Shown: one piece after another, positions 1-45,977 of the stretch
Numbering within the stretch: position 1 is the stretch's first letter
How the letters are laid out: each line of letters begins with the position of its first letter
Assembly (NCBI GenBank): GCA_030550555.1
Contig: JAUQPD010000044.1
Coordinates: 1 to 45,977, forward strand
Source of the DNA: Thermodesulfobacteriota bacterium
Lineage (GTDB): Bacteria > Desulfobacterota > Thermodesulfobacteria > Thermodesulfobacteriales > Thermodesulfobacteriaceae
Direction of reading: 5' to 3'
Length of the DNA: 45,977 nt
The notes under the pieces: model-generated
The model's input: only the letters and a program-made list of their open reading frames with translations
Database searches by the model: none
Told to the model about the DNA's origin: nothing
Made by a program: the position numbers and the translations under genes

Positions 1-1
1 C

Positions 2-70
2 TCTACATCCGAAGAAATTCCTCAAGAGGACTTTGAGGAGATAATTCATGGAAATTTTAGTCAGAACTAG
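2..70 (+). CDS. 3' end of an upstream gene, possibly a penicillin-binding protein 2 (partial)
   Basis: An open frame enters from the left edge and stops at a TAG at 68-70, overlapping the rodA start by 23 bases. Its tail is acidic and glutamate-rich (SEEIPQEDFEEII). rodA is usually preceded by mrdA/PBP2, so this may be that gene's C-terminus, but nothing in these 22 residues identifies a family. The other two frames also stop within the first 45 bases, so the frame choice is a guess. Confidence 0.25.
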   Translation, partial: STSEEIPQEDFEEIIHGNFSQN

Positions 71-1136
71 AAATTTCTTACGAGAAAACTATCTAGCTCT
101 TTTGGCCTTCCTCTCTTTGATCCTCATAAACATAATTAATCAACTTGGAATGGGTGAAACAGGTTCATACTTTTGGAAAAGTGTTGTCTGGAATTTAATT
201 GGTTTGGTCTTCTTCTTCGTAATTCTTTTTAAGTTTGACTATAGAAGGGTCTCTCTTGAGATCCTTTGGATTCTTTATGTAGCAATTCTTTTTCTTTTAA
301 TTCTTCTTGCCATCCTTGGGAAACGTTGGTTAGTCCTAGGGCCTATAAGTATTCAACCATCGGAGTTTCTTAAAATAATATTACTATACTTAATAAGCTT
401 AATTTTTCAGAAAAAAAGAGAGTTCAGGTTGTCTATAGTTGAGGCTATTTTTTTGATCATTGTGATTGCCCTTCCAGTAAGTTTTCTTCTTCCTGTTGAT
501 CTTGATTACTCTGGGATAATTTTTCTTATGTTCTTTGTTTTCCTGTGTTTTCTCGGCTTCCCCAAAAGACTACTTCTGGCACTGACCTTGATAGGTCTTA
601 TATTAGCAATTGTTCTTTTTCCCTTTGCATGGAGTCGACTAAAACCTCATCAGAAGGGAAGGATTTATGGCTATCTAGAGCCCGAAAAATATAAAAAAAC
701 TTGGGGGTATCAAATAACTCAGTCTCTCATAGCTGTAGGATCGGGTGGGCTAACAGGACAGGGGCTTCAAAAGGGATGGTCTACGAGGCTGAATTACCTT
801 CCTGCTAAAAATACTGATCTTGCCTTTTGTGTGTGGGCAGAGGCCTTTGGCTTTATCGGAGCTACAGTATTTTTCCTTATCTATGGTTATCTCCTATATT
901 GGGGTCTTGAGGTGTCTCGTAAAGCTAAGGACATTTTAGGGAAGAGTTTGAGCCTTGGTGTGGTGATAATACTTCTTATCCAATTTTTCTTCAACATTGG
1001 TGGTGTTATCGGGCTACTGCCAATGACTAGTATTCCTCAACCATTTCTCAGTTATGGTGGATCAGTGACAATTGCAACTTATATTATGCTATCAATTTTA
1101 TTTAATATAGCTTTTAGAAAAGATTTCTTTAAATAA
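48..1136 (+). CDS. rodA: RodA, SEDS-family peptidoglycan glycosyltransferase
   Basis: RodA polymerises lipid II into glycan strands in the inner membrane during lateral wall growth, working with PBP2. The 362-residue protein is almost entirely hydrophobic, with about ten membrane segments. SEDS signatures are visible in order: QPSEFLKI near residue 104, a conserved Asp in the LLPVDLDYSG segment near 150, GYQITQSLIAVGSGGLTGQG near 224-243, then LNYLPAKNTDLAF, and near the C-terminus GLLPMTSIPQPFLSYGGS. The last is typical of RodA rather than FtsW. The length is normal for RodA (about 370). ATG at 48 is preceded by GAGGAG at 35-40. It probably belongs to an operon continuing to the left. The atp operon starts about 96 bases downstream. 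Confidence 0.93.
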   Translation: MEILVRTRNFLRENYLALLAFLSLILINIINQLGMGETGSYFWKSVVWNLIGLVFFFVILFKFDYRRVSLEILWILYVAILFLLILLAILGKRWLVLGPISIQPSEFLKIILLYLISLIFQKKREFRLSIVEAIFLIIVIALPVSFLLPVDLDYSGIIFLMFFVFLCFLGFPKRLLLALTLIGLILAIVLFPFAWSRLKPHQKGRIYGYLEPEKYKKTWGYQITQSLIAVGSGGLTGQGLQKGWSTRLNYLPAKNTDLAFCVWAEAFGFIGATVFFLIYGYLLYWGLEVSRKAKDILGKSLSLGVVIILLIQFFFNIGGVIGLLPMTSIPQPFLSYGGSVTIATYIMLSILFNIAFRKDFFK

Positions 1137-1162
1137 CTATAAAATTTGCCTAAAAATTTGGC

Positions 1163-1190
1163 TTGACTTTAAGTTGAACTTTAATATGCT
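1163..1190 (+). promoter_or_regulatory. Candidate sigma70-type promoter of the ATP synthase operon
   Basis: TTGACT (1163-1168) and TATGCT (1185-1190) are separated by 16 bases in the 96-base gap between rodA and the first atp gene, about 43 bases before the start codon. This is a hexamer match by eye. The -10 is imperfect. Confidence 0.45.
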
Positions 1191-1232
1191 CATCCGTTTA
1201 AGGAGAACAAAGGATTTTGAGGGGTCTGAGAC

Positions 1233-1655
1233 ATGCTAAAATTTGATGTCACACTTTTAGTTCAGATAGTTGAAGCCCTTATACTTGCAGTTATTCTCAA
1301 TGCAATTTTGATAAAACCTGTTATGAGTTTTCTTGAAGAGCGGAGGAGGCAGTTTAAGGGAATTGAGGCTGAGATTAATGATCTATTGAGGCAAGTTGAA
1401 GAAGGGCTTAAGAATTATCAAGAGGCCCTCAGTTCAGCCCGTGCGGAGGGTATTGCTAAAAGGGAAGCTTTAAAGGAAGAGGCACGCAGACTTGAGAAGG
1501 AGGAAATACAGAAAATTACGAGAGAGGTTGAGACCTTAAGAAAGGAGTGGGAAGCAAAATTTAATGTAGAGTTTGCTAAATTGAGAGAGAGTATGCTTGC
1601 TCAGAGGGAATACTTTGCTGGGCTCATTGTTGAAAAACTCCTCGGGGGTAAATAG
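1233..1655 (+). CDS. atpF: ATP synthase F0 subunit b' (first of two b-type subunits)
   Basis: This is a peripheral-stalk subunit of F-type ATP synthase. It has one N-terminal membrane helix (about residues 7-29) followed by a long charged coiled coil with the FLEERRRQFKGIEAEI start typical of b subunits. It is 140 residues long, shorter than the next b gene, and has a short C-terminal tail. Having two different b genes in tandem at the head of the operon is known from delta-proteobacteria, cyanobacteria and Aquificae, where b and b' form a heterodimer. That arrangement is inferred here. GAGGGG at 1218-1223 serves as ribosome binding site. It lies two bases upstream of the second b gene. Confidence 0.85.
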   Translation: MLKFDVTLLVQIVEALILAVILNAILIKPVMSFLEERRRQFKGIEAEINDLLRQVEEGLKNYQEALSSARAEGIAKREALKEEARRLEKEEIQKITREVETLRKEWEAKFNVEFAKLRESMLAQREYFAGLIVEKLLGGK

Positions 1656-1657
1656 AT

Positions 1658-2170
1658 ATGGCAGAGGCTCATGGCGTTACTGCAACTCAGATCAAAAATC
1701 TCATATGGTGGACGGTTAATTTTCTTGTCCTTGTGCTAATTCTCTATAAACTACTAAAGAAACCGGTTGTAAATTTTTTTAGAAGTAGACAGGAGAGTAT
1801 TAAGAAAGAATACGAAGAACTCCTACTGAAGAAAAAGGAAGCTGAAGCAAGATATTTAGAGCTTCAGGAGAAAGTTAAGAATTTGAAGGTTGAAGCAGAG
1901 GCAATTTATCAGAGCTATGTTGAACAGGGCATGAAGGAGAGAGAGAGAATATTGGAAGAGGCAAGGAAACAGGCTGAGCGCATAAAGGAGCAAGCACAGC
2001 TCTATATGGCGCAAGAGCTCGAGAAGGCAAAGGAAAGGTTGAGGAATGAGCTTGCAGAGGAGGCGGTGAAGCTAGCAGAGGAGATCCTCAAAAAGAGAGT
2101 TACTCCTGAGCATCAGAGGGCCCTTTTTAGGGAATTTGTTGAGAATATTAAGGGGAGGGTGGTAAATTGA
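1658..2170 (+). CDS. atpF: ATP synthase F0 subunit b
   Basis: This is the second peripheral-stalk b subunit. It has 170 residues: an N-terminal membrane segment (about 14-33, NLIWWTVNFLVLVLILYKLL), then KKPVVNFFRSRQESI and an extended coiled coil rich in Glu/Lys/Ala. The C-terminal EEAVKLAEEILKKRVTPEH is the usual b-subunit region that contacts subunit delta. It overlaps the start of the delta gene by four bases (TTGA), indicating translational coupling. Confidence 0.92.
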   Translation: MAEAHGVTATQIKNLIWWTVNFLVLVLILYKLLKKPVVNFFRSRQESIKKEYEELLLKKKEAEARYLELQEKVKNLKVEAEAIYQSYVEQGMKERERILEEARKQAERIKEQAQLYMAQELEKAKERLRNELAEEAVKLAEEILKKRVTPEHQRALFREFVENIKGRVVN

Positions 2171-2712
2171 GGGCACTAGCACTTGCACTCAAATATGCAA
2201 AAGGGTTATTTATTGTAGCTAAGGAATTGAATAAGACAAAAGAATTTGGAGAAGATTTACAGAGACTAGAAGGCCTTCTGAGGAATTACCCTGAAGTTTT
2301 CAAAGTGCTCGAGAGTCCAATTTATCCACCTGATGTTAAGATGGAAATTCTGCGAGAAATTGTTCAATATATCCAAGTAGACCCTGAGGTAGAGAGGTTT
2401 CTACAGCTTCTTGTTGAAAGAAGGAGAATTCAGTATTTGAAAGATATAATAAAAATGTATCAATCCCTGCTTGATGAAGAGCTTGGGATTGCGAGAGGTG
2501 AGGTTGTTTGTGCTTATGAGATCAGTGATGAGGAAAGGAGAGCCCTCGAGGAGGCCCTAAAAGAGGTTCTCAAAAAGGAGGTTTATCTGGAAGTAAGGGT
2601 AGATCCTGGAATTATTGGAGGGGCACTCGTAAGGATTGGAGATTACGTTTGGGATGGAACCTTGAAGAGTCAACTTGAAAAATTTAAGGAAATCATCAAA
2701 AAGGGGGTATAG
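2167..2712 (+). CDS. atpH: ATP synthase F1 subunit delta (OSCP)
   Basis: Delta connects the peripheral stalk to the top of the alpha3beta3 ring. The start is a TTG at 2167 that overlaps the stop of the preceding b gene. The N-terminus (LALKYAKGLFIVAKE) matches the family start, which usually reads ARRYAxALFxxA. Typical family elements follow: LRNYPEVFKVLESPIYPPDVK near residues 38-58, the LLVERRRIQYLKDIIKMY segment near 81-98, and the C-terminal domain with VDPGIIGGALVRIGDYVWDGTLKSQL near 145-170. Its 181 residues are a normal length. The alpha gene starts four bases downstream. Confidence 0.92.
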   Translation: MRALALALKYAKGLFIVAKELNKTKEFGEDLQRLEGLLRNYPEVFKVLESPIYPPDVKMEILREIVQYIQVDPEVERFLQLLVERRRIQYLKDIIKMYQSLLDEELGIARGEVVCAYEISDEERRALEEALKEVLKKEVYLEVRVDPGIIGGALVRIGDYVWDGTLKSQLEKFKEIIKKGV

Positions 2713-2715
2713 CAT

Positions 2716-4260
2716 ATGGAGGCTATCAAGGCACAGGAACTAAGTGATCTTATTAAAAAGAGAATTGAAGAGTTTGAGAAGAAGATAAATCTAGAAGAGA
2801 TGGGTGTTGTAATATCTGTGGCAGATGGTGTTGCAAGAGTTTTTGGGCTCAGGAATTGTGAATATATGGAGTTGATTGAATTTCCCGAAAGTGGTGAAGT
2901 GGGGATTGCCTTGAACCTCGAATTTGATAATGTGGGTATTCCCATTATGGGAGACTATACCAAGATTAAGGAAGGAGATACCGCCAAGAGGACTGGGCGA
3001 GTTGCCTCAATACCTGTCGGAGAGGCAGTTATAGGAAGGGTAATAGATCCTGTTGGTAGACCTCTTGATGGTAAGGGGCCAATTGAGGCAAAGGAATACA
3101 GAAGAATTGAGATAAAAGCACCAGGAATCATAATGAGAAAACCTGTTCATGAGCCCATGTATACGGGAATCAAGGCAATTGATGCCATGACTCCGATTGG
3201 AAGAGGTCAGAGAGAGTTGATTCTTGGAGACAGGCAGACAGGTAAGACTGCTATAGCCATTGATGCAATTCTAGCTCAAAAAGATACGGATGTTTATTGT
3301 ATATATGTTGCAATAGGGCAGAAGAAATCCACAGTTGCTCAAATAGTTGAGACCTTAAGAAAATATGGTGCTATGGAATATACGACAGTTGTTGCTGCAT
3401 GTGCTTCAGATTCTGCAGCTCTTCAGTGGATTGCTCCATATTCTGGTTGTGCGATTGGTGAGTACTTCAGAGATACAGGTCGCCATGCTTTAGTCATCTA
3501 CGATGATCTGTCAAAGCAGGCAGCGGAGTATCGTGAGATTTCTCTTCTATTAAGAAGACCGCCTGGAAGAGAGGCATATCCTGGTGATGTCTTTTATAAC
3601 CACTCTCGACTATTAGAGAGGGCTGCTAAACTTGATGATAAATATGGTGGTGGTTCTCTTACCGCGCTTCCCATAATTGAGACTCTTCAGGGAGACGTTT
3701 CTGCTTATATTCCTACAAACGTTATCTCCATTACAGATGGTCAGATCTATCTTGAGCCTGGTTTATTCTTTGCAGGCATAAGGCCTGCGATCAATGTTGG
3801 ACTTTCGGTGTCTCGAGTAGGAGGTGCCGCTCAGATTAAGGCGATGAGACAGGTTGCTGGAAGGTTGAGACTTGAACTTGCGCAATATAGAGAGCTTGCA
3901 GCTTTTGCACAGTTTGGATCTGAATTGGACAAGGCAACACAGAGAGTTCTTCACAGAGGAGCAAGACTAGTTGAGATTCTAAAGCAACCACAATATCAAC
4001 CACTACCTGTGGAAAAGCAGATTTGTATTCTTTTTGCTGGAACAAGAGGCTTTTTGGATGAGATGCCAATTGAAGTACTAGCCCAATATGAGAGAGAGCT
4101 CTATGAATTTGTAGAAAAGAAATATCCAGAGATCTACAAAGAGATAAGGGAGAAGAAGGAGATTTCACCTGAACTTGAGGAAAAGATGAAAGCAATGTTG
4201 CGGGAATTCAATGAGGAGTTCAAGAGGGCTAATAATATTGAGCCAGTGCCTGTTCCCTAA
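2716..4260 (+). CDS. atpA: ATP synthase F1 subunit alpha
   Basis: This is the non-catalytic nucleotide-binding subunit of the F1 head, 514 residues, full length. Visible elements are the N-terminal beta barrel, the Walker A motif [15 protein letters not shown] near residues 171-185, [20 protein letters not shown] with the Walker B Asp, [20 protein letters not shown] near 288-307, and [17 protein letters not shown] with the alpha arginine finger. The C-terminal extension is charged and ends in a proline-rich tail (EPVPVP). It starts four bases after delta, with AAGGGGG as ribosome binding site. Nothing suggests a defect. Confidence 0.98.
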
Positions 4261-4286
4261 GGGAGCTATTAGGAGGGAGAGAAGAT

Positions 4287-6600
<2,314 letters not shown>

Positions 6601-6613
6601 TGGGAGGAATAGC

Positions 6614-7042
6614 ATGGCTAGAATTTTATTAGAAGTAATAACTCCCGACAGAGTGGTAGTAAGTGAAGAGGTCGATATTGTGACTGCTCCGGGGGTTGCT
6701 GGTGAGTTTGGAGTTCTGGCTCACCACGCCCCCATGGTGGCAGCAATAAAAATAGGACCATTAAGATACAAAGTGGGAGACAGAGAAGAGTGGCTTGCAG
6801 TTAGTGGAGGTTTTTGTGAGATTTCTGGAAACAAGATAACCTTCTTGGTTGAGGCTGCAGAAAAAGCAGAAGAGATAGATGTTGAACGGGCTCTCCGTGC
6901 AAAGGAAAGGGCAGAGAAGAGATTGCAGGAATATCACACCAAACGAGAGGAAATCGATTACGCCCGTGCTAGAGCATCCCTTCAGCGAGCCCTTACAAGA
7001 CTTCTCGTTGCGGAAAGGGGTAAAGCAGGCTATCCAAGATAA
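6614..7042 (+). CDS. atpC: ATP synthase F1 subunit epsilon
   Basis: Epsilon is the central-stalk subunit that couples and can inhibit F1. The 142 residues start with the beta-sandwich MARILLEVITPDRVVVSEEV, and AGEFGVLAHHAPMVAAIKIG near 30-49 is the family hallmark. The C-terminal helical hairpin has alternating Glu/Arg/Ala (RALRAKERAEKRLQEYHTK). GGGAGGAAT precedes the ATG. The 3' end overlaps the start proposed for the next gene by 35 bases. F0 subunits a and c are not in this window. Confidence 0.96.
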   Translation: MARILLEVITPDRVVVSEEVDIVTAPGVAGEFGVLAHHAPMVAAIKIGPLRYKVGDREEWLAVSGGFCEISGNKITFLVEAAEKAEEIDVERALRAKERAEKRLQEYHTKREEIDYARARASLQRALTRLLVAERGKAGYPR

Positions 7043-7586
7043 TAAGAAGATCCTTAGGGCCTATTTCAAAGACCAAAGAAATCAACTTAGTGAAGAACTC
7101 TGGAAAAAGAAAAGTGAGATTATAAATCTTAATTTAATCAACTCTTTTCTATATAGAGACTTTACCAAGATTGCTTTCTATTACCCTATAAATCGTGAAG
7201 TTGACCTTCGCTCTTCTATAAGTCAGGCACTCTTTGAGAAAGAGGTCTATCTTCCAAGGACTAATAGAGTAGAGAAGAGATTAAGTTTCCATAGAATAAC
7301 TAGTCTTCGTGAGTTAGTCCTCGGAGTATTTGAAATTCCTGAACCAAGTCCAAATTGTCAACAAATAGATATTTCTGATCTTGAGGTTATTCTTGTGCCA
7401 GGACTTGCCTTCGATAAGAAAAAGGGCAGATTGGGTTACGGGGGAGGGTATTATGATAGGGCCCTAGCTAATTTCAAAGGGCTAAAAGTAGGTGTAGCCT
7501 TCTCTTTTCAAATAGTAGATGAACTAGGTCTTGAAGAGCATGACGTAAGGATGGATTTTATCTTAACAGAAGAGGGAATTTTTTGA
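7008..7586 (+). CDS. ygfA: 5-formyltetrahydrofolate cyclo-ligase (MTHFS/YgfA family)
   Basis: The enzyme converts 5-formyltetrahydrofolate to 5,10-methenyltetrahydrofolate with ATP, returning a storage folate to one-carbon metabolism. The family signature is clear near the C-terminus: VPGLAFDKKKGRLGYGGGYY followed by DR. Upstream are the FYYPINREVDLR and KEVYLPRTN segments. The open frame extends further 5' inside atpC, but that part has no family character. The TTG at 7008 gives an N-terminus (MRKGVKQAIQDNKKILRAYF) that fits the usual short basic helix and a length of about 192 residues. No good ribosome binding site is visible, so translation may be coupled to atpC. The stop overlaps the next ATG (TGATG). 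Confidence 0.85.
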   Translation: MRKGVKQAIQDNKKILRAYFKDQRNQLSEELWKKKSEIINLNLINSFLYRDFTKIAFYYPINREVDLRSSISQALFEKEVYLPRTNRVEKRLSFHRITSLRELVLGVFEIPEPSPNCQQIDISDLEVILVPGLAFDKKKGRLGYGGGYYDRALANFKGLKVGVAFSFQIVDELGLEEHDVRMDFILTEEGIF

Positions 7587-8317
7587 TGGGCGAATCCTCT
7601 ACCGCAGAGTCTAGATCTATGAGCGATCTCGAGAGAGAACTTAGGAATAATTTGGAAATAGTTTTTGAGAAAGTAGAGAAAGCCTGTGAGCGAGCAGGAA
7701 GGAAAAGAGAGGAGGTTAAAGTTCTTGGAGCAAGCAAGGGGCAAAGTGTGGAGAAGATCCAGATTGTCCATAAATTAGGTATTAAGCTATTCGGGGAAAA
7801 TTATGTACAAGAAGCTGAGAGGAAAATTGCTCTTTTGAAGGAACTCCCAATCGAGTGGCATTTTATTGGTAGATTGCAGACAAATAAGGTTAAAAAGGCA
7901 ATAAAACTTTTTCATGTAATTGAGTCTGTTGATAGAATAGAGCTTATTGATGAGTTGGAAAAGAGACTCTTGAGGCAGGGGATAGGTCAAAAAGTCCTCA
8001 TTGAGGTGAACATTGGAAGAGAGCTTTCAAAGGGTGGAGTTAGGGAGGAGGAGTTAGAAAAATTGGTTGAGAGATTGAGTAGAAGTTCAAGTCTGGAAGT
8101 ATGTGGTTTAATGTGCCTTCCACCATGGTCAGAAGATCCCCAAAAAACAAGACCCTATTTTCAAAGAATGAGAAAACTCTTTGAGTATCTTAAACCAATA
8201 TTTGGACAATCTTTTACTGAGCTTTCAATGGGCACAAGCCATGATTTTGAAATTGCTATTGAAGAAGGAGCTACAATAGTCAGAATTGGAACCTTACTCT
8301 TTGGCTCTCGAACGTGA
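7586..8317 (+). CDS. yggS: YggS-family pyridoxal phosphate homeostasis protein
   Basis: This is a PLP-binding, alanine-racemase-like fold protein thought to buffer free PLP; no enzyme activity is established for the family. Signatures are VLGASKG with the PLP-binding Lys, KLFGENYVQEAERK, EWHFIGRLQTNKVKK, and at the C-terminus LSMGTSHDFEIAIEEGATIV with RIGTLLFG. ATG 7586 was chosen because it forms TGATG with the previous stop and has AGAGGGAA at 7571-7578. An internal ATG at 7619 would give a more typical N-terminus (MSDLERELRNNLE) but has a weaker ribosome site. The length is 243 residues. The 3' end overlaps the comEC start. Confidence 0.92.
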   Translation: MGESSTAESRSMSDLERELRNNLEIVFEKVEKACERAGRKREEVKVLGASKGQSVEKIQIVHKLGIKLFGENYVQEAERKIALLKELPIEWHFIGRLQTNKVKKAIKLFHVIESVDRIELIDELEKRLLRQGIGQKVLIEVNIGRELSKGGVREEELEKLVERLSRSSSLEVCGLMCLPPWSEDPQKTRPYFQRMRKLFEYLKPIFGQSFTELSMGTSHDFEIAIEEGATIVRIGTLLFGSRT

Positions 8318-10422
8318 AAGTCAATCCATTATTGATAGTTTCAATTGCCTATCTCATTGGTCTATTCTTGTCCTTTTATAAAGCAGTTATTCTTGTCTTA
8401 CCTATCTTAGCACTGACATTTTTTTTCCTATACAGTAATTATAGAGCAATTTTTATTTTTGCTACAGTTTTAATATTAGCAATTATTTATGGTAAGGAAG
8501 TTTTTCACCTAGAGGAAAATTTATCAACTGACATTAAACGAGATGCCAATCAGAAAATATATGGCCAAGTTATTAAGATAGAACCTTATTTTGATGGTTG
8601 TAAAATTTGGTTGAGAACAAAGGAATTTGAGATATTTGAGATCCTTTCTAATTCAGCTTGTAACATAAGACCAGGTTTTTATTGTGAGTTTGTAGTAAGA
8701 ACGAGGAAACAGTATATAAATCCCTTTGCACCGATCCCTGAGGAAAGAATACTCTCAAAGGGGATATCAGGAGAATTGAGGCATCTACAAGAGAAACCAT
8801 TTGTCTGTATTAAAGACAGAGGACCAATTTTTGAGACTATAAGACAGGAATTATTTGATTTTTCAACAAGCTTAAGCCCTATAGCACAGGGGCTATTTCA
8901 GGCATTGGTACTCGGTATTGAAAACCAACTTCCTGCTGAATATCTCGATAATCTCAAAGATCAAGGTCTCTATCACCAACTTGCAATTTCTGGATTTAAT
9001 TTAGCTATCTTATACTTTTTACTTTACTTTATTTTTAGAAAAATCTTAAGATATGTAGACTTACCTACTTTTGGTTTTCCAAGACAAATTATTGCAAGCT
9101 TATTGGCATTACCTGGAGCAGGATTAATCCTCATTTTTTCTGGATTTCAGCCATCTGCACAAAGAGCCTTTTTCTTTCTGCTTATTTTTTTGATAAGTAA
9201 GCTTTTCTTTAGAAATACACCAAGTTTGTATTTATTACTTTTGACAGCCCTATTTTTGACGATATTTTCTCCACATTTAATTGGAAATATTTCATTTCAG
9301 CTTTCATTTTTGGCAACTCTTGCCATAATTATATCCGGCCATATTCTTCCCAAAGGATTAATTTCTAATAAGTTTATAATTGCTCCTTTGCAATCTCTTC
9401 TTGCAAGTACTTTGGCTACTTTGTTTACTGCACCACTAATTTTGAAGATTTCTGGAAGTATTCCTTTATTTTCTCCTATTAATAATCTTATATATACTCC
9501 TATTTGGAGTTTTTTATTTATTCCAGGGTCTATAATTTGTGCTCTTATATCTTTTTTAAATGTTGAAGTTGCAAAAATTCTTATGGAAAATATAGCAAGT
9601 GTTTTTGAGTTTTTTATTAATTTTCCTTTTCTCAAATCTAAAATATCATTGACTATACCTTTTAATCAATTTCTTTTGATTTTACTTTTAACATTTTCAT
9701 TAGCTATTGTGATTTTAAAAACTTTGAAACGTCCTTTATTGGCAATTTTTATAGCTATATTATTTTTTATATTATCACACTTGTATTTGAAAGTTATTAA
9801 TGATGATTATTTTATGATTATTATTCCTAAGTTATATAAAGAGAGAGCAATTATTGTAAAAGATACAGAAATTAGTTTATTAATATTGAGAATTAAAGAA
9901 AACGGCCAGATAGCAAAACTTGAAATTGAACCAATGCTTAGAAAATTTGGTATCAGCAGACTTGATGCCATTGTAATTGAAAATCCCCTCAATGAGAAAA
10001 ATTTTCTGAAGCTTAAAAAATTAAATGATAGATTTGAAATTGATAAAATTTATTTTTACGACGATTTGTTAAATAATGATCAAAAGATATTTGATTTAAA
10101 TAGAGAATTGATTCCAATTGATGAAAATATGTATCTATTAGAGTTTTATGGTTTAACTATTTTTATTATCAATGGCACTTTAAAAAAGATGTTGATCCCG
10201 CAGGGGATAGAAATTATATATACAGATCTGCTTTTTAACTCCTTTGAAAATAAAAACACTTTTATAATTGAAGAAAGAAGTAGAGAATCTGCTATCGTTA
10301 TAGTTAAAAAAGATAGTGATTTTTACTTAGTTCCATTTAGCAAAGTAAATATGGATGTTTTAACTTGGTTTCTTTTCCCATTTCTATTACCAGATGGCGC
10401 GATTAGGTTAGTTCTACAGTGA
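8314..10422 (+). CDS. comEC: ComEC/Rec2-family DNA uptake channel with a degenerate C-terminal domain
   Basis: ComEC forms the inner-membrane pore that brings single-stranded DNA into the cell. The 702-residue protein has N-terminal membrane helices (1-60), a soluble DUF4131/OB-like segment (70-165) and the Competence domain (about 190-470) with GLYHQLAISGFNLAILYFLL (family: HLLAISGLH) and SGFQPSAQRAFFF. More membrane helices follow. The C-terminal 200 residues sit where a metallo-beta-lactamase domain normally lies, but the HxHxDH metal motif is absent: after RLDAIVIENP, where the family has a THxHxDH-like stretch, there is no histidine cluster. GTG at 8314 overlaps the preceding stop. The gene is strikingly AT-rich from about 9200 onward. 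Confidence 0.9.
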   Translation: MKVNPLLIVSIAYLIGLFLSFYKAVILVLPILALTFFFLYSNYRAIFIFATVLILAIIYGKEVFHLEENLSTDIKRDANQKIYGQVIKIEPYFDGCKIWLRTKEFEIFEILSNSACNIRPGFYCEFVVRTRKQYINPFAPIPEERILSKGISGELRHLQEKPFVCIKDRGPIFETIRQELFDFSTSLSPIAQGLFQALVLGIENQLPAEYLDNLKDQGLYHQLAISGFNLAILYFLLYFIFRKILRYVDLPTFGFPRQIIASLLALPGAGLILIFSGFQPSAQRAFFFLLIFLISKLFFRNTPSLYLLLLTALFLTIFSPHLIGNISFQLSFLATLAIIISGHILPKGLISNKFIIAPLQSLLASTLATLFTAPLILKISGSIPLFSPINNLIYTPIWSFLFIPGSIICALISFLNVEVAKILMENIASVFEFFINFPFLKSKISLTIPFNQFLLILLLTFSLAIVILKTLKRPLLAIFIAILFFILSHLYLKVINDDYFMIIIPKLYKERAIIVKDTEISLLILRIKENGQIAKLEIEPMLRKFGISRLDAIVIENPLNEKNFLKLKKLNDRFEIDKIYFYDDLLNNDQKIFDLNRELIPIDENMYLLEFYGLTIFIINGTLKKMLIPQGIEIIYTDLLFNSFENKNTFIIEERSRESAIVIVKKDSDFYLVPFSKVNMDVLTWFLFPFLLPDGAIRLVLQ

Positions 10423-10441
10423 TGTTAATAGCTTTTTCTAC

Positions 10442-10469
10442 TTGACAGAAATGATACATTGATTAAAAT
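10442..10469 (+). promoter_or_regulatory. Candidate sigma70-type promoter before archease
   Basis: A perfect TTGACA (10442-10447) and TAAAAT (10464-10469) are separated by 16 bases in the 84-base gap after comEC. AGGAGG at 10494-10499 then serves the archease ATG. This is a good hexamer match, seen by eye only. Confidence 0.55.
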
Positions 10470-10506
10470 TTTTGAAATATTAAAATCCATAGAGGAGGTT
10501 TTCTGA

Positions 10507-10938
10507 ATGAAAAGCTTTGAAACATTTGAGCACGGAGCTGATATAGGAATTAGAGGGTTTGGAGAGAGCCCTGAGAGGGCCCTCTCAAATTTGCTTAAAG
10601 CTCTTGCAAGTGTTATGGTGGAAAATGATATTTTTCTTGAAGACAAAACAACAATATCATATAATATCGAAGTTGAAGCAGATTATTCTGATGAGTTGCT
10701 AGTTGCCTTCGTTAATAAAATAATCAGTTTAAGCTATAGTGAGAATATATTATTTTTAGAATTTGATGGAGAAGTAGTTTTAAAAGATAGATGTTTTATT
10801 AAAGGATCTCTTAAAGGTGTATGGCTAGATTATGACAAATATGGTTATGGAGTAGAAGTTAAAGGTGCAACTTTTACTATGGCAAAATTTGAAAAAGAAA
10901 ATGAATATTATATTGCACAATGTGTTATAGATGTTTAA
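10507..10938 (+). CDS. Archease-family protein
   Basis: Archease is a small metal-binding protein that speeds guanylylation and multiple turnover of the RNA ligase RtcB. The 143 residues show the family pattern: an N-terminal FEHGADIGIRGFGESPERAL (family: HTADVGI), a central DELLVAFVNKIISLSY (family: DLLxxWLNELL), and the C-terminal EVKGATFTMAKFEKENEYYI running into a terminal VIDV, where the C-terminal Asp is metal-binding in known archeases. No rtcB is present in the window, so partnership is inferred from the family. The last eight bases overlap the next gene. Codon use is very AT-rich, like the end of comEC. Confidence 0.85.
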   Translation: MKSFETFEHGADIGIRGFGESPERALSNLLKALASVMVENDIFLEDKTTISYNIEVEADYSDELLVAFVNKIISLSYSENILFLEFDGEVVLKDRCFIKGSLKGVWLDYDKYGYGVEVKGATFTMAKFEKENEYYIAQCVIDV

Positions 10939-12472
10939 AGCAGTAAATCTTATTGAATTAAAAATTGAAAAATATAATGTAGGGCTTCCTAAATTTGATA
11001 TTGAACTGGTAAAATATTTAATTAACAAAAAAACCGGATATGATAAAATCTCTGTTGAAATAGAGTTATGGTATAAGATACCCCATCTTATTCGTAAAAA
11101 TAATAATCTTTATGCTATAGTTGTAAAAGAAGAAGATAGACTAGTTCTATTAGATCTATTAGAAAGTAAACCTTTAAATGTTTTGGGTTGTGCTATCGAT
11201 ATCGGTAGCACAACCATTGCATTGTACATATATGATTTTATAGCTGATCAAATAATTTGTGAGTTTTCTATTGATAATCCTCAGATTGTATATGGTGATG
11301 ACATTCTAACAAGATTACATTTTGCACGAAAACATGAAAACATACAAATATTAAGAAAGATAACTATTGAAGCTATAAATAGTGCTTTAAAGAATTTTAA
11401 TCAAGAGTCAATTTATTTTTTTAGCATTTGTGGCAATACCGCTATGACTCATTTTTTACTTGGGTTGCCTGTAAATTACCTAATTATGGAACCCTATGTT
11501 CCAGTTATACAGTGGATTCCAGTATTGAAAGCAAGATGCCTTGATCTCAGAGGGCATCCTTCTGCAAGAGTCTTTATATTTCCCATGGTTGGTGCTTATT
11601 TCGGTGGAGATCTTGTTGCTGGTATTTTTAAGGTAGGGTTGCATAGAAGAGAGAGACCCTGTTTTTATTTAGATGTTGGCACTAATGCAGAGGTCGTCCT
11701 AGGAAATAGAGATTTTTTGATTGCCTGTGCAGGGGCAGCTGGACCGGCTCTTGAGGGAGGGATATTTTCCTGTGGAACGAGGGCCATACCAGGTGCAATT
11801 GAGAAGTTTGAACTCTCTCTTGAAAGAGGGGAGATAAATTTTAAAACTATAGGTGATTTGAAGCCAGTTGGTTTTTGTGGATCTGCTATTATTAGTCTGA
11901 TGGCTCAGGCTTTTGTTCAGGGGCTCCTTACACCTGAGGGAAAATATGTTAAAGATAAATTTCCAGAGAGAATAAGAGAGAGGGAGGGAGGGAGAATTTT
12001 AGTGCTTGTGCCTGAGGATGAGCCCTCAGCTGGAAAAGAGATCTATGTATCTGAACATGAGATCAAGAGTTTTCTTAGATCAAAAGGTGCTATGTATACT
12101 ATTCTCAGACTTCTCTGTGAGAAAGCTGGGCTTACCTTTAGTGAGGTTGAAAAGTTCTATGTTGCTGGGTCTTTTGGAATTAATATAGATGTAGAGTCTG
12201 CAGTGATATTAGGGATGCTTCCTGAAGAAGCTCTTGAGCGAAGTGAAGCAGTGGGAAACGGAGCAGGTTTGGGAGCTTTAAAGTTTCTTAGAGAGCCAAA
12301 TTTTGAGGAGATCAAAGAAATTGTTGAGAGTATAACCTATATTGAATTAAATACCGAGCAGAGATTCCTTGAACTTTTGACAGGTGCTCTTATAATACCT
12401 CATGTTGATCTTGAGGCCTTTCCCAAGGTCAAGAAAATTCTTGAAGCGAGAAGAGGATTATGTTCAGAGTAG
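10931..12472 (+). CDS. DUF4445/RamA-like ASKHA ATPase lacking the ferredoxin domain (putative corrinoid protein activator)
   Basis: The core resembles ATPases that drive reductive activation of corrinoid iron-sulfur proteins and methyltransferases. Seen in order: phosphate-1 loop AIDIGSTTIALYIYD near residue 92, NPQIVYGDDILTRLHF, SICGNTAMTHFLLGLPVNYL, a second loop YLDVGTNAEVVLGNRDFL, ACAGAAGPALEGGIFSCGTR, GFCGSAIISL, and the adenosine-binding YVAGSFGINIDVESAVILG. Family members usually carry an N-terminal 2Fe-2S ferredoxin domain with clustered cysteines. Here the first 90 residues contain none, so electrons would have to come from a partner. No corrinoid protein gene is nearby. The 5' third is AT-rich and the rest is not. 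It overlaps archease by 8 bases and der by 13. Confidence 0.82.
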   Translation: MFKAVNLIELKIEKYNVGLPKFDIELVKYLINKKTGYDKISVEIELWYKIPHLIRKNNNLYAIVVKEEDRLVLLDLLESKPLNVLGCAIDIGSTTIALYIYDFIADQIICEFSIDNPQIVYGDDILTRLHFARKHENIQILRKITIEAINSALKNFNQESIYFFSICGNTAMTHFLLGLPVNYLIMEPYVPVIQWIPVLKARCLDLRGHPSARVFIFPMVGAYFGGDLVAGIFKVGLHRRERPCFYLDVGTNAEVVLGNRDFLIACAGAAGPALEGGIFSCGTRAIPGAIEKFELSLERGEINFKTIGDLKPVGFCGSAIISLMAQAFVQGLLTPEGKYVKDKFPERIREREGGRILVLVPEDEPSAGKEIYVSEHEIKSFLRSKGAMYTILRLLCEKAGLTFSEVEKFYVAGSFGINIDVESAVILGMLPEEALERSEAVGNGAGLGALKFLREPNFEEIKEIVESITYIELNTEQRFLELLTGALIIPHVDLEAFPKVKKILEARRGLCSE

Positions 12473-13773
12473 CTATAGTTGGAAGACCAAATGTGGGAAA
12501 ATCAACCCTTTTTAATACTCTCATTGGAGAAAAGAAGGCAATTGTTGAGAGGACGCCAGGTATTACTCGAGATTTTATTACTGGATTTGCGGAGATTGAG
12601 GATGGCAAAGGAGTAGAGGTAATTGATACTGGGGGCATAGATTGGGGTTCTGAGGATTTTTTTAGCACTCGTATTCAGGAAATCGTTAAAAAAATCCTAG
12701 ATATAGCAGATCTAGTGCTATTCGTAGTGGATGCCAAAGAAGGGCTTACAGCTGGTGATGAAGATATAGCTAGATTTTTAAGAGAGAGCGGAAAAAAAGT
12801 TCTTCTAGTTGTCAACAAGGTTGAAAGTTTTGAAGATGAAGAGCAGGCAAGAGAATTCTTTGCCCTTGGTTTTGAAGAGACGGTCTTCATTTCTGCAAAG
12901 AACAGAAAAAATATTCACTTACTTCGGGAAAAGATAAGAGAAATCGCAGGAGATAACCTCGAGGAGGAGAAAGAAAGGCATGTAATCAGGGTTGCTATAC
13001 TGGGAAGGCCTAATGTAGGTAAAAGCACGCTTCTCAATAGACTGATTGGTCAAGAGCGGGTTATAGTTTCTGAGATACCAGGCACAACAAGGGATTGTGT
13101 GGATGTGTTATTGGAAAGAAATGATGGTTTGCCTCTAGTATTTATTGACACTCCTGGCATAAGGAGACGTGCTCGGATTGAAGAAAGGGCTGAAAAATTT
13201 AGTGTTGATAAAGCCCTAGAAACCCTGAGAAAGATTGATGTAGCTCTCTTTTTAGTTACCGCAGAGGAGGGACTCACTCATCAAGACAAGACCCTTCTTA
13301 GACAAATTGATAAGCACTATAAGGCTTGTCTGCTCTTAGTAAATAAATGGGATCTCTTTGAGGACAAACCGCAGAAAGGAAAGATCTTTCTTGAACTCCT
13401 CAGACACCATCTCAAATTCATGTCCTGGTTACCTATCGAAGTTATTTCCTCTCTAAAGGGCACAAACATAGAAAAAATAATACCACTAGTCGATGAGATC
13501 TATGCTGAATACAGAAAAAGGGTCCCTACATCGAGGGTAAACGAACTTTTAGAGGACTTAAAGAGACAATACAGCTTTAATATCAAAGGTAAGAGGCTTA
13601 AATTTTACTATGCAACTCAAGTAGATATTGCACCACCTACATTTGTGATTTTCATAAACGTTGATCCTGAGGAGATCCCAAGGCATGTGGAAAAGTTTTT
13701 CCGCAGAAAATTCCAAGAAACTCTTGGTTTTGAGAAAGTTCCTGTGAGGGTAATTTTCAGGTTAAGAGATTAG
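12460..13773 (+). CDS. der: Ribosome biogenesis GTPase Der (EngA)
   Basis: Der is a double GTPase that assists 50S subunit maturation. Two tandem G domains are obvious: GRPNVGKSTLFNTLIG near residue 7 and GRPNVGKSTLLNRLIG near 183. The first has DTGGI and a G4 motif NKVE (119-122); the second has DTPGI and NKWD. A C-terminal KH-like domain follows (RKRVPTSRVNELLEDL to the end). The length, 437 residues, is normal. ATG 12460 lies within the 3' end of the previous gene, preceded by GCGAGAAGAGG. It is convergent with motB, with only seven bases between the stops. Confidence 0.97.
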   Translation: MFRVAIVGRPNVGKSTLFNTLIGEKKAIVERTPGITRDFITGFAEIEDGKGVEVIDTGGIDWGSEDFFSTRIQEIVKKILDIADLVLFVVDAKEGLTAGDEDIARFLRESGKKVLLVVNKVESFEDEEQAREFFALGFEETVFISAKNRKNIHLLREKIREIAGDNLEEEKERHVIRVAILGRPNVGKSTLLNRLIGQERVIVSEIPGTTRDCVDVLLERNDGLPLVFIDTPGIRRRARIEERAEKFSVDKALETLRKIDVALFLVTAEEGLTHQDKTLLRQIDKHYKACLLLVNKWDLFEDKPQKGKIFLELLRHHLKFMSWLPIEVISSLKGTNIEKIIPLVDEIYAEYRKRVPTSRVNELLEDLKRQYSFNIKGKRLKFYYATQVDIAPPTFVIFINVDPEEIPRHVEKFFRRKFQETLGFEKVPVRVIFRLRD

Positions 13774-13780
13774 AGGAGTT

Positions 13781-14554
13781 CTATTCTCTTCCTAACAGGG
13801 CTTGTCCGAAGCGAATAGTTAGGGTAATTCTTCTGTTTTTTGGATCATAGGGATTGTCTTTGATCAGAGGGAAGTTATCAGCATAGCCAACGACTTCAAC
13901 GATCTTGTCAGGTGGGACTCCATTTTTCTCCAATTCAAGCATAGCACTTATTGCTCTTGCAGTTGAGAGCTCCCAGTTTCCAAGTTTTCCTTTTCGCGTA
14001 GGGTGGGCATCAGTGTGACCTTCAACAGAGATAAGAACAGGCAAATCTTTTATTTCATCTGCAATGACTCGTAGGATCTCCTTTCCTTCTGGAAGGAGCT
14101 CTGCACTTCCTGGTCGGAAGAGGGGTTTGTTTATGAGTTCAACAATTTCTATTTTAATAATTTTTTCTTTATCAGACTTTTCGAAGGTTTCAATAAGGAC
14201 ATGCTCTTGCAGAGCCTTGAGCCTAGTCTCAATAATTCTTCTAAATCTTTCACCTTCACCTTTTACTTCTGGTAGTTCGTGTGGCAATGGTTGAATCTTC
14301 TGGATATCCATTTTTCCAGTTCTATAGAATTCCATCAACATACTAACACCAGCTTTTGAGAAGATATTAAATTTCTTGAAGTAGGCAGCGACTTGAGCTT
14401 TTGTTTTAGGTTCCATGATGGAGACGAGCCACATAAGAAGGAAAAAGGTCATCATTCCTGCCAGGAAGTCTGCATAGGCGATTTTCCAGGATCCGCCGTG
14501 ATGACCTCCAGCAACTTTCTTAACCTTTTTGATAATTATTGGAGGAGTAGCCAC
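13781..14554 (-). CDS. motB: Flagellar motor stator protein MotB
   Basis: MotB is the peptidoglycan-anchored stator subunit. The 257 residues begin with GGSWKIAYADFLAGMMTFFL, where the Asp of YADF is the proton- or ion-binding residue, in the single membrane helix (about 25-47). The C-terminal OmpA-like domain has SVEGHTDAHPTRKG near 180 and NWELSTARAISAMLELEKNG, which contact peptidoglycan. It is transcribed after motA with a 3-base gap. The C-terminal region is complete. It is probably co-transcribed with the PilZ gene upstream. Confidence 0.95.
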   Translation of the reverse strand: MATPPIIIKKVKKVAGGHHGGSWKIAYADFLAGMMTFFLLMWLVSIMEPKTKAQVAAYFKKFNIFSKAGVSMLMEFYRTGKMDIQKIQPLPHELPEVKGEGERFRRIIETRLKALQEHVLIETFEKSDKEKIIKIEIVELINKPLFRPGSAELLPEGKEILRVIADEIKDLPVLISVEGHTDAHPTRKGKLGNWELSTARAISAMLELEKNGVPPDKIVEVVGYADNFPLIKDNPYDPKNRRITLTIRFGQALLGRE

Positions 14555-14557
14555 CTC

Positions 14558-15415
14558 TTATTTCCGCTCCTTTAGCTTGGCATCAAGCTCTGCAAAACTG
14601 GGTCTCATATGGGGTGGAATTGTTCTTCTTGCGAATTCAACAGCTATTTGAGGAGCACCACCTCCTATGAAATAAACAATAGCGGTCTTAATGACCATTA
14701 GATATTCTTTTTCTTCCATGGCCAATTTTTCCATTCTTGCGGAAAGCGGAGCCATAAATCCGTAACAAGTCAAAATCCCAACGAAGGTTCCAGCTATAGC
14801 AATAGAGAGGTGGTGAGCCATTACTGCAGGTGGTTGATCAATTTTCCCCATTGTTAGGATAATTCCCAAAACTGCAGCAACAAGTCCTAGTCCAGGCATA
14901 GAGTCAGCAAGGGCTGAAAGTCTGTGAGCAGGCTCAGCAAGTTCATGGTAGATGATCTCAATTTCATTCTCAAGGAGAGCATCCAACTCGTAGTGACTAA
15001 TATTGGTCGTAAGAATAGATCTAAAAGTATCTCTAATAAAATCCAATACGACATGATTAGCTAATATTTTGGGATATGCAGAAAAGATCTTGCTTGCTTC
15101 AGGATTTTCTATATCCTGTTCAATAGATATTAAACCTTCTTTTTTAATTTTCTTAAAGATATCATTTAGAAGTAATAAAAGATCAACGAAATCGTCTTTG
15201 GTGAAAACTGCTGGTTTTGTCAAAGCTTTAATTGCGCCTTGAATAATTCCTTTAACAATTGTCATATTATTTGCAATTAAAAGAGCTCCAGTTGCTGCAC
15301 CAAAGATTATCATAAGCTCAACAGGTTGTAAAAGTATAGAAAAATTTCCTTTTGCTAAGGCATATCCAACAAATACGCTAAATAAAACAACTAATACTCC
15401 AACAATTGCAGGCAT
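14558..15415 (-). CDS. motA: Flagellar motor stator protein MotA
   Basis: MotA is the ion-conducting stator subunit, an integral membrane protein. Its 285 residues have four hydrophobic segments: residues 3-20 and 30-50, then a cytoplasmic loop with helical RDTFRSILTTNISHYELDAL, then two more helices near 170-220 (DSMPGLGLVAAVLGIILTMG, LSIAIAGTFVGILTCYGFMA). PGLG and the PxAVMAHHLSIA region are typical of MotA. It lies between pilZ and motB with gaps of two or three bases. Confidence 0.95.
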   Translation of the reverse strand: MPAIVGVLVVLFSVFVGYALAKGNFSILLQPVELMIIFGAATGALLIANNMTIVKGIIQGAIKALTKPAVFTKDDFVDLLLLLNDIFKKIKKEGLISIEQDIENPEASKIFSAYPKILANHVVLDFIRDTFRSILTTNISHYELDALLENEIEIIYHELAEPAHRLSALADSMPGLGLVAAVLGIILTMGKIDQPPAVMAHHLSIAIAGTFVGILTCYGFMAPLSARMEKLAMEEKEYLMVIKTAIVYFIGGGAPQIAVEFARRTIPPHMRPSFAELDAKLKERK

Positions 15416-15417
15416 AG

Positions 15418-15930
15418 TTATAGACCTTTCATTTCTCTTATAAGTTCTCTTTGTTTTTGAAGTATATAGAAACTAAGTTTCTCTTTGATATCAGATGGAA
15501 GAGGTAGAAATTCTACAGCAATTTCATAAAAGTTATCCCTTTTTTCACATCTTAACACTTTACCATAGAGATAAAATCCCAAAGATTGATAGAGATCGAG
15601 AACCATCTTTATTTCAACAAAGTTTCCGGGCTGAAGGGGTGCATTAGAGGTGAAGCGAACTCCCTTTTCACTTAAATTTATTTTCTGTTGAGGTAGGTTT
15701 GTAAAACCCTCACGATCATGTGTAAGCAGGTTTATGATATAATCCAACTTAGCATTAATAAGTTTTAGCCAATTTGTCAAGGCATCGTCTAATGTATCTT
15801 TTAGAGGTATATATGAGATGAAAGGAATCTCACCAATAACTCGGGCTCTACGATTTTCGACCTCCTCAAGGGAAAGAGGAATAGCCAAAAAAGGGACAAT
15901 CACATCGATTCTAACTGCTTCTCTCTCCAT
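15418..15930 (-). CDS. PilZ-domain protein with a long insertion (tPilZ-like), motor operon
   Basis: PilZ domains bind cyclic di-GMP, and many tune flagellar motors. Within 170 residues an RxxxR element appears at the very start (REAVR, residues 3-7). The second element, INLSEKGVRF (family: D/NxSxxG), occurs only near residue 85, followed by the beta-barrel end YGKVLRCEKRDNFYEIAVEF. The roughly 75-residue insertion between the two motifs is predicted helical (DTLDDALTNWLKLINAKLDY), reminiscent of tetramer-forming tPilZ proteins. First in an operon with motA and motB, it probably links c-di-GMP to motility (inference). An EAL/GGDEF protein is also encoded at 41227-43701. Confidence 0.7.
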   Translation of the reverse strand: MEREAVRIDVIVPFLAIPLSLEEVENRRARVIGEIPFISYIPLKDTLDDALTNWLKLINAKLDYIINLLTHDREGFTNLPQQKINLSEKGVRFTSNAPLQPGNFVEIKMVLDLYQSLGFYLYGKVLRCEKRDNFYEIAVEFLPLPSDIKEKLSFYILQKQRELIREMKGL

Positions 15931-16012
15931 AACCTATTTCTATATTCGGAAAAGTCTCAATTTACCTTAATTTTAATCGGTTTTATGGAACCAGACAACC
16001 TTAAGATCTCCC

Positions 16013-16041
16013 TTGTGACTGGCCTATTTATAGGATATAAT
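16013..16041 (+). promoter_or_regulatory. Strong sigma70-type promoter of gpsA, giving a very short leader
   Basis: TTGTGA (16013-16018), a 17-base spacer and a perfect TATAAT (16036-16041) lie immediately before gpsA. Transcription would begin near 16047-16049, about ten bases before the ATG at 16058, leaving little room for a Shine-Dalgarno sequence. Confidence 0.6.
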
Positions 16042-16057
16042 AGACTTGTCAGAGACT

Positions 16058-17059
16058 ATGAAGATCACCGTAGTTGGAGCTGGATCCTGGGGAACTGCTC
16101 TTGGAAAGGTTCTTGCAGAAAAAGGACTCGATGTTTGGCTTCTTGCTAGAAGAGAAGAGGTAGTTAAATGTATAAATGAAGAAAATGAAAATCCTTTCTA
16201 TCTTGCTGGAATTAAACTTCCAAGGAATCTCCGGGCAACCTTAGATCCCTCCGAAGCTTTTAATCGCTCTTTGCTTGTTATATGGACCATTCCATCCTAC
16301 GCTTTAAGAGAAAATCTAAGCAGATTGAAAGAGGAGTTGAAGGATATCTCTCATCATCTTTCGGGAATTAAAGGTATTGATCTTGAGACTGGCAAAGGGC
16401 CTTTAGATATTTTGAGGGAGACTTTGGGTCACGAAAAGAATTACTATGTTCTTGGAGGACCTTCCTTTGCTGTAGAGGTAGCGAAGAGACTTCCCACTGC
16501 GGTAGTCATAGCAGGTTTTGATCAAGACAATACAAAGCAAATACAGGAACTTATTGCCTGGAAATATTTCAGAGTCTATAGATCTTATGACCCAGTAGGA
16601 GTTGAGCTTGCTGGAGCCTTAAAGAATATCATAGCCATAGCGACAGGAATTTGTGATGGTCTGGGGCTCGGACTTAATGCCAGAGCAGGGCTAATTTCGA
16701 GGGGACTTACGGAGATGGTCCGTTGTGGTGTGAGGCTTGGAGGAAAGAAGGATACTTTTTATGGACTTGCTGGACTTGGTGATCTTGTGCTGACCTGCAC
16801 TGGTACCCTTTCAAGAAACTATCAAGTAGGTTTCAAGCTTGCACAAGGAAAAACCTTAAATGAGGCACTTTCAGAGGTAAAACAAGTTGCTGAGGGTGTT
16901 AAAACTGTCCTAACAATAAAAAAACTTTCAGAACAGGAAGGCCTTGATTTGCCGATCTGCAATCAAGTATACGAAATACTATACTGTGGTGAAAAACCAG
17001 AAAACTCCATAGAAAAGATCCTCAGTAGAACCCTTAAAGAGGAATTCGAAAACCTCTGA
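16058..17059 (+). CDS. gpsA: NAD(P)-dependent glycerol-3-phosphate dehydrogenase GpsA
   Basis: The enzyme reduces dihydroxyacetone phosphate to sn-glycerol 3-phosphate for phospholipid synthesis. It opens with the Rossmann motif MKITVVGAGSWGTALGKVLA, then LGGPSFAVEVAKRLPTAVVI near 138 and the catalytic Lys region GVELAGALKNIIAIATGICD near 185. Toward the C-terminus GLAGLGDLVLTCTGTLSRNY is diagnostic. The ATG at 16058 is chosen over an in-frame TTG at 16046, because that TTG would lie on or before the predicted transcription start. The product has 333 residues. The gene stands alone, divergent from the pilZ-motAB operon. Confidence 0.96.
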   Translation: MKITVVGAGSWGTALGKVLAEKGLDVWLLARREEVVKCINEENENPFYLAGIKLPRNLRATLDPSEAFNRSLLVIWTIPSYALRENLSRLKEELKDISHHLSGIKGIDLETGKGPLDILRETLGHEKNYYVLGGPSFAVEVAKRLPTAVVIAGFDQDNTKQIQELIAWKYFRVYRSYDPVGVELAGALKNIIAIATGICDGLGLGLNARAGLISRGLTEMVRCGVRLGGKKDTFYGLAGLGDLVLTCTGTLSRNYQVGFKLAQGKTLNEALSEVKQVAEGVKTVLTIKKLSEQEGLDLPICNQVYEILYCGEKPENSIEKILSRTLKEEFENL

Positions 17060-17100
17060 AAATGAGAAGGGGGCTTCAATTAAAACAGTAGAGTTTGACA

Positions 17101-17128
17101 TTGATTAAAGAAAATATCTGATTACAAT
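17101..17128 (+). promoter_or_regulatory. Candidate promoter of the DsrE-like gene
   Basis: TTGATT (17101-17106) and TACAAT (17123-17128) are 16 bases apart. A TTGACA at 17095-17100 and a TATAAT at 17134-17139 are also present but badly spaced relative to each other. The gap clearly holds promoter-like elements, but which pair is used is uncertain. Confidence 0.35.
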
Positions 17129-17164
17129 TAAAATATAATATACTTTTATTTGGGGGAGGGGGAT

Positions 17165-17506
17165 ATGAAAAAATGGAAACTTCTTATTCATGTTCCAGAT
17201 CCTATGAGATTTGAGGCAGGGCTCAAAATGGCGAGGAATTTTGTGCTTGCCCTTCAGGGAAAGACCTGTGAAGTTAGAATTATTGTTAATTACGAAGGAG
17301 TTAAAGTTTTAAAGGAATTTTCGAACTACGAGAATCTCTTTCAAGAGGCAAGAAATCTGGGAATAGAAATCTTCTTCTGCGAAACCGCTCTAAGGACTTT
17401 GGGATTCCCTATCACTGAGCTCCCTGAAGGTGCTAAAACCGTCCCCTCAGGAATTGTAGCTCTCGTTGATTGGCAACACAACGGATTCCAATACGTAAGA
17501 GCCTAA
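17165..17506 (+). CDS. DsrE/DsrF-like small protein
   Basis: This is a 113-residue protein with the DsrE-like fold pattern: a beta strand start KLLIHVPDPMRFEAGLKMAR, a strand VRIIVNYEGVKVL, then IFFCETALRTLGF with one conserved Cys, and the C-terminal TVPSGIVALVDWQHNGFQYV (family: vpaGvaelxrlQxxGyxYi). Family members carry sulfur as a persulfide or act in sulfur-relay and dissimilatory sulfur metabolism; the substrate here is unknown. ATG 17165 follows an unusually purine-rich GGGGGAGGGGGA ribosome site; an in-frame TTG at 17150 lies within that site and is rejected. It lies just before the nitrite reductase, but a 234-base gap separates them. Confidence 0.75.
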   Translation: MKKWKLLIHVPDPMRFEAGLKMARNFVLALQGKTCEVRIIVNYEGVKVLKEFSNYENLFQEARNLGIEIFFCETALRTLGFPITELPEGAKTVPSGIVALVDWQHNGFQYVRA

Positions 17507-17637
17507 TAGTAAGTTAGAGAATAAGTTCAAAATCTCTCGTCTCTCACAGTCTTTTTGGTTCACCAATAGTCTAAGAAAATTTTATTATTTTTCTAAATAA
17601 TCTTTGTTAGTATTTATTTCTTTAATTAAAATGCTGA

Positions 17638-17659
17638 AATTAACAGAAAATTAACAGAA
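17638..17659 (+). repeat. Tandem 11-bp repeat AATTAACAGAA x2, candidate OmpR/PhoB-type operator
   Basis: Two perfect copies of AATTAACAGAA lie head to tail 82 bases upstream of the octaheme nitrite reductase ATG. Read as TTAACAG-AAAA-TTAACAG this has the 7+4+7 layout of PhoB-family direct-repeat sites. A PhoB-like regulator is encoded at 26796-27485. Binding is inference. Confidence 0.5.
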
Positions 17660-17740
17660 ATTTGTCTACTCTTTTCACCTCTATTCCACAATAATTGATT
17701 AAGAAAAGATTATTAGAAAAAAACTAATAGGAGGTGGCCT

Positions 17741-19429
17741 ATGGGAAGAGGAAATTTCAAGAAAAAATTGCCACTCATTCTGCCGATAGCTGTCTTGGGT
17801 ACTGGTTTTGTTCTCACAGGGATTACTGGAAAGGTTGAGGCTAGGAAGGGACAGGTTCATGAATGGGAGCTTGTGGACAAGGAGACCTGTTTTGCTTGTC
17901 ATGGAGAAATAAAGGCCTTCAAGACAAGAGGAAAGCATCAGAATCTAAATTGTGGTGTCTGTCATTCTGAATTGGAGGCCCATCTTGGGAATCCTGTAAG
18001 GGTGAAGGCAAAAACTAAGATTGACCATGCGGTCTGTGGTCAGTGTCACAAAGATCAGTATGAGTCCTTTATTTCCTCTTACTACAAGAAGAATGTTTTA
18101 CAAGAGAAGTCAACACCTCAGGGAAGATCTCCTATTTTATTTGATAACATTATGAGGCCTCACGGCTTCACAAGAGAACATGCAGAACCAAGAAGCCATG
18201 TTTTTGCCTTGGTAGACCATCTTCGTGTAGATCGTGCTTATGGTGGAAGATTCAGGCCTATCACCTGGTATGCCCTCTTTGACGAGAAATTAGCTGCAAA
18301 AAGTGCCTGGGAGATACTTTATGACAAGGATCCAAAATCAAATGAACAGAAGATCTTTCCACCTTTCACTCCGAGGACCGCAGCGACTGCTGCTAATCCA
18401 GTCTGTCTCCATTGTAAGACTTCTGATCTTGTCCTTAAGTGGGCCTACATGGGTGACAAAAATCCAAAGGCTAAATGGGACAGAACTTCACCTGTTGTTG
18501 ATGTAGCAAGAGATACGAAACTCGGTTTTTCCTGCATACAGTGTCACGATCCGCATAGCACAGAGCCCAGAGTTATTCGAGATGCCCTTATAGAGGCGGT
18601 AGTTGATCGTAAAATGGGAACCTATCCCTATGATCCGGAGAAGAGCAGTAGAATAACTATGCAGAAGGTGACCTTCAGAGATTTCAGAGCAATTGGTATT
18701 CTTAACAAGCCTGATGCGGTTCTGATGTGTGCTCAATGCCACGTAGAATACAACTGCAATCCTGGTATAGACACCAAAACTGGTCAGCCCGTTACTATGG
18801 CTGACAGAAGAACCAACTGGTTCCCATGGGTAAATGTCTTTGATGCTCTTAAAGCCTTTGACTCCATTAATTTCAGAGACTTTAGACATGAAGTTACAGG
18901 AGCTCTCCTGCCCAAGATTCAACACCCCGAAGTCGAAGTCTTCTGGGGAAGCAAACATGAAAGAGCAGGACTCACCTGTGCTGACTGCCACATGCCTAAA
19001 GTCAAAGGTAAGGATGGAAAGGTTTACACTTTCCACGGTGCCAGAAGTCCCAGGTATTTGCCTGGAGGTTTCCAGGTCTGCACAAGGTGCCATACTGGAT
19101 GGACACCAGAAGATGCTCAAAACGTTGTCGATGGAATTAAGAACTATGTCCGTGGTAAAATGAGAAAGGCAGAATTTTGGATATCAAAACTTATTGATAC
19201 CTATCAACTTGCTCAGGCGGTTGGAGTTTCTGAAGATGTGTTGAAGAGAGCAAGAGATCTCCATGCTCAGGCTCATGTATACTGGGAGTGGTGGACAGCT
19301 GAAAACTCCGATGGATTCCATAATCCAGATCAAGCTATTGCCTCCCTCAATAAAGCTATTCAACTAGCAATTGATGGTGTAACCCAGTTAGAAAAGGCTA
19401 TTAGAGAGCGTCAGACCGCAAAGAAGTAA
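17741..19429 (+). CDS. Octaheme cytochrome c nitrite reductase (ammonia-forming, TvNiR/ONR type)
   Basis: This periplasmic enzyme takes nitrite to ammonium in a six-electron step; members of the family can also use hydroxylamine and sulfite. After a signal peptide (basic MGRGNFKKK, hydrophobic core, about 1-35) come eight heme motifs: CxxCH at residues 50, 71, 99, 265, 330, 413 and 447, and CLHCK at 222-226. The Lys-ligated heme 4 is the catalytic heme in both NrfA and octaheme nitrite reductases. Three hemes before it make this the octaheme type, not pentaheme NrfA. CAQCHVEYNC gives the catalytic Tyr337 and a Cys339 two residues on, as in the Tyr-Cys cross-linked TvNiR active site. QHPEVEVFWGSKHERAG precedes heme 7, as in NrfA. 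The length (562) fits. AGGAGGTGG precedes the ATG. Confidence 0.93.
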   Translation: MGRGNFKKKLPLILPIAVLGTGFVLTGITGKVEARKGQVHEWELVDKETCFACHGEIKAFKTRGKHQNLNCGVCHSELEAHLGNPVRVKAKTKIDHAVCGQCHKDQYESFISSYYKKNVLQEKSTPQGRSPILFDNIMRPHGFTREHAEPRSHVFALVDHLRVDRAYGGRFRPITWYALFDEKLAAKSAWEILYDKDPKSNEQKIFPPFTPRTAATAANPVCLHCKTSDLVLKWAYMGDKNPKAKWDRTSPVVDVARDTKLGFSCIQCHDPHSTEPRVIRDALIEAVVDRKMGTYPYDPEKSSRITMQKVTFRDFRAIGILNKPDAVLMCAQCHVEYNCNPGIDTKTGQPVTMADRRTNWFPWVNVFDALKAFDSINFRDFRHEVTGALLPKIQHPEVEVFWGSKHERAGLTCADCHMPKVKGKDGKVYTFHGARSPRYLPGGFQVCTRCHTGWTPEDAQNVVDGIKNYVRGKMRKAEFWISKLIDTYQLAQAVGVSEDVLKRARDLHAQAHVYWEWWTAENSDGFHNPDQAIASLNKAIQLAIDGVTQLEKAIRERQTAKK

Positions 19430-19436
19430 AATAAAC

Positions 19437-19464
19437 TTAGGGGGCGGTCTCGTCCGCCCCCTAA
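19437..19464. terminator. Bidirectional hairpin terminator between convergent cytochrome genes
   Basis: A perfect 11-base-pair stem (TTAGGGGGCGG / CCGCCCCCTAA) with a TCTCGT loop lies 8 bases after the nitrite reductase stop, before the convergent cytochrome gene. Flanking A/T-rich sequence on both sides suits termination in either direction. Confidence 0.85.
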
Positions 19465-19522
19465 ATATATCTTCTCTTCTTGCTCTACTAAGAAATTTTT
19501 AGACAGTATGTCGTTGATTCAG

Positions 19523-20485
19523 TTACTGCTGATGACAGCTCTGACAGTTGAAGTTTGCTGATTTCTTTTCACCATGGCAAACGAAGCAAGCCACATCTTT
19601 TGAGTGATCTGCAAAGCTGATAGTAGTAGTTCCTGCTTTCATTTTGAAGAGGCCAGGATGACAAGTCTGACATTCAAAGATTTGACTGTGTAATTGATGA
19701 GAAAATTTGGCAGGATAACCTGCCTTTGCAATGTTAATATCACTCATTTTGATTTTGTCTCTATTTTCCATATGGCATTTAAAACACATATTTTCTCCTT
19801 CATTAATACTCTTAGAAACGAGTTTTATTTCTTCGCCACTATGAACTACACCTCTATGGCAAATCACACAGTTTATTCCCGCTTTTATATGAATACTATG
19901 TTTGGGATTTACTTCGTAATTATCCTTTACCTGATCACTCATTATATCAATCATATTTTTTACTTTTAGATACTCTGGATTTTTAATTTTATCAAGGGTT
20001 CTAAAGCTAAGCCCTGCAAGTGTAATTACTCTCTCTTTTCTGAATTTTTCATTATATTCAGTGCTATGACAAAATAGACAGCTGTCCATAGAATATACTT
20101 TCGCCTGTAAAGTGGGATCTTTGTGGATCTGATCTAGTTTTTGAATCATATGATCTTTACCCCTGAACACAAAGCTGTAAACATCGCCAAGGCCCTTTAT
20201 CTTTGCCTTAAGGTATGAAAAAATTCCTGGTCCCGAGTGACAATCAAGACAGCTGATATTATGTTTTGCATGGATATTGAGACTCCAGGTGTGGACTTCA
20301 CCTAGAGGACCTGGGGTTTTTGCATTGTGACATCTGGCACAAAACTGGGGCTTACTCGTGTAATGCATTGCTTGAACGTTCAAAAAAACAAAACCCGCAA
20401 CAATCCCAGTTCCGATGGCTAGACTAAGGAGTGGCCTTTCTCGAAGAAACTTAAAAGTTGCTGAACTCTTGCCTTTCTTTTCCAT
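19523..20485 (-). CDS. Membrane-anchored octaheme cytochrome: NapC/NirT-like N-terminus plus tetraheme C-terminus
   Basis: This is probably a quinol dehydrogenase feeding electrons to periplasmic reductases. The 320 residues have one N-terminal membrane helix (about 17-37) followed by eight CxxCH motifs at 49, 79, 136, 206, 234, 272, 300 and 314. The first four, with HAKHNISCLDCHSGPG and IHIKAGINCVICHRG, look like a NapC/NrfH tetraheme module. The last four are tightly packed (FSHQLHSQIFECQTCHPGLF, DVACFVCHG, NCQSCHQQ) and resemble class III/c7 repeats. Such a two-module arrangement is larger than NrfH or NapC (about 150-200 residues). It is convergent with the nitrite reductase and divergent from the nap genes. 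GGAGGGGGGC is its ribosome site. Confidence 0.82.
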   Translation of the reverse strand: MEKKGKSSATFKFLRERPLLSLAIGTGIVAGFVFLNVQAMHYTSKPQFCARCHNAKTPGPLGEVHTWSLNIHAKHNISCLDCHSGPGIFSYLKAKIKGLGDVYSFVFRGKDHMIQKLDQIHKDPTLQAKVYSMDSCLFCHSTEYNEKFRKERVITLAGLSFRTLDKIKNPEYLKVKNMIDIMSDQVKDNYEVNPKHSIHIKAGINCVICHRGVVHSGEEIKLVSKSINEGENMCFKCHMENRDKIKMSDINIAKAGYPAKFSHQLHSQIFECQTCHPGLFKMKAGTTTISFADHSKDVACFVCHGEKKSANFNCQSCHQQ

Positions 20486-20655
20486 AGCCCCCCTCCGTCA
20501 ATATTGAGATTACTTTTGTTACTATTTAATTTGGAGCTCTTAATGGCTAATTTATTTCAACCCTTAGGCATTGCAAGATACTTAAAATGTTAATTTCGTA
20601 TTAAATTCGAGCCCTAGGCCTTAAGTTCAAATAGGCTTACATTTTTAATGAAAAA

Positions 20656-20671
20656 TTAACTAAAAATTAAT
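20656..20671 (+). repeat. 11-bp-phased TTAAC/TTAAT pair, second candidate operator
   Basis: TTAAC (20656-20660) and TTAAT (20667-20671) repeat with an exact 11-base period, immediately upstream of a -35-like hexamer for the nap-side genes. A further pair TTAAT/TTAAA, also 11 bases apart, starts at 20590 and 20601. The region is very AT-rich, so chance similarity is possible. Confidence 0.35.
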
Positions 20672-20682
20672 TCATTGTTGCC

Positions 20683-20710
20683 TTTACTTCTTTTACCGAT
20701 TCTCTAAAAT
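20683..20710 (+). promoter_or_regulatory. Candidate promoter for the monoheme/NapA genes
   Basis: TTTACT (20683-20688) and TAAAAT (20705-20710) have a 16-base spacer and lie about 37 bases before the ATG at 20747. The weak -35 next to phased repeats would suit activator-dependent transcription (inference). Confidence 0.45.
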
Positions 20711-20746
20711 CCCTTTAATGAAGAAAAAACAGTAGGAGGTTTGGAC

Positions 20747-20998
20747 ATGAGACGTCATTTTGTATTCCTTGTTATCTTAGGTTTACTTATTATGACAGGT
20801 GAGGGGTATGCGGTTGAGAGTTGTTTGAAATGTCATGGAACTAAGGAGAAACTCAGTGGACTTATTAAAAAGGCACCTGCCAAAACTGGAGATGAGCTTG
20901 TAACTTTTCTGCGGACGAAATCTCCCAAGAAGGCTCTTCACAACGGAGTTACGGATGACCAGATACGTCAAGCCTTTTCTGAATTGGGCAAGAAATAA
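20747..20998 (+). CDS. Small periplasmic monoheme c-type cytochrome
   Basis: The 83-residue product begins with a signal peptide (MRRHFVFLVILGLLIMTGEG, cleavage near YA-V) and has one heme motif, CLKCH at residues 26-30. The rest is a short helical domain with ELVTFLRTKSPKKALHNGVT and DDQIRQAFSELGK. A His in ALHNGV could be the second axial ligand, since no Met follows the heme motif. I do not recognise a named family. AGGAGGT at 20734-20740 points to ATG 20747 rather than the in-frame TTG at 20741. First in the operon leading to NapA, it may replace the missing NapB as electron donor (inference). Confidence 0.75.
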   Translation: MRRHFVFLVILGLLIMTGEGYAVESCLKCHGTKEKLSGLIKKAPAKTGDELVTFLRTKSPKKALHNGVTDDQIRQAFSELGKK

Positions 20999-21015
20999 AC
21001 ATTTGGGGGTTTGTA

Positions 21016-21522
21016 ATGAGAAAAATAGTTTTTTTGGCAGGACTGTCAGTTGCTAGTTTTCTCTTTTCTGTAGCATTAAAGAAGGATGTAAGTGCTCATA
21101 GAAATAGTGCTATGGGGCTCGAATGTGCGAGCTGTCATATTGAGGGGCCTCAGGCAAAATTGGTTATCAGGGGAGTTCCTGCCCAATTTCAACCTGGTAA
21201 GACCTATGAAGTTACCGTAGAGGTAATCTCCAAACTTCGCAGTAAAAGTGATTCTAGAGGAGGCTTTGCGGTTCAAGCGAGTGCAGGAGAATTGAAGGTA
21301 AAAGATACTAAGAGAACCCAACTTATAAATGGATATATAACCCACACCATCGAAGGAAATAGTGTGCGCAAGTGGAGTTTTCTCTGGACTGCTCCTAAAG
21401 ACGTAGAAGAAGTGACAATTATGGCCATGGGGGTGGCTTCTGATGGGGATTATTCTCCCTACGGAGATGCTGTTGCGGTCGAAGCGGTTACCACCGTTAG
21501 AGCTAAACCTAAAAAGAAATAA
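21016..21522 (+). CDS. Reeler-like domain protein with one heme c motif
   Basis: The 168-residue exported protein has a signal peptide (about 1-27, ending VSA), then GLECASCHIEG with one CxxCH at 37-41. A beta-sandwich-like domain follows: FQPGKTYEVTVEVISKLR, SRGGFAVQASAGELKV, YITHTIEGNS, VRKWSFLWTAPKDVEEVTIM and a DGDYSPYGD segment near the end. This pattern resembles the Reeler-type domain found in some bacterial surface and cytochrome-associated proteins. It ends in a lysine-rich tail (RAKPKKK). It sits 17 bases after the monoheme gene and 26 bases before napA, so the three are very likely one transcript. Its role in nitrate reduction is unknown: electron transfer or docking are both possible. 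Confidence 0.65.
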   Translation: MRKIVFLAGLSVASFLFSVALKKDVSAHRNSAMGLECASCHIEGPQAKLVIRGVPAQFQPGKTYEVTVEVISKLRSKSDSRGGFAVQASAGELKVKDTKRTQLINGYITHTIEGNSVRKWSFLWTAPKDVEEVTIMAMGVASDGDYSPYGDAVAVEAVTTVRAKPKKK

Positions 21523-21548
21523 ACCCAGCAAAGCTGGAGGTGATTGTC

Positions 21549-24500
21549 ATGGACATGAACAGAAGAGACTTTTTGAAAATGAGTGCAATTTTGTCTGCAA
21601 CTATTGCTGCGGGATTTGCCAAACCTGAGGAGATCTTTTCAGCTAATGTAAAGACTTTTCCTGCTGGTCCCTGCAGATACTGTGCTATTGGATGCACAAT
21701 GCTTGCTGAATGTGAAGTGGATGCCAAGGGAAATCCTGTGAAAATACTGGCAATAAAGGGAGATCCTAAGAGTCCAGTAAATAGAGGGGTGCTCTGTACA
21801 AAGGGATTTTACCTACATCATGCCTTGGGCTACAAGGATAGACCAAGTGGAGCACTTATTCGTAAGGAGTGGATTAATCCTGCAACTGGAAAACCAGATC
21901 TTGAAAATTCTCCCAGAGTAAGAGAAGGAAAGACTACAAAGGATCCAAGGGCGTTAAAACCGTCAGAGCAGGACTTAAAAGAAAATTTTGTGGCTATTCC
22001 ATGGGAAGAAGCTATAGAGTTTATTGTCAAGGCCTGTATAAAGGCCTATCGGGAACATGGAAAGCATAGTATTGCATACTATGGAAGCGGTCAGGCAGGA
22101 ACTGAGGAATCCCACCTTATGAATATTCTTTTCAAAGCAGGCTTTCAGAATAACGCTATTGAGGGTCAACCTCGAACCTGTATGGTATCTGCTGTCGTTG
22201 GATACCTCTACACTGTGGGTAAGGATGAACCCTGGGGTTGCCTTGATGACATTGATGTTCCAGATCCTGATTTCAAGAAACATGCAGATACCTTCTTTTT
22301 GATTGGATCTAATACCGCTGAAGCTCACCCAATAATTTTTAATCGAATTGCAGCGTTAAAGGCTAAAAATCCGAATGTCAAGGTGATTCTTGCAGATCCG
22401 AGGAAGACAAGATCAGGTACCATTGCGGACCTCTGGTTACCCATCTCATCAGGAAGAGATTTGCTACTACTCAATTCAATGGCCTATGTAATTGCCTTTG
22501 AATTAGATAATGCAAAGTATGATGTTGAAAAAGGCACTGTAACCGCAAATTGGAAATATCTCGATAAAAAATTTATTGAAAGGCATGTATCATTTGGTAT
22601 CCACAAGGACGTGAAGAAAGTCTGGGTTAAGACCAATTATGGTGGAGTTAGAGGGGAGGCCTGGGATATTTCATATACCGCTCCTCCGCTTCCTGGACAC
22701 TCCTCTGTGGTCTATCCTGATCCCAAGAAGAAATATGCCTCCGAAGAGGAGATTAGGAAAGACCTTTATAAGGGATTTGCTCTTTTCTTGCGTTTTCTTG
22801 AGGATTACAAGCCAGAATTGATAAGTGATGCCCTCTTTGAGGGAGAAAGCCCTCTTATTTATGATCAAAAGACTAAGACTTGGAAAAAGATTTCCGGACC
22901 AGAAGCCATAAGGCTTGCTGCTAAATGGTTTGCCGAGGGATATACTGTTACTTGTTGGACAATGGGAGTTAATCAGAAGGTGCAGGGAACATGGGTTAAC
23001 GCCTCTCTTCATATGCTTCATTTTATTACAGGGAAGGCAGGAAAACCCGGTAGACTCTCCTTCAGTTTTACAGGCCAACCCAACGCCTGTGGTGGAATTA
23101 GAGCTCCTGGTGCGCTTTGTCACGCCCTCCCATACGGAAGAGTAGTGACAAATCCTGTGCATCGGGCTGAGATTGAAGCAATCTGGAGAAGAGGGGTTGA
23201 AAGTTATCTCAGAAAGAAAGGCCTAAGCGAGGCAGAGGCAAAGAGAGAAGCTGAGAAAATTAAGATCCATCCACTGCCAGGTCCCCATATGGTTGAAATG
23301 TTCAGACGACTCGGCTCGGGACAGATAAAAATCCTTTTTAATTCTACAGTAAACCCCGGTCAAAGTAATCCCTATGCCTGGGTCTCTAGACAGGCGATGG
23401 GGCAGGCAATTAAGGGAACACCCTGGCCTCTTGTTATAACTTTTGAGTCATTTCCATCTGCAACAACTCAAGTTTCCGACATCGTTCTCTCTGCATCCTC
23501 TTGGAGTGAAAAGGAATATCTATATGGTAATCTTGAGAGAAGATACCAACTTATAAAACATTTAATTCCTCCACACAAGGACTCTATTCCAGACCACACT
23601 CTCACTGCGATTATTGCACGCAGGTTGGAAGAAGAGGGAATTGTTCCTAAGGGTTTGGTATCGAGATTTTGGCCTGAAGAATTTGATGGTCAAGATTGGT
23701 TAAAAAAGACTCTAACAGCCTGTAAAACAAAAGATTGGAATACAAAATTCACCGCAAAGGTTTGGGATGATATTCTTCAATGTGTCCGTGGAACTGCCTA
23801 TGACTTCACTGGTATGAGAAGGTCTCTCCTTCATGAGAGGAACTGGGGATTTCGTCAACCTATGCCTGAGGATTACCATACTAACCCCGACGTCAGAAAA
23901 CGTTATGAAAAGTATGAATCCAGAATTCAGTATGCCTACCCTTATGATCCAATGGTTGAAAAGAGATTTGAAACTGCTGTTGCCAATCTTAAGAAGTGGA
24001 ATCCCGTGTATGGAAGTTGGATCGAGAAACAGATAAGAGAAGAGATGAAAGATAGTGATTATCATCATAAGGAGAGTCTCCCTGCTGGATGGTTTCTTTT
24101 CTTCTACTCTTCTAATGCCTGGCTCCACGGGATGGTGGATGATCCTACAAGACCAGGAGCCAAACTTCCCGTGATTGACGGTAGAGCAATAGCTTGGGCT
24201 AATCCATGGTGGGCTTGCAAACTAGAAGGAAACAAATTTGTAAAGTACAGGACCGTCGAGATAATAGAAAGAGTATTTAATCCCAAAAAGGTGGATGAAA
24301 ATAGTGCCTTACCTTTTGATATCAGAGCAAGGTACACGGTAAATGTTCCTGGAGATCCTGATAAAGATCTCAATGCCCTTAAGCTTATTGCCCTCAGCCC
24401 TGCAGAGTTTCCAGGCCTGAGATGTGCCTATCGCAGAGCAGATGGAACAGAAATCGTGATCTATGATACTAGAGAATTTCCTTACGGTGCCTGCACGGGA

Positions 24501-24884
24501 AGAGTTCTTGAACACTGGCATACTGCCACAATGACTGGAAGGGTTCCACAGCTTGCAAGAGCAGTTCCTGGAGCATATGTAGAGATAAATGAAGAGCTTG
24601 CAAGAAAGCTACGTGTGAAAACTGGAGATATCGTGGTCGTTGAGAGTCGAAGAGGGAAGATAGAACTCCCAGTTAAGGTGCTTAATGTCACCCAGGCAAC
24701 AGGAGGTCCAAGAAAAGACTACATTTTTATCCCCTGGTTTGACGAACTCAAGCTAATCAATATGATCATGCCAGATTTCTTTGATCCCTTTAGTTTCCAA
24801 CCTGACTACAAATTATTTGCGGTTAAGATCTACAAAGGAAGAACGAAGACCAGACAAGCAGAGCCAGGACGGGTTGTAGCCTAA
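21549..24884 (+). CDS. napA: NapA-like periplasmic molybdopterin nitrate reductase, oversized
   Basis: This is the catalytic subunit reducing nitrate to nitrite with a Mo-bis-MGD cofactor. A Tat signal (NRRDFLKM, residues 4-11) leads into 4Fe-4S ligands C42, C45, C49 and C83, with the conserved Lys85 after the last. The Mo-ligand Cys211 sits in GQPRTCMVSAVVGYL, followed by DEPWGCLDDID and FLIGSNTAEAHPIIFNRI, all NapA-like. The C-terminal domain has VLEHWHTATMTGRVPQLARA and FIPWFDELKLINMI, again NapA-type. At 1111 residues it is about 280 longer than usual NapA, with extra blocks roughly around 100-150, 330-450 and 760-930. ATG 21549 has GGAGGT seven bases upstream; GTG 21540 is too close to it. 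No napB is adjacent. A relative with another substrate cannot be excluded. Confidence 0.87.
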   Translation: MDMNRRDFLKMSAILSATIAAGFAKPEEIFSANVKTFPAGPCRYCAIGCTMLAECEVDAKGNPVKILAIKGDPKSPVNRGVLCTKGFYLHHALGYKDRPSGALIRKEWINPATGKPDLENSPRVREGKTTKDPRALKPSEQDLKENFVAIPWEEAIEFIVKACIKAYREHGKHSIAYYGSGQAGTEESHLMNILFKAGFQNNAIEGQPRTCMVSAVVGYLYTVGKDEPWGCLDDIDVPDPDFKKHADTFFLIGSNTAEAHPIIFNRIAALKAKNPNVKVILADPRKTRSGTIADLWLPISSGRDLLLLNSMAYVIAFELDNAKYDVEKGTVTANWKYLDKKFIERHVSFGIHKDVKKVWVKTNYGGVRGEAWDISYTAPPLPGHSSVVYPDPKKKYASEEEIRKDLYKGFALFLRFLEDYKPELISDALFEGESPLIYDQKTKTWKKISGPEAIRLAAKWFAEGYTVTCWTMGVNQKVQGTWVNASLHMLHFITGKAGKPGRLSFSFTGQPNACGGIRAPGALCHALPYGRVVTNPVHRAEIEAIWRRGVESYLRKKGLSEAEAKREAEKIKIHPLPGPHMVEMFRRLGSGQIKILFNSTVNPGQSNPYAWVSRQAMGQAIKGTPWPLVITFESFPSATTQVSDIVLSASSWSEKEYLYGNLERRYQLIKHLIPPHKDSIPDHTLTAIIARRLEEEGIVPKGLVSRFWPEEFDGQDWLKKTLTACKTKDWNTKFTAKVWDDILQCVRGTAYDFTGMRRSLLHERNWGFRQPMPEDYHTNPDVRKRYEKYESRIQYAYPYDPMVEKRFETAVANLKKWNPVYGSWIEKQIREEMKDSDYHHKESLPAGWFLFFYSSNAWLHGMVDDPTRPGAKLPVIDGRAIAWANPWWACKLEGNKFVKYRTVEIIERVFNPKKVDENSALPFDIRARYTVNVPGDPDKDLNALKLIALSPAEFPGLRCAYRRADGTEIVIYDTREFPYGACTGRVLEHWHTATMTGRVPQLARAVPGAYVEINEELARKLRVKTGDIVVVESRRGKIELPVKVLNVTQATGGPRKDYIFIPWFDELKLINMIMPDFFDPFSFQPDYKLFAVKIYKGRTKTRQAEPGRVVA

Positions 24885-24905
24885 TTTAGTTCATGAAAAT
24901 CTAGA

Positions 24906-24928
24906 GGGGGGCCTAAGCCCCCCTTTTT
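24906..24928 (+). terminator. Intrinsic terminator between napA and napG
   Basis: GGGGGGC (24906-24912), loop CTAA, GCCCCCC (24917-24923) and then TTTTT form a textbook Rho-independent terminator 22 bases after the napA stop. The following napG starts 24 bases later, so napGHD need read-through, processing or their own promoter. Confidence 0.85.
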
Positions 24929-24951
24929 AAATCATTGAAGATTCTTAACCT

Positions 24952-25713
24952 ATGGATAGAAGAGATTTTCTAAAAATTTTGGGTTTCGGCGCCTTAGTTG
25001 TTGGATTTTCAAAGATGTTGCCCCAATTAAGTTATAGTCTAGCTCTGAGAAAGAGTGAGAATTTTGAACCACCTATTCCTCATATCCCTATTGGAGGGAT
25101 CATCAGACCACCAGGAGCTCTACCAGAGAAGGAGTTTCGTGCTAAGTGCATAAGTTGTGGTGTATGTGTCAATATATGTCATGTAATGAAGTATGATGCA
25201 ATAGCGGTTTGGGGATTGGGAAGTCTGAGAGATTTTGGGACCCCTTACATTAAAGATATGCGAGATTTTCCCTGTGGGCTTTGTATGGAGTGTCCTAAAC
25301 ATTGTCCTACCGGTGCCTTAAAAGAGGTCCCTAAGGAGAAGGTCTCCATGGGGCAAGCCTTGATAGACTTCAGTCTCTGTTTCGGCTGGAATGGTGATGT
25401 GTGTCTTAGCTGTAGTAAGGCCTGTCCATTGGGTGCCTTTGTTTTTGAATTTTATAATAGTGAATGGGGAAATCAGCCGTATATAAATGATAATTGTGTT
25501 GGATGTGGACTTTGTGTAAAATATTGTCCACTTGGTGGTTCAGCTGTTAAAGTTATAACAAAAAAAACATATGAAAAAGTAAAGGAAGAATACATTAATG
25601 AGTTTCAAAAACTGTTAAAAATGAATATGGAAGAAAGATATTTACTTGTATATAATGAAAATTTGCCTAAGATTCTTTCTCGTGGGAGAATCGTAGAAAG
25701 AGAGTATAGATGA
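24952..25713 (+). CDS. napG: NapG-type ferredoxin subunit
   Basis: NapG passes electrons from NapH-bound quinol toward the periplasmic nitrate reductase. A Tat-type start (MDRRDFLKILGFGALVVGF) is followed by four cysteine clusters for 4Fe-4S centres: KCISCGVCVNICHV, FPCGLCMECPKHCP, a wide one with CFGWNGDVCLSCSKACP, and NCVGCGLCVKYCPLGG. The 253 residues are normal for NapG. The C-terminal 60 residues are lysine-rich and coded by AT-rich sequence. The gene follows a terminator and has only a weak ribosome site. Its stop overlaps the napH start (ATGA). Confidence 0.88.
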   Translation: MDRRDFLKILGFGALVVGFSKMLPQLSYSLALRKSENFEPPIPHIPIGGIIRPPGALPEKEFRAKCISCGVCVNICHVMKYDAIAVWGLGSLRDFGTPYIKDMRDFPCGLCMECPKHCPTGALKEVPKEKVSMGQALIDFSLCFGWNGDVCLSCSKACPLGAFVFEFYNSEWGNQPYINDNCVGCGLCVKYCPLGGSAVKVITKKTYEKVKEEYINEFQKLLKMNMEERYLLVYNENLPKILSRGRIVEREYR

Positions 25714-26537
25714 AGGTGAGAGAAATTGCTAAAAATTATGAATTCATAAGAAGAATTGTAATGTTTAGTGTATTATTTTTATTATTACTTCAATTTATTC
25801 GTTCTAAAATTCTTGTAGGCAGTCTGACAGGGTCTCTTCTTTTTTCCTGGTTGACCTTACTTGATCCCTTTGCCTTTTTAGAAATCCAGCTTGCATCAAG
25901 AAGTATAGATTTAAACGCTATAAACTCAGTATTACCTGTCATTGGTATATATTTAATCTTTGGGAGGGCATTCTGTGGTTGGATATGTCCTATGGATTTT
26001 CTCTTTCGACTTATTAATAAGATCAAATTTTCGTTGAAATTTTCTTTATCTCATAAAATACCTTCAAATATAGGCTATTTATTCTTTTTTATCTTTTTAT
26101 TTTCTTCATTTATGTTTGGAATTCCAATTTTTACTAATTATCTATCTCATTTAACAAACTTATTTAGAGGAATAACTGGGCTTTATTTTTTAATATTCGA
26201 TATGCCTGTTGAATTTTCAACTGTTTTATATTCTATTCTTTTTATCTTAGTGTTATTAATGCTAGAATTTTTCTTTCCTAATCTTTGGTGTAGAATAATC
26301 TGTCCAATTGGTAGACTTTATGGATCATTGAATAAAATTAGTTTATTACATCTTAGATTTGATAGAGATAAGTGTTTAAACTGTCAGGTATGTAATAAAA
26401 GTTGTTATATGGGTATTGAAATTATGAATCAAATCAATCAAGGAAAACTTAGGAGTATTGATTGTATATTTTGTGGAAGATGCATCCAAAAGTGTAGCCA
26501 AAAAGGAAATGTAATTAATTTTAAATTAGGAGTCTAA
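25710..26537 (+). CDS. napH: NapH-type membrane quinol dehydrogenase
   Basis: NapH is an inner-membrane 4Fe-4S protein that oxidises quinol together with NapG. The 275 residues have four membrane helices (about 15-35, 72-92, 115-140, 168-190). The conserved motifs GRAFCGWICPMD near 88 and CRIICPIGRLYGSLN near 197 hold the cysteine pairs CxxxCP between membrane segments. Two C-terminal ferredoxin-like clusters follow, CLNCQVCNKSC and CIFCGRCIQKC. It is translationally coupled to napG by a 4-base overlap and ends one base before napD. Very AT-rich coding sequence. Confidence 0.88.
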   Translation: MKVREIAKNYEFIRRIVMFSVLFLLLLQFIRSKILVGSLTGSLLFSWLTLLDPFAFLEIQLASRSIDLNAINSVLPVIGIYLIFGRAFCGWICPMDFLFRLINKIKFSLKFSLSHKIPSNIGYLFFFIFLFSSFMFGIPIFTNYLSHLTNLFRGITGLYFLIFDMPVEFSTVLYSILFILVLLMLEFFFPNLWCRIICPIGRLYGSLNKISLLHLRFDRDKCLNCQVCNKSCYMGIEIMNQINQGKLRSIDCIFCGRCIQKCSQKGNVINFKLGV

Positions 26538-26538
26538 A

Positions 26539-26766
26539 ATGCCTATTGCAAGCGGATTCATAGTAGTGCTTAATGACGAAGAAATAGATAGAATTAAAAA
26601 TGAATTAATTGTTAATAATGTTGAAATAATAAGAGCAGAAGATAAGAAAATAGTTTACCTAATTGAAAGACCAACTATGCAAGAAATTGAACATGTTTTG
26701 AAATTTATGAAATCAATTGATGGCATTGAAAACGTCTACTTAGCCTACTATACGCTTTCTGATTGA
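26539..26766 (+). CDS. napD: NapD-type chaperone for NapA maturation
   Basis: NapD binds the Tat signal of NapA in the cytoplasm and delays export until the cofactor is inserted. At 75 residues it is a small ferredoxin-fold protein: IASGFIVVLNDEEIDRIKNE, KIVYLIERPTMQEIEHVLKF, and ending DGIENVYLAYYTLSD, matching the family pattern in which the last strand reads GVxxxxLVY. AGGAG at 26527-26531 precedes the ATG. Last gene of the nap run, it supports the Tat-dependent NapA assignment. It is convergent with the response regulator, which ends 29 bases away. Confidence 0.83.
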   Translation: MPIASGFIVVLNDEEIDRIKNELIVNNVEIIRAEDKKIVYLIERPTMQEIEHVLKFMKSIDGIENVYLAYYTLSD

Positions 26767-26770
26767 TTCA

Positions 26771-26804
26771 AAATTAGATCATTCTCTAAATTAGATCATT
26801 CTCT
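26771..26804. repeat. Tandem 17-bp duplication at the 3' end of the response regulator gene
   Basis: AAATTAGATCATTCTCT occurs twice in direct succession (26771-26787, 26788-26804). The second copy includes the stop codon and last codons of the response regulator read on the minus strand; the first is downstream of it. Probably a slippage duplication. Either copy can fold into a weak A/T stem. Confidence 0.7.
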
Positions 26805-27485
26805 AAATTTATATCCATACCCATGGACTGTGATAATGTAGGTGGGATTGTTTGGATCGTCTTCTAATTTTTCTCTAAGATTCTTTATGTGAACATCAAG
26901 GACTCTACTCCAGTTATATATCTTCTTTTCCATCCAAATAGCTTTTTTAATTTCCTCCCTGCTAAAGGCCCGTCCCGGTTCTGAGACAAGGAGATTGAGT
27001 ATCTTCCATTCCATAGGAGTGAGGTGGATTTCACTATCTCCTTTGAGAATTTTTCTACCTTTTGGATCTATCTTTAGTTCACCTATTTGAATGAGATCCC
27101 TTTTGGGTTTTTGAAAGAGCTCTGTTTTCCTAAGAAGGGCCTTACAGCGTGCAACAAGTTCAAGAGGCTCAAAGGGTTTGGCTAAATAGTCATCCGCTCC
27201 TAATTCAAAGCCAAGAACCTTGTCAGAAACTGAGCTCTTTGCAGTAAGAAGAATTACGGGTAGAGTTGAATAGGTTTTTTTGAGTTCTTTTAACCATTCA
27301 AGTCCACTTTTGTCAGGAAGCATTATGTCCAGAATAATCAGATCAGGAGCCTCTGTAAGAAACATCTTCTGGGCAGAGGTTATGTCTTGTGCTTGTACTG
27401 TTTCAAAACCCTCAATCTGAAGAAAGGAAGAGACTATAGTTAAAATATCTGGATCATCATCGACAATAAGAATTTTTTTCTTCAT
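26796..27485 (-). CDS. OmpR/PhoB-family response regulator
   Basis: This is the transcriptional output of a two-component system. The receiver domain (1-120) has acidic DDDPDIL at 9-15, phospho-acceptor Asp53 in LIILDIMLPD, a Thr in LLTAKSS near 80-86 and the Lys in LAKPFEPLELVARCK near 104. The C-terminal winged helix (130-229) has HLTPMEWKILNLLVSEPGRA, WSRVLDVHIKNLREKL and TVHGYGYKFRE, typical of the Trans_reg_C DNA-binding domain. Such regulators bind tandem 11-base repeats. It is encoded nine bases downstream of its kinase, on the strand opposite the nap genes, and probably controls the cytochrome and nap promoters (inference). Confidence 0.93.
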   Translation of the reverse strand: MKKKILIVDDDPDILTIVSSFLQIEGFETVQAQDITSAQKMFLTEAPDLIILDIMLPDKSGLEWLKELKKTYSTLPVILLTAKSSVSDKVLGFELGADDYLAKPFEPLELVARCKALLRKTELFQKPKRDLIQIGELKIDPKGRKILKGDSEIHLTPMEWKILNLLVSEPGRAFSREEIKKAIWMEKKIYNWSRVLDVHIKNLREKLEDDPNNPTYIITVHGYGYKFRE

Positions 27486-27494
27486 CTCTGCTTA

Positions 27495-29147
27495 TTATAC
27501 TAATTTTTCAGGAATTTCAAAATAGAAACAAGCTCCTTGCTCTGTATTAAAAGCACCTATTTTTCCTTTATGAGCCTCTACATAAGCTTTTGCAATTGTA
27601 AGCCCTAGACCAAAACCATTAGAACGTCCCTTGTAAAACTTCTCAAAAAGGAGATTGGGATCCACTTTTATACCATCACCCTGATCTTCGATCTCAAAAC
27701 GAACCATCTTATCCTTCCTGGAAACCCTAATTGAAATAACACCCCTTTGTGGTGAATGGTGAATAGCATTTGAGATAAGATTTGATAGGATTATGTATAA
27801 TTTTTCAATATCTGCATCCAATTCTATATTATCATCTACACTAATTTTAAATGTAATTTCTTTAGGTTCACTTAACCCTTTTAGTGAATGCACAATATCT
27901 TCAAGAAGAGCTTTTACGTTAATTCTTTTGTATTCCAATTCAAGAAGATCGGCCTCATGTTTTTCTAAATCTACTAAAAAATTAAATAAATTGATTAATC
28001 TGATAATATTTTTTTGAGATATTTCTATAAATTCTTTTAATTTTTCTCTGTCTTTTTCTTGTAGATTTCCGCTATTTTTAATTATAAAATAATGATGAAG
28101 AAAATCAATACTCCCCTTTATTGATGTTAGAGGTGTTTTTATTTCATGGGCCATATTTGATATCAAAAATTTTTTATTTTCTAATAACTTTTGAAGTTGT
28201 TCAGTTTTTTTCTTTAATTCTTCTTTAGCTTCTTTGATTTTAATTTCTATTTGCTCTTGGTAAAAATTTATTTCTTTGAGGAATTGATTTATGCTTTCAA
28301 AAAGAAGAGCCCATTCATTCTTGAAAAAAGGCTCTTTTTTGTCTGATTTAGCCTCTTGAAGGGGATTATAAAGATGCTTTAGAGTTCTCAATAATTTTAT
28401 AATACAATATAGTGGATTAAAAATAAACTTATTTGTTATGGATAGAATCATTATATTAAGAGATAGCCAAAAAATCGTAAAAATTAATATTATAAGTATC
28501 TTATAATTGACAATCTTTTTATAAGTTTCATCAAAAGGGATGAATATACTAATTGCACCTCTTATATCACCTTCTTTGTAGCCCTGTTTGCCATGACATC
28601 TTAAACAAGAGGCTTCAGTGTAGAGGGGTCTAATATATCTATAAAAATATCTGTTGTTAACTTTTGTGATCTTTGTGAACTCTTCTAAGCTTTGATCTTT
28701 TTCAAAGGACTTAAGGGCTACTTCTTCTAATGCATCAGGTTTATTATAGGGATTTATATATTTAAGGCTTGTAATCTTAAACCAATAAAGATTATTTTCT
28801 CTTGCTAGATCAGAGAGCTGTCTAGTAACAAGGGCAGGATTCTGTTTTATCAAAATAGTGTGATCTGCTGTGATAATCTTTGTCCTCTCACCAATTTGTA
28901 GTAGATAGGGATTTTCTTCTACCCAAGGTAACTTTTCAACAAAGATGCCTCCATGATCAGCAATCCATTTTCTCGTGAGAATAATCTGGTGGTAAATCGT
29001 TAGAGCTTGATTCCTAACTTGTTCTATAAAGATTTTTTCCAAATACCTAAAGGAGACCCAAAAAGGCACTAGAAGGAATAAAATGAGAAGTAGGTTTAAG
29101 TAGATTAGAAATCGTCTTGTGACTTTAAGTCTGAGGCTATGAAGCAT
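27495..29147 (-). CDS. Heme-c sensor histidine kinase (DUF3365/Tll0287-like periplasmic domain)
   Basis: This membrane sensor kinase has a hydrophobic segment at about 15-36, a periplasmic domain to about residue 205, a second membrane segment at 210-235, a coiled-coil region, then HisKA and HATPase. The periplasmic part carries CLRCHGKQGYKEGDIRGAIS with a CxxCH heme c motif at 181-185, the mark of the Tll0287-like heme-binding PAS domain. The phospho-accepting His334 is in NMAHEIKTPLTSIKG. ATP-binding boxes are LSNLISNAIHHSP, EIEDQGDGI and GFGLGLTIAKAYVEAHKG. The ATG at 29147 is used. An in-frame TTG at 29162 would add five residues; neither has a clear ribosome site. It may sense redox state, NO or nitrite via heme (inference). 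Confidence 0.9.
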   Translation of the reverse strand: MLHSLRLKVTRRFLIYLNLLLILFLLVPFWVSFRYLEKIFIEQVRNQALTIYHQIILTRKWIADHGGIFVEKLPWVEENPYLLQIGERTKIITADHTILIKQNPALVTRQLSDLARENNLYWFKITSLKYINPYNKPDALEEVALKSFEKDQSLEEFTKITKVNNRYFYRYIRPLYTEASCLRCHGKQGYKEGDIRGAISIFIPFDETYKKIVNYKILIILIFTIFWLSLNIMILSITNKFIFNPLYCIIKLLRTLKHLYNPLQEAKSDKKEPFFKNEWALLFESINQFLKEINFYQEQIEIKIKEAKEELKKKTEQLQKLLENKKFLISNMAHEIKTPLTSIKGSIDFLHHYFIIKNSGNLQEKDREKLKEFIEISQKNIIRLINLFNFLVDLEKHEADLLELEYKRINVKALLEDIVHSLKGLSEPKEITFKISVDDNIELDADIEKLYIILSNLISNAIHHSPQRGVISIRVSRKDKMVRFEIEDQGDGIKVDPNLLFEKFYKGRSNGFGLGLTIAKAYVEAHKGKIGAFNTEQGACFYFEIPEKLV

Positions 29148-29168
29148 TTTAGAGGCATTCAAAACAAG

Positions 29169-29195
29169 TTGATTAATTATTTAATTATAAATCAA
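29169..29195. promoter_or_regulatory. 27-bp imperfect palindrome upstream of the sensor kinase
   Basis: The sequence begins TTGATT and ends AATCAA with largely matching inner arms. It lies directly upstream of the kinase start and contains a minus-strand TATAAT (plus positions 29184-29189). It may be an operator or part of the promoter. The arms are AT-rich, so this is tentative. Confidence 0.35.
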
Positions 29196-29234
29196 TATTG
29201 TTGAAAGAAAAGATTTTATTTATAATAGGGAAGG

Positions 29235-29257
29235 AGGGCTAGCCAAGAGCTAGCCCT
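29235..29257 (-). terminator. Hairpin terminator downstream of leuB
   Basis: A perfect 9-base-pair stem (AGGGCTAGC / GCTAGCCCT) with a five-base loop lies 9 bases beyond the leuB stop on the minus strand. The following minus-strand sequence is pyrimidine-rich rather than a pure T run. Confidence 0.7.
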
Positions 29258-29266
29258 GGAGATTTC

Positions 29267-30367
29267 TTAGAGTTCGACACCCTCTTCAGTGTACTTTGCG
29301 ACGAGGTCACCCACTTCCTGAGTGGTGTAGCCCATTTTTCCTGCAGATAGGCTCTTTAGATGGTCTCTACATACTTTAATAACAGCGGTTTCAATAGCTT
29401 TGCTTGCCTCAACTAACTTTGAGTCGCTGAACTTGTCTCCCAGCCATTCAAGCATCATCATCCCAGCACAGATAGCAGCAAGGGGGTTGATTACATTTTT
29501 TCCAGTGTATTTTGGGGCAGATCCACCAATAGGTTCAAACATAGAGACGCCTTGCGGATTAATATTTCCACCTGCTGCTATGCCCATTCCACCTTGAATT
29601 ATGGCACCAAGATCAGTGATAATATCACCAAACATGTTATCTGTAACAATTACATCAAACCATTCAGGATTTTTCACAAACCACATACAGGTTGCATCCA
29701 CATGAGCATAGTCTTTTTCAATGTCAGGATATTCCTCACCAACCTCTTGAAAGACTCTCCACCAAAGATCCCAGGCATAGGTAAGAACATTTGTTTTTCC
29801 AACGAGGGTAACCTTTTTCTTTTTGTTTCTTTTCCTGCAATACTCAAAGGCAAAACGTATGCACCTCTCTACTCCCATTCTGGTATTAATAGACTCTTGT
29901 ATAGCTACTTCATAGGGAGTGCCCTTTCTCAAAAACCCTCCTCCTCCTGCATAGAGCCCTTCTGTGTTTTCTCTAACCACAACAAAATCTATGTCCTCAG
30001 GCCCCTTGTCTTTTATTGGAGTCCAGACACCTGGATATAGTTTAACTGGTCTTAGATTAACGTATTGGTCAAGTTCAAAGCGGATCCTTAAAAGGATCTC
30101 CTTTTCCAAAATGCCAGGTTTAACGTCTGGATGCCCAATAGCACCAAGATAAATGGCATCAAACTTTTTAAGTTCCTCGAGTCCACCCTCAGGTATAGTC
30201 TCCCCTGTTCTGAGGTAACGATCTCCTCCCCAGTCAAAATAGGTCCATTCAAATTTAATGTTAAAACGCCTACCTGCTGACTCAAGAACCTTGACACCCT
30301 CCCTTATGACTTCTGGCCCGGTACCATCACCGGGAATTACCGCAATCTTGTAAGTTCTCTCGCTCAT
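29267..30367 (-). CDS. leuB: 3-isopropylmalate dehydrogenase-like beta-decarboxylating dehydrogenase
   Basis: This is an NAD-dependent metal enzyme of the isocitrate/isopropylmalate dehydrogenase family, probably catalysing the third step of leucine synthesis. It has [20 protein letters not shown] at the N-terminus, [20 protein letters not shown] with the substrate-binding arginines, [17 protein letters not shown], the metal site [13 protein letters not shown], and [33 protein letters not shown] also resembles tartrate and D-malate dehydrogenases, so the substrate is not fully certain. No leuC or leuD is adjacent. ATG 30367 has AGGAGG six bases upstream; a TTG at 30373 lies too close to it. 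The length is 366 residues. Confidence 0.78.
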
Positions 30368-30399
30368 ACTCAACCTCCTAAAAATATTCTGCTAAATTT

Positions 30400-32193
30400 C
30401 TATAGTATAATCCATTCGCAAACTTTACCAAGTCCTCTAACACTGTTACCAATGAATAGTTCCCCTTTTCTGAGATCCTCAAGTGTTATAACCCCTTCTT
30501 CCGCTTCTCTTCTTCTTAATAGCTTTTCCCTTAGAACCCCTGGAAGAAGACCGAGCTCAAGGGGTGGAGTTATGAAAGTTGAGCCAATTCTAAGGAAGAT
30601 GTTAGAAATTGTTCCCTCAAGTAGGTTCCCCTTTTCATCACAGAGTATGATCTCTGTCAGTTTAAGCTTGTCTGCCTCTTTCCGGAGGTTCTCATATTCT
30701 TCTCTTACAGTTGTTTTGTGAGAGTGAAAGATATTTTTTGGGGTTTTTCGTGTTAAAATTCCAACTCTTATGGGCTCTCTCCAGGAGGGTTCTTCAAGTT
30801 TTGAGTGGATTATCTCTATGTTTCCTGAGGGATCGAGGAGGAGCTTTACTCTATAACGCACACCTATCGTGAGTCCTGTAAGATGTTCTTCAAGATAGAT
30901 CCTAAATTTCTTGAAAGTTCTGAGCTCATCTGGGATTTTAAAGAGAAAATAGCGAGCAGAATTGATGAGTCTGCGATAGTGATATACGAGGAGGTTATTA
31001 ATTTTCCCCCGCTCCCACCAGAAGGTCTCGAAAAGTTTAAAGAAAGGTAGAGGATCTGAGAGGAATTTTGCCTTAAGAAGGGTCTCTTCATATTCATTTT
31101 CAGGAGAACTGTCCCAGACAATTCCAGCACCTATTCCAAGTTCTCCCTCGAAGGTGGTTTCACCTAGTCTCCTCAAGAAAAGTGTTCTGATTGCCACATT
31201 AAACAAGAAATCTCCGTTTGGGAGTATGTATCCAATTGCCCCTGTATAAATATTTCTTGGCTCTGGCTCAAGTTCTCTGATTATTTCCATTGTCCTTATT
31301 TTGGGTGCTCCTGTTACAGATCCACATGGAAATAGACTTCGCAGAATTTCAAAGAAATTAACCTCTTCAAGCCTCCCTTCAATAGTTGAAATCATCTGAT
31401 GTAAAGTGGGATAAGTCTTTATCTTAAATAGCTCTCGCACATACACAGTTCCTTTTTGGCAAATTCTTCCGAGATCATTTCTGATTAGGTCAACTATCAT
31501 GATATTTTCAGCAGTCGTTTTTTCATTTTTTTTAAGGTCTTCCCTGACCCTTTTGTCTTCTGCATAAAGAAATCCTCTCTTAAGGGTGCCTTTCATCGGA
31601 GAAGAGAACAGAAAATATCCCCTTTTTCTCAAAAAAAGTTCAGGAGAAAGAGAGAGAATTACAAAATCGTCTTCTTCAAGATAGAAGGCATATTCACACC
31701 TCTGAGAAAAAAGAAGATTCTCAAATAGCTCATAAGGATCACCTTTAAAGTGAAATTTAATTTTTACTGTATAATTAACTTGATAGGTATGACCTCTTGC
31801 AATATAGTCCTTTATCTTATCTATTGCCTGAATATATTCTTGTTTAGATATATTTAATCCAAGAAAATTCAGTGTATACTTTGATTTCTGCTCTCGAGGG
31901 AATAGAATAGTTTCTTTTAAATTTTGAAATATAGCTACATAGAGAAGAGGTGAGACTGAAGGTCTATAATATGGTTTTAGTCGTTCCTCAAGAAGATAGC
32001 CTAACTCATAAGAGAAAAAGGAAAGAACATAATGACCTTCTTGAGTTTCTAAAAAAATTTTATTTAGGGTATTAATTATAGTATCAACTGAAGGTTGGAG
32101 ATTGTTTATTGAAATTACATCAAGACATTGTGTAAAATATTTTACTTTATAGGGTATATATTTAGCATCAACAAATAGAGCTTTTCGTATCAT
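30400..32193 (-). CDS. pabB: Fused aminodeoxychorismate synthase component I and 4-amino-4-deoxychorismate lyase (PabB-PabC)
   Basis: The fusion makes p-aminobenzoate for folate from chorismate. Residues 1-385 are the PabB part, with ISKQEYIQAIDKIKDYIARG, SSPMKGTLKRG (the PIKGT-type Lys), ENIMIVDLIRNDLGR and FPCGSVTGAPKIRTMEIIRE. Residues about 390-597 are a PabC aminotransferase-like lyase with HKTTVREEYENLR holding the probable PLP Lys, and LLEGTISNIFLRI. The fused layout is known in many bacteria. The glutamine amidotransferase PabA is not in the window. The gene overlaps the upstream TPR gene by four bases (ATGA), giving translational coupling. Confidence 0.9.
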   Translation of the reverse strand: MIRKALFVDAKYIPYKVKYFTQCLDVISINNLQPSVDTIINTLNKIFLETQEGHYVLSFFSYELGYLLEERLKPYYRPSVSPLLYVAIFQNLKETILFPREQKSKYTLNFLGLNISKQEYIQAIDKIKDYIARGHTYQVNYTVKIKFHFKGDPYELFENLLFSQRCEYAFYLEEDDFVILSLSPELFLRKRGYFLFSSPMKGTLKRGFLYAEDKRVREDLKKNEKTTAENIMIVDLIRNDLGRICQKGTVYVRELFKIKTYPTLHQMISTIEGRLEEVNFFEILRSLFPCGSVTGAPKIRTMEIIRELEPEPRNIYTGAIGYILPNGDFLFNVAIRTLFLRRLGETTFEGELGIGAGIVWDSSPENEYEETLLKAKFLSDPLPFFKLFETFWWERGKINNLLVYHYRRLINSARYFLFKIPDELRTFKKFRIYLEEHLTGLTIGVRYRVKLLLDPSGNIEIIHSKLEEPSWREPIRVGILTRKTPKNIFHSHKTTVREEYENLRKEADKLKLTEIILCDEKGNLLEGTISNIFLRIGSTFITPPLELGLLPGVLREKLLRRREAEEGVITLEDLRKGELFIGNSVRGLGKVCEWIIL

Positions 32194-34085
32194 TTATTGT
32201 TAATAGTGACACTAATAAGAATAATAATAATGACAGCAAAGGAGAAGAGGAGAAAATTTGAGAGGCTGAAAAAATCAGAAAGAGGGGTTTCAGGAAGAAG
32301 TAACGGACTCAAAAAGAGGGCTGTGAGGATTCCTTCAGCAAGTAGGAATCTTTTAAGAAAAAGATAAACTCTAAGACGGAATTTCCATTTTCTTTCGAGA
32401 TTTGGTCTCATCTCAGTGAGCTCCTCAAGGAGCTTAGATAGAGTTGTAAACTCTTTATAGAGGTTTTTTAACTCCTTTGTTAGGTCTTTTGCTCTAAACC
32501 TTTTTTCCATGTTTCCAGCTATTTTGTAGGCATCAGATAGTCTATTTCCAAAGACCACATCTTCTTCTTTGTAGGGATAGGTTTGCCAAAATAACTCCAG
32601 GTTTCTCAATTTTTCCTTTAAGCCCTTGAGATCTTCTTTGATTTTCTTGATTTTTGAAAAGACAAACTTATTGAGCTCGAGATTTAGTTCAAGAGCTTTT
32701 TTTCCTACCTCTTCGATTAGAAGGAGCCCGCCTCCATAAATTGAGTTACGTATGTCTTCAAGAGTCTTTGAGTATTCCTCTTTGTCCTCCTTGAGAAAAA
32801 GAGCCTCCATCTTGTGAAATTTGTCCTCAGCTTCTTTTAGTCTTTTGACTGCCTCCTCTCTGAACTTGCTGATCGTTTTTTCAAGGGTATCCTCTAATTC
32901 CTTCTCATCAGCAATGAATAGAGGTTCAAGAAAGGAAAGGTAAATAGTTTGAGGATGCTGAAAAAATGGAAAGATCTTTGTCCAATTTTCACCCTCAAGA
33001 TAGCGAGTAATCTGAAGAAAATAGAAGGCTGGAATACAACCAGAGTCCGCTCTTAGGGCCTCTCTAAAATTTTCCTCTGCAGAATAAATGTCATTCTGAT
33101 AAAAATAAATATACCCTTTTAAAAAGAGGAGATAACTCTTCAAGAAAGGGGTCTTTGCGGAAATAAGTGCATTTTCAAGATGATACAGTGCTTGGGGAAA
33201 CTCCTCTTTTAGACAGTTCAAAAGAGCAAGACCGAGATCTGCTCTAAAATCACCTTCCTGTTCTTTAAAACCATTTTTTGCAGAGTCATAGTCCAGTCTT
33301 ATCAAAGCATCAAGGGCAAGGTAAAGTGCTCCTCCTTTAATTGGGAAATTAATTGGCTTTTGTAGTTCTGTCCAATAGTGGATCTCAGAGGAAAAATAGA
33401 AAGGAACCTGCAGAAAAGAGGGAAGTAAGTAATAGTGCCTACCAAAGAAACCTTTTAGTACAGGATCTGTCTTATCAAAATTTTTAAGAGCTTTCCACAG
33501 TTCATTTGCAAGATCTCGTAACGAAATCTTCAAGAGGTTTTGTAGCCCTTCAAGGCCGACTCTTTCCTTTAGGGCAGGGCAGGCTTCAGTTCTATGAAGA
33601 TAGGTTCCACAGATGAAGCAGGGCCTCTCCTCAGGATCAAAAAAGGCATCTTTATAAAAAAACATCAACGTGTGATCAGATGTAGAAGGTAAAATAAGTT
33701 CTACAAATTCCTTATTGATCTTTTCGAAGCGAAAACTATGGGATGCTCTTCGCAGGGCTTTTTCAACGGGCCCAACAAGGGACTCAGCAACATAAATCTT
33801 ACCAACTCTCCTGAGATTTGGTCCTATGGTGTGCTCTTTTTTCTGAACTATAAAAAAAACAAAGGGAAGGGGAGCCCATTTTAAACCTTCCTTTAGGGTG
33901 TCTTTCAGCTCATAGAGAATAGAGTTGAGTTTTTTCAGACTCTCAGTACTAAGCTCGTATGTCCAAGTGTCTTTCCGAGAAAAGACTCTAGAAAAATAGT
34001 CATGAAGAAGCTCCCTTATTGAAGGTAACTTTTCTCTAAATAGAAGCTTTCCTAAAGGTCTATTTTCTTGGATTTTTAAGAACAT
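32190..34085 (-). CDS. Unrecognised membrane-anchored TPR/coiled-coil protein with a CCHC zinc-knuckle motif
   Basis: I do not recognise this 631-residue protein. Seen in order are a mixed N-terminal domain (1-145), a cysteine motif C156-x2-C159-x4-H164-x4-C169 (CFICGTYLHRTEAC), exactly a CCHC zinc-knuckle spacing, then helical repeats near 250-400. One of these, KGYIYFYQNDIYSAEENFRE, is TPR-like. A long charged coiled coil follows (400-560), then two C-terminal membrane segments near 575-595 and 605-627. There is no signal peptide, so most of it is probably cytoplasmic and tail-anchored. It overlaps lspA (26 bases) and pabB (4 bases), placing it within an ileS-lspA-pabB operon. Function unknown. 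Confidence 0.75.
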   Translation of the reverse strand: MFLKIQENRPLGKLLFREKLPSIRELLHDYFSRVFSRKDTWTYELSTESLKKLNSILYELKDTLKEGLKWAPLPFVFFIVQKKEHTIGPNLRRVGKIYVAESLVGPVEKALRRASHSFRFEKINKEFVELILPSTSDHTLMFFYKDAFFDPEERPCFICGTYLHRTEACPALKERVGLEGLQNLLKISLRDLANELWKALKNFDKTDPVLKGFFGRHYYLLPSFLQVPFYFSSEIHYWTELQKPINFPIKGGALYLALDALIRLDYDSAKNGFKEQEGDFRADLGLALLNCLKEEFPQALYHLENALISAKTPFLKSYLLFLKGYIYFYQNDIYSAEENFREALRADSGCIPAFYFLQITRYLEGENWTKIFPFFQHPQTIYLSFLEPLFIADEKELEDTLEKTISKFREEAVKRLKEAEDKFHKMEALFLKEDKEEYSKTLEDIRNSIYGGGLLLIEEVGKKALELNLELNKFVFSKIKKIKEDLKGLKEKLRNLELFWQTYPYKEEDVVFGNRLSDAYKIAGNMEKRFRAKDLTKELKNLYKEFTTLSKLLEELTEMRPNLERKWKFRLRVYLFLKRFLLAEGILTALFLSPLLLPETPLSDFFSLSNFLLFSFAVIIIILISVTINNK

Positions 34086-34509
34086 GCGTGAGGATCAATA
34101 GAATAATACCCAAAGTTATCGCAAGATCTGCAACGTTGAAGGCAGGCCAATGGAACCTATCAAGATGAAGGTCAATAAAGTCTAAAACCGCTCCAAAAAT
34201 TAGTCTATCTATCCAATTACCAAGTCCGCCTCCAAAGATCATACCCAAAAAAACTTTCTCCATCTCACTTGACTTGCGGGCAATAATTAAGATGAAAAGT
34301 AAAATCAAAGGGGTCAGTATGAGCAGTAAAATTGATATATAATCAGGACCTGTGGAAAGAGTTCCAAATGCAATCCCCCTATTCCAAACTTTAACTAAAT
34401 TTAAGACAGGAAGTATCTCAATAATATGGAAATCTGCCTTCAGGATTAGATATTTTGTTAGTCTATCTACAACAAAGACTATTCCTGCAGGTATAAAAAA
34501 GTTCTTCAC
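34060..34509 (-). CDS. lspA: Lipoprotein signal peptidase (signal peptidase II)
   Basis: LspA removes signal peptides from diacylglyceryl-modified prolipoproteins. This 149-residue membrane protein has four helices and all family blocks: VDRLTKYLIL near 15, VWNRGIAFG near 41-49, GGGLGNWIDR near 92, and VLDFIDLHLDRFHWPAFNVA followed by DLAI. The two catalytic aspartates are in DFIDLH and NVADLA. It overlaps the ileS stop by one base and the next gene by 26 bases. The pairing ileS-lspA is common in bacteria. Confidence 0.96.
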   Translation of the reverse strand: MKNFFIPAGIVFVVDRLTKYLILKADFHIIEILPVLNLVKVWNRGIAFGTLSTGPDYISILLLILTPLILLFILIIARKSSEMEKVFLGMIFGGGLGNWIDRLIFGAVLDFIDLHLDRFHWPAFNVADLAITLGIILLILTHVLKNPRK

Positions 34510-37310
34510 TACTTAGATATCTCCTTAACAACTTCTAAACATCTATAACAGAGTTCTGGATTTTCAAGAGTTCCCACTTCTGGCCTTCTTTGCCAACACC
34601 TCTCACATTTCTTATATTGAGTTTTCCTAATAGAAATCTTAAGTCCTTTAATTTCATCAGACACAAAAAGAGGGTCTTCAAGATCGGGGACTTCTTCAAA
34701 CTTAGCAACCATGAGAAAATATTCCCAAAAAGCGTGATCCCTGAGAAGGGATCTATATTCTTCTACTGGGAAATAGTATAATTCTGCCTCAAGGGAGGAA
34801 CCAATGATTTTTAAATCCTTTCTTGCTATTTCAAGGGCTCTGAGGAACTCTTCTCTTAAAAGGAGAGTATTCTTCCAAAAAGAGAGCTCCTCCTCACTGA
34901 GCTGGAAATCGTAGTCTGGAAGATCCGCTAGAAATACTGATTCGAGATCTCCTTTTGAATAGGGGAGATTTTGCCAAATTTCCTCCGCGGTAAAGGAAAG
35001 AATAGGAGCCATAGTCTTGACAAGGGTGTCAAGGGCATAGTAGAGCACGGTCTGAGTTGCTCTTCTCTTGAAACTATCTGGAGCTTCACAATAGAGGTAG
35101 TCTCTATTTATATCAATGAAAAGAGAGGACAATTCAACTGAGCAAAAGCGATGGATCTCATAGGTGACCAGGTGAAATTCAAAATTTTCATAGGCCCTTT
35201 TGATTTTATTCAGACTCTGTGAGAGGCAGTGTAGGAGGTAACGCTCAAATGGAGGAAGTTTCTCAAAGGGGATGAGATGACGCTCGGGATCAAAGTCATA
35301 GAGATTTCCAAGGAGAAACCTACAGGTGTTGCGAATTTTTCTGTAGGTCTCAACAAGTCTGTCAAGGATTTCCTGAGAGATCTTTATGTCGTCCCTATAA
35401 TCTTCTGCAGACACCCAAAGACGAACAATCTCTGCTCCATATTTTTTGATCAAATCCTGAGGATGAATTACATTTCCCAGGCTCTTTGACATCTTTCTAC
35501 CTTTTCCGTCAACGACAAAACCATGGGTAAGAATCATCTTATAAGGAGGTACTCCTCTTGTGCCAACCGAACAGAGGAGGGAGCTTTGGAACCACCCTCT
35601 GTGCTGATCTGAACCTTCAAGATAAAGATCTGCAGGAAAGGTTAATTCTTCTCTTCTCTCAAGAACACCTGCAAAGGATACACCTGAATCAAACCAAACA
35701 TCAAGAATATCTTTTTCTTTTGAAAAGACTGTGCCTCCACACTTTGGACACTTTGCATTTTCTGGTAAGAGCTCCTCTGGTGTGAGAGTAAACCAGATAT
35801 CAGTGCCTTCTTTTTTAAAAAGCTCTATTACCTTTTCATAAAACTTATAATCCTTGAGGATTTCCCCACAACTCTCACATTTAAAGACGGTAATAGGAAC
35901 TCCCCAGACCCTCTGGCGAGATATACACCAATCGGGCCTACTTTCAAGCATGCTCTGAATTCGATTTATGCCCCAAGAGGGTATAAATTTTACATTCTTT
36001 AGAGCATTGAGAGCCTTAGTTCTTAACGCCTTTGCTTCCATGGATATAAACCACTGGTATTCTGCCCTAAAAATGATTGGTTTCTTACAGCGCCAGCAGT
36101 GGGGGTAGTTATGGGTTATTCTTCCGGACCTGAATAGGAGGCCTCTGTTCGAAAGCTCTGAAAGAATTATTTCATTTGCCTTTGATAGAGTTAATCCTCC
36201 AACAAGAGGTGTGTCAGGATAGAATTTCCCTTCCTCATCAACTGGCGTATATATCTCAAGACCATATTTTAGACCAACAAGATAGTCCTCTTCTCCATGC
36301 CCAGGAGCGATATGGACGATTCCAGTACCTGTGTCAAGGGTCACAAAATCAGCAAGTACAAAGAGACTCTCTCTCTCATAGAAGGGATGTTTAGCCTTTT
36401 TGCCCTCAAGTAAGGTTGGGGAAAATCTGGCCAAAATCTTAGGAAGATCAATTCCTAATTCTACACAGAGAGCAGAGAGTCTACCTTCTGCAACAATTAA
36501 ATATTCTCCTTCAAGCTCAATTAAGAGATAGGTAAACTCTGGGTTAAGGGCAAGGGCAAGGTTTGCAGGAAGCGTCCAAGGAGTAGTTGTCCAAATGACA
36601 ACAAAGGTTGGTTTATCTAATACAAGTTTAAGTTCTCTTTCAAGAAAATTGATAGTCTCAGTTGTTAAAGGAAATTTGACATAAATTGAAGGAGATTCGT
36701 GAGGTTCATATTCTACTTCTGCCTCTGCGAGGGCTGTTACACAGGTAGGGCACCAAAATACGGGTTTTTTCCTCCTATAGACCTGATCTGTTTCAAGGAA
36801 GCGAAGGAACTCCCTTGCAATCACTGCCTCATACTCGGGATCCATTGTGAGATAGGGTTTTGACCAATCTCCGAAAACTCCAAGTCTTTTAAACTCCTCT
36901 CGCTGAATGTTAATGAACCGCTCAGCATACTTTCTACAGGCTTCTCTTATCTGTAATGGAGGTAGCTCTCCTCTCTTGACATTGAGCTCACGCTCTACAT
37001 TTAACTCTATCGGAAGCCCATGGCAGTCCCACCCAGGAATAAAAGGAGCCTGAAAGCCCATCATAGTTCTACTCTTGATGATGATATCCTTAAGAATTTT
37101 ATTAAGAGCAGTGCCAAGATGAATATGGCCGTTTGCATAAGGAGGACCATCGTGGAGCACAAAGAGTGGTGCTCCCTTCCTTTTTTCAAGCATCTTCTTA
37201 TATATAGCTCTCTCCTCCCAAAAAGCTAAGAATAGAGGCTCTCTTTCTGTGAGATTGGCCTTCATTGGAAAATCTGTCTTTGGGAGATTTAGAGTGTCCT
37301 TCCAGTCCAT
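34509..37310 (-). CDS. ileS: Isoleucyl-tRNA synthetase
   Basis: This class I synthetase charges tRNA-Ile and edits valine. Its 933 residues are full length for the bacterial type. The HIGH-type motif is in PPYANGHIHLGTALNKILKD near residue 58. The editing domain has TTTPWTLPANLALALNPEFT near 240. KMSKSLGNV near 605 is the second nucleotide-binding motif. A C-terminal zinc finger is visible (CERCWQRRPEVGTLENPELC with YRC). It is first of the ileS-lspA-TPR-pabB run, with a GAGG ribosome site. It is divergent from the zinc-ribbon gene, with 181 bases between. No T-box leader was recognised there. Confidence 0.98.
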   Translation of the reverse strand: MDWKDTLNLPKTDFPMKANLTEREPLFLAFWEERAIYKKMLEKRKGAPLFVLHDGPPYANGHIHLGTALNKILKDIIIKSRTMMGFQAPFIPGWDCHGLPIELNVERELNVKRGELPPLQIREACRKYAERFINIQREEFKRLGVFGDWSKPYLTMDPEYEAVIAREFLRFLETDQVYRRKKPVFWCPTCVTALAEAEVEYEPHESPSIYVKFPLTTETINFLERELKLVLDKPTFVVIWTTTPWTLPANLALALNPEFTYLLIELEGEYLIVAEGRLSALCVELGIDLPKILARFSPTLLEGKKAKHPFYERESLFVLADFVTLDTGTGIVHIAPGHGEEDYLVGLKYGLEIYTPVDEEGKFYPDTPLVGGLTLSKANEIILSELSNRGLLFRSGRITHNYPHCWRCKKPIIFRAEYQWFISMEAKALRTKALNALKNVKFIPSWGINRIQSMLESRPDWCISRQRVWGVPITVFKCESCGEILKDYKFYEKVIELFKKEGTDIWFTLTPEELLPENAKCPKCGGTVFSKEKDILDVWFDSGVSFAGVLERREELTFPADLYLEGSDQHRGWFQSSLLCSVGTRGVPPYKMILTHGFVVDGKGRKMSKSLGNVIHPQDLIKKYGAEIVRLWVSAEDYRDDIKISQEILDRLVETYRKIRNTCRFLLGNLYDFDPERHLIPFEKLPPFERYLLHCLSQSLNKIKRAYENFEFHLVTYEIHRFCSVELSSLFIDINRDYLYCEAPDSFKRRATQTVLYYALDTLVKTMAPILSFTAEEIWQNLPYSKGDLESVFLADLPDYDFQLSEEELSFWKNTLLLREEFLRALEIARKDLKIIGSSLEAELYYFPVEEYRSLLRDHAFWEYFLMVAKFEEVPDLEDPLFVSDEIKGLKISIRKTQYKKCERCWQRRPEVGTLENPELCYRCLEVVKEISK

Positions 37311-37401
37311 AAATCCTCCAACCAGCTGAAGTGGTAAGACTATCTAAGCGCAATTTTATCACATTTTAAAGAAAGAGCATCGTCAATTGGGGTCGACAGC
37401 T

Positions 37402-37428
37402 TTGGTCCTTGTGAAATAAGTATATAAT
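37402..37428 (+). promoter_or_regulatory. Possible promoter of the zinc-ribbon gene
   Basis: TTGGTC (37402-37407) and a perfect TATAAT (37423-37428) have a short 15-base spacer, 63 bases before the ATG. The -10 is convincing; the -35 is not. Confidence 0.35.
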
Positions 37429-37491
37429 TATTGTAAATAGGTTTTAAAAGTTTAAAATGTTAAGTATGTAAAAATTTGAGGGAGGAGGTTT

Positions 37492-37809
37492 ATGAAGATA
37501 GAGATTGAAGGAGCGATTATCAAATTTATACCTGAAACCCAGAGAGAGGCTGAAGAGCTTGATGCTCTTTGGAAGCTTGTAGCGAGGTGCGATGAGGAGA
37601 ATAGGAAAATTCTTCCCCTTGGAGTTTATGTTCCTGGAAGTTCTCCATATGCCCAATTTTATGTAGAGGGGCTAAAGACAAAAGCAGAGCCCGAAAGGGT
37701 GGTTAAAAAGGTCCGTTATGTGTGTATGATCTGTAATCGTATGGAGGAGTATCCAGAGAGTGCTCCTAACCCTATATGTTGTGGACAACCCATGTATTGT
37801 ATGGATTAA
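37492..37809 (+). CDS. Conserved-looking hypothetical protein with a C-terminal zinc-ribbon-like cysteine motif
   Basis: The 105-residue protein is unassigned. The first 70 residues are a mixed alpha/beta segment (MKIEIEGAIIKFIPETQREA, ILPLGVYVPGSSPYAQFYVE). The end carries YVCMICNRMEEYPESAPNPI followed by CCGQPMYCMD. CxxC followed about 16 residues later by CCGxPM recalls desulfoferrodoxin/rubredoxin-type and zinc-ribbon knuckles. A single metal site (Zn or Fe) is likely. AGGAGG precedes the ATG. It ends in a 4-base overlap with the convergent FlhB-like gene, and has its own probable promoter. Confidence 0.7.
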   Translation: MKIEIEGAIIKFIPETQREAEELDALWKLVARCDEENRKILPLGVYVPGSSPYAQFYVEGLKTKAEPERVVKKVRYVCMICNRMEEYPESAPNPICCGQPMYCMD

Positions 37810-38105
37810 GGTTTTTTGTCTTTTAGATTTTGTGAGAGTTTCTCTCTGAGGCGGTCATTTAGTTTAAATGCCCAGGCCAAGACAATGGCGACCGCCTTAT
37901 ATAGTTCAGGTGGAATAGGCTTTTGGACTTCTAATTTGTAAAGTTGTTGGACAAGCTTATGATCCTCTTTTATTGGGATTCCATGCTCCTTAGCTATTTT
38001 TAGTATAAGCTCAGCTAAGGAACCTTTACCTTTAGCGACAACTTGGGGCACTCCCTTCTCAGGATCATAACTCAGAGCAACTGCTATTTTCTCCTTCTCT
38101 TCCAC
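37806..38105 (-). CDS. FlhB C-terminal-domain-like protein (stand-alone export switch homolog)
   Basis: The 99 residues match the cytoplasmic domain of FlhB/YscU proteins after the autocleavage site: KIAVALSYDPEKGVPQVVAK, KIAKEHGIPIKEDHKLVQQL and PIPPELYKAVAIVLAWAFKL. The membrane part and the NPTH cleavage motif are absent. Short FlhB-like proteins of this kind are known near flagellar loci, with unclear function. No other export genes lie beside it here, though motAB is at 13781-15415. Transcription starts divergently from the aldolase/phosphatase gene. Confidence 0.85.
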   Translation of the reverse strand: MEEKEKIAVALSYDPEKGVPQVVAKGKGSLAELILKIAKEHGIPIKEDHKLVQQLYKLEVQKPIPPELYKAVAIVLAWAFKLNDRLREKLSQNLKDKKP

Positions 38106-38112
38106 TTTTCTG

Positions 38113-38141
38113 TTTACTTGGAGGTAGGTTTTTGTTATAAT
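38113..38141 (+). promoter_or_regulatory. Candidate promoter of the FBP aldolase/phosphatase gene
   Basis: TTTACT (38113-38118), 17 bases, and TATAAT (38136-38141) lie 58 bases before the ATG at 38199. A second TATAAT occurs at 38147-38152, exactly 11 bases further on, which could give an alternative start. Confidence 0.5.
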
Positions 38142-38198
38142 TTGATTATAATAGTATATTCGGAAAATTTTGAAAACTTGCGTCTAAGGAGGTTGCCT

Positions 38199-39338
38199 AT
38201 GAAACTGACCCTCTCAGTGATTAAGGCTGACATTGGTGGCTATGTTGGTCACTCTTCAGTTCATCCTGAGGTAATAAGTAGAGTTAGGGAAGTTGCGCTT
38301 GAGGGGAAGGATAGAGGAGTAATTCTTGATGTTTCTGTCATCTCCTGTGGAGATGATATTGCCTTGGTGATGACCCATAATAAGGGAATTGATGCTACTG
38401 AAGTGCATGAACTTGCCTGGAATGCTTTTAGAGAGGGAACAGAGGTTGCAAAAAAACTTAAGATGTATGGAGCAGGGCAGGATCTCTTGACTGATGCCTT
38501 TTCTGGAAATGTTAAAGGAATGGGACCAGGTGTTGCGGAGATGGAATTTGAAGAGAGAAAAAGTGAGCCTGTAATCGTCTTCTTTGCAGACAAAACCTCA
38601 CCTTCTGCCTGGAATCTTCCTCTCTATGAAATGTTTGCAGATCCTATGAATACCGCAGGCCTTGTGATAGATCCTTCAATGCATGATGGATTTATCTTTG
38701 ATGTAATGGATGTCTATAGTGGAATGACCATTCAGCTTAGAACTCCCGAAGAGCTCTATGATCTCTTGGTCTTCATTGGAGCAACAAGTAGATATTGCGT
38801 AAGGGCAGTTTATCGTAAAAAAGATGGAGAAATTGCTGCAGTTGCCTCAACTCAAAAGCTCTCCTTAATGGCTGGACGCTATGTAGGAAAGGATGATCCT
38901 GTATTGATTGTGAGATGTCAGAGTGGATTTCCTGCTGTAGGAGAGGCCCTTGAGCCCTTTGCAAGACCTTGGTTTGTTGAAGGATGGATGAGGGGGTCCC
39001 ACACAGGTCCTCTTATGCCTGTCTCCTTCTCTCAAGCAAAGCCTACACGTTTTGATGGTCCTCCAAGGGTGATCGCAGCAGGCTATCAGATCTGTGAAGG
39101 ACATCTTATAGGACCAGTAGATCTCTTTGATGATCCTGCCTTTGATCAAGCCCGTCAAGATGCAAGCCTTATGGCAAACTATCTCAGAAGACAGGGAATC
39201 TTTGAACCCCACAGATTACCACCAGAAGAAATGGAATATACTACGTTACCAAAGGTTCTGGAAAAATTAAAAGACCGCTTTAAATTAGCTGACAGTGTGA
39301 GGCCTAAGCTAAGCACAGAGGGAGAGGTAGCAGAATAA
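38199..39338 (+). CDS. fbp: Bifunctional fructose-1,6-bisphosphate aldolase/phosphatase (archaeal type, class V)
   Basis: This one-way gluconeogenic enzyme condenses triose phosphates and hydrolyses the product to fructose 6-phosphate on one active site. The 379 residues match along their length: MKLTLSVIKADIGGYVGHSS, ISCGDDIALVMTHNKGIDAT, YGAGQDLLTDAFSGNVKGMG, ADKTSPSAWNLPLYEMFADP, RYVGKDDPVLIV and PTRFDGPPRVIAAGYQ. Tyr228 and Lys231 in YVGK correspond to the aldolase residues Y229/K232 described for archaeal enzymes. The aspartate and glutamine blocks for metals are present. ATG 38199 has AGGAGG at 38187-38192. The open frame runs 52 codons further upstream, but that part overlaps the promoter and has no family character. 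Confidence 0.96.
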   Translation: MKLTLSVIKADIGGYVGHSSVHPEVISRVREVALEGKDRGVILDVSVISCGDDIALVMTHNKGIDATEVHELAWNAFREGTEVAKKLKMYGAGQDLLTDAFSGNVKGMGPGVAEMEFEERKSEPVIVFFADKTSPSAWNLPLYEMFADPMNTAGLVIDPSMHDGFIFDVMDVYSGMTIQLRTPEELYDLLVFIGATSRYCVRAVYRKKDGEIAAVASTQKLSLMAGRYVGKDDPVLIVRCQSGFPAVGEALEPFARPWFVEGWMRGSHTGPLMPVSFSQAKPTRFDGPPRVIAAGYQICEGHLIGPVDLFDDPAFDQARQDASLMANYLRRQGIFEPHRLPPEEMEYTTLPKVLEKLKDRFKLADSVRPKLSTEGEVAE

Positions 39339-40078
39339 TGTATATCCCTCTTTACAACATAGTTTTTGACCCTAAGGATCTTACCTTAGAGGATGAGATA
39401 GTTTTCGATTGCCATAAAGGGGTTGTCTGCTTTACACGCTGTTGCTATGATGTAAAGCTCGTGCTATCACCCTATGATCTTCTTCGACTCAAAAGGGCTT
39501 TACAACTGACCACAGAGGAGTTTGTAGAGAAATATGGTGAATTTTTTATTGGAGAAGTAACTCAACTTCCTGTAATTGCGTTAAATATGAATCCTTATGA
39601 CTATTCCTGTCCTTTTCTACAGGAAAAGGAGGGCTGTAAGGTCTATGAAGACCGGCCCTCTGCCTGTAGGATCTATCCTCTTGCCCGCTATTTTGCCGAA
39701 AATGAAAAGGGTGAAAAGATTGAACTTTATAAAATTATTAGAGAAACCCATTGCAAAGGACACTACGAAACAAGACCAATAAAGGTCAAGGATTACTTGG
39801 TAGAGCAGGGGCTTCTTCCCTATCATCATTTTAATGATCTCTGGGGTGAAGTAGTTCTCAAAAGACAAAAATTTGCCCACATTCCCTTAACAGGAGATCT
39901 TCTTGACCTTATCTACACAATGGCTTATGACCTTGAGACCTTAAGAGATTCATTGAAGACTGGAGATTTTCCCTATCTTAGGCAAGAAGATGCAGATCTT
40001 TCTGACGAAGAACTTTTAGAAAAGTCCTTAATGGCTATAAGAGATGAAGTCCTCACTGAAGAAAATATAAACTGGTAA
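39338..40078 (+). CDS. YkgJ-family cysteine-cluster protein (putative zinc/iron-binding)
   Basis: The 246 residues carry the YkgJ/UPF0153 cysteine pattern: CHKGVVCFTRCCYDVKLVLS at residues 25-44, then YSCPFLQEKEGCKVYEDRPS and ACRIYPLARYF. These cysteines probably bind a metal or Fe-S centre; the biochemical role is unknown. The C-terminal half (MAYDLETLRDSLKTGDFPYL onward) is acidic and helical, with no recognised domain. The ATG overlaps the last base of the previous stop (TAATG), so it is probably co-translated with the aldolase/phosphatase. It is followed by the exbD-type gene after 7 bases. Confidence 0.82.
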   Translation: MYIPLYNIVFDPKDLTLEDEIVFDCHKGVVCFTRCCYDVKLVLSPYDLLRLKRALQLTTEEFVEKYGEFFIGEVTQLPVIALNMNPYDYSCPFLQEKEGCKVYEDRPSACRIYPLARYFAENEKGEKIELYKIIRETHCKGHYETRPIKVKDYLVEQGLLPYHHFNDLWGEVVLKRQKFAHIPLTGDLLDLIYTMAYDLETLRDSLKTGDFPYLRQEDADLSDEELLEKSLMAIRDEVLTEENINW

Positions 40079-40085
40079 ACAAAGC

Positions 40086-40484
40086 ATGAAATTTAGAAAT
40101 AGACTACAGGATGAGATAAATGTTATACCTCTTGTAGACATTGTGCTTGTTATCTTAATAATCTTTATGATTACAGCCCCCCTAATGACTACAGGGCTTG
40201 AGGTGGATCTCCCAAAGACCAAGGACAGTCCTGTGACTCAAAAGGAAAAAAAGCCTCTAAGGATCACAATAACACACTCTGGCGAAATAAAGGTCTCAGG
40301 GGAAACGGTAACTCTTGAACAGCTCTCAAGGTGGCTCTATGAAGCTAGAAGGAATCAGCTTGTTGAAGAGATTCAGATTGAGGCAGACCGGAGAGCCTTG
40401 TATGACACAGTTGCAAAAGTTCTTTCGGAGGTGAGAAGAGCTGGTTTTACTCAAGTAGGCCTTCTTACCCAGCCTGATCGATAG
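40086..40484 (+). CDS. ExbD/TolR-family proton-channel protein
   Basis: ExbD/TolR proteins pair with ExbB/TolQ to convert proton flow into mechanical work on the outer membrane. The 132 residues start with a short cytoplasmic tail and a membrane helix containing NVIPLVDIVLVILIIFMITA, in which the Asp is the proton-binding residue. A periplasmic domain follows, with TGLEVDLPKTKDSP and a LYDTVAKVLSEVRRAGFTQV helix before GLLTQ. No ExbB/TolQ gene is nearby, so its partner is encoded elsewhere. The tonB-like gene starts 24 bases downstream. Tol or Ton membership cannot be decided from sequence alone. Confidence 0.88.
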   Translation: MKFRNRLQDEINVIPLVDIVLVILIIFMITAPLMTTGLEVDLPKTKDSPVTQKEKKPLRITITHSGEIKVSGETVTLEQLSRWLYEARRNQLVEEIQIEADRRALYDTVAKVLSEVRRAGFTQVGLLTQPDR

Positions 40485-40508
40485 GTTTAAAGAATTCCCG
40501 AAAAAGCT

Positions 40509-41270
40509 ATGCAGATTCTCTCTTTCAGTCTATCACTTATATTTAACTTCCTCTTTTTAATAATTTTCTCTTTAAGTTTTACCTTTTCAATAAAAAAACC
40601 TGAACCTATTCTTATTAGTTTAGTTGATACTCCAATTCAAAATCCCAATATTCCAAAAGAAATAGACTTTCCTCAGAGAGAGACTATGAGGGAGCAGGAA
40701 AGGATCTCTCCTCCCACGAGAGATCCTGCAGGTCTTACTCGAAAAAAAGAAGACTCAATGGAAGAAAGGTTTCTTCAAAACAGGATTTCAGCTCTAAGAG
40801 CTCAGAGGGAAAGAACTATTTCTCAAAAGAGGGAGGATGAATCTACCTATCTTAGTGAAAGGTTAAGTTCCCTCAGGGACAGGGTCAACAAAACACAAGG
40901 CTCAATTCAATCAGTTCAATCGTCACCAACAATTCAAGCAGGATCTAAAAGAGTAGATTCCCTTACAAAGGGGGCCCCCTCTGAACAGAAGCTCCCATCT
41001 GAATACCTCTTCCTTGTTAAAAGAAAACTTCAGACTCACTTTGAGATACCTATTTATCTAAAAAACAAACCAAATCTAAGTGCTCTTGTTGAGATAGAGG
41101 TGAAAGAAAATGGGGAAATTGTCAAGATAAATTTTGTAAGAGCAAGTAGTGATCCAGCCTTCAATAGAGCTGTAGAGAACTGTCTTAGAGCAGTGAATCC
41201 CCTACCAGTTAATAGAGCGGTTAGACTTAGGATTGAGTTTCGCACTGATGGAGTTGGAAACATAAGTTAG
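40509..41270 (+). CDS. TonB/TolA-like energy transducer
   Basis: The 253-residue protein has an N-terminal anchor helix (about 5-27), followed by a polar, Glu/Arg/Ser-rich linker (50-170) with RISPPTRDPAGL and a coiled-coil stretch. A C-terminal domain of about 90 residues (LVKRKLQTHFEIPIYLKNKP, LVEIEVKENGEIVKINFVRA, AFNRAVENCLRAVNPLPVNR) fits the TonB/TolA C-terminal fold. The fit to TolA is as good as to TonB. It overlaps the convergent EAL-domain gene by 44 bases. It is in an operon with the ExbD/TolR gene. Confidence 0.83.
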   Translation: MQILSFSLSLIFNFLFLIIFSLSFTFSIKKPEPILISLVDTPIQNPNIPKEIDFPQRETMREQERISPPTRDPAGLTRKKEDSMEERFLQNRISALRAQRERTISQKREDESTYLSERLSSLRDRVNKTQGSIQSVQSSPTIQAGSKRVDSLTKGAPSEQKLPSEYLFLVKRKLQTHFEIPIYLKNKPNLSALVEIEVKENGEIVKINFVRASSDPAFNRAVENCLRAVNPLPVNRAVRLRIEFRTDGVGNIS

Positions 41271-43701
41271 GTAAATATTTTCTTACAAAATCCTCTTCGG
41301 AAAGAGGTTTATCAAAGAAGAAGCCTTGGACATAATCACAACCCATTATGTCAAGAATTTCAAAATGTTCTTTTGTCTCAACTCCTTCTGCCAAAGCCTT
41401 GGCACCGAGTATATGAGCAAGATCAACAATCGTCTTGACTAATCCTCTCTCTTTCAGGCCTTCTGTTAAATCCTTCACAAACATGATATCAATTTTTATA
41501 AAATCAACAGGAAGTTTTTTTAGGTATCCAAGATTACTGTAGCCTGTTCCGAAATCGTCAATAGCAAGCTTTATTTGAGGAAATTTTGTCTTTAACTTTG
41601 TAATTAGCTTTATTGTACGGTCTGAGTTTTCTATGAAACCTCTCTCAGTAATTTCTAAAACAAGAGGATATGTCAGTTGAGATAAGTGTTTTTCTGCCAC
41701 AATCCAAAAATGTTCATTTTGGAAGGTCTTGGGATAGAGATTAAGGCCTATTGGTATTTTGTAGGTGTTTATTTTATCGACGATAGTTTTTATAGCCCAG
41801 AGTTCAAAGTCAGTCCTATGGGGAGAAGATTCGAGGGTCTCAATAAAAAGGGACGGCGGAATTAGTTCACCATTTGGTTTTTTAATCCTAATTAGTGCTT
41901 CAGCTCCAGCAATTGAGAGAGTATTTGTGAAGAAGTAGGGCTGAAAATAGAAATGAAAATATCCCTTCTCAAGGGCTTCTTCGATGAGGGCTTCACTTTT
42001 AAGGGTCTCGTGGATAAGGGTCTCAAGTTTTGGCTCAAAGAATTTGGTGACATTTGGTCCCTCTTTTTTGGCAAAGGCACAGGCGGTTGAAGCCTTTTTA
42101 TATAGAGCTTCAGGATCATTTCCATCCTGGGGATAAAGAGCGACTCCAATGTTATATTTCAGAGTAATGTCTTTGTGGTCAATTCTGAAAGGTTCTCTAA
42201 AGACACTCTTAAGGGACTCTAAAAAGAAAGCAATAGAAGCATTTGTGGGAAAATCAAAGGCAAAGATCAAAAACTCGTCAGAGGCAACGCGAGCAAGGAG
42301 ATTTCGATCCCCAATTACTTTCCTAAGTCTATCAGCACACTCCCTTAAAAGTTGATCTCCAACAGAGATACCTAAGGTTTCATTTATATATGTAAATTGA
42401 TATAGATCAATAGTTATAACAAGAGCAACGTTTTTGATATATGGGAGCACTTGTTCTGCCCTTGTTATGACTGATCTAAGAGTAAGAGTATTTGTTAGTT
42501 GATCATAATTATGTAGTTTATCAATCATTTCCATGAGACTTACTTCCATAGTGAGATCTCTTCCAATCCAGACGAATGAAATGTCATCAGGAGTGTTTAT
42601 TGGTATAACTTTTAGATCAATGTATACAGATTCTCCGTGTTTTTTCTTTAGCTCAATAATCCCCGAAAAATCCTCCCTACTATTGAGTATTTGCTGGATA
42701 TCAGCAAAACCTTTTACTTCTTCAAAATTTTCTGATAACAAAGTAATGTGTTTGCCAAGAAGATTTTCCTCGGAAACTCCAAAGAAAAGTTCCACCTGAG
42801 GATTTAAGTAATTCATTATCCCCTCTCTATCTGTGACTACGATAAGGAGATCCGAATTGAGTATAGCAGTGCTTATGATTTTTATAAATTTCTCTTTCTC
42901 AATTTGTTCAAGAGCAAACTCAAGATTTTTCTTAATTTCCTCAAGAAGCGGGCGGACCCTTTCGTTAAAAAAATTGGGCTCTCTTGAATATAGATTTAGC
43001 ACTACCTTTTGTTCCCCTTTGATTGTGAGGGGGATGGCAACACTTGAGAGATAGTTTCTCTTTAAGGCTTCCTCTCTAAAGGCCTCATACTTTGGATTTG
43101 TTCGCGAATCCTCATTTATGGAGATAAGATTGCCTCTTATGGCCTCAGCAGTTGGTCCCCATCCTTCGGGTTTTTCAGGATCAAGGACAATTTTTATTCT
43201 ACTCAAATAGCCTTCTTCTACTCCATACCAATAGATTGGTTTCACTTCACCGTTCCTTACCTCCCCTATCCAGGCCATCTGAAGCCCAAAGTTGTCCACT
43301 AAAATCTTACAAATGTTTTCATAGATTTCACTTTTACTTTTTGAGTGAATTATTGTTGAATTTATGGAAAAGAGTATTTTGCAAAGCTTCTCAAGGTGTT
43401 TCAATTCAGTTATGTCATACCCTCGAATAATAGTCAGTCTTTTTTTCCGAATTAAGGGATGATATATTTTACCGTCAAAGTATAGATAGGTGCTATCCTT
43501 TTTACGAATTGTTAGATTAATTTTGCCAGAGAGTTCCCTTAATGTAGAAATTTTCTTATCTAAACCGTTTGAAAGGAGCTCACTAAATTTCTTTCCACGA
43601 ATATCTTCAATCTCATAGCCTGTAGATTTCAAAAAATTTCGGTTAACTGCAATGATTCTGTCAGCTTCATCAAGTACAACGGTAAGTAAGTTAAAATCCA
43701 T
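41227..43701 (-). CDS. PAS-GAF-PAS-GGDEF-EAL protein, probable c-di-GMP phosphodiesterase
   Basis: The 824 residues lack membrane helices and a signal. Domains in order: PAS (1-95), GAF (100-265), PAS (270-390), GGDEF (395-555) and EAL (565-815). The cyclase signature reads RVASDEF at 471-477, so GGDEF is ASDEF and cyclase activity is doubtful. The EAL domain is intact: GAEALIRI with E601-A602-L603, VLEITER, AIDDFGTGYSNLGYLKKLPV and DFIKIDIMFV, and EGVETKEHFEILDIMGCDYV with QGFFFDKP. It most likely hydrolyses c-di-GMP under PAS/GAF control (inference). Such an enzyme could act with the PilZ-motAB operon. The gene is convergent with the tonB-like gene. Confidence 0.92.
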   Translation of the reverse strand: MDFNLLTVVLDEADRIIAVNRNFLKSTGYEIEDIRGKKFSELLSNGLDKKISTLRELSGKINLTIRKKDSTYLYFDGKIYHPLIRKKRLTIIRGYDITELKHLEKLCKILFSINSTIIHSKSKSEIYENICKILVDNFGLQMAWIGEVRNGEVKPIYWYGVEEGYLSRIKIVLDPEKPEGWGPTAEAIRGNLISINEDSRTNPKYEAFREEALKRNYLSSVAIPLTIKGEQKVVLNLYSREPNFFNERVRPLLEEIKKNLEFALEQIEKEKFIKIISTAILNSDLLIVVTDREGIMNYLNPQVELFFGVSEENLLGKHITLLSENFEEVKGFADIQQILNSREDFSGIIELKKKHGESVYIDLKVIPINTPDDISFVWIGRDLTMEVSLMEMIDKLHNYDQLTNTLTLRSVITRAEQVLPYIKNVALVITIDLYQFTYINETLGISVGDQLLRECADRLRKVIGDRNLLARVASDEFLIFAFDFPTNASIAFFLESLKSVFREPFRIDHKDITLKYNIGVALYPQDGNDPEALYKKASTACAFAKKEGPNVTKFFEPKLETLIHETLKSEALIEEALEKGYFHFYFQPYFFTNTLSIAGAEALIRIKKPNGELIPPSLFIETLESSPHRTDFELWAIKTIVDKINTYKIPIGLNLYPKTFQNEHFWIVAEKHLSQLTYPLVLEITERGFIENSDRTIKLITKLKTKFPQIKLAIDDFGTGYSNLGYLKKLPVDFIKIDIMFVKDLTEGLKERGLVKTIVDLAHILGAKALAEGVETKEHFEILDIMGCDYVQGFFFDKPLSEEDFVRKYLPNLCFQLHQCETQS

Positions 43702-43710
43702 GGCCTAACT

Positions 43711-44808
43711 TCACGCTTTTTGAAGTAAAAAATTTTTGATCTCCTTCACCAGGGCCTTGTTTGCTTCTTCTGTTCCAATAGTAATTCTTAAAGCAGTCTC
43801 AAACCCATAAGCTTTTAGGGGCCTTAGGATAAAACCTTTTCTCAAGAGATAGCTATAGAGCTCTTCGCAGGTTCCCCCAAAGTCAACCATAATAAAATTA
43901 GCCTGAGATGGATAGACTTTAAAGCCGAGAAGTTCAAGCTCTTTTTGTAGAAAATTTCTTCCATCTGAAACAAGTTTGATGTATTTTTTAACATACTCGG
44001 AATCCTCCAAAACTGCTAATCCAGCTTTAAGTGCCAGAATGTTTACATTAAAAGGCTGACGCACTCTGTTTAAATTGTCTATAATAGGATTTTGGGCAAT
44101 ACCAAAGCCAAGTCTCAGTCCTGCAAGACCATAGGCTTTTGAGAAGGTCCTAAGCACAATGAGATTAGGATATTTTTTGAATAATTCAATACCTCTAATA
44201 ACATTGGGATCCTCTACGAAATCGCCATAAGCTTCATCAAGTATGATGAAACAACTTTGAGGAACCTCCTTGAGAAAATCAGTAAATTCGTCCCAGGTGA
44301 GGGTGGAGCCTGTGGGATTATGAGGATGGTCAAGAAAGATTGCTTTTGTGTTAGGAGATACAGCCTTTAAGATTGACTCAAGGTCATGCTTATAATCCTT
44401 TCTAAGAGCTACCTCAACTGTCTTTATACCGTAAATTTGGGCGAACTTTTCATACATTAAAAAAGAAGGTTTGCTGACAATGATAGTATCATCTTCGTCA
44501 ATGTAGGCCTTGAAGATGAATTCTATGATCTCATTTGAGCCATTACCAAGGATGACCTCTTCAGGTGAGACCGAGAATTTTTTTCCTATGGCTTCTCTTA
44601 GGGTGAGATAACTTGCTTCTGGATAGAGGTGGATTTCCCCTAAGGTCTCAGCGAGAGCTGAGATAACCCTTGGCGAAGGGCCAAGGGGGTTTTCATTAGA
44701 ATTTAACTTGTAAATAGGTCCATCGAGAGAGAGCTCTTTTTTTATCTCCGCAAGTGTTTTCCCAGGAGGATAAGGTATTAACGCCCTTAACCAGGGTTTA
44801 GGTTCCAT
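43711..44808 (-). CDS. hisC: Histidinol-phosphate aminotransferase
   Basis: This PLP enzyme converts imidazole-acetol phosphate to histidinol phosphate in histidine synthesis. Its 365 residues show KLNSNENPLGPSPRVISALA near 35, the helix LGNGSNEIIEFIFKAYIDED, DHPHNPTGSTLTW, FIILDEAYGDFVE and the PLP-Lys block RTFSKAYGLAGLRLGFGIAQ. The C-terminal domain has ANFIMVDFGGTCEELYSYLL. It is a class I/II fold aminotransferase of normal size; other his genes are not in the window. The start codon overlaps the stop of the sufB-like gene (TAATG), so both are probably one operon. Confidence 0.93.
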   Translation of the reverse strand: MEPKPWLRALIPYPPGKTLAEIKKELSLDGPIYKLNSNENPLGPSPRVISALAETLGEIHLYPEASYLTLREAIGKKFSVSPEEVILGNGSNEIIEFIFKAYIDEDDTIIVSKPSFLMYEKFAQIYGIKTVEVALRKDYKHDLESILKAVSPNTKAIFLDHPHNPTGSTLTWDEFTDFLKEVPQSCFIILDEAYGDFVEDPNVIRGIELFKKYPNLIVLRTFSKAYGLAGLRLGFGIAQNPIIDNLNRVRQPFNVNILALKAGLAVLEDSEYVKKYIKLVSDGRNFLQKELELLGFKVYPSQANFIMVDFGGTCEELYSYLLRKGFILRPLKAYGFETALRITIGTEEANKALVKEIKNFLLQKA

Positions 44809-45965
44809 TAAAATCCAAGTTTAGCAAGCTCAAGCGTTTTGTCAATCTGCTTTTGAAGTTCTGGAGAGATACCTTCAATTTTTACCGAAAGAAAACCTTT
44901 GACAATTAGAGAGGTGGCATCATCTTCGGTAAGGCCTCTTGCCATCAAATATTCAACCTCCTCTCTGGCAATCTTACCAACAGCTGCTTCATGGGTAAGT
45001 TCCACATCAGAATAGTAACTATCAAGCTCAGGAATAGCCATCATTAGTCCTTCATCTGTAAGCATAAGTCCTTGACACTCTAAATGACCCTTTACCTTAG
45101 GAGCCTTGCCAACAATTTTTCCTCTTGCAATATTGGTTCCTCCATAGACCACATTTCTTGAAATAATTTCTGTTCTTGTGCCTTCTGCCTCAAGATGGAC
45201 TTCTCCACCAAGGTCAATGTGAGAATCCTTGAAGTTGGCAATAATACTGACAAAAGAGGCCCTTGCATCAGGTCCAATTAGTCTGCAAACTGGAGCAGAC
45301 TGAATACTTCTTACAGGAAAGAGACTCACATAGGTGGAGATATAGGTCCCCCCTTCTTCAACAATAATTCCAGTCCTTGGCCTTACTGCAGTCTTTTCAC
45401 CCCACATATGAACCATAGTAAAGGTAAGTTTTCCCCCTCTCTTGACATAAAATTCTGAGATTCCCACATGAAGGGCAGAACCTATATGAGGATGAACCGA
45501 ACAAGAGGTAATAAGATTAAGCTCAGCTCCTTCCTCAACAATAACGATGTTGTGAGTCTTTTGAGCAACTTGATCAGTTCTTATATAAAGGCAGGTTTGC
45601 ACCGGGTAGACTAATTTGTATCCTGGCAGGACCCTAATAAAATATCCATCGTCCAAGTCTTCAGCAGTTGCTTTTGTGAATTCATCTTTATCTGGAGAGA
45701 CTGCTTTCCAGAGATAATCGCTAATCCAATCAAAGGTCTTTAATGCTTGAGTAATGGGCATTATTTCCAAGCCTTCAACTTTCTTTCTGCAAGCAACAGG
45801 TTTTGCATCTATCTGGACGTATTCTCCTTCATGAGGAAGCCTCTCATCAAGGCCAAGGAGCTTTAGTCTTTCTCTTTCTTCTGGACTTAGTTCAGAAAGG
45901 TCTTTAACTGGTTTGGCTTCCTTTGCAGATCTAAATTGTCTTGGATCAATGTTATTTTCTCTCAT
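44808..45965 (-). CDS. SufB/SufD-family Fe-S cluster assembly scaffold protein
   Basis: The 385-residue protein is a SufB/SufD-type right-handed helix scaffold for iron-sulfur clusters. Typical stretches: NIVIVEEGAELNLITSCSVH near 140, FYVKRGGKLTFTMVHMW, IISRNVVYGGTNIARGKIVG near 265, HLECQGLMLTDEG and VELTHEAAVGKIAREEVEYL with MARGLTED. The Cys in ECQGL and the Glu in LTHEAA sit where SufB has its cluster-building residues. It is shorter than E. coli SufB (495) and resembles the archaeal/early-bacterial SufB of minimal SufBC (SMS) systems. A sufC partner would lie beyond the right edge: an AGGAGGG ribosome site at 45971-45977 (minus) is the last thing visible. Confidence 0.88.
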   Translation of the reverse strand: MRENNIDPRQFRSAKEAKPVKDLSELSPEERERLKLLGLDERLPHEGEYVQIDAKPVACRKKVEGLEIMPITQALKTFDWISDYLWKAVSPDKDEFTKATAEDLDDGYFIRVLPGYKLVYPVQTCLYIRTDQVAQKTHNIVIVEEGAELNLITSCSVHPHIGSALHVGISEFYVKRGGKLTFTMVHMWGEKTAVRPRTGIIVEEGGTYISTYVSLFPVRSIQSAPVCRLIGPDARASFVSIIANFKDSHIDLGGEVHLEAEGTRTEIISRNVVYGGTNIARGKIVGKAPKVKGHLECQGLMLTDEGLMMAIPELDSYYSDVELTHEAAVGKIAREEVEYLMARGLTEDDATSLIVKGFLSVKIEGISPELQKQIDKTLELAKLGF

Positions 45966-45977
45966 TTTAACCCTCCT

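Follow-up and report, generated by a model that had tools for sequence, protein, structure and literature searches.

The locus at 17.6–29.2 kb of the window (the whole stretch of 45,977 nucleotides that was analysed) raises the question of how nitrate could be converted to ammonium in the periplasm by a gene set with neither napB nor nrfA, and which proteins would then deliver the electrons. The host is a thermophile of the Caldimicrobium group, with an assembly rated 100% complete in 58 contigs. The genes that the initial annotation had named, an octaheme nitrite reductase (ONR), an octaheme membrane cytochrome, two monohaem proteins, NapA, NapG, NapH, NapD and a kinase with its regulator, were all recovered where it had placed them, as intact open frames with the expected domains (ORF and domain searches). 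They are listed here together with the putative operator copies.

17637–17655, plus strand: putative operator AAATTAAC-aga-AAATTAAC; exact match, starting 104 bases 5' of the ONR start codon
17741–19429, plus strand: ONR, 562 aa, Sec-type signal (PF02335, 2e-56)
19523–20485, minus strand: octaheme membrane-anchored cytochrome, 320 aa (PF03264, 2.5e-13; PF14522, 8e-19)
20589–20607, minus strand: weak operator copy with 2 mismatches, directed towards the gene of the octaheme membrane cytochrome
20653–20671, plus strand: operator copy before the mono85-nap transcription unit; exact match, starting 88 bases 5' of the start codon
20741–20998, plus strand: small monohaem cytochrome (mono85), 85 aa, Sec-type signal, one CXXCH; a variable part
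21016–21522, plus strand: monohaem cytochrome with a reeler fold, 168 aa, of the choice-of-anchor V family (NF041895, 1e-29)
21540–24884, plus strand: predicted molybdopterin nitrate reductase of the long NapA type, 1114 aa, with a Tat-type signal and one 4Fe-4S cluster
24952–25713, plus strand: NapG-like ferredoxin of the periplasm, with 16 Cys and a Tat-type signal
25710–26537, plus strand: NapH-like membrane quinol dehydrogenase, two CX3CP and two 4Fe-4S motifs
26539–26766, plus strand: NapD chaperone (PF03927, 30.9 bits; cut-off 28)
26796–27485, minus strand: OmpR/PhoB-type response regulator (family search and locus comparison)
27495–29162, minus strand: histidine kinase with a Tll0287-like sensor domain (PF11845, 6.6e-24) and a predicted c-type haem at the CXXCH of residue 186

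Genome-wide profile searches found no NapB above the cut-off, the sole sub-threshold match (E 0.066) lying inside the octaheme membrane cytochrome itself, and no NrfA, the only match to PF02335 (the NrfA/ONR family) being the ONR of the island. The proposal that NapB and NrfA are dispensed with thus holds for the whole genome. The island also has no 4-heme protein, so NapM of the NapMADGH type is lacking from it. NapC, which had likewise been thought to be replaced, is not entirely missing, because the octaheme membrane cytochrome (8 CXXCH) joins a NapC/NirT N-terminal domain to a c7-type C-terminal domain. This cytochrome was rejected as a core part: copies 55–56% identical to it are unlinked to nap in sister genomes G001, G003 and G006, the gene is split over two frames and again unlinked to nap in G005, and a search of the sister genomes found none in G002 and G004, both of which have the same NapA. 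Since it lies outside the conserved module, the statement that the canonical parts are all replaced by other cytochromes went too far. Mono85 had no Pfam match and was not seen beside NapA in other loci.

The large molybdoenzyme is, as predicted from sequence and model, a NapA in the wide sense of the Nap clade. Its best profile and fold matches were NapA proteins, with formate dehydrogenases behind; Desulfovibrio desulfuricans NapA was closest in both (478 bits by profile; Foldseek E 1e-41, TM 0.82 on the target). The predicted Mo ligand Cys214, FeS cysteines 45/48/52/86 and relay residue Lys88 were invariant in 33 relatives, two ordinary NapA included. The protein scored below the NCBIfam equivalog cut-offs (428 bits vs 904 for NF010055 and 400 vs 930.55 for TIGR01706), and characterised NapA are shorter by about 190–390 residues (comparison with PMC13223375). 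In its AlphaFold model, residues 1–87, which hold the FeS domain, have pLDDT below 50.

The nitrite reductase aligned end to end with crystallised TvNiR (2zo5/2ot4, E about 4e-180), with haem sites in the ONR order at 50, 71, 99, 222, 265, 330, 413 and 447, CXXCK at 222 and CXXCH at the others. TvNiR active-site residues were kept, namely the Trp/Tyr-Cys motif CHVEYNC and QHPE, whose His lies between sites 6 and 7. By sequence it is a TvNiR orthologue. NapG and NapH scored below the NCBIfam cut-offs of the canonical families; NapH has both CX3CP motifs and two 4Fe-4S motifs, and NapG is a predicted Tat-exported four-cluster protein with 16 Cys. The main quinol dehydrogenase is probably NapGH.

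Conservation of the gene order, on which the initial annotation had staked its reading, was found well beyond close relatives: the order ONR-reeler cytochrome-NapA-NapG-NapH-NapD recurs in many genomes and across phyla, and about three quarters of the NapA-containing loci are linked to a nitrite reductase. The island is a mosaic, NapA grouping with Nitrospirota and ONR with the family of the organism itself, and its nitrite-reductase slot is exchangeable; this is new here. Sister genomes G001, G003 and G006 have a NapM-type nap, ONR and the same kinase pair. The adjacent DsrE-like gene had been taken as a hint of coupling to sulphur metabolism, a link that is not supported; the gene adjoins gpsA here and in sister genome G004, lies outside the conserved operon, and was in none of the cross-phylum loci.

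A reeler-fold monohaem cytochrome was encoded within 1 kb 5' of the long NapA at 37/37 loci, spanning Nitrospirota, Thermodesulfobacteriota, Kryptoniota, Ignavibacteriota and archaeal bins, an association that is new here, and it is therefore the best candidate for the NapA electron donor. Electrons from NapG would reach the 4Fe-4S cluster of NapA by way of this cytochrome. The AlphaFold model of the cytochrome has a pLDDT of 90, with reeler domains as its best PDB matches, and members of its family in completely sequenced relatives occur almost exclusively alongside long NapA. The protein could alternatively serve in maturation or anchoring. In another route, suggested for D. desulfuricans, NapG would pass its electrons directly to NapA, and the reeler cytochrome would only stabilise or anchor NapA or serve ONR; such direct transfer has been proposed for NapB-less systems (PMC5317091, which cites Marietou 2005). 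Reeler domains are beta-sandwiches that often serve in binding, and the archaeal-bin proteins end at the C-terminus in a predicted membrane helix, which also suits an anchor. However, CXXCH is invariant (34/34 sequences) and His110, a possible second ligand, is kept in 33/34, and a purely structural protein would have no need to retain haem. Retention of the cytochrome at loci without an adjacent ONR (Desulfurivibrio, Kryptonium) argues against a role restricted to supplying ONR. We regard direct transfer as doubtful and keep the reeler cytochrome as the candidate donor.

The two catalytic units share a direct repeat with an 11-bp period, AAATTWACnnnAAATTWAY, whose two exact copies in the window lie one 5' of each unit. 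Across 817 kb of loci there were 14 exact copies, 13 of them upstream of ONR or nap units, compared with none in 8 simulations; 8–10 ONR loci had no good copy. The repeat and its placement upstream of these units are new here. The adjacent kinase combines a Tll0287-like sensor domain with one CXXCH (domain and motif searches), and an 11-bp period suits OmpR/PhoB-type regulators. The kinase, with its predicted haem, and the OmpR-type regulator would probably activate transcription through the repeat, acting on the ONR gene and the nap unit; the weak copy precedes the octaheme membrane cytochrome gene. We consider it unlikely that the repeat instead belongs to a different regulator or is a promoter element of general use, with the haem kinase pair acting on other targets. 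Four repeat-bearing loci (L042, L053, L058 and L079) have no kinase pair within the examined DNA, some of their contigs being short, as that alternative would have it. Against it, repeats with up to 2 mismatches were enriched near the pair (14/17 loci with it vs 4/12 without, Fisher p 0.018, the related genomes not being independent), and with 3 exact copies in the whole genome, of which the window holds 2, the repeat is too rare for a general element. The third genomic copy, flanked by a ResB-like cytochrome-maturation gene on one side and a KaiC-like gene on the other, was set aside as an operator because sister genomes do not keep it.

Taken together, the island very probably converts nitrate to ammonium although it lacks NapB and NrfA, the proteins usually employed. 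Menaquinol would be oxidised at NapH and the electrons handed to NapG; the long, NapB-independent NapA would reduce nitrate to nitrite in the periplasm, NapD assisting its maturation and export, and the TvNiR-type ONR would take nitrite to ammonium, supplied with electrons by that NapGH or else by the octaheme NapC/c7 membrane cytochrome. We consider it likely that this periplasmic module, route and switch together, is the best explanation of the locus. The gene content, family assignments, conserved operon, repeat with its placement and lack of NapB and NrfA are shown by the analysis; the substrates, the electron route, the signal of the haem sensor and the regulator's binding to the repeat are what we infer. 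That the molybdoenzyme reduces some other oxyanion while ONR detoxifies nitrite or hydroxylamine would suit its length and its scores under the NapA cut-offs, but is highly improbable given its top matches over formate dehydrogenases, the frequent linkage to a nitrite reductase and the nitrate induction of a close homologue (PMC12142623).

A broader proposal is advanced tentatively, with belief and doubt nearly balanced. In it, the reeler cytochrome would be a subunit dedicated to electron transfer, with no relation to NapB or NapM, in a separate class of long NapA that several bacterial phyla, and perhaps archaea, possess. A haem-sensing kinase would act through the 11-bp repeat, conserved across phyla, to switch the whole nitrate-to-ammonium operon, whose nitrite-reductase slot is exchangeable. 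Transcriptomics of Desulfurivibrio alkaliphilus linked its NapA and ONR to nitrate, as also seen in Desulfurivibrio AMeS2, and left the donor of its NapB-less NapA open, calling it unknown (PMC5516251); a partner at 37/37 loci makes the matter testable with two small proteins. ONR-based ammonification is said to be little studied compared with NrfA (PMC10716430), and the pairing of operator and haem kinase would be the first candidate control circuit for it. In hot springs, groundwater and soda lakes, nitrate ammonifiers of this type would escape screens based on napB, nrfA or the NCBIfam NapA cut-offs.

A module that turns nitrate into ammonium and lacks NapB and NrfA remains the best reading of the locus, as first suggested; the further suggestion of a distinct new kind of module does not, because NapB-less NapAGHD with ONR (Desulfurivibrio; PMC5516251, PMC12142623) and Nap-ONR clustering (Trichlorobacter; PMC11972089) are already published. 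Thioalkalivibrio TvNiR (2ot4, 2zo5; PMC5433712) is orthologous to the ONR, but as far as tested has no Nap operon with these partners; the same paper already lists an ONR sequence of Caldimicrobium thiodismutans. The sulphur-disproportionating thermophiles Thermosulfurimonas dismutans and Dissulfuribacter, of the same phylum, have napMADGH (PMC4911364, PMC5276818). Like the island, their Nap lacks NapB and NapC and ammonium is made without NrfA; unlike it, they use tetraheme NapM as carrier in a cluster without a TvNiR-type ONR, whereas the island has ONR and no NapM. Trichlorobacter ammonificans and T. lovleyi reportedly (work attributed to Sorokin, 2023) have periplasmic Nap beside ONR and convert nitrate to ammonium without NrfA, with NapGH as quinol dehydrogenase. 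The island shares the adjacent nap and ONR and the lack of NrfA, but that module is described as NapAB and the island has no NapB, with a long NapA and a reeler cytochrome instead. In Desulfurivibrio AMeS2, a NapA 64% identical to that of the island and an ONR are upregulated on nitrate (PMC12142623). Unlike the island, Desulfurivibrio encodes ONR elsewhere, has no haem kinase pair beside the operon and lacks the octaheme NapC/c7 cytochrome in the cluster. D. alkaliphilus and D. dismutans nevertheless share the long NapA clade (63–65% full-length identity), NapG, NapH and NapD without NapB, a reeler cytochrome directly upstream and an ONR in the genome.

The window constitutes the entire contig C39 of a 1.7-Mb genome (58 contigs, completeness rating 100%). 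Across this whole genome no NapB scored over the cut-off and no NrfA was found, which bears out the initial annotation of a nitrate island lacking both. Judged by its layout, the island (17.6–29.2 kb) comprises four transcription units:

Unit 1, + strand: octaheme nitrite reductase (ONR)
Unit 2, - strand: octaheme membrane cytochrome of NapC/c7 type
Unit 3, + strand: 85-residue monoheme cytochrome, reeler cytochrome (168 residues, monoheme), napA, napG, napH, napD; successive spacings of 17, 17 and 67 bases, an overlap, and 1 base
Unit 4, - strand: Tll0287-like heme kinase, OmpR/PhoB-type regulator

Before the island (16046–17506), gpsA and a DsrE-like gene are separate frames, unlike in Caldimicrobium SKYB6, where a single 458-residue frame (L029 14648–16024), about as long as both genes combined, spans gpsA, reflecting either a fusion or a frameshift error. 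Downstream, a large anthranilate/aminodeoxychorismate synthase-like frame with a fused aminotransferase-like C-terminal part (30400–32193) is kept in sister genomes.

ONR aligned end to end with crystallized eight-heme nitrite reductases (E about 4e-180), retaining the CXXCK heme and the active-site motif CHVEYNC. NapH carries two CX3CP and two 4Fe-4S motifs, and NapG 16 cysteines. The 1114-residue molybdoenzyme (long NapA) scored 428 bits against the NapA model, below the equivalog cut-off of 904, yet D. desulfuricans NapA is its top match in both sequence (478 bits) and fold (E 1e-41, TM 0.82 on target), and all 33 relatives compared, two ordinary NapA among them, keep its cluster cysteines, molybdenum cysteine and relay lysine unchanged. 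By sequence and predicted fold, we therefore class it as NapA in the wide sense, not a canonical one.

Relatives of long NapA (56–86% identity), drawn from 84,980 species genomes, came mainly from Nitrospirota, then from Caldimicrobium, Desulfurivibrio, other Thermodesulfobacteriota, Kryptoniota, Ignavibacteriota and two archaeal bins, which may be binning errors. The gene order ONR-reeler-NapA-NapG-NapH-NapD recurs in most fetched long-NapA loci across several phyla, often beside a heme-bearing kinase and regulator akin to the window's pair. Long NapA is rare and patchy, since only 5 of about 395 genomes sampled from the phylum carry it (E < 1e-150). Two contigs binned as archaea (L063, L064) hold long NapA, NapG, NapH and a reeler cytochrome ending in a predicted membrane helix, L063 also ONR; this placement reflects either transfer or mis-binning. 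Where a second ONR clade occurs, a PpiC-type prolyl isomerase often lies within the operon (L029 11744–12643; L042, L043, L067, L068).

The nitrite-reductase slot is exchangeable, because operons lacking the CXXCK octaheme have a different cytochrome nearby: two NrfA-type pentahemes in L056, and PF13447 multiheme proteins in L044, L047, L071 and L073, which we would guess reduce nitrite.

The reeler cytochrome lay within 1 kb upstream of long NapA in 37/37 loci (tblastn). Neither the short-NapA loci of three sister genomes (L035–L037; G001, G003, G006) nor two ordinary NapA loci had it. Among 60 relatives, the family occurred only in the window's genome, the genus's other two long-NapA genomes and the distant G058. 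Its model (pLDDT 90) best matched F-spondin reeler domains among solved structures (E 5e-7, TM about 0.5). CXXCH is invariant; His110 (33/34) and Met138 (31/34) are possible sixth heme ligands. The donor of Desulfurivibrio-type NapA was left open by Thorup and colleagues (PMC5516251). We infer that the reeler cytochrome fills the NapB role.

Aligned upstream regions from five genomes of the genus revealed an 11-bp direct repeat, AAATTWACnnnAAATTWAY. The window has just two exact copies, one at 17637 (ONR) and one at 20653 (nap unit), and a two-mismatch copy faces the octaheme gene. The 45 loci (817 kb) held 14 exact copies, against 0 in 8 Markov simulations. Of the 14, 13 precede ONR or a nap unit by about 200 bases at most. 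Seven of the 14 lie in Nitrospirota loci left out of the motif definition, and six of these are placed in the same way. L068 has napA and napG set apart by other genes, and there a second copy precedes napG; the window's island is likewise split, with one copy for each catalytic unit. The genome holds 3 copies in all; the third (L107 1501–1519; contig C36 39093–39111), flanked by a ResB-like cytochrome c maturation gene and a KaiC-like gene, is not conserved in sister genomes. Direct repeats of 11 bp are the usual sites of OmpR/PhoB-class regulators, to which the nearby one belongs. A copy of the repeat with at most 2 mismatches was present in 14/17 loci with a heme kinase nearby versus 4/12 without (Fisher p 0.018, related genomes not being independent), an association that lends support to a putative switch.

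In a quick NapA tree (SH-aLRT support only), the window pairs with SKYB6, and two Nitrospirota join next (support 100). The ONR tree places the window with its own family (95/100), and ONR of SKYB6 and SKYB93 with Nitrospirota (100/100). The three short-NapA sister genomes have ONR, tetraheme NapM and short NapA adjoining the same kinase pair, and kinase identity is 54–64% inside the genus versus 32–48% to Nitrospirota copies. The simplest account would be a Nitrospirota origin for the nap unit, the window lineage having kept or regained the family ONR and its own regulator. In sister loci L088, L089 and L091, the octaheme NapC/c7 gene lies beside an NrfD-type membrane protein, a ferredoxin and a triheme cytochrome, which suggests an unlinked respiratory complex.

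The suggested coupling to sulfur was not supported: no island component ties it to sulfur. The genome has dsrA, as expected in a sulfur-metabolizing thermophile.

Our literature search, with subscription papers outside its reach, found no link between a reeler protein and periplasmic nitrate reductase; nor did we find a description of the reeler cytochrome as universal long-NapA partner or of the operator repeat with a heme kinase. The module itself is a variant of an already known kind, given its precedents: the NapB-less NapAGHD and the octaheme nitrite reductase, both nitrate-induced, of Desulfurivibrio (PMC5516251, PMC12142623), whose AMeS2 NapA belongs to our long-NapA set (L065); coupled Nap and ONR in Trichlorobacter (PMC11972089); and NapM-type Nap without NapB in T. 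dismutans and C. abyssi (PMC4911364, PMC5317091).
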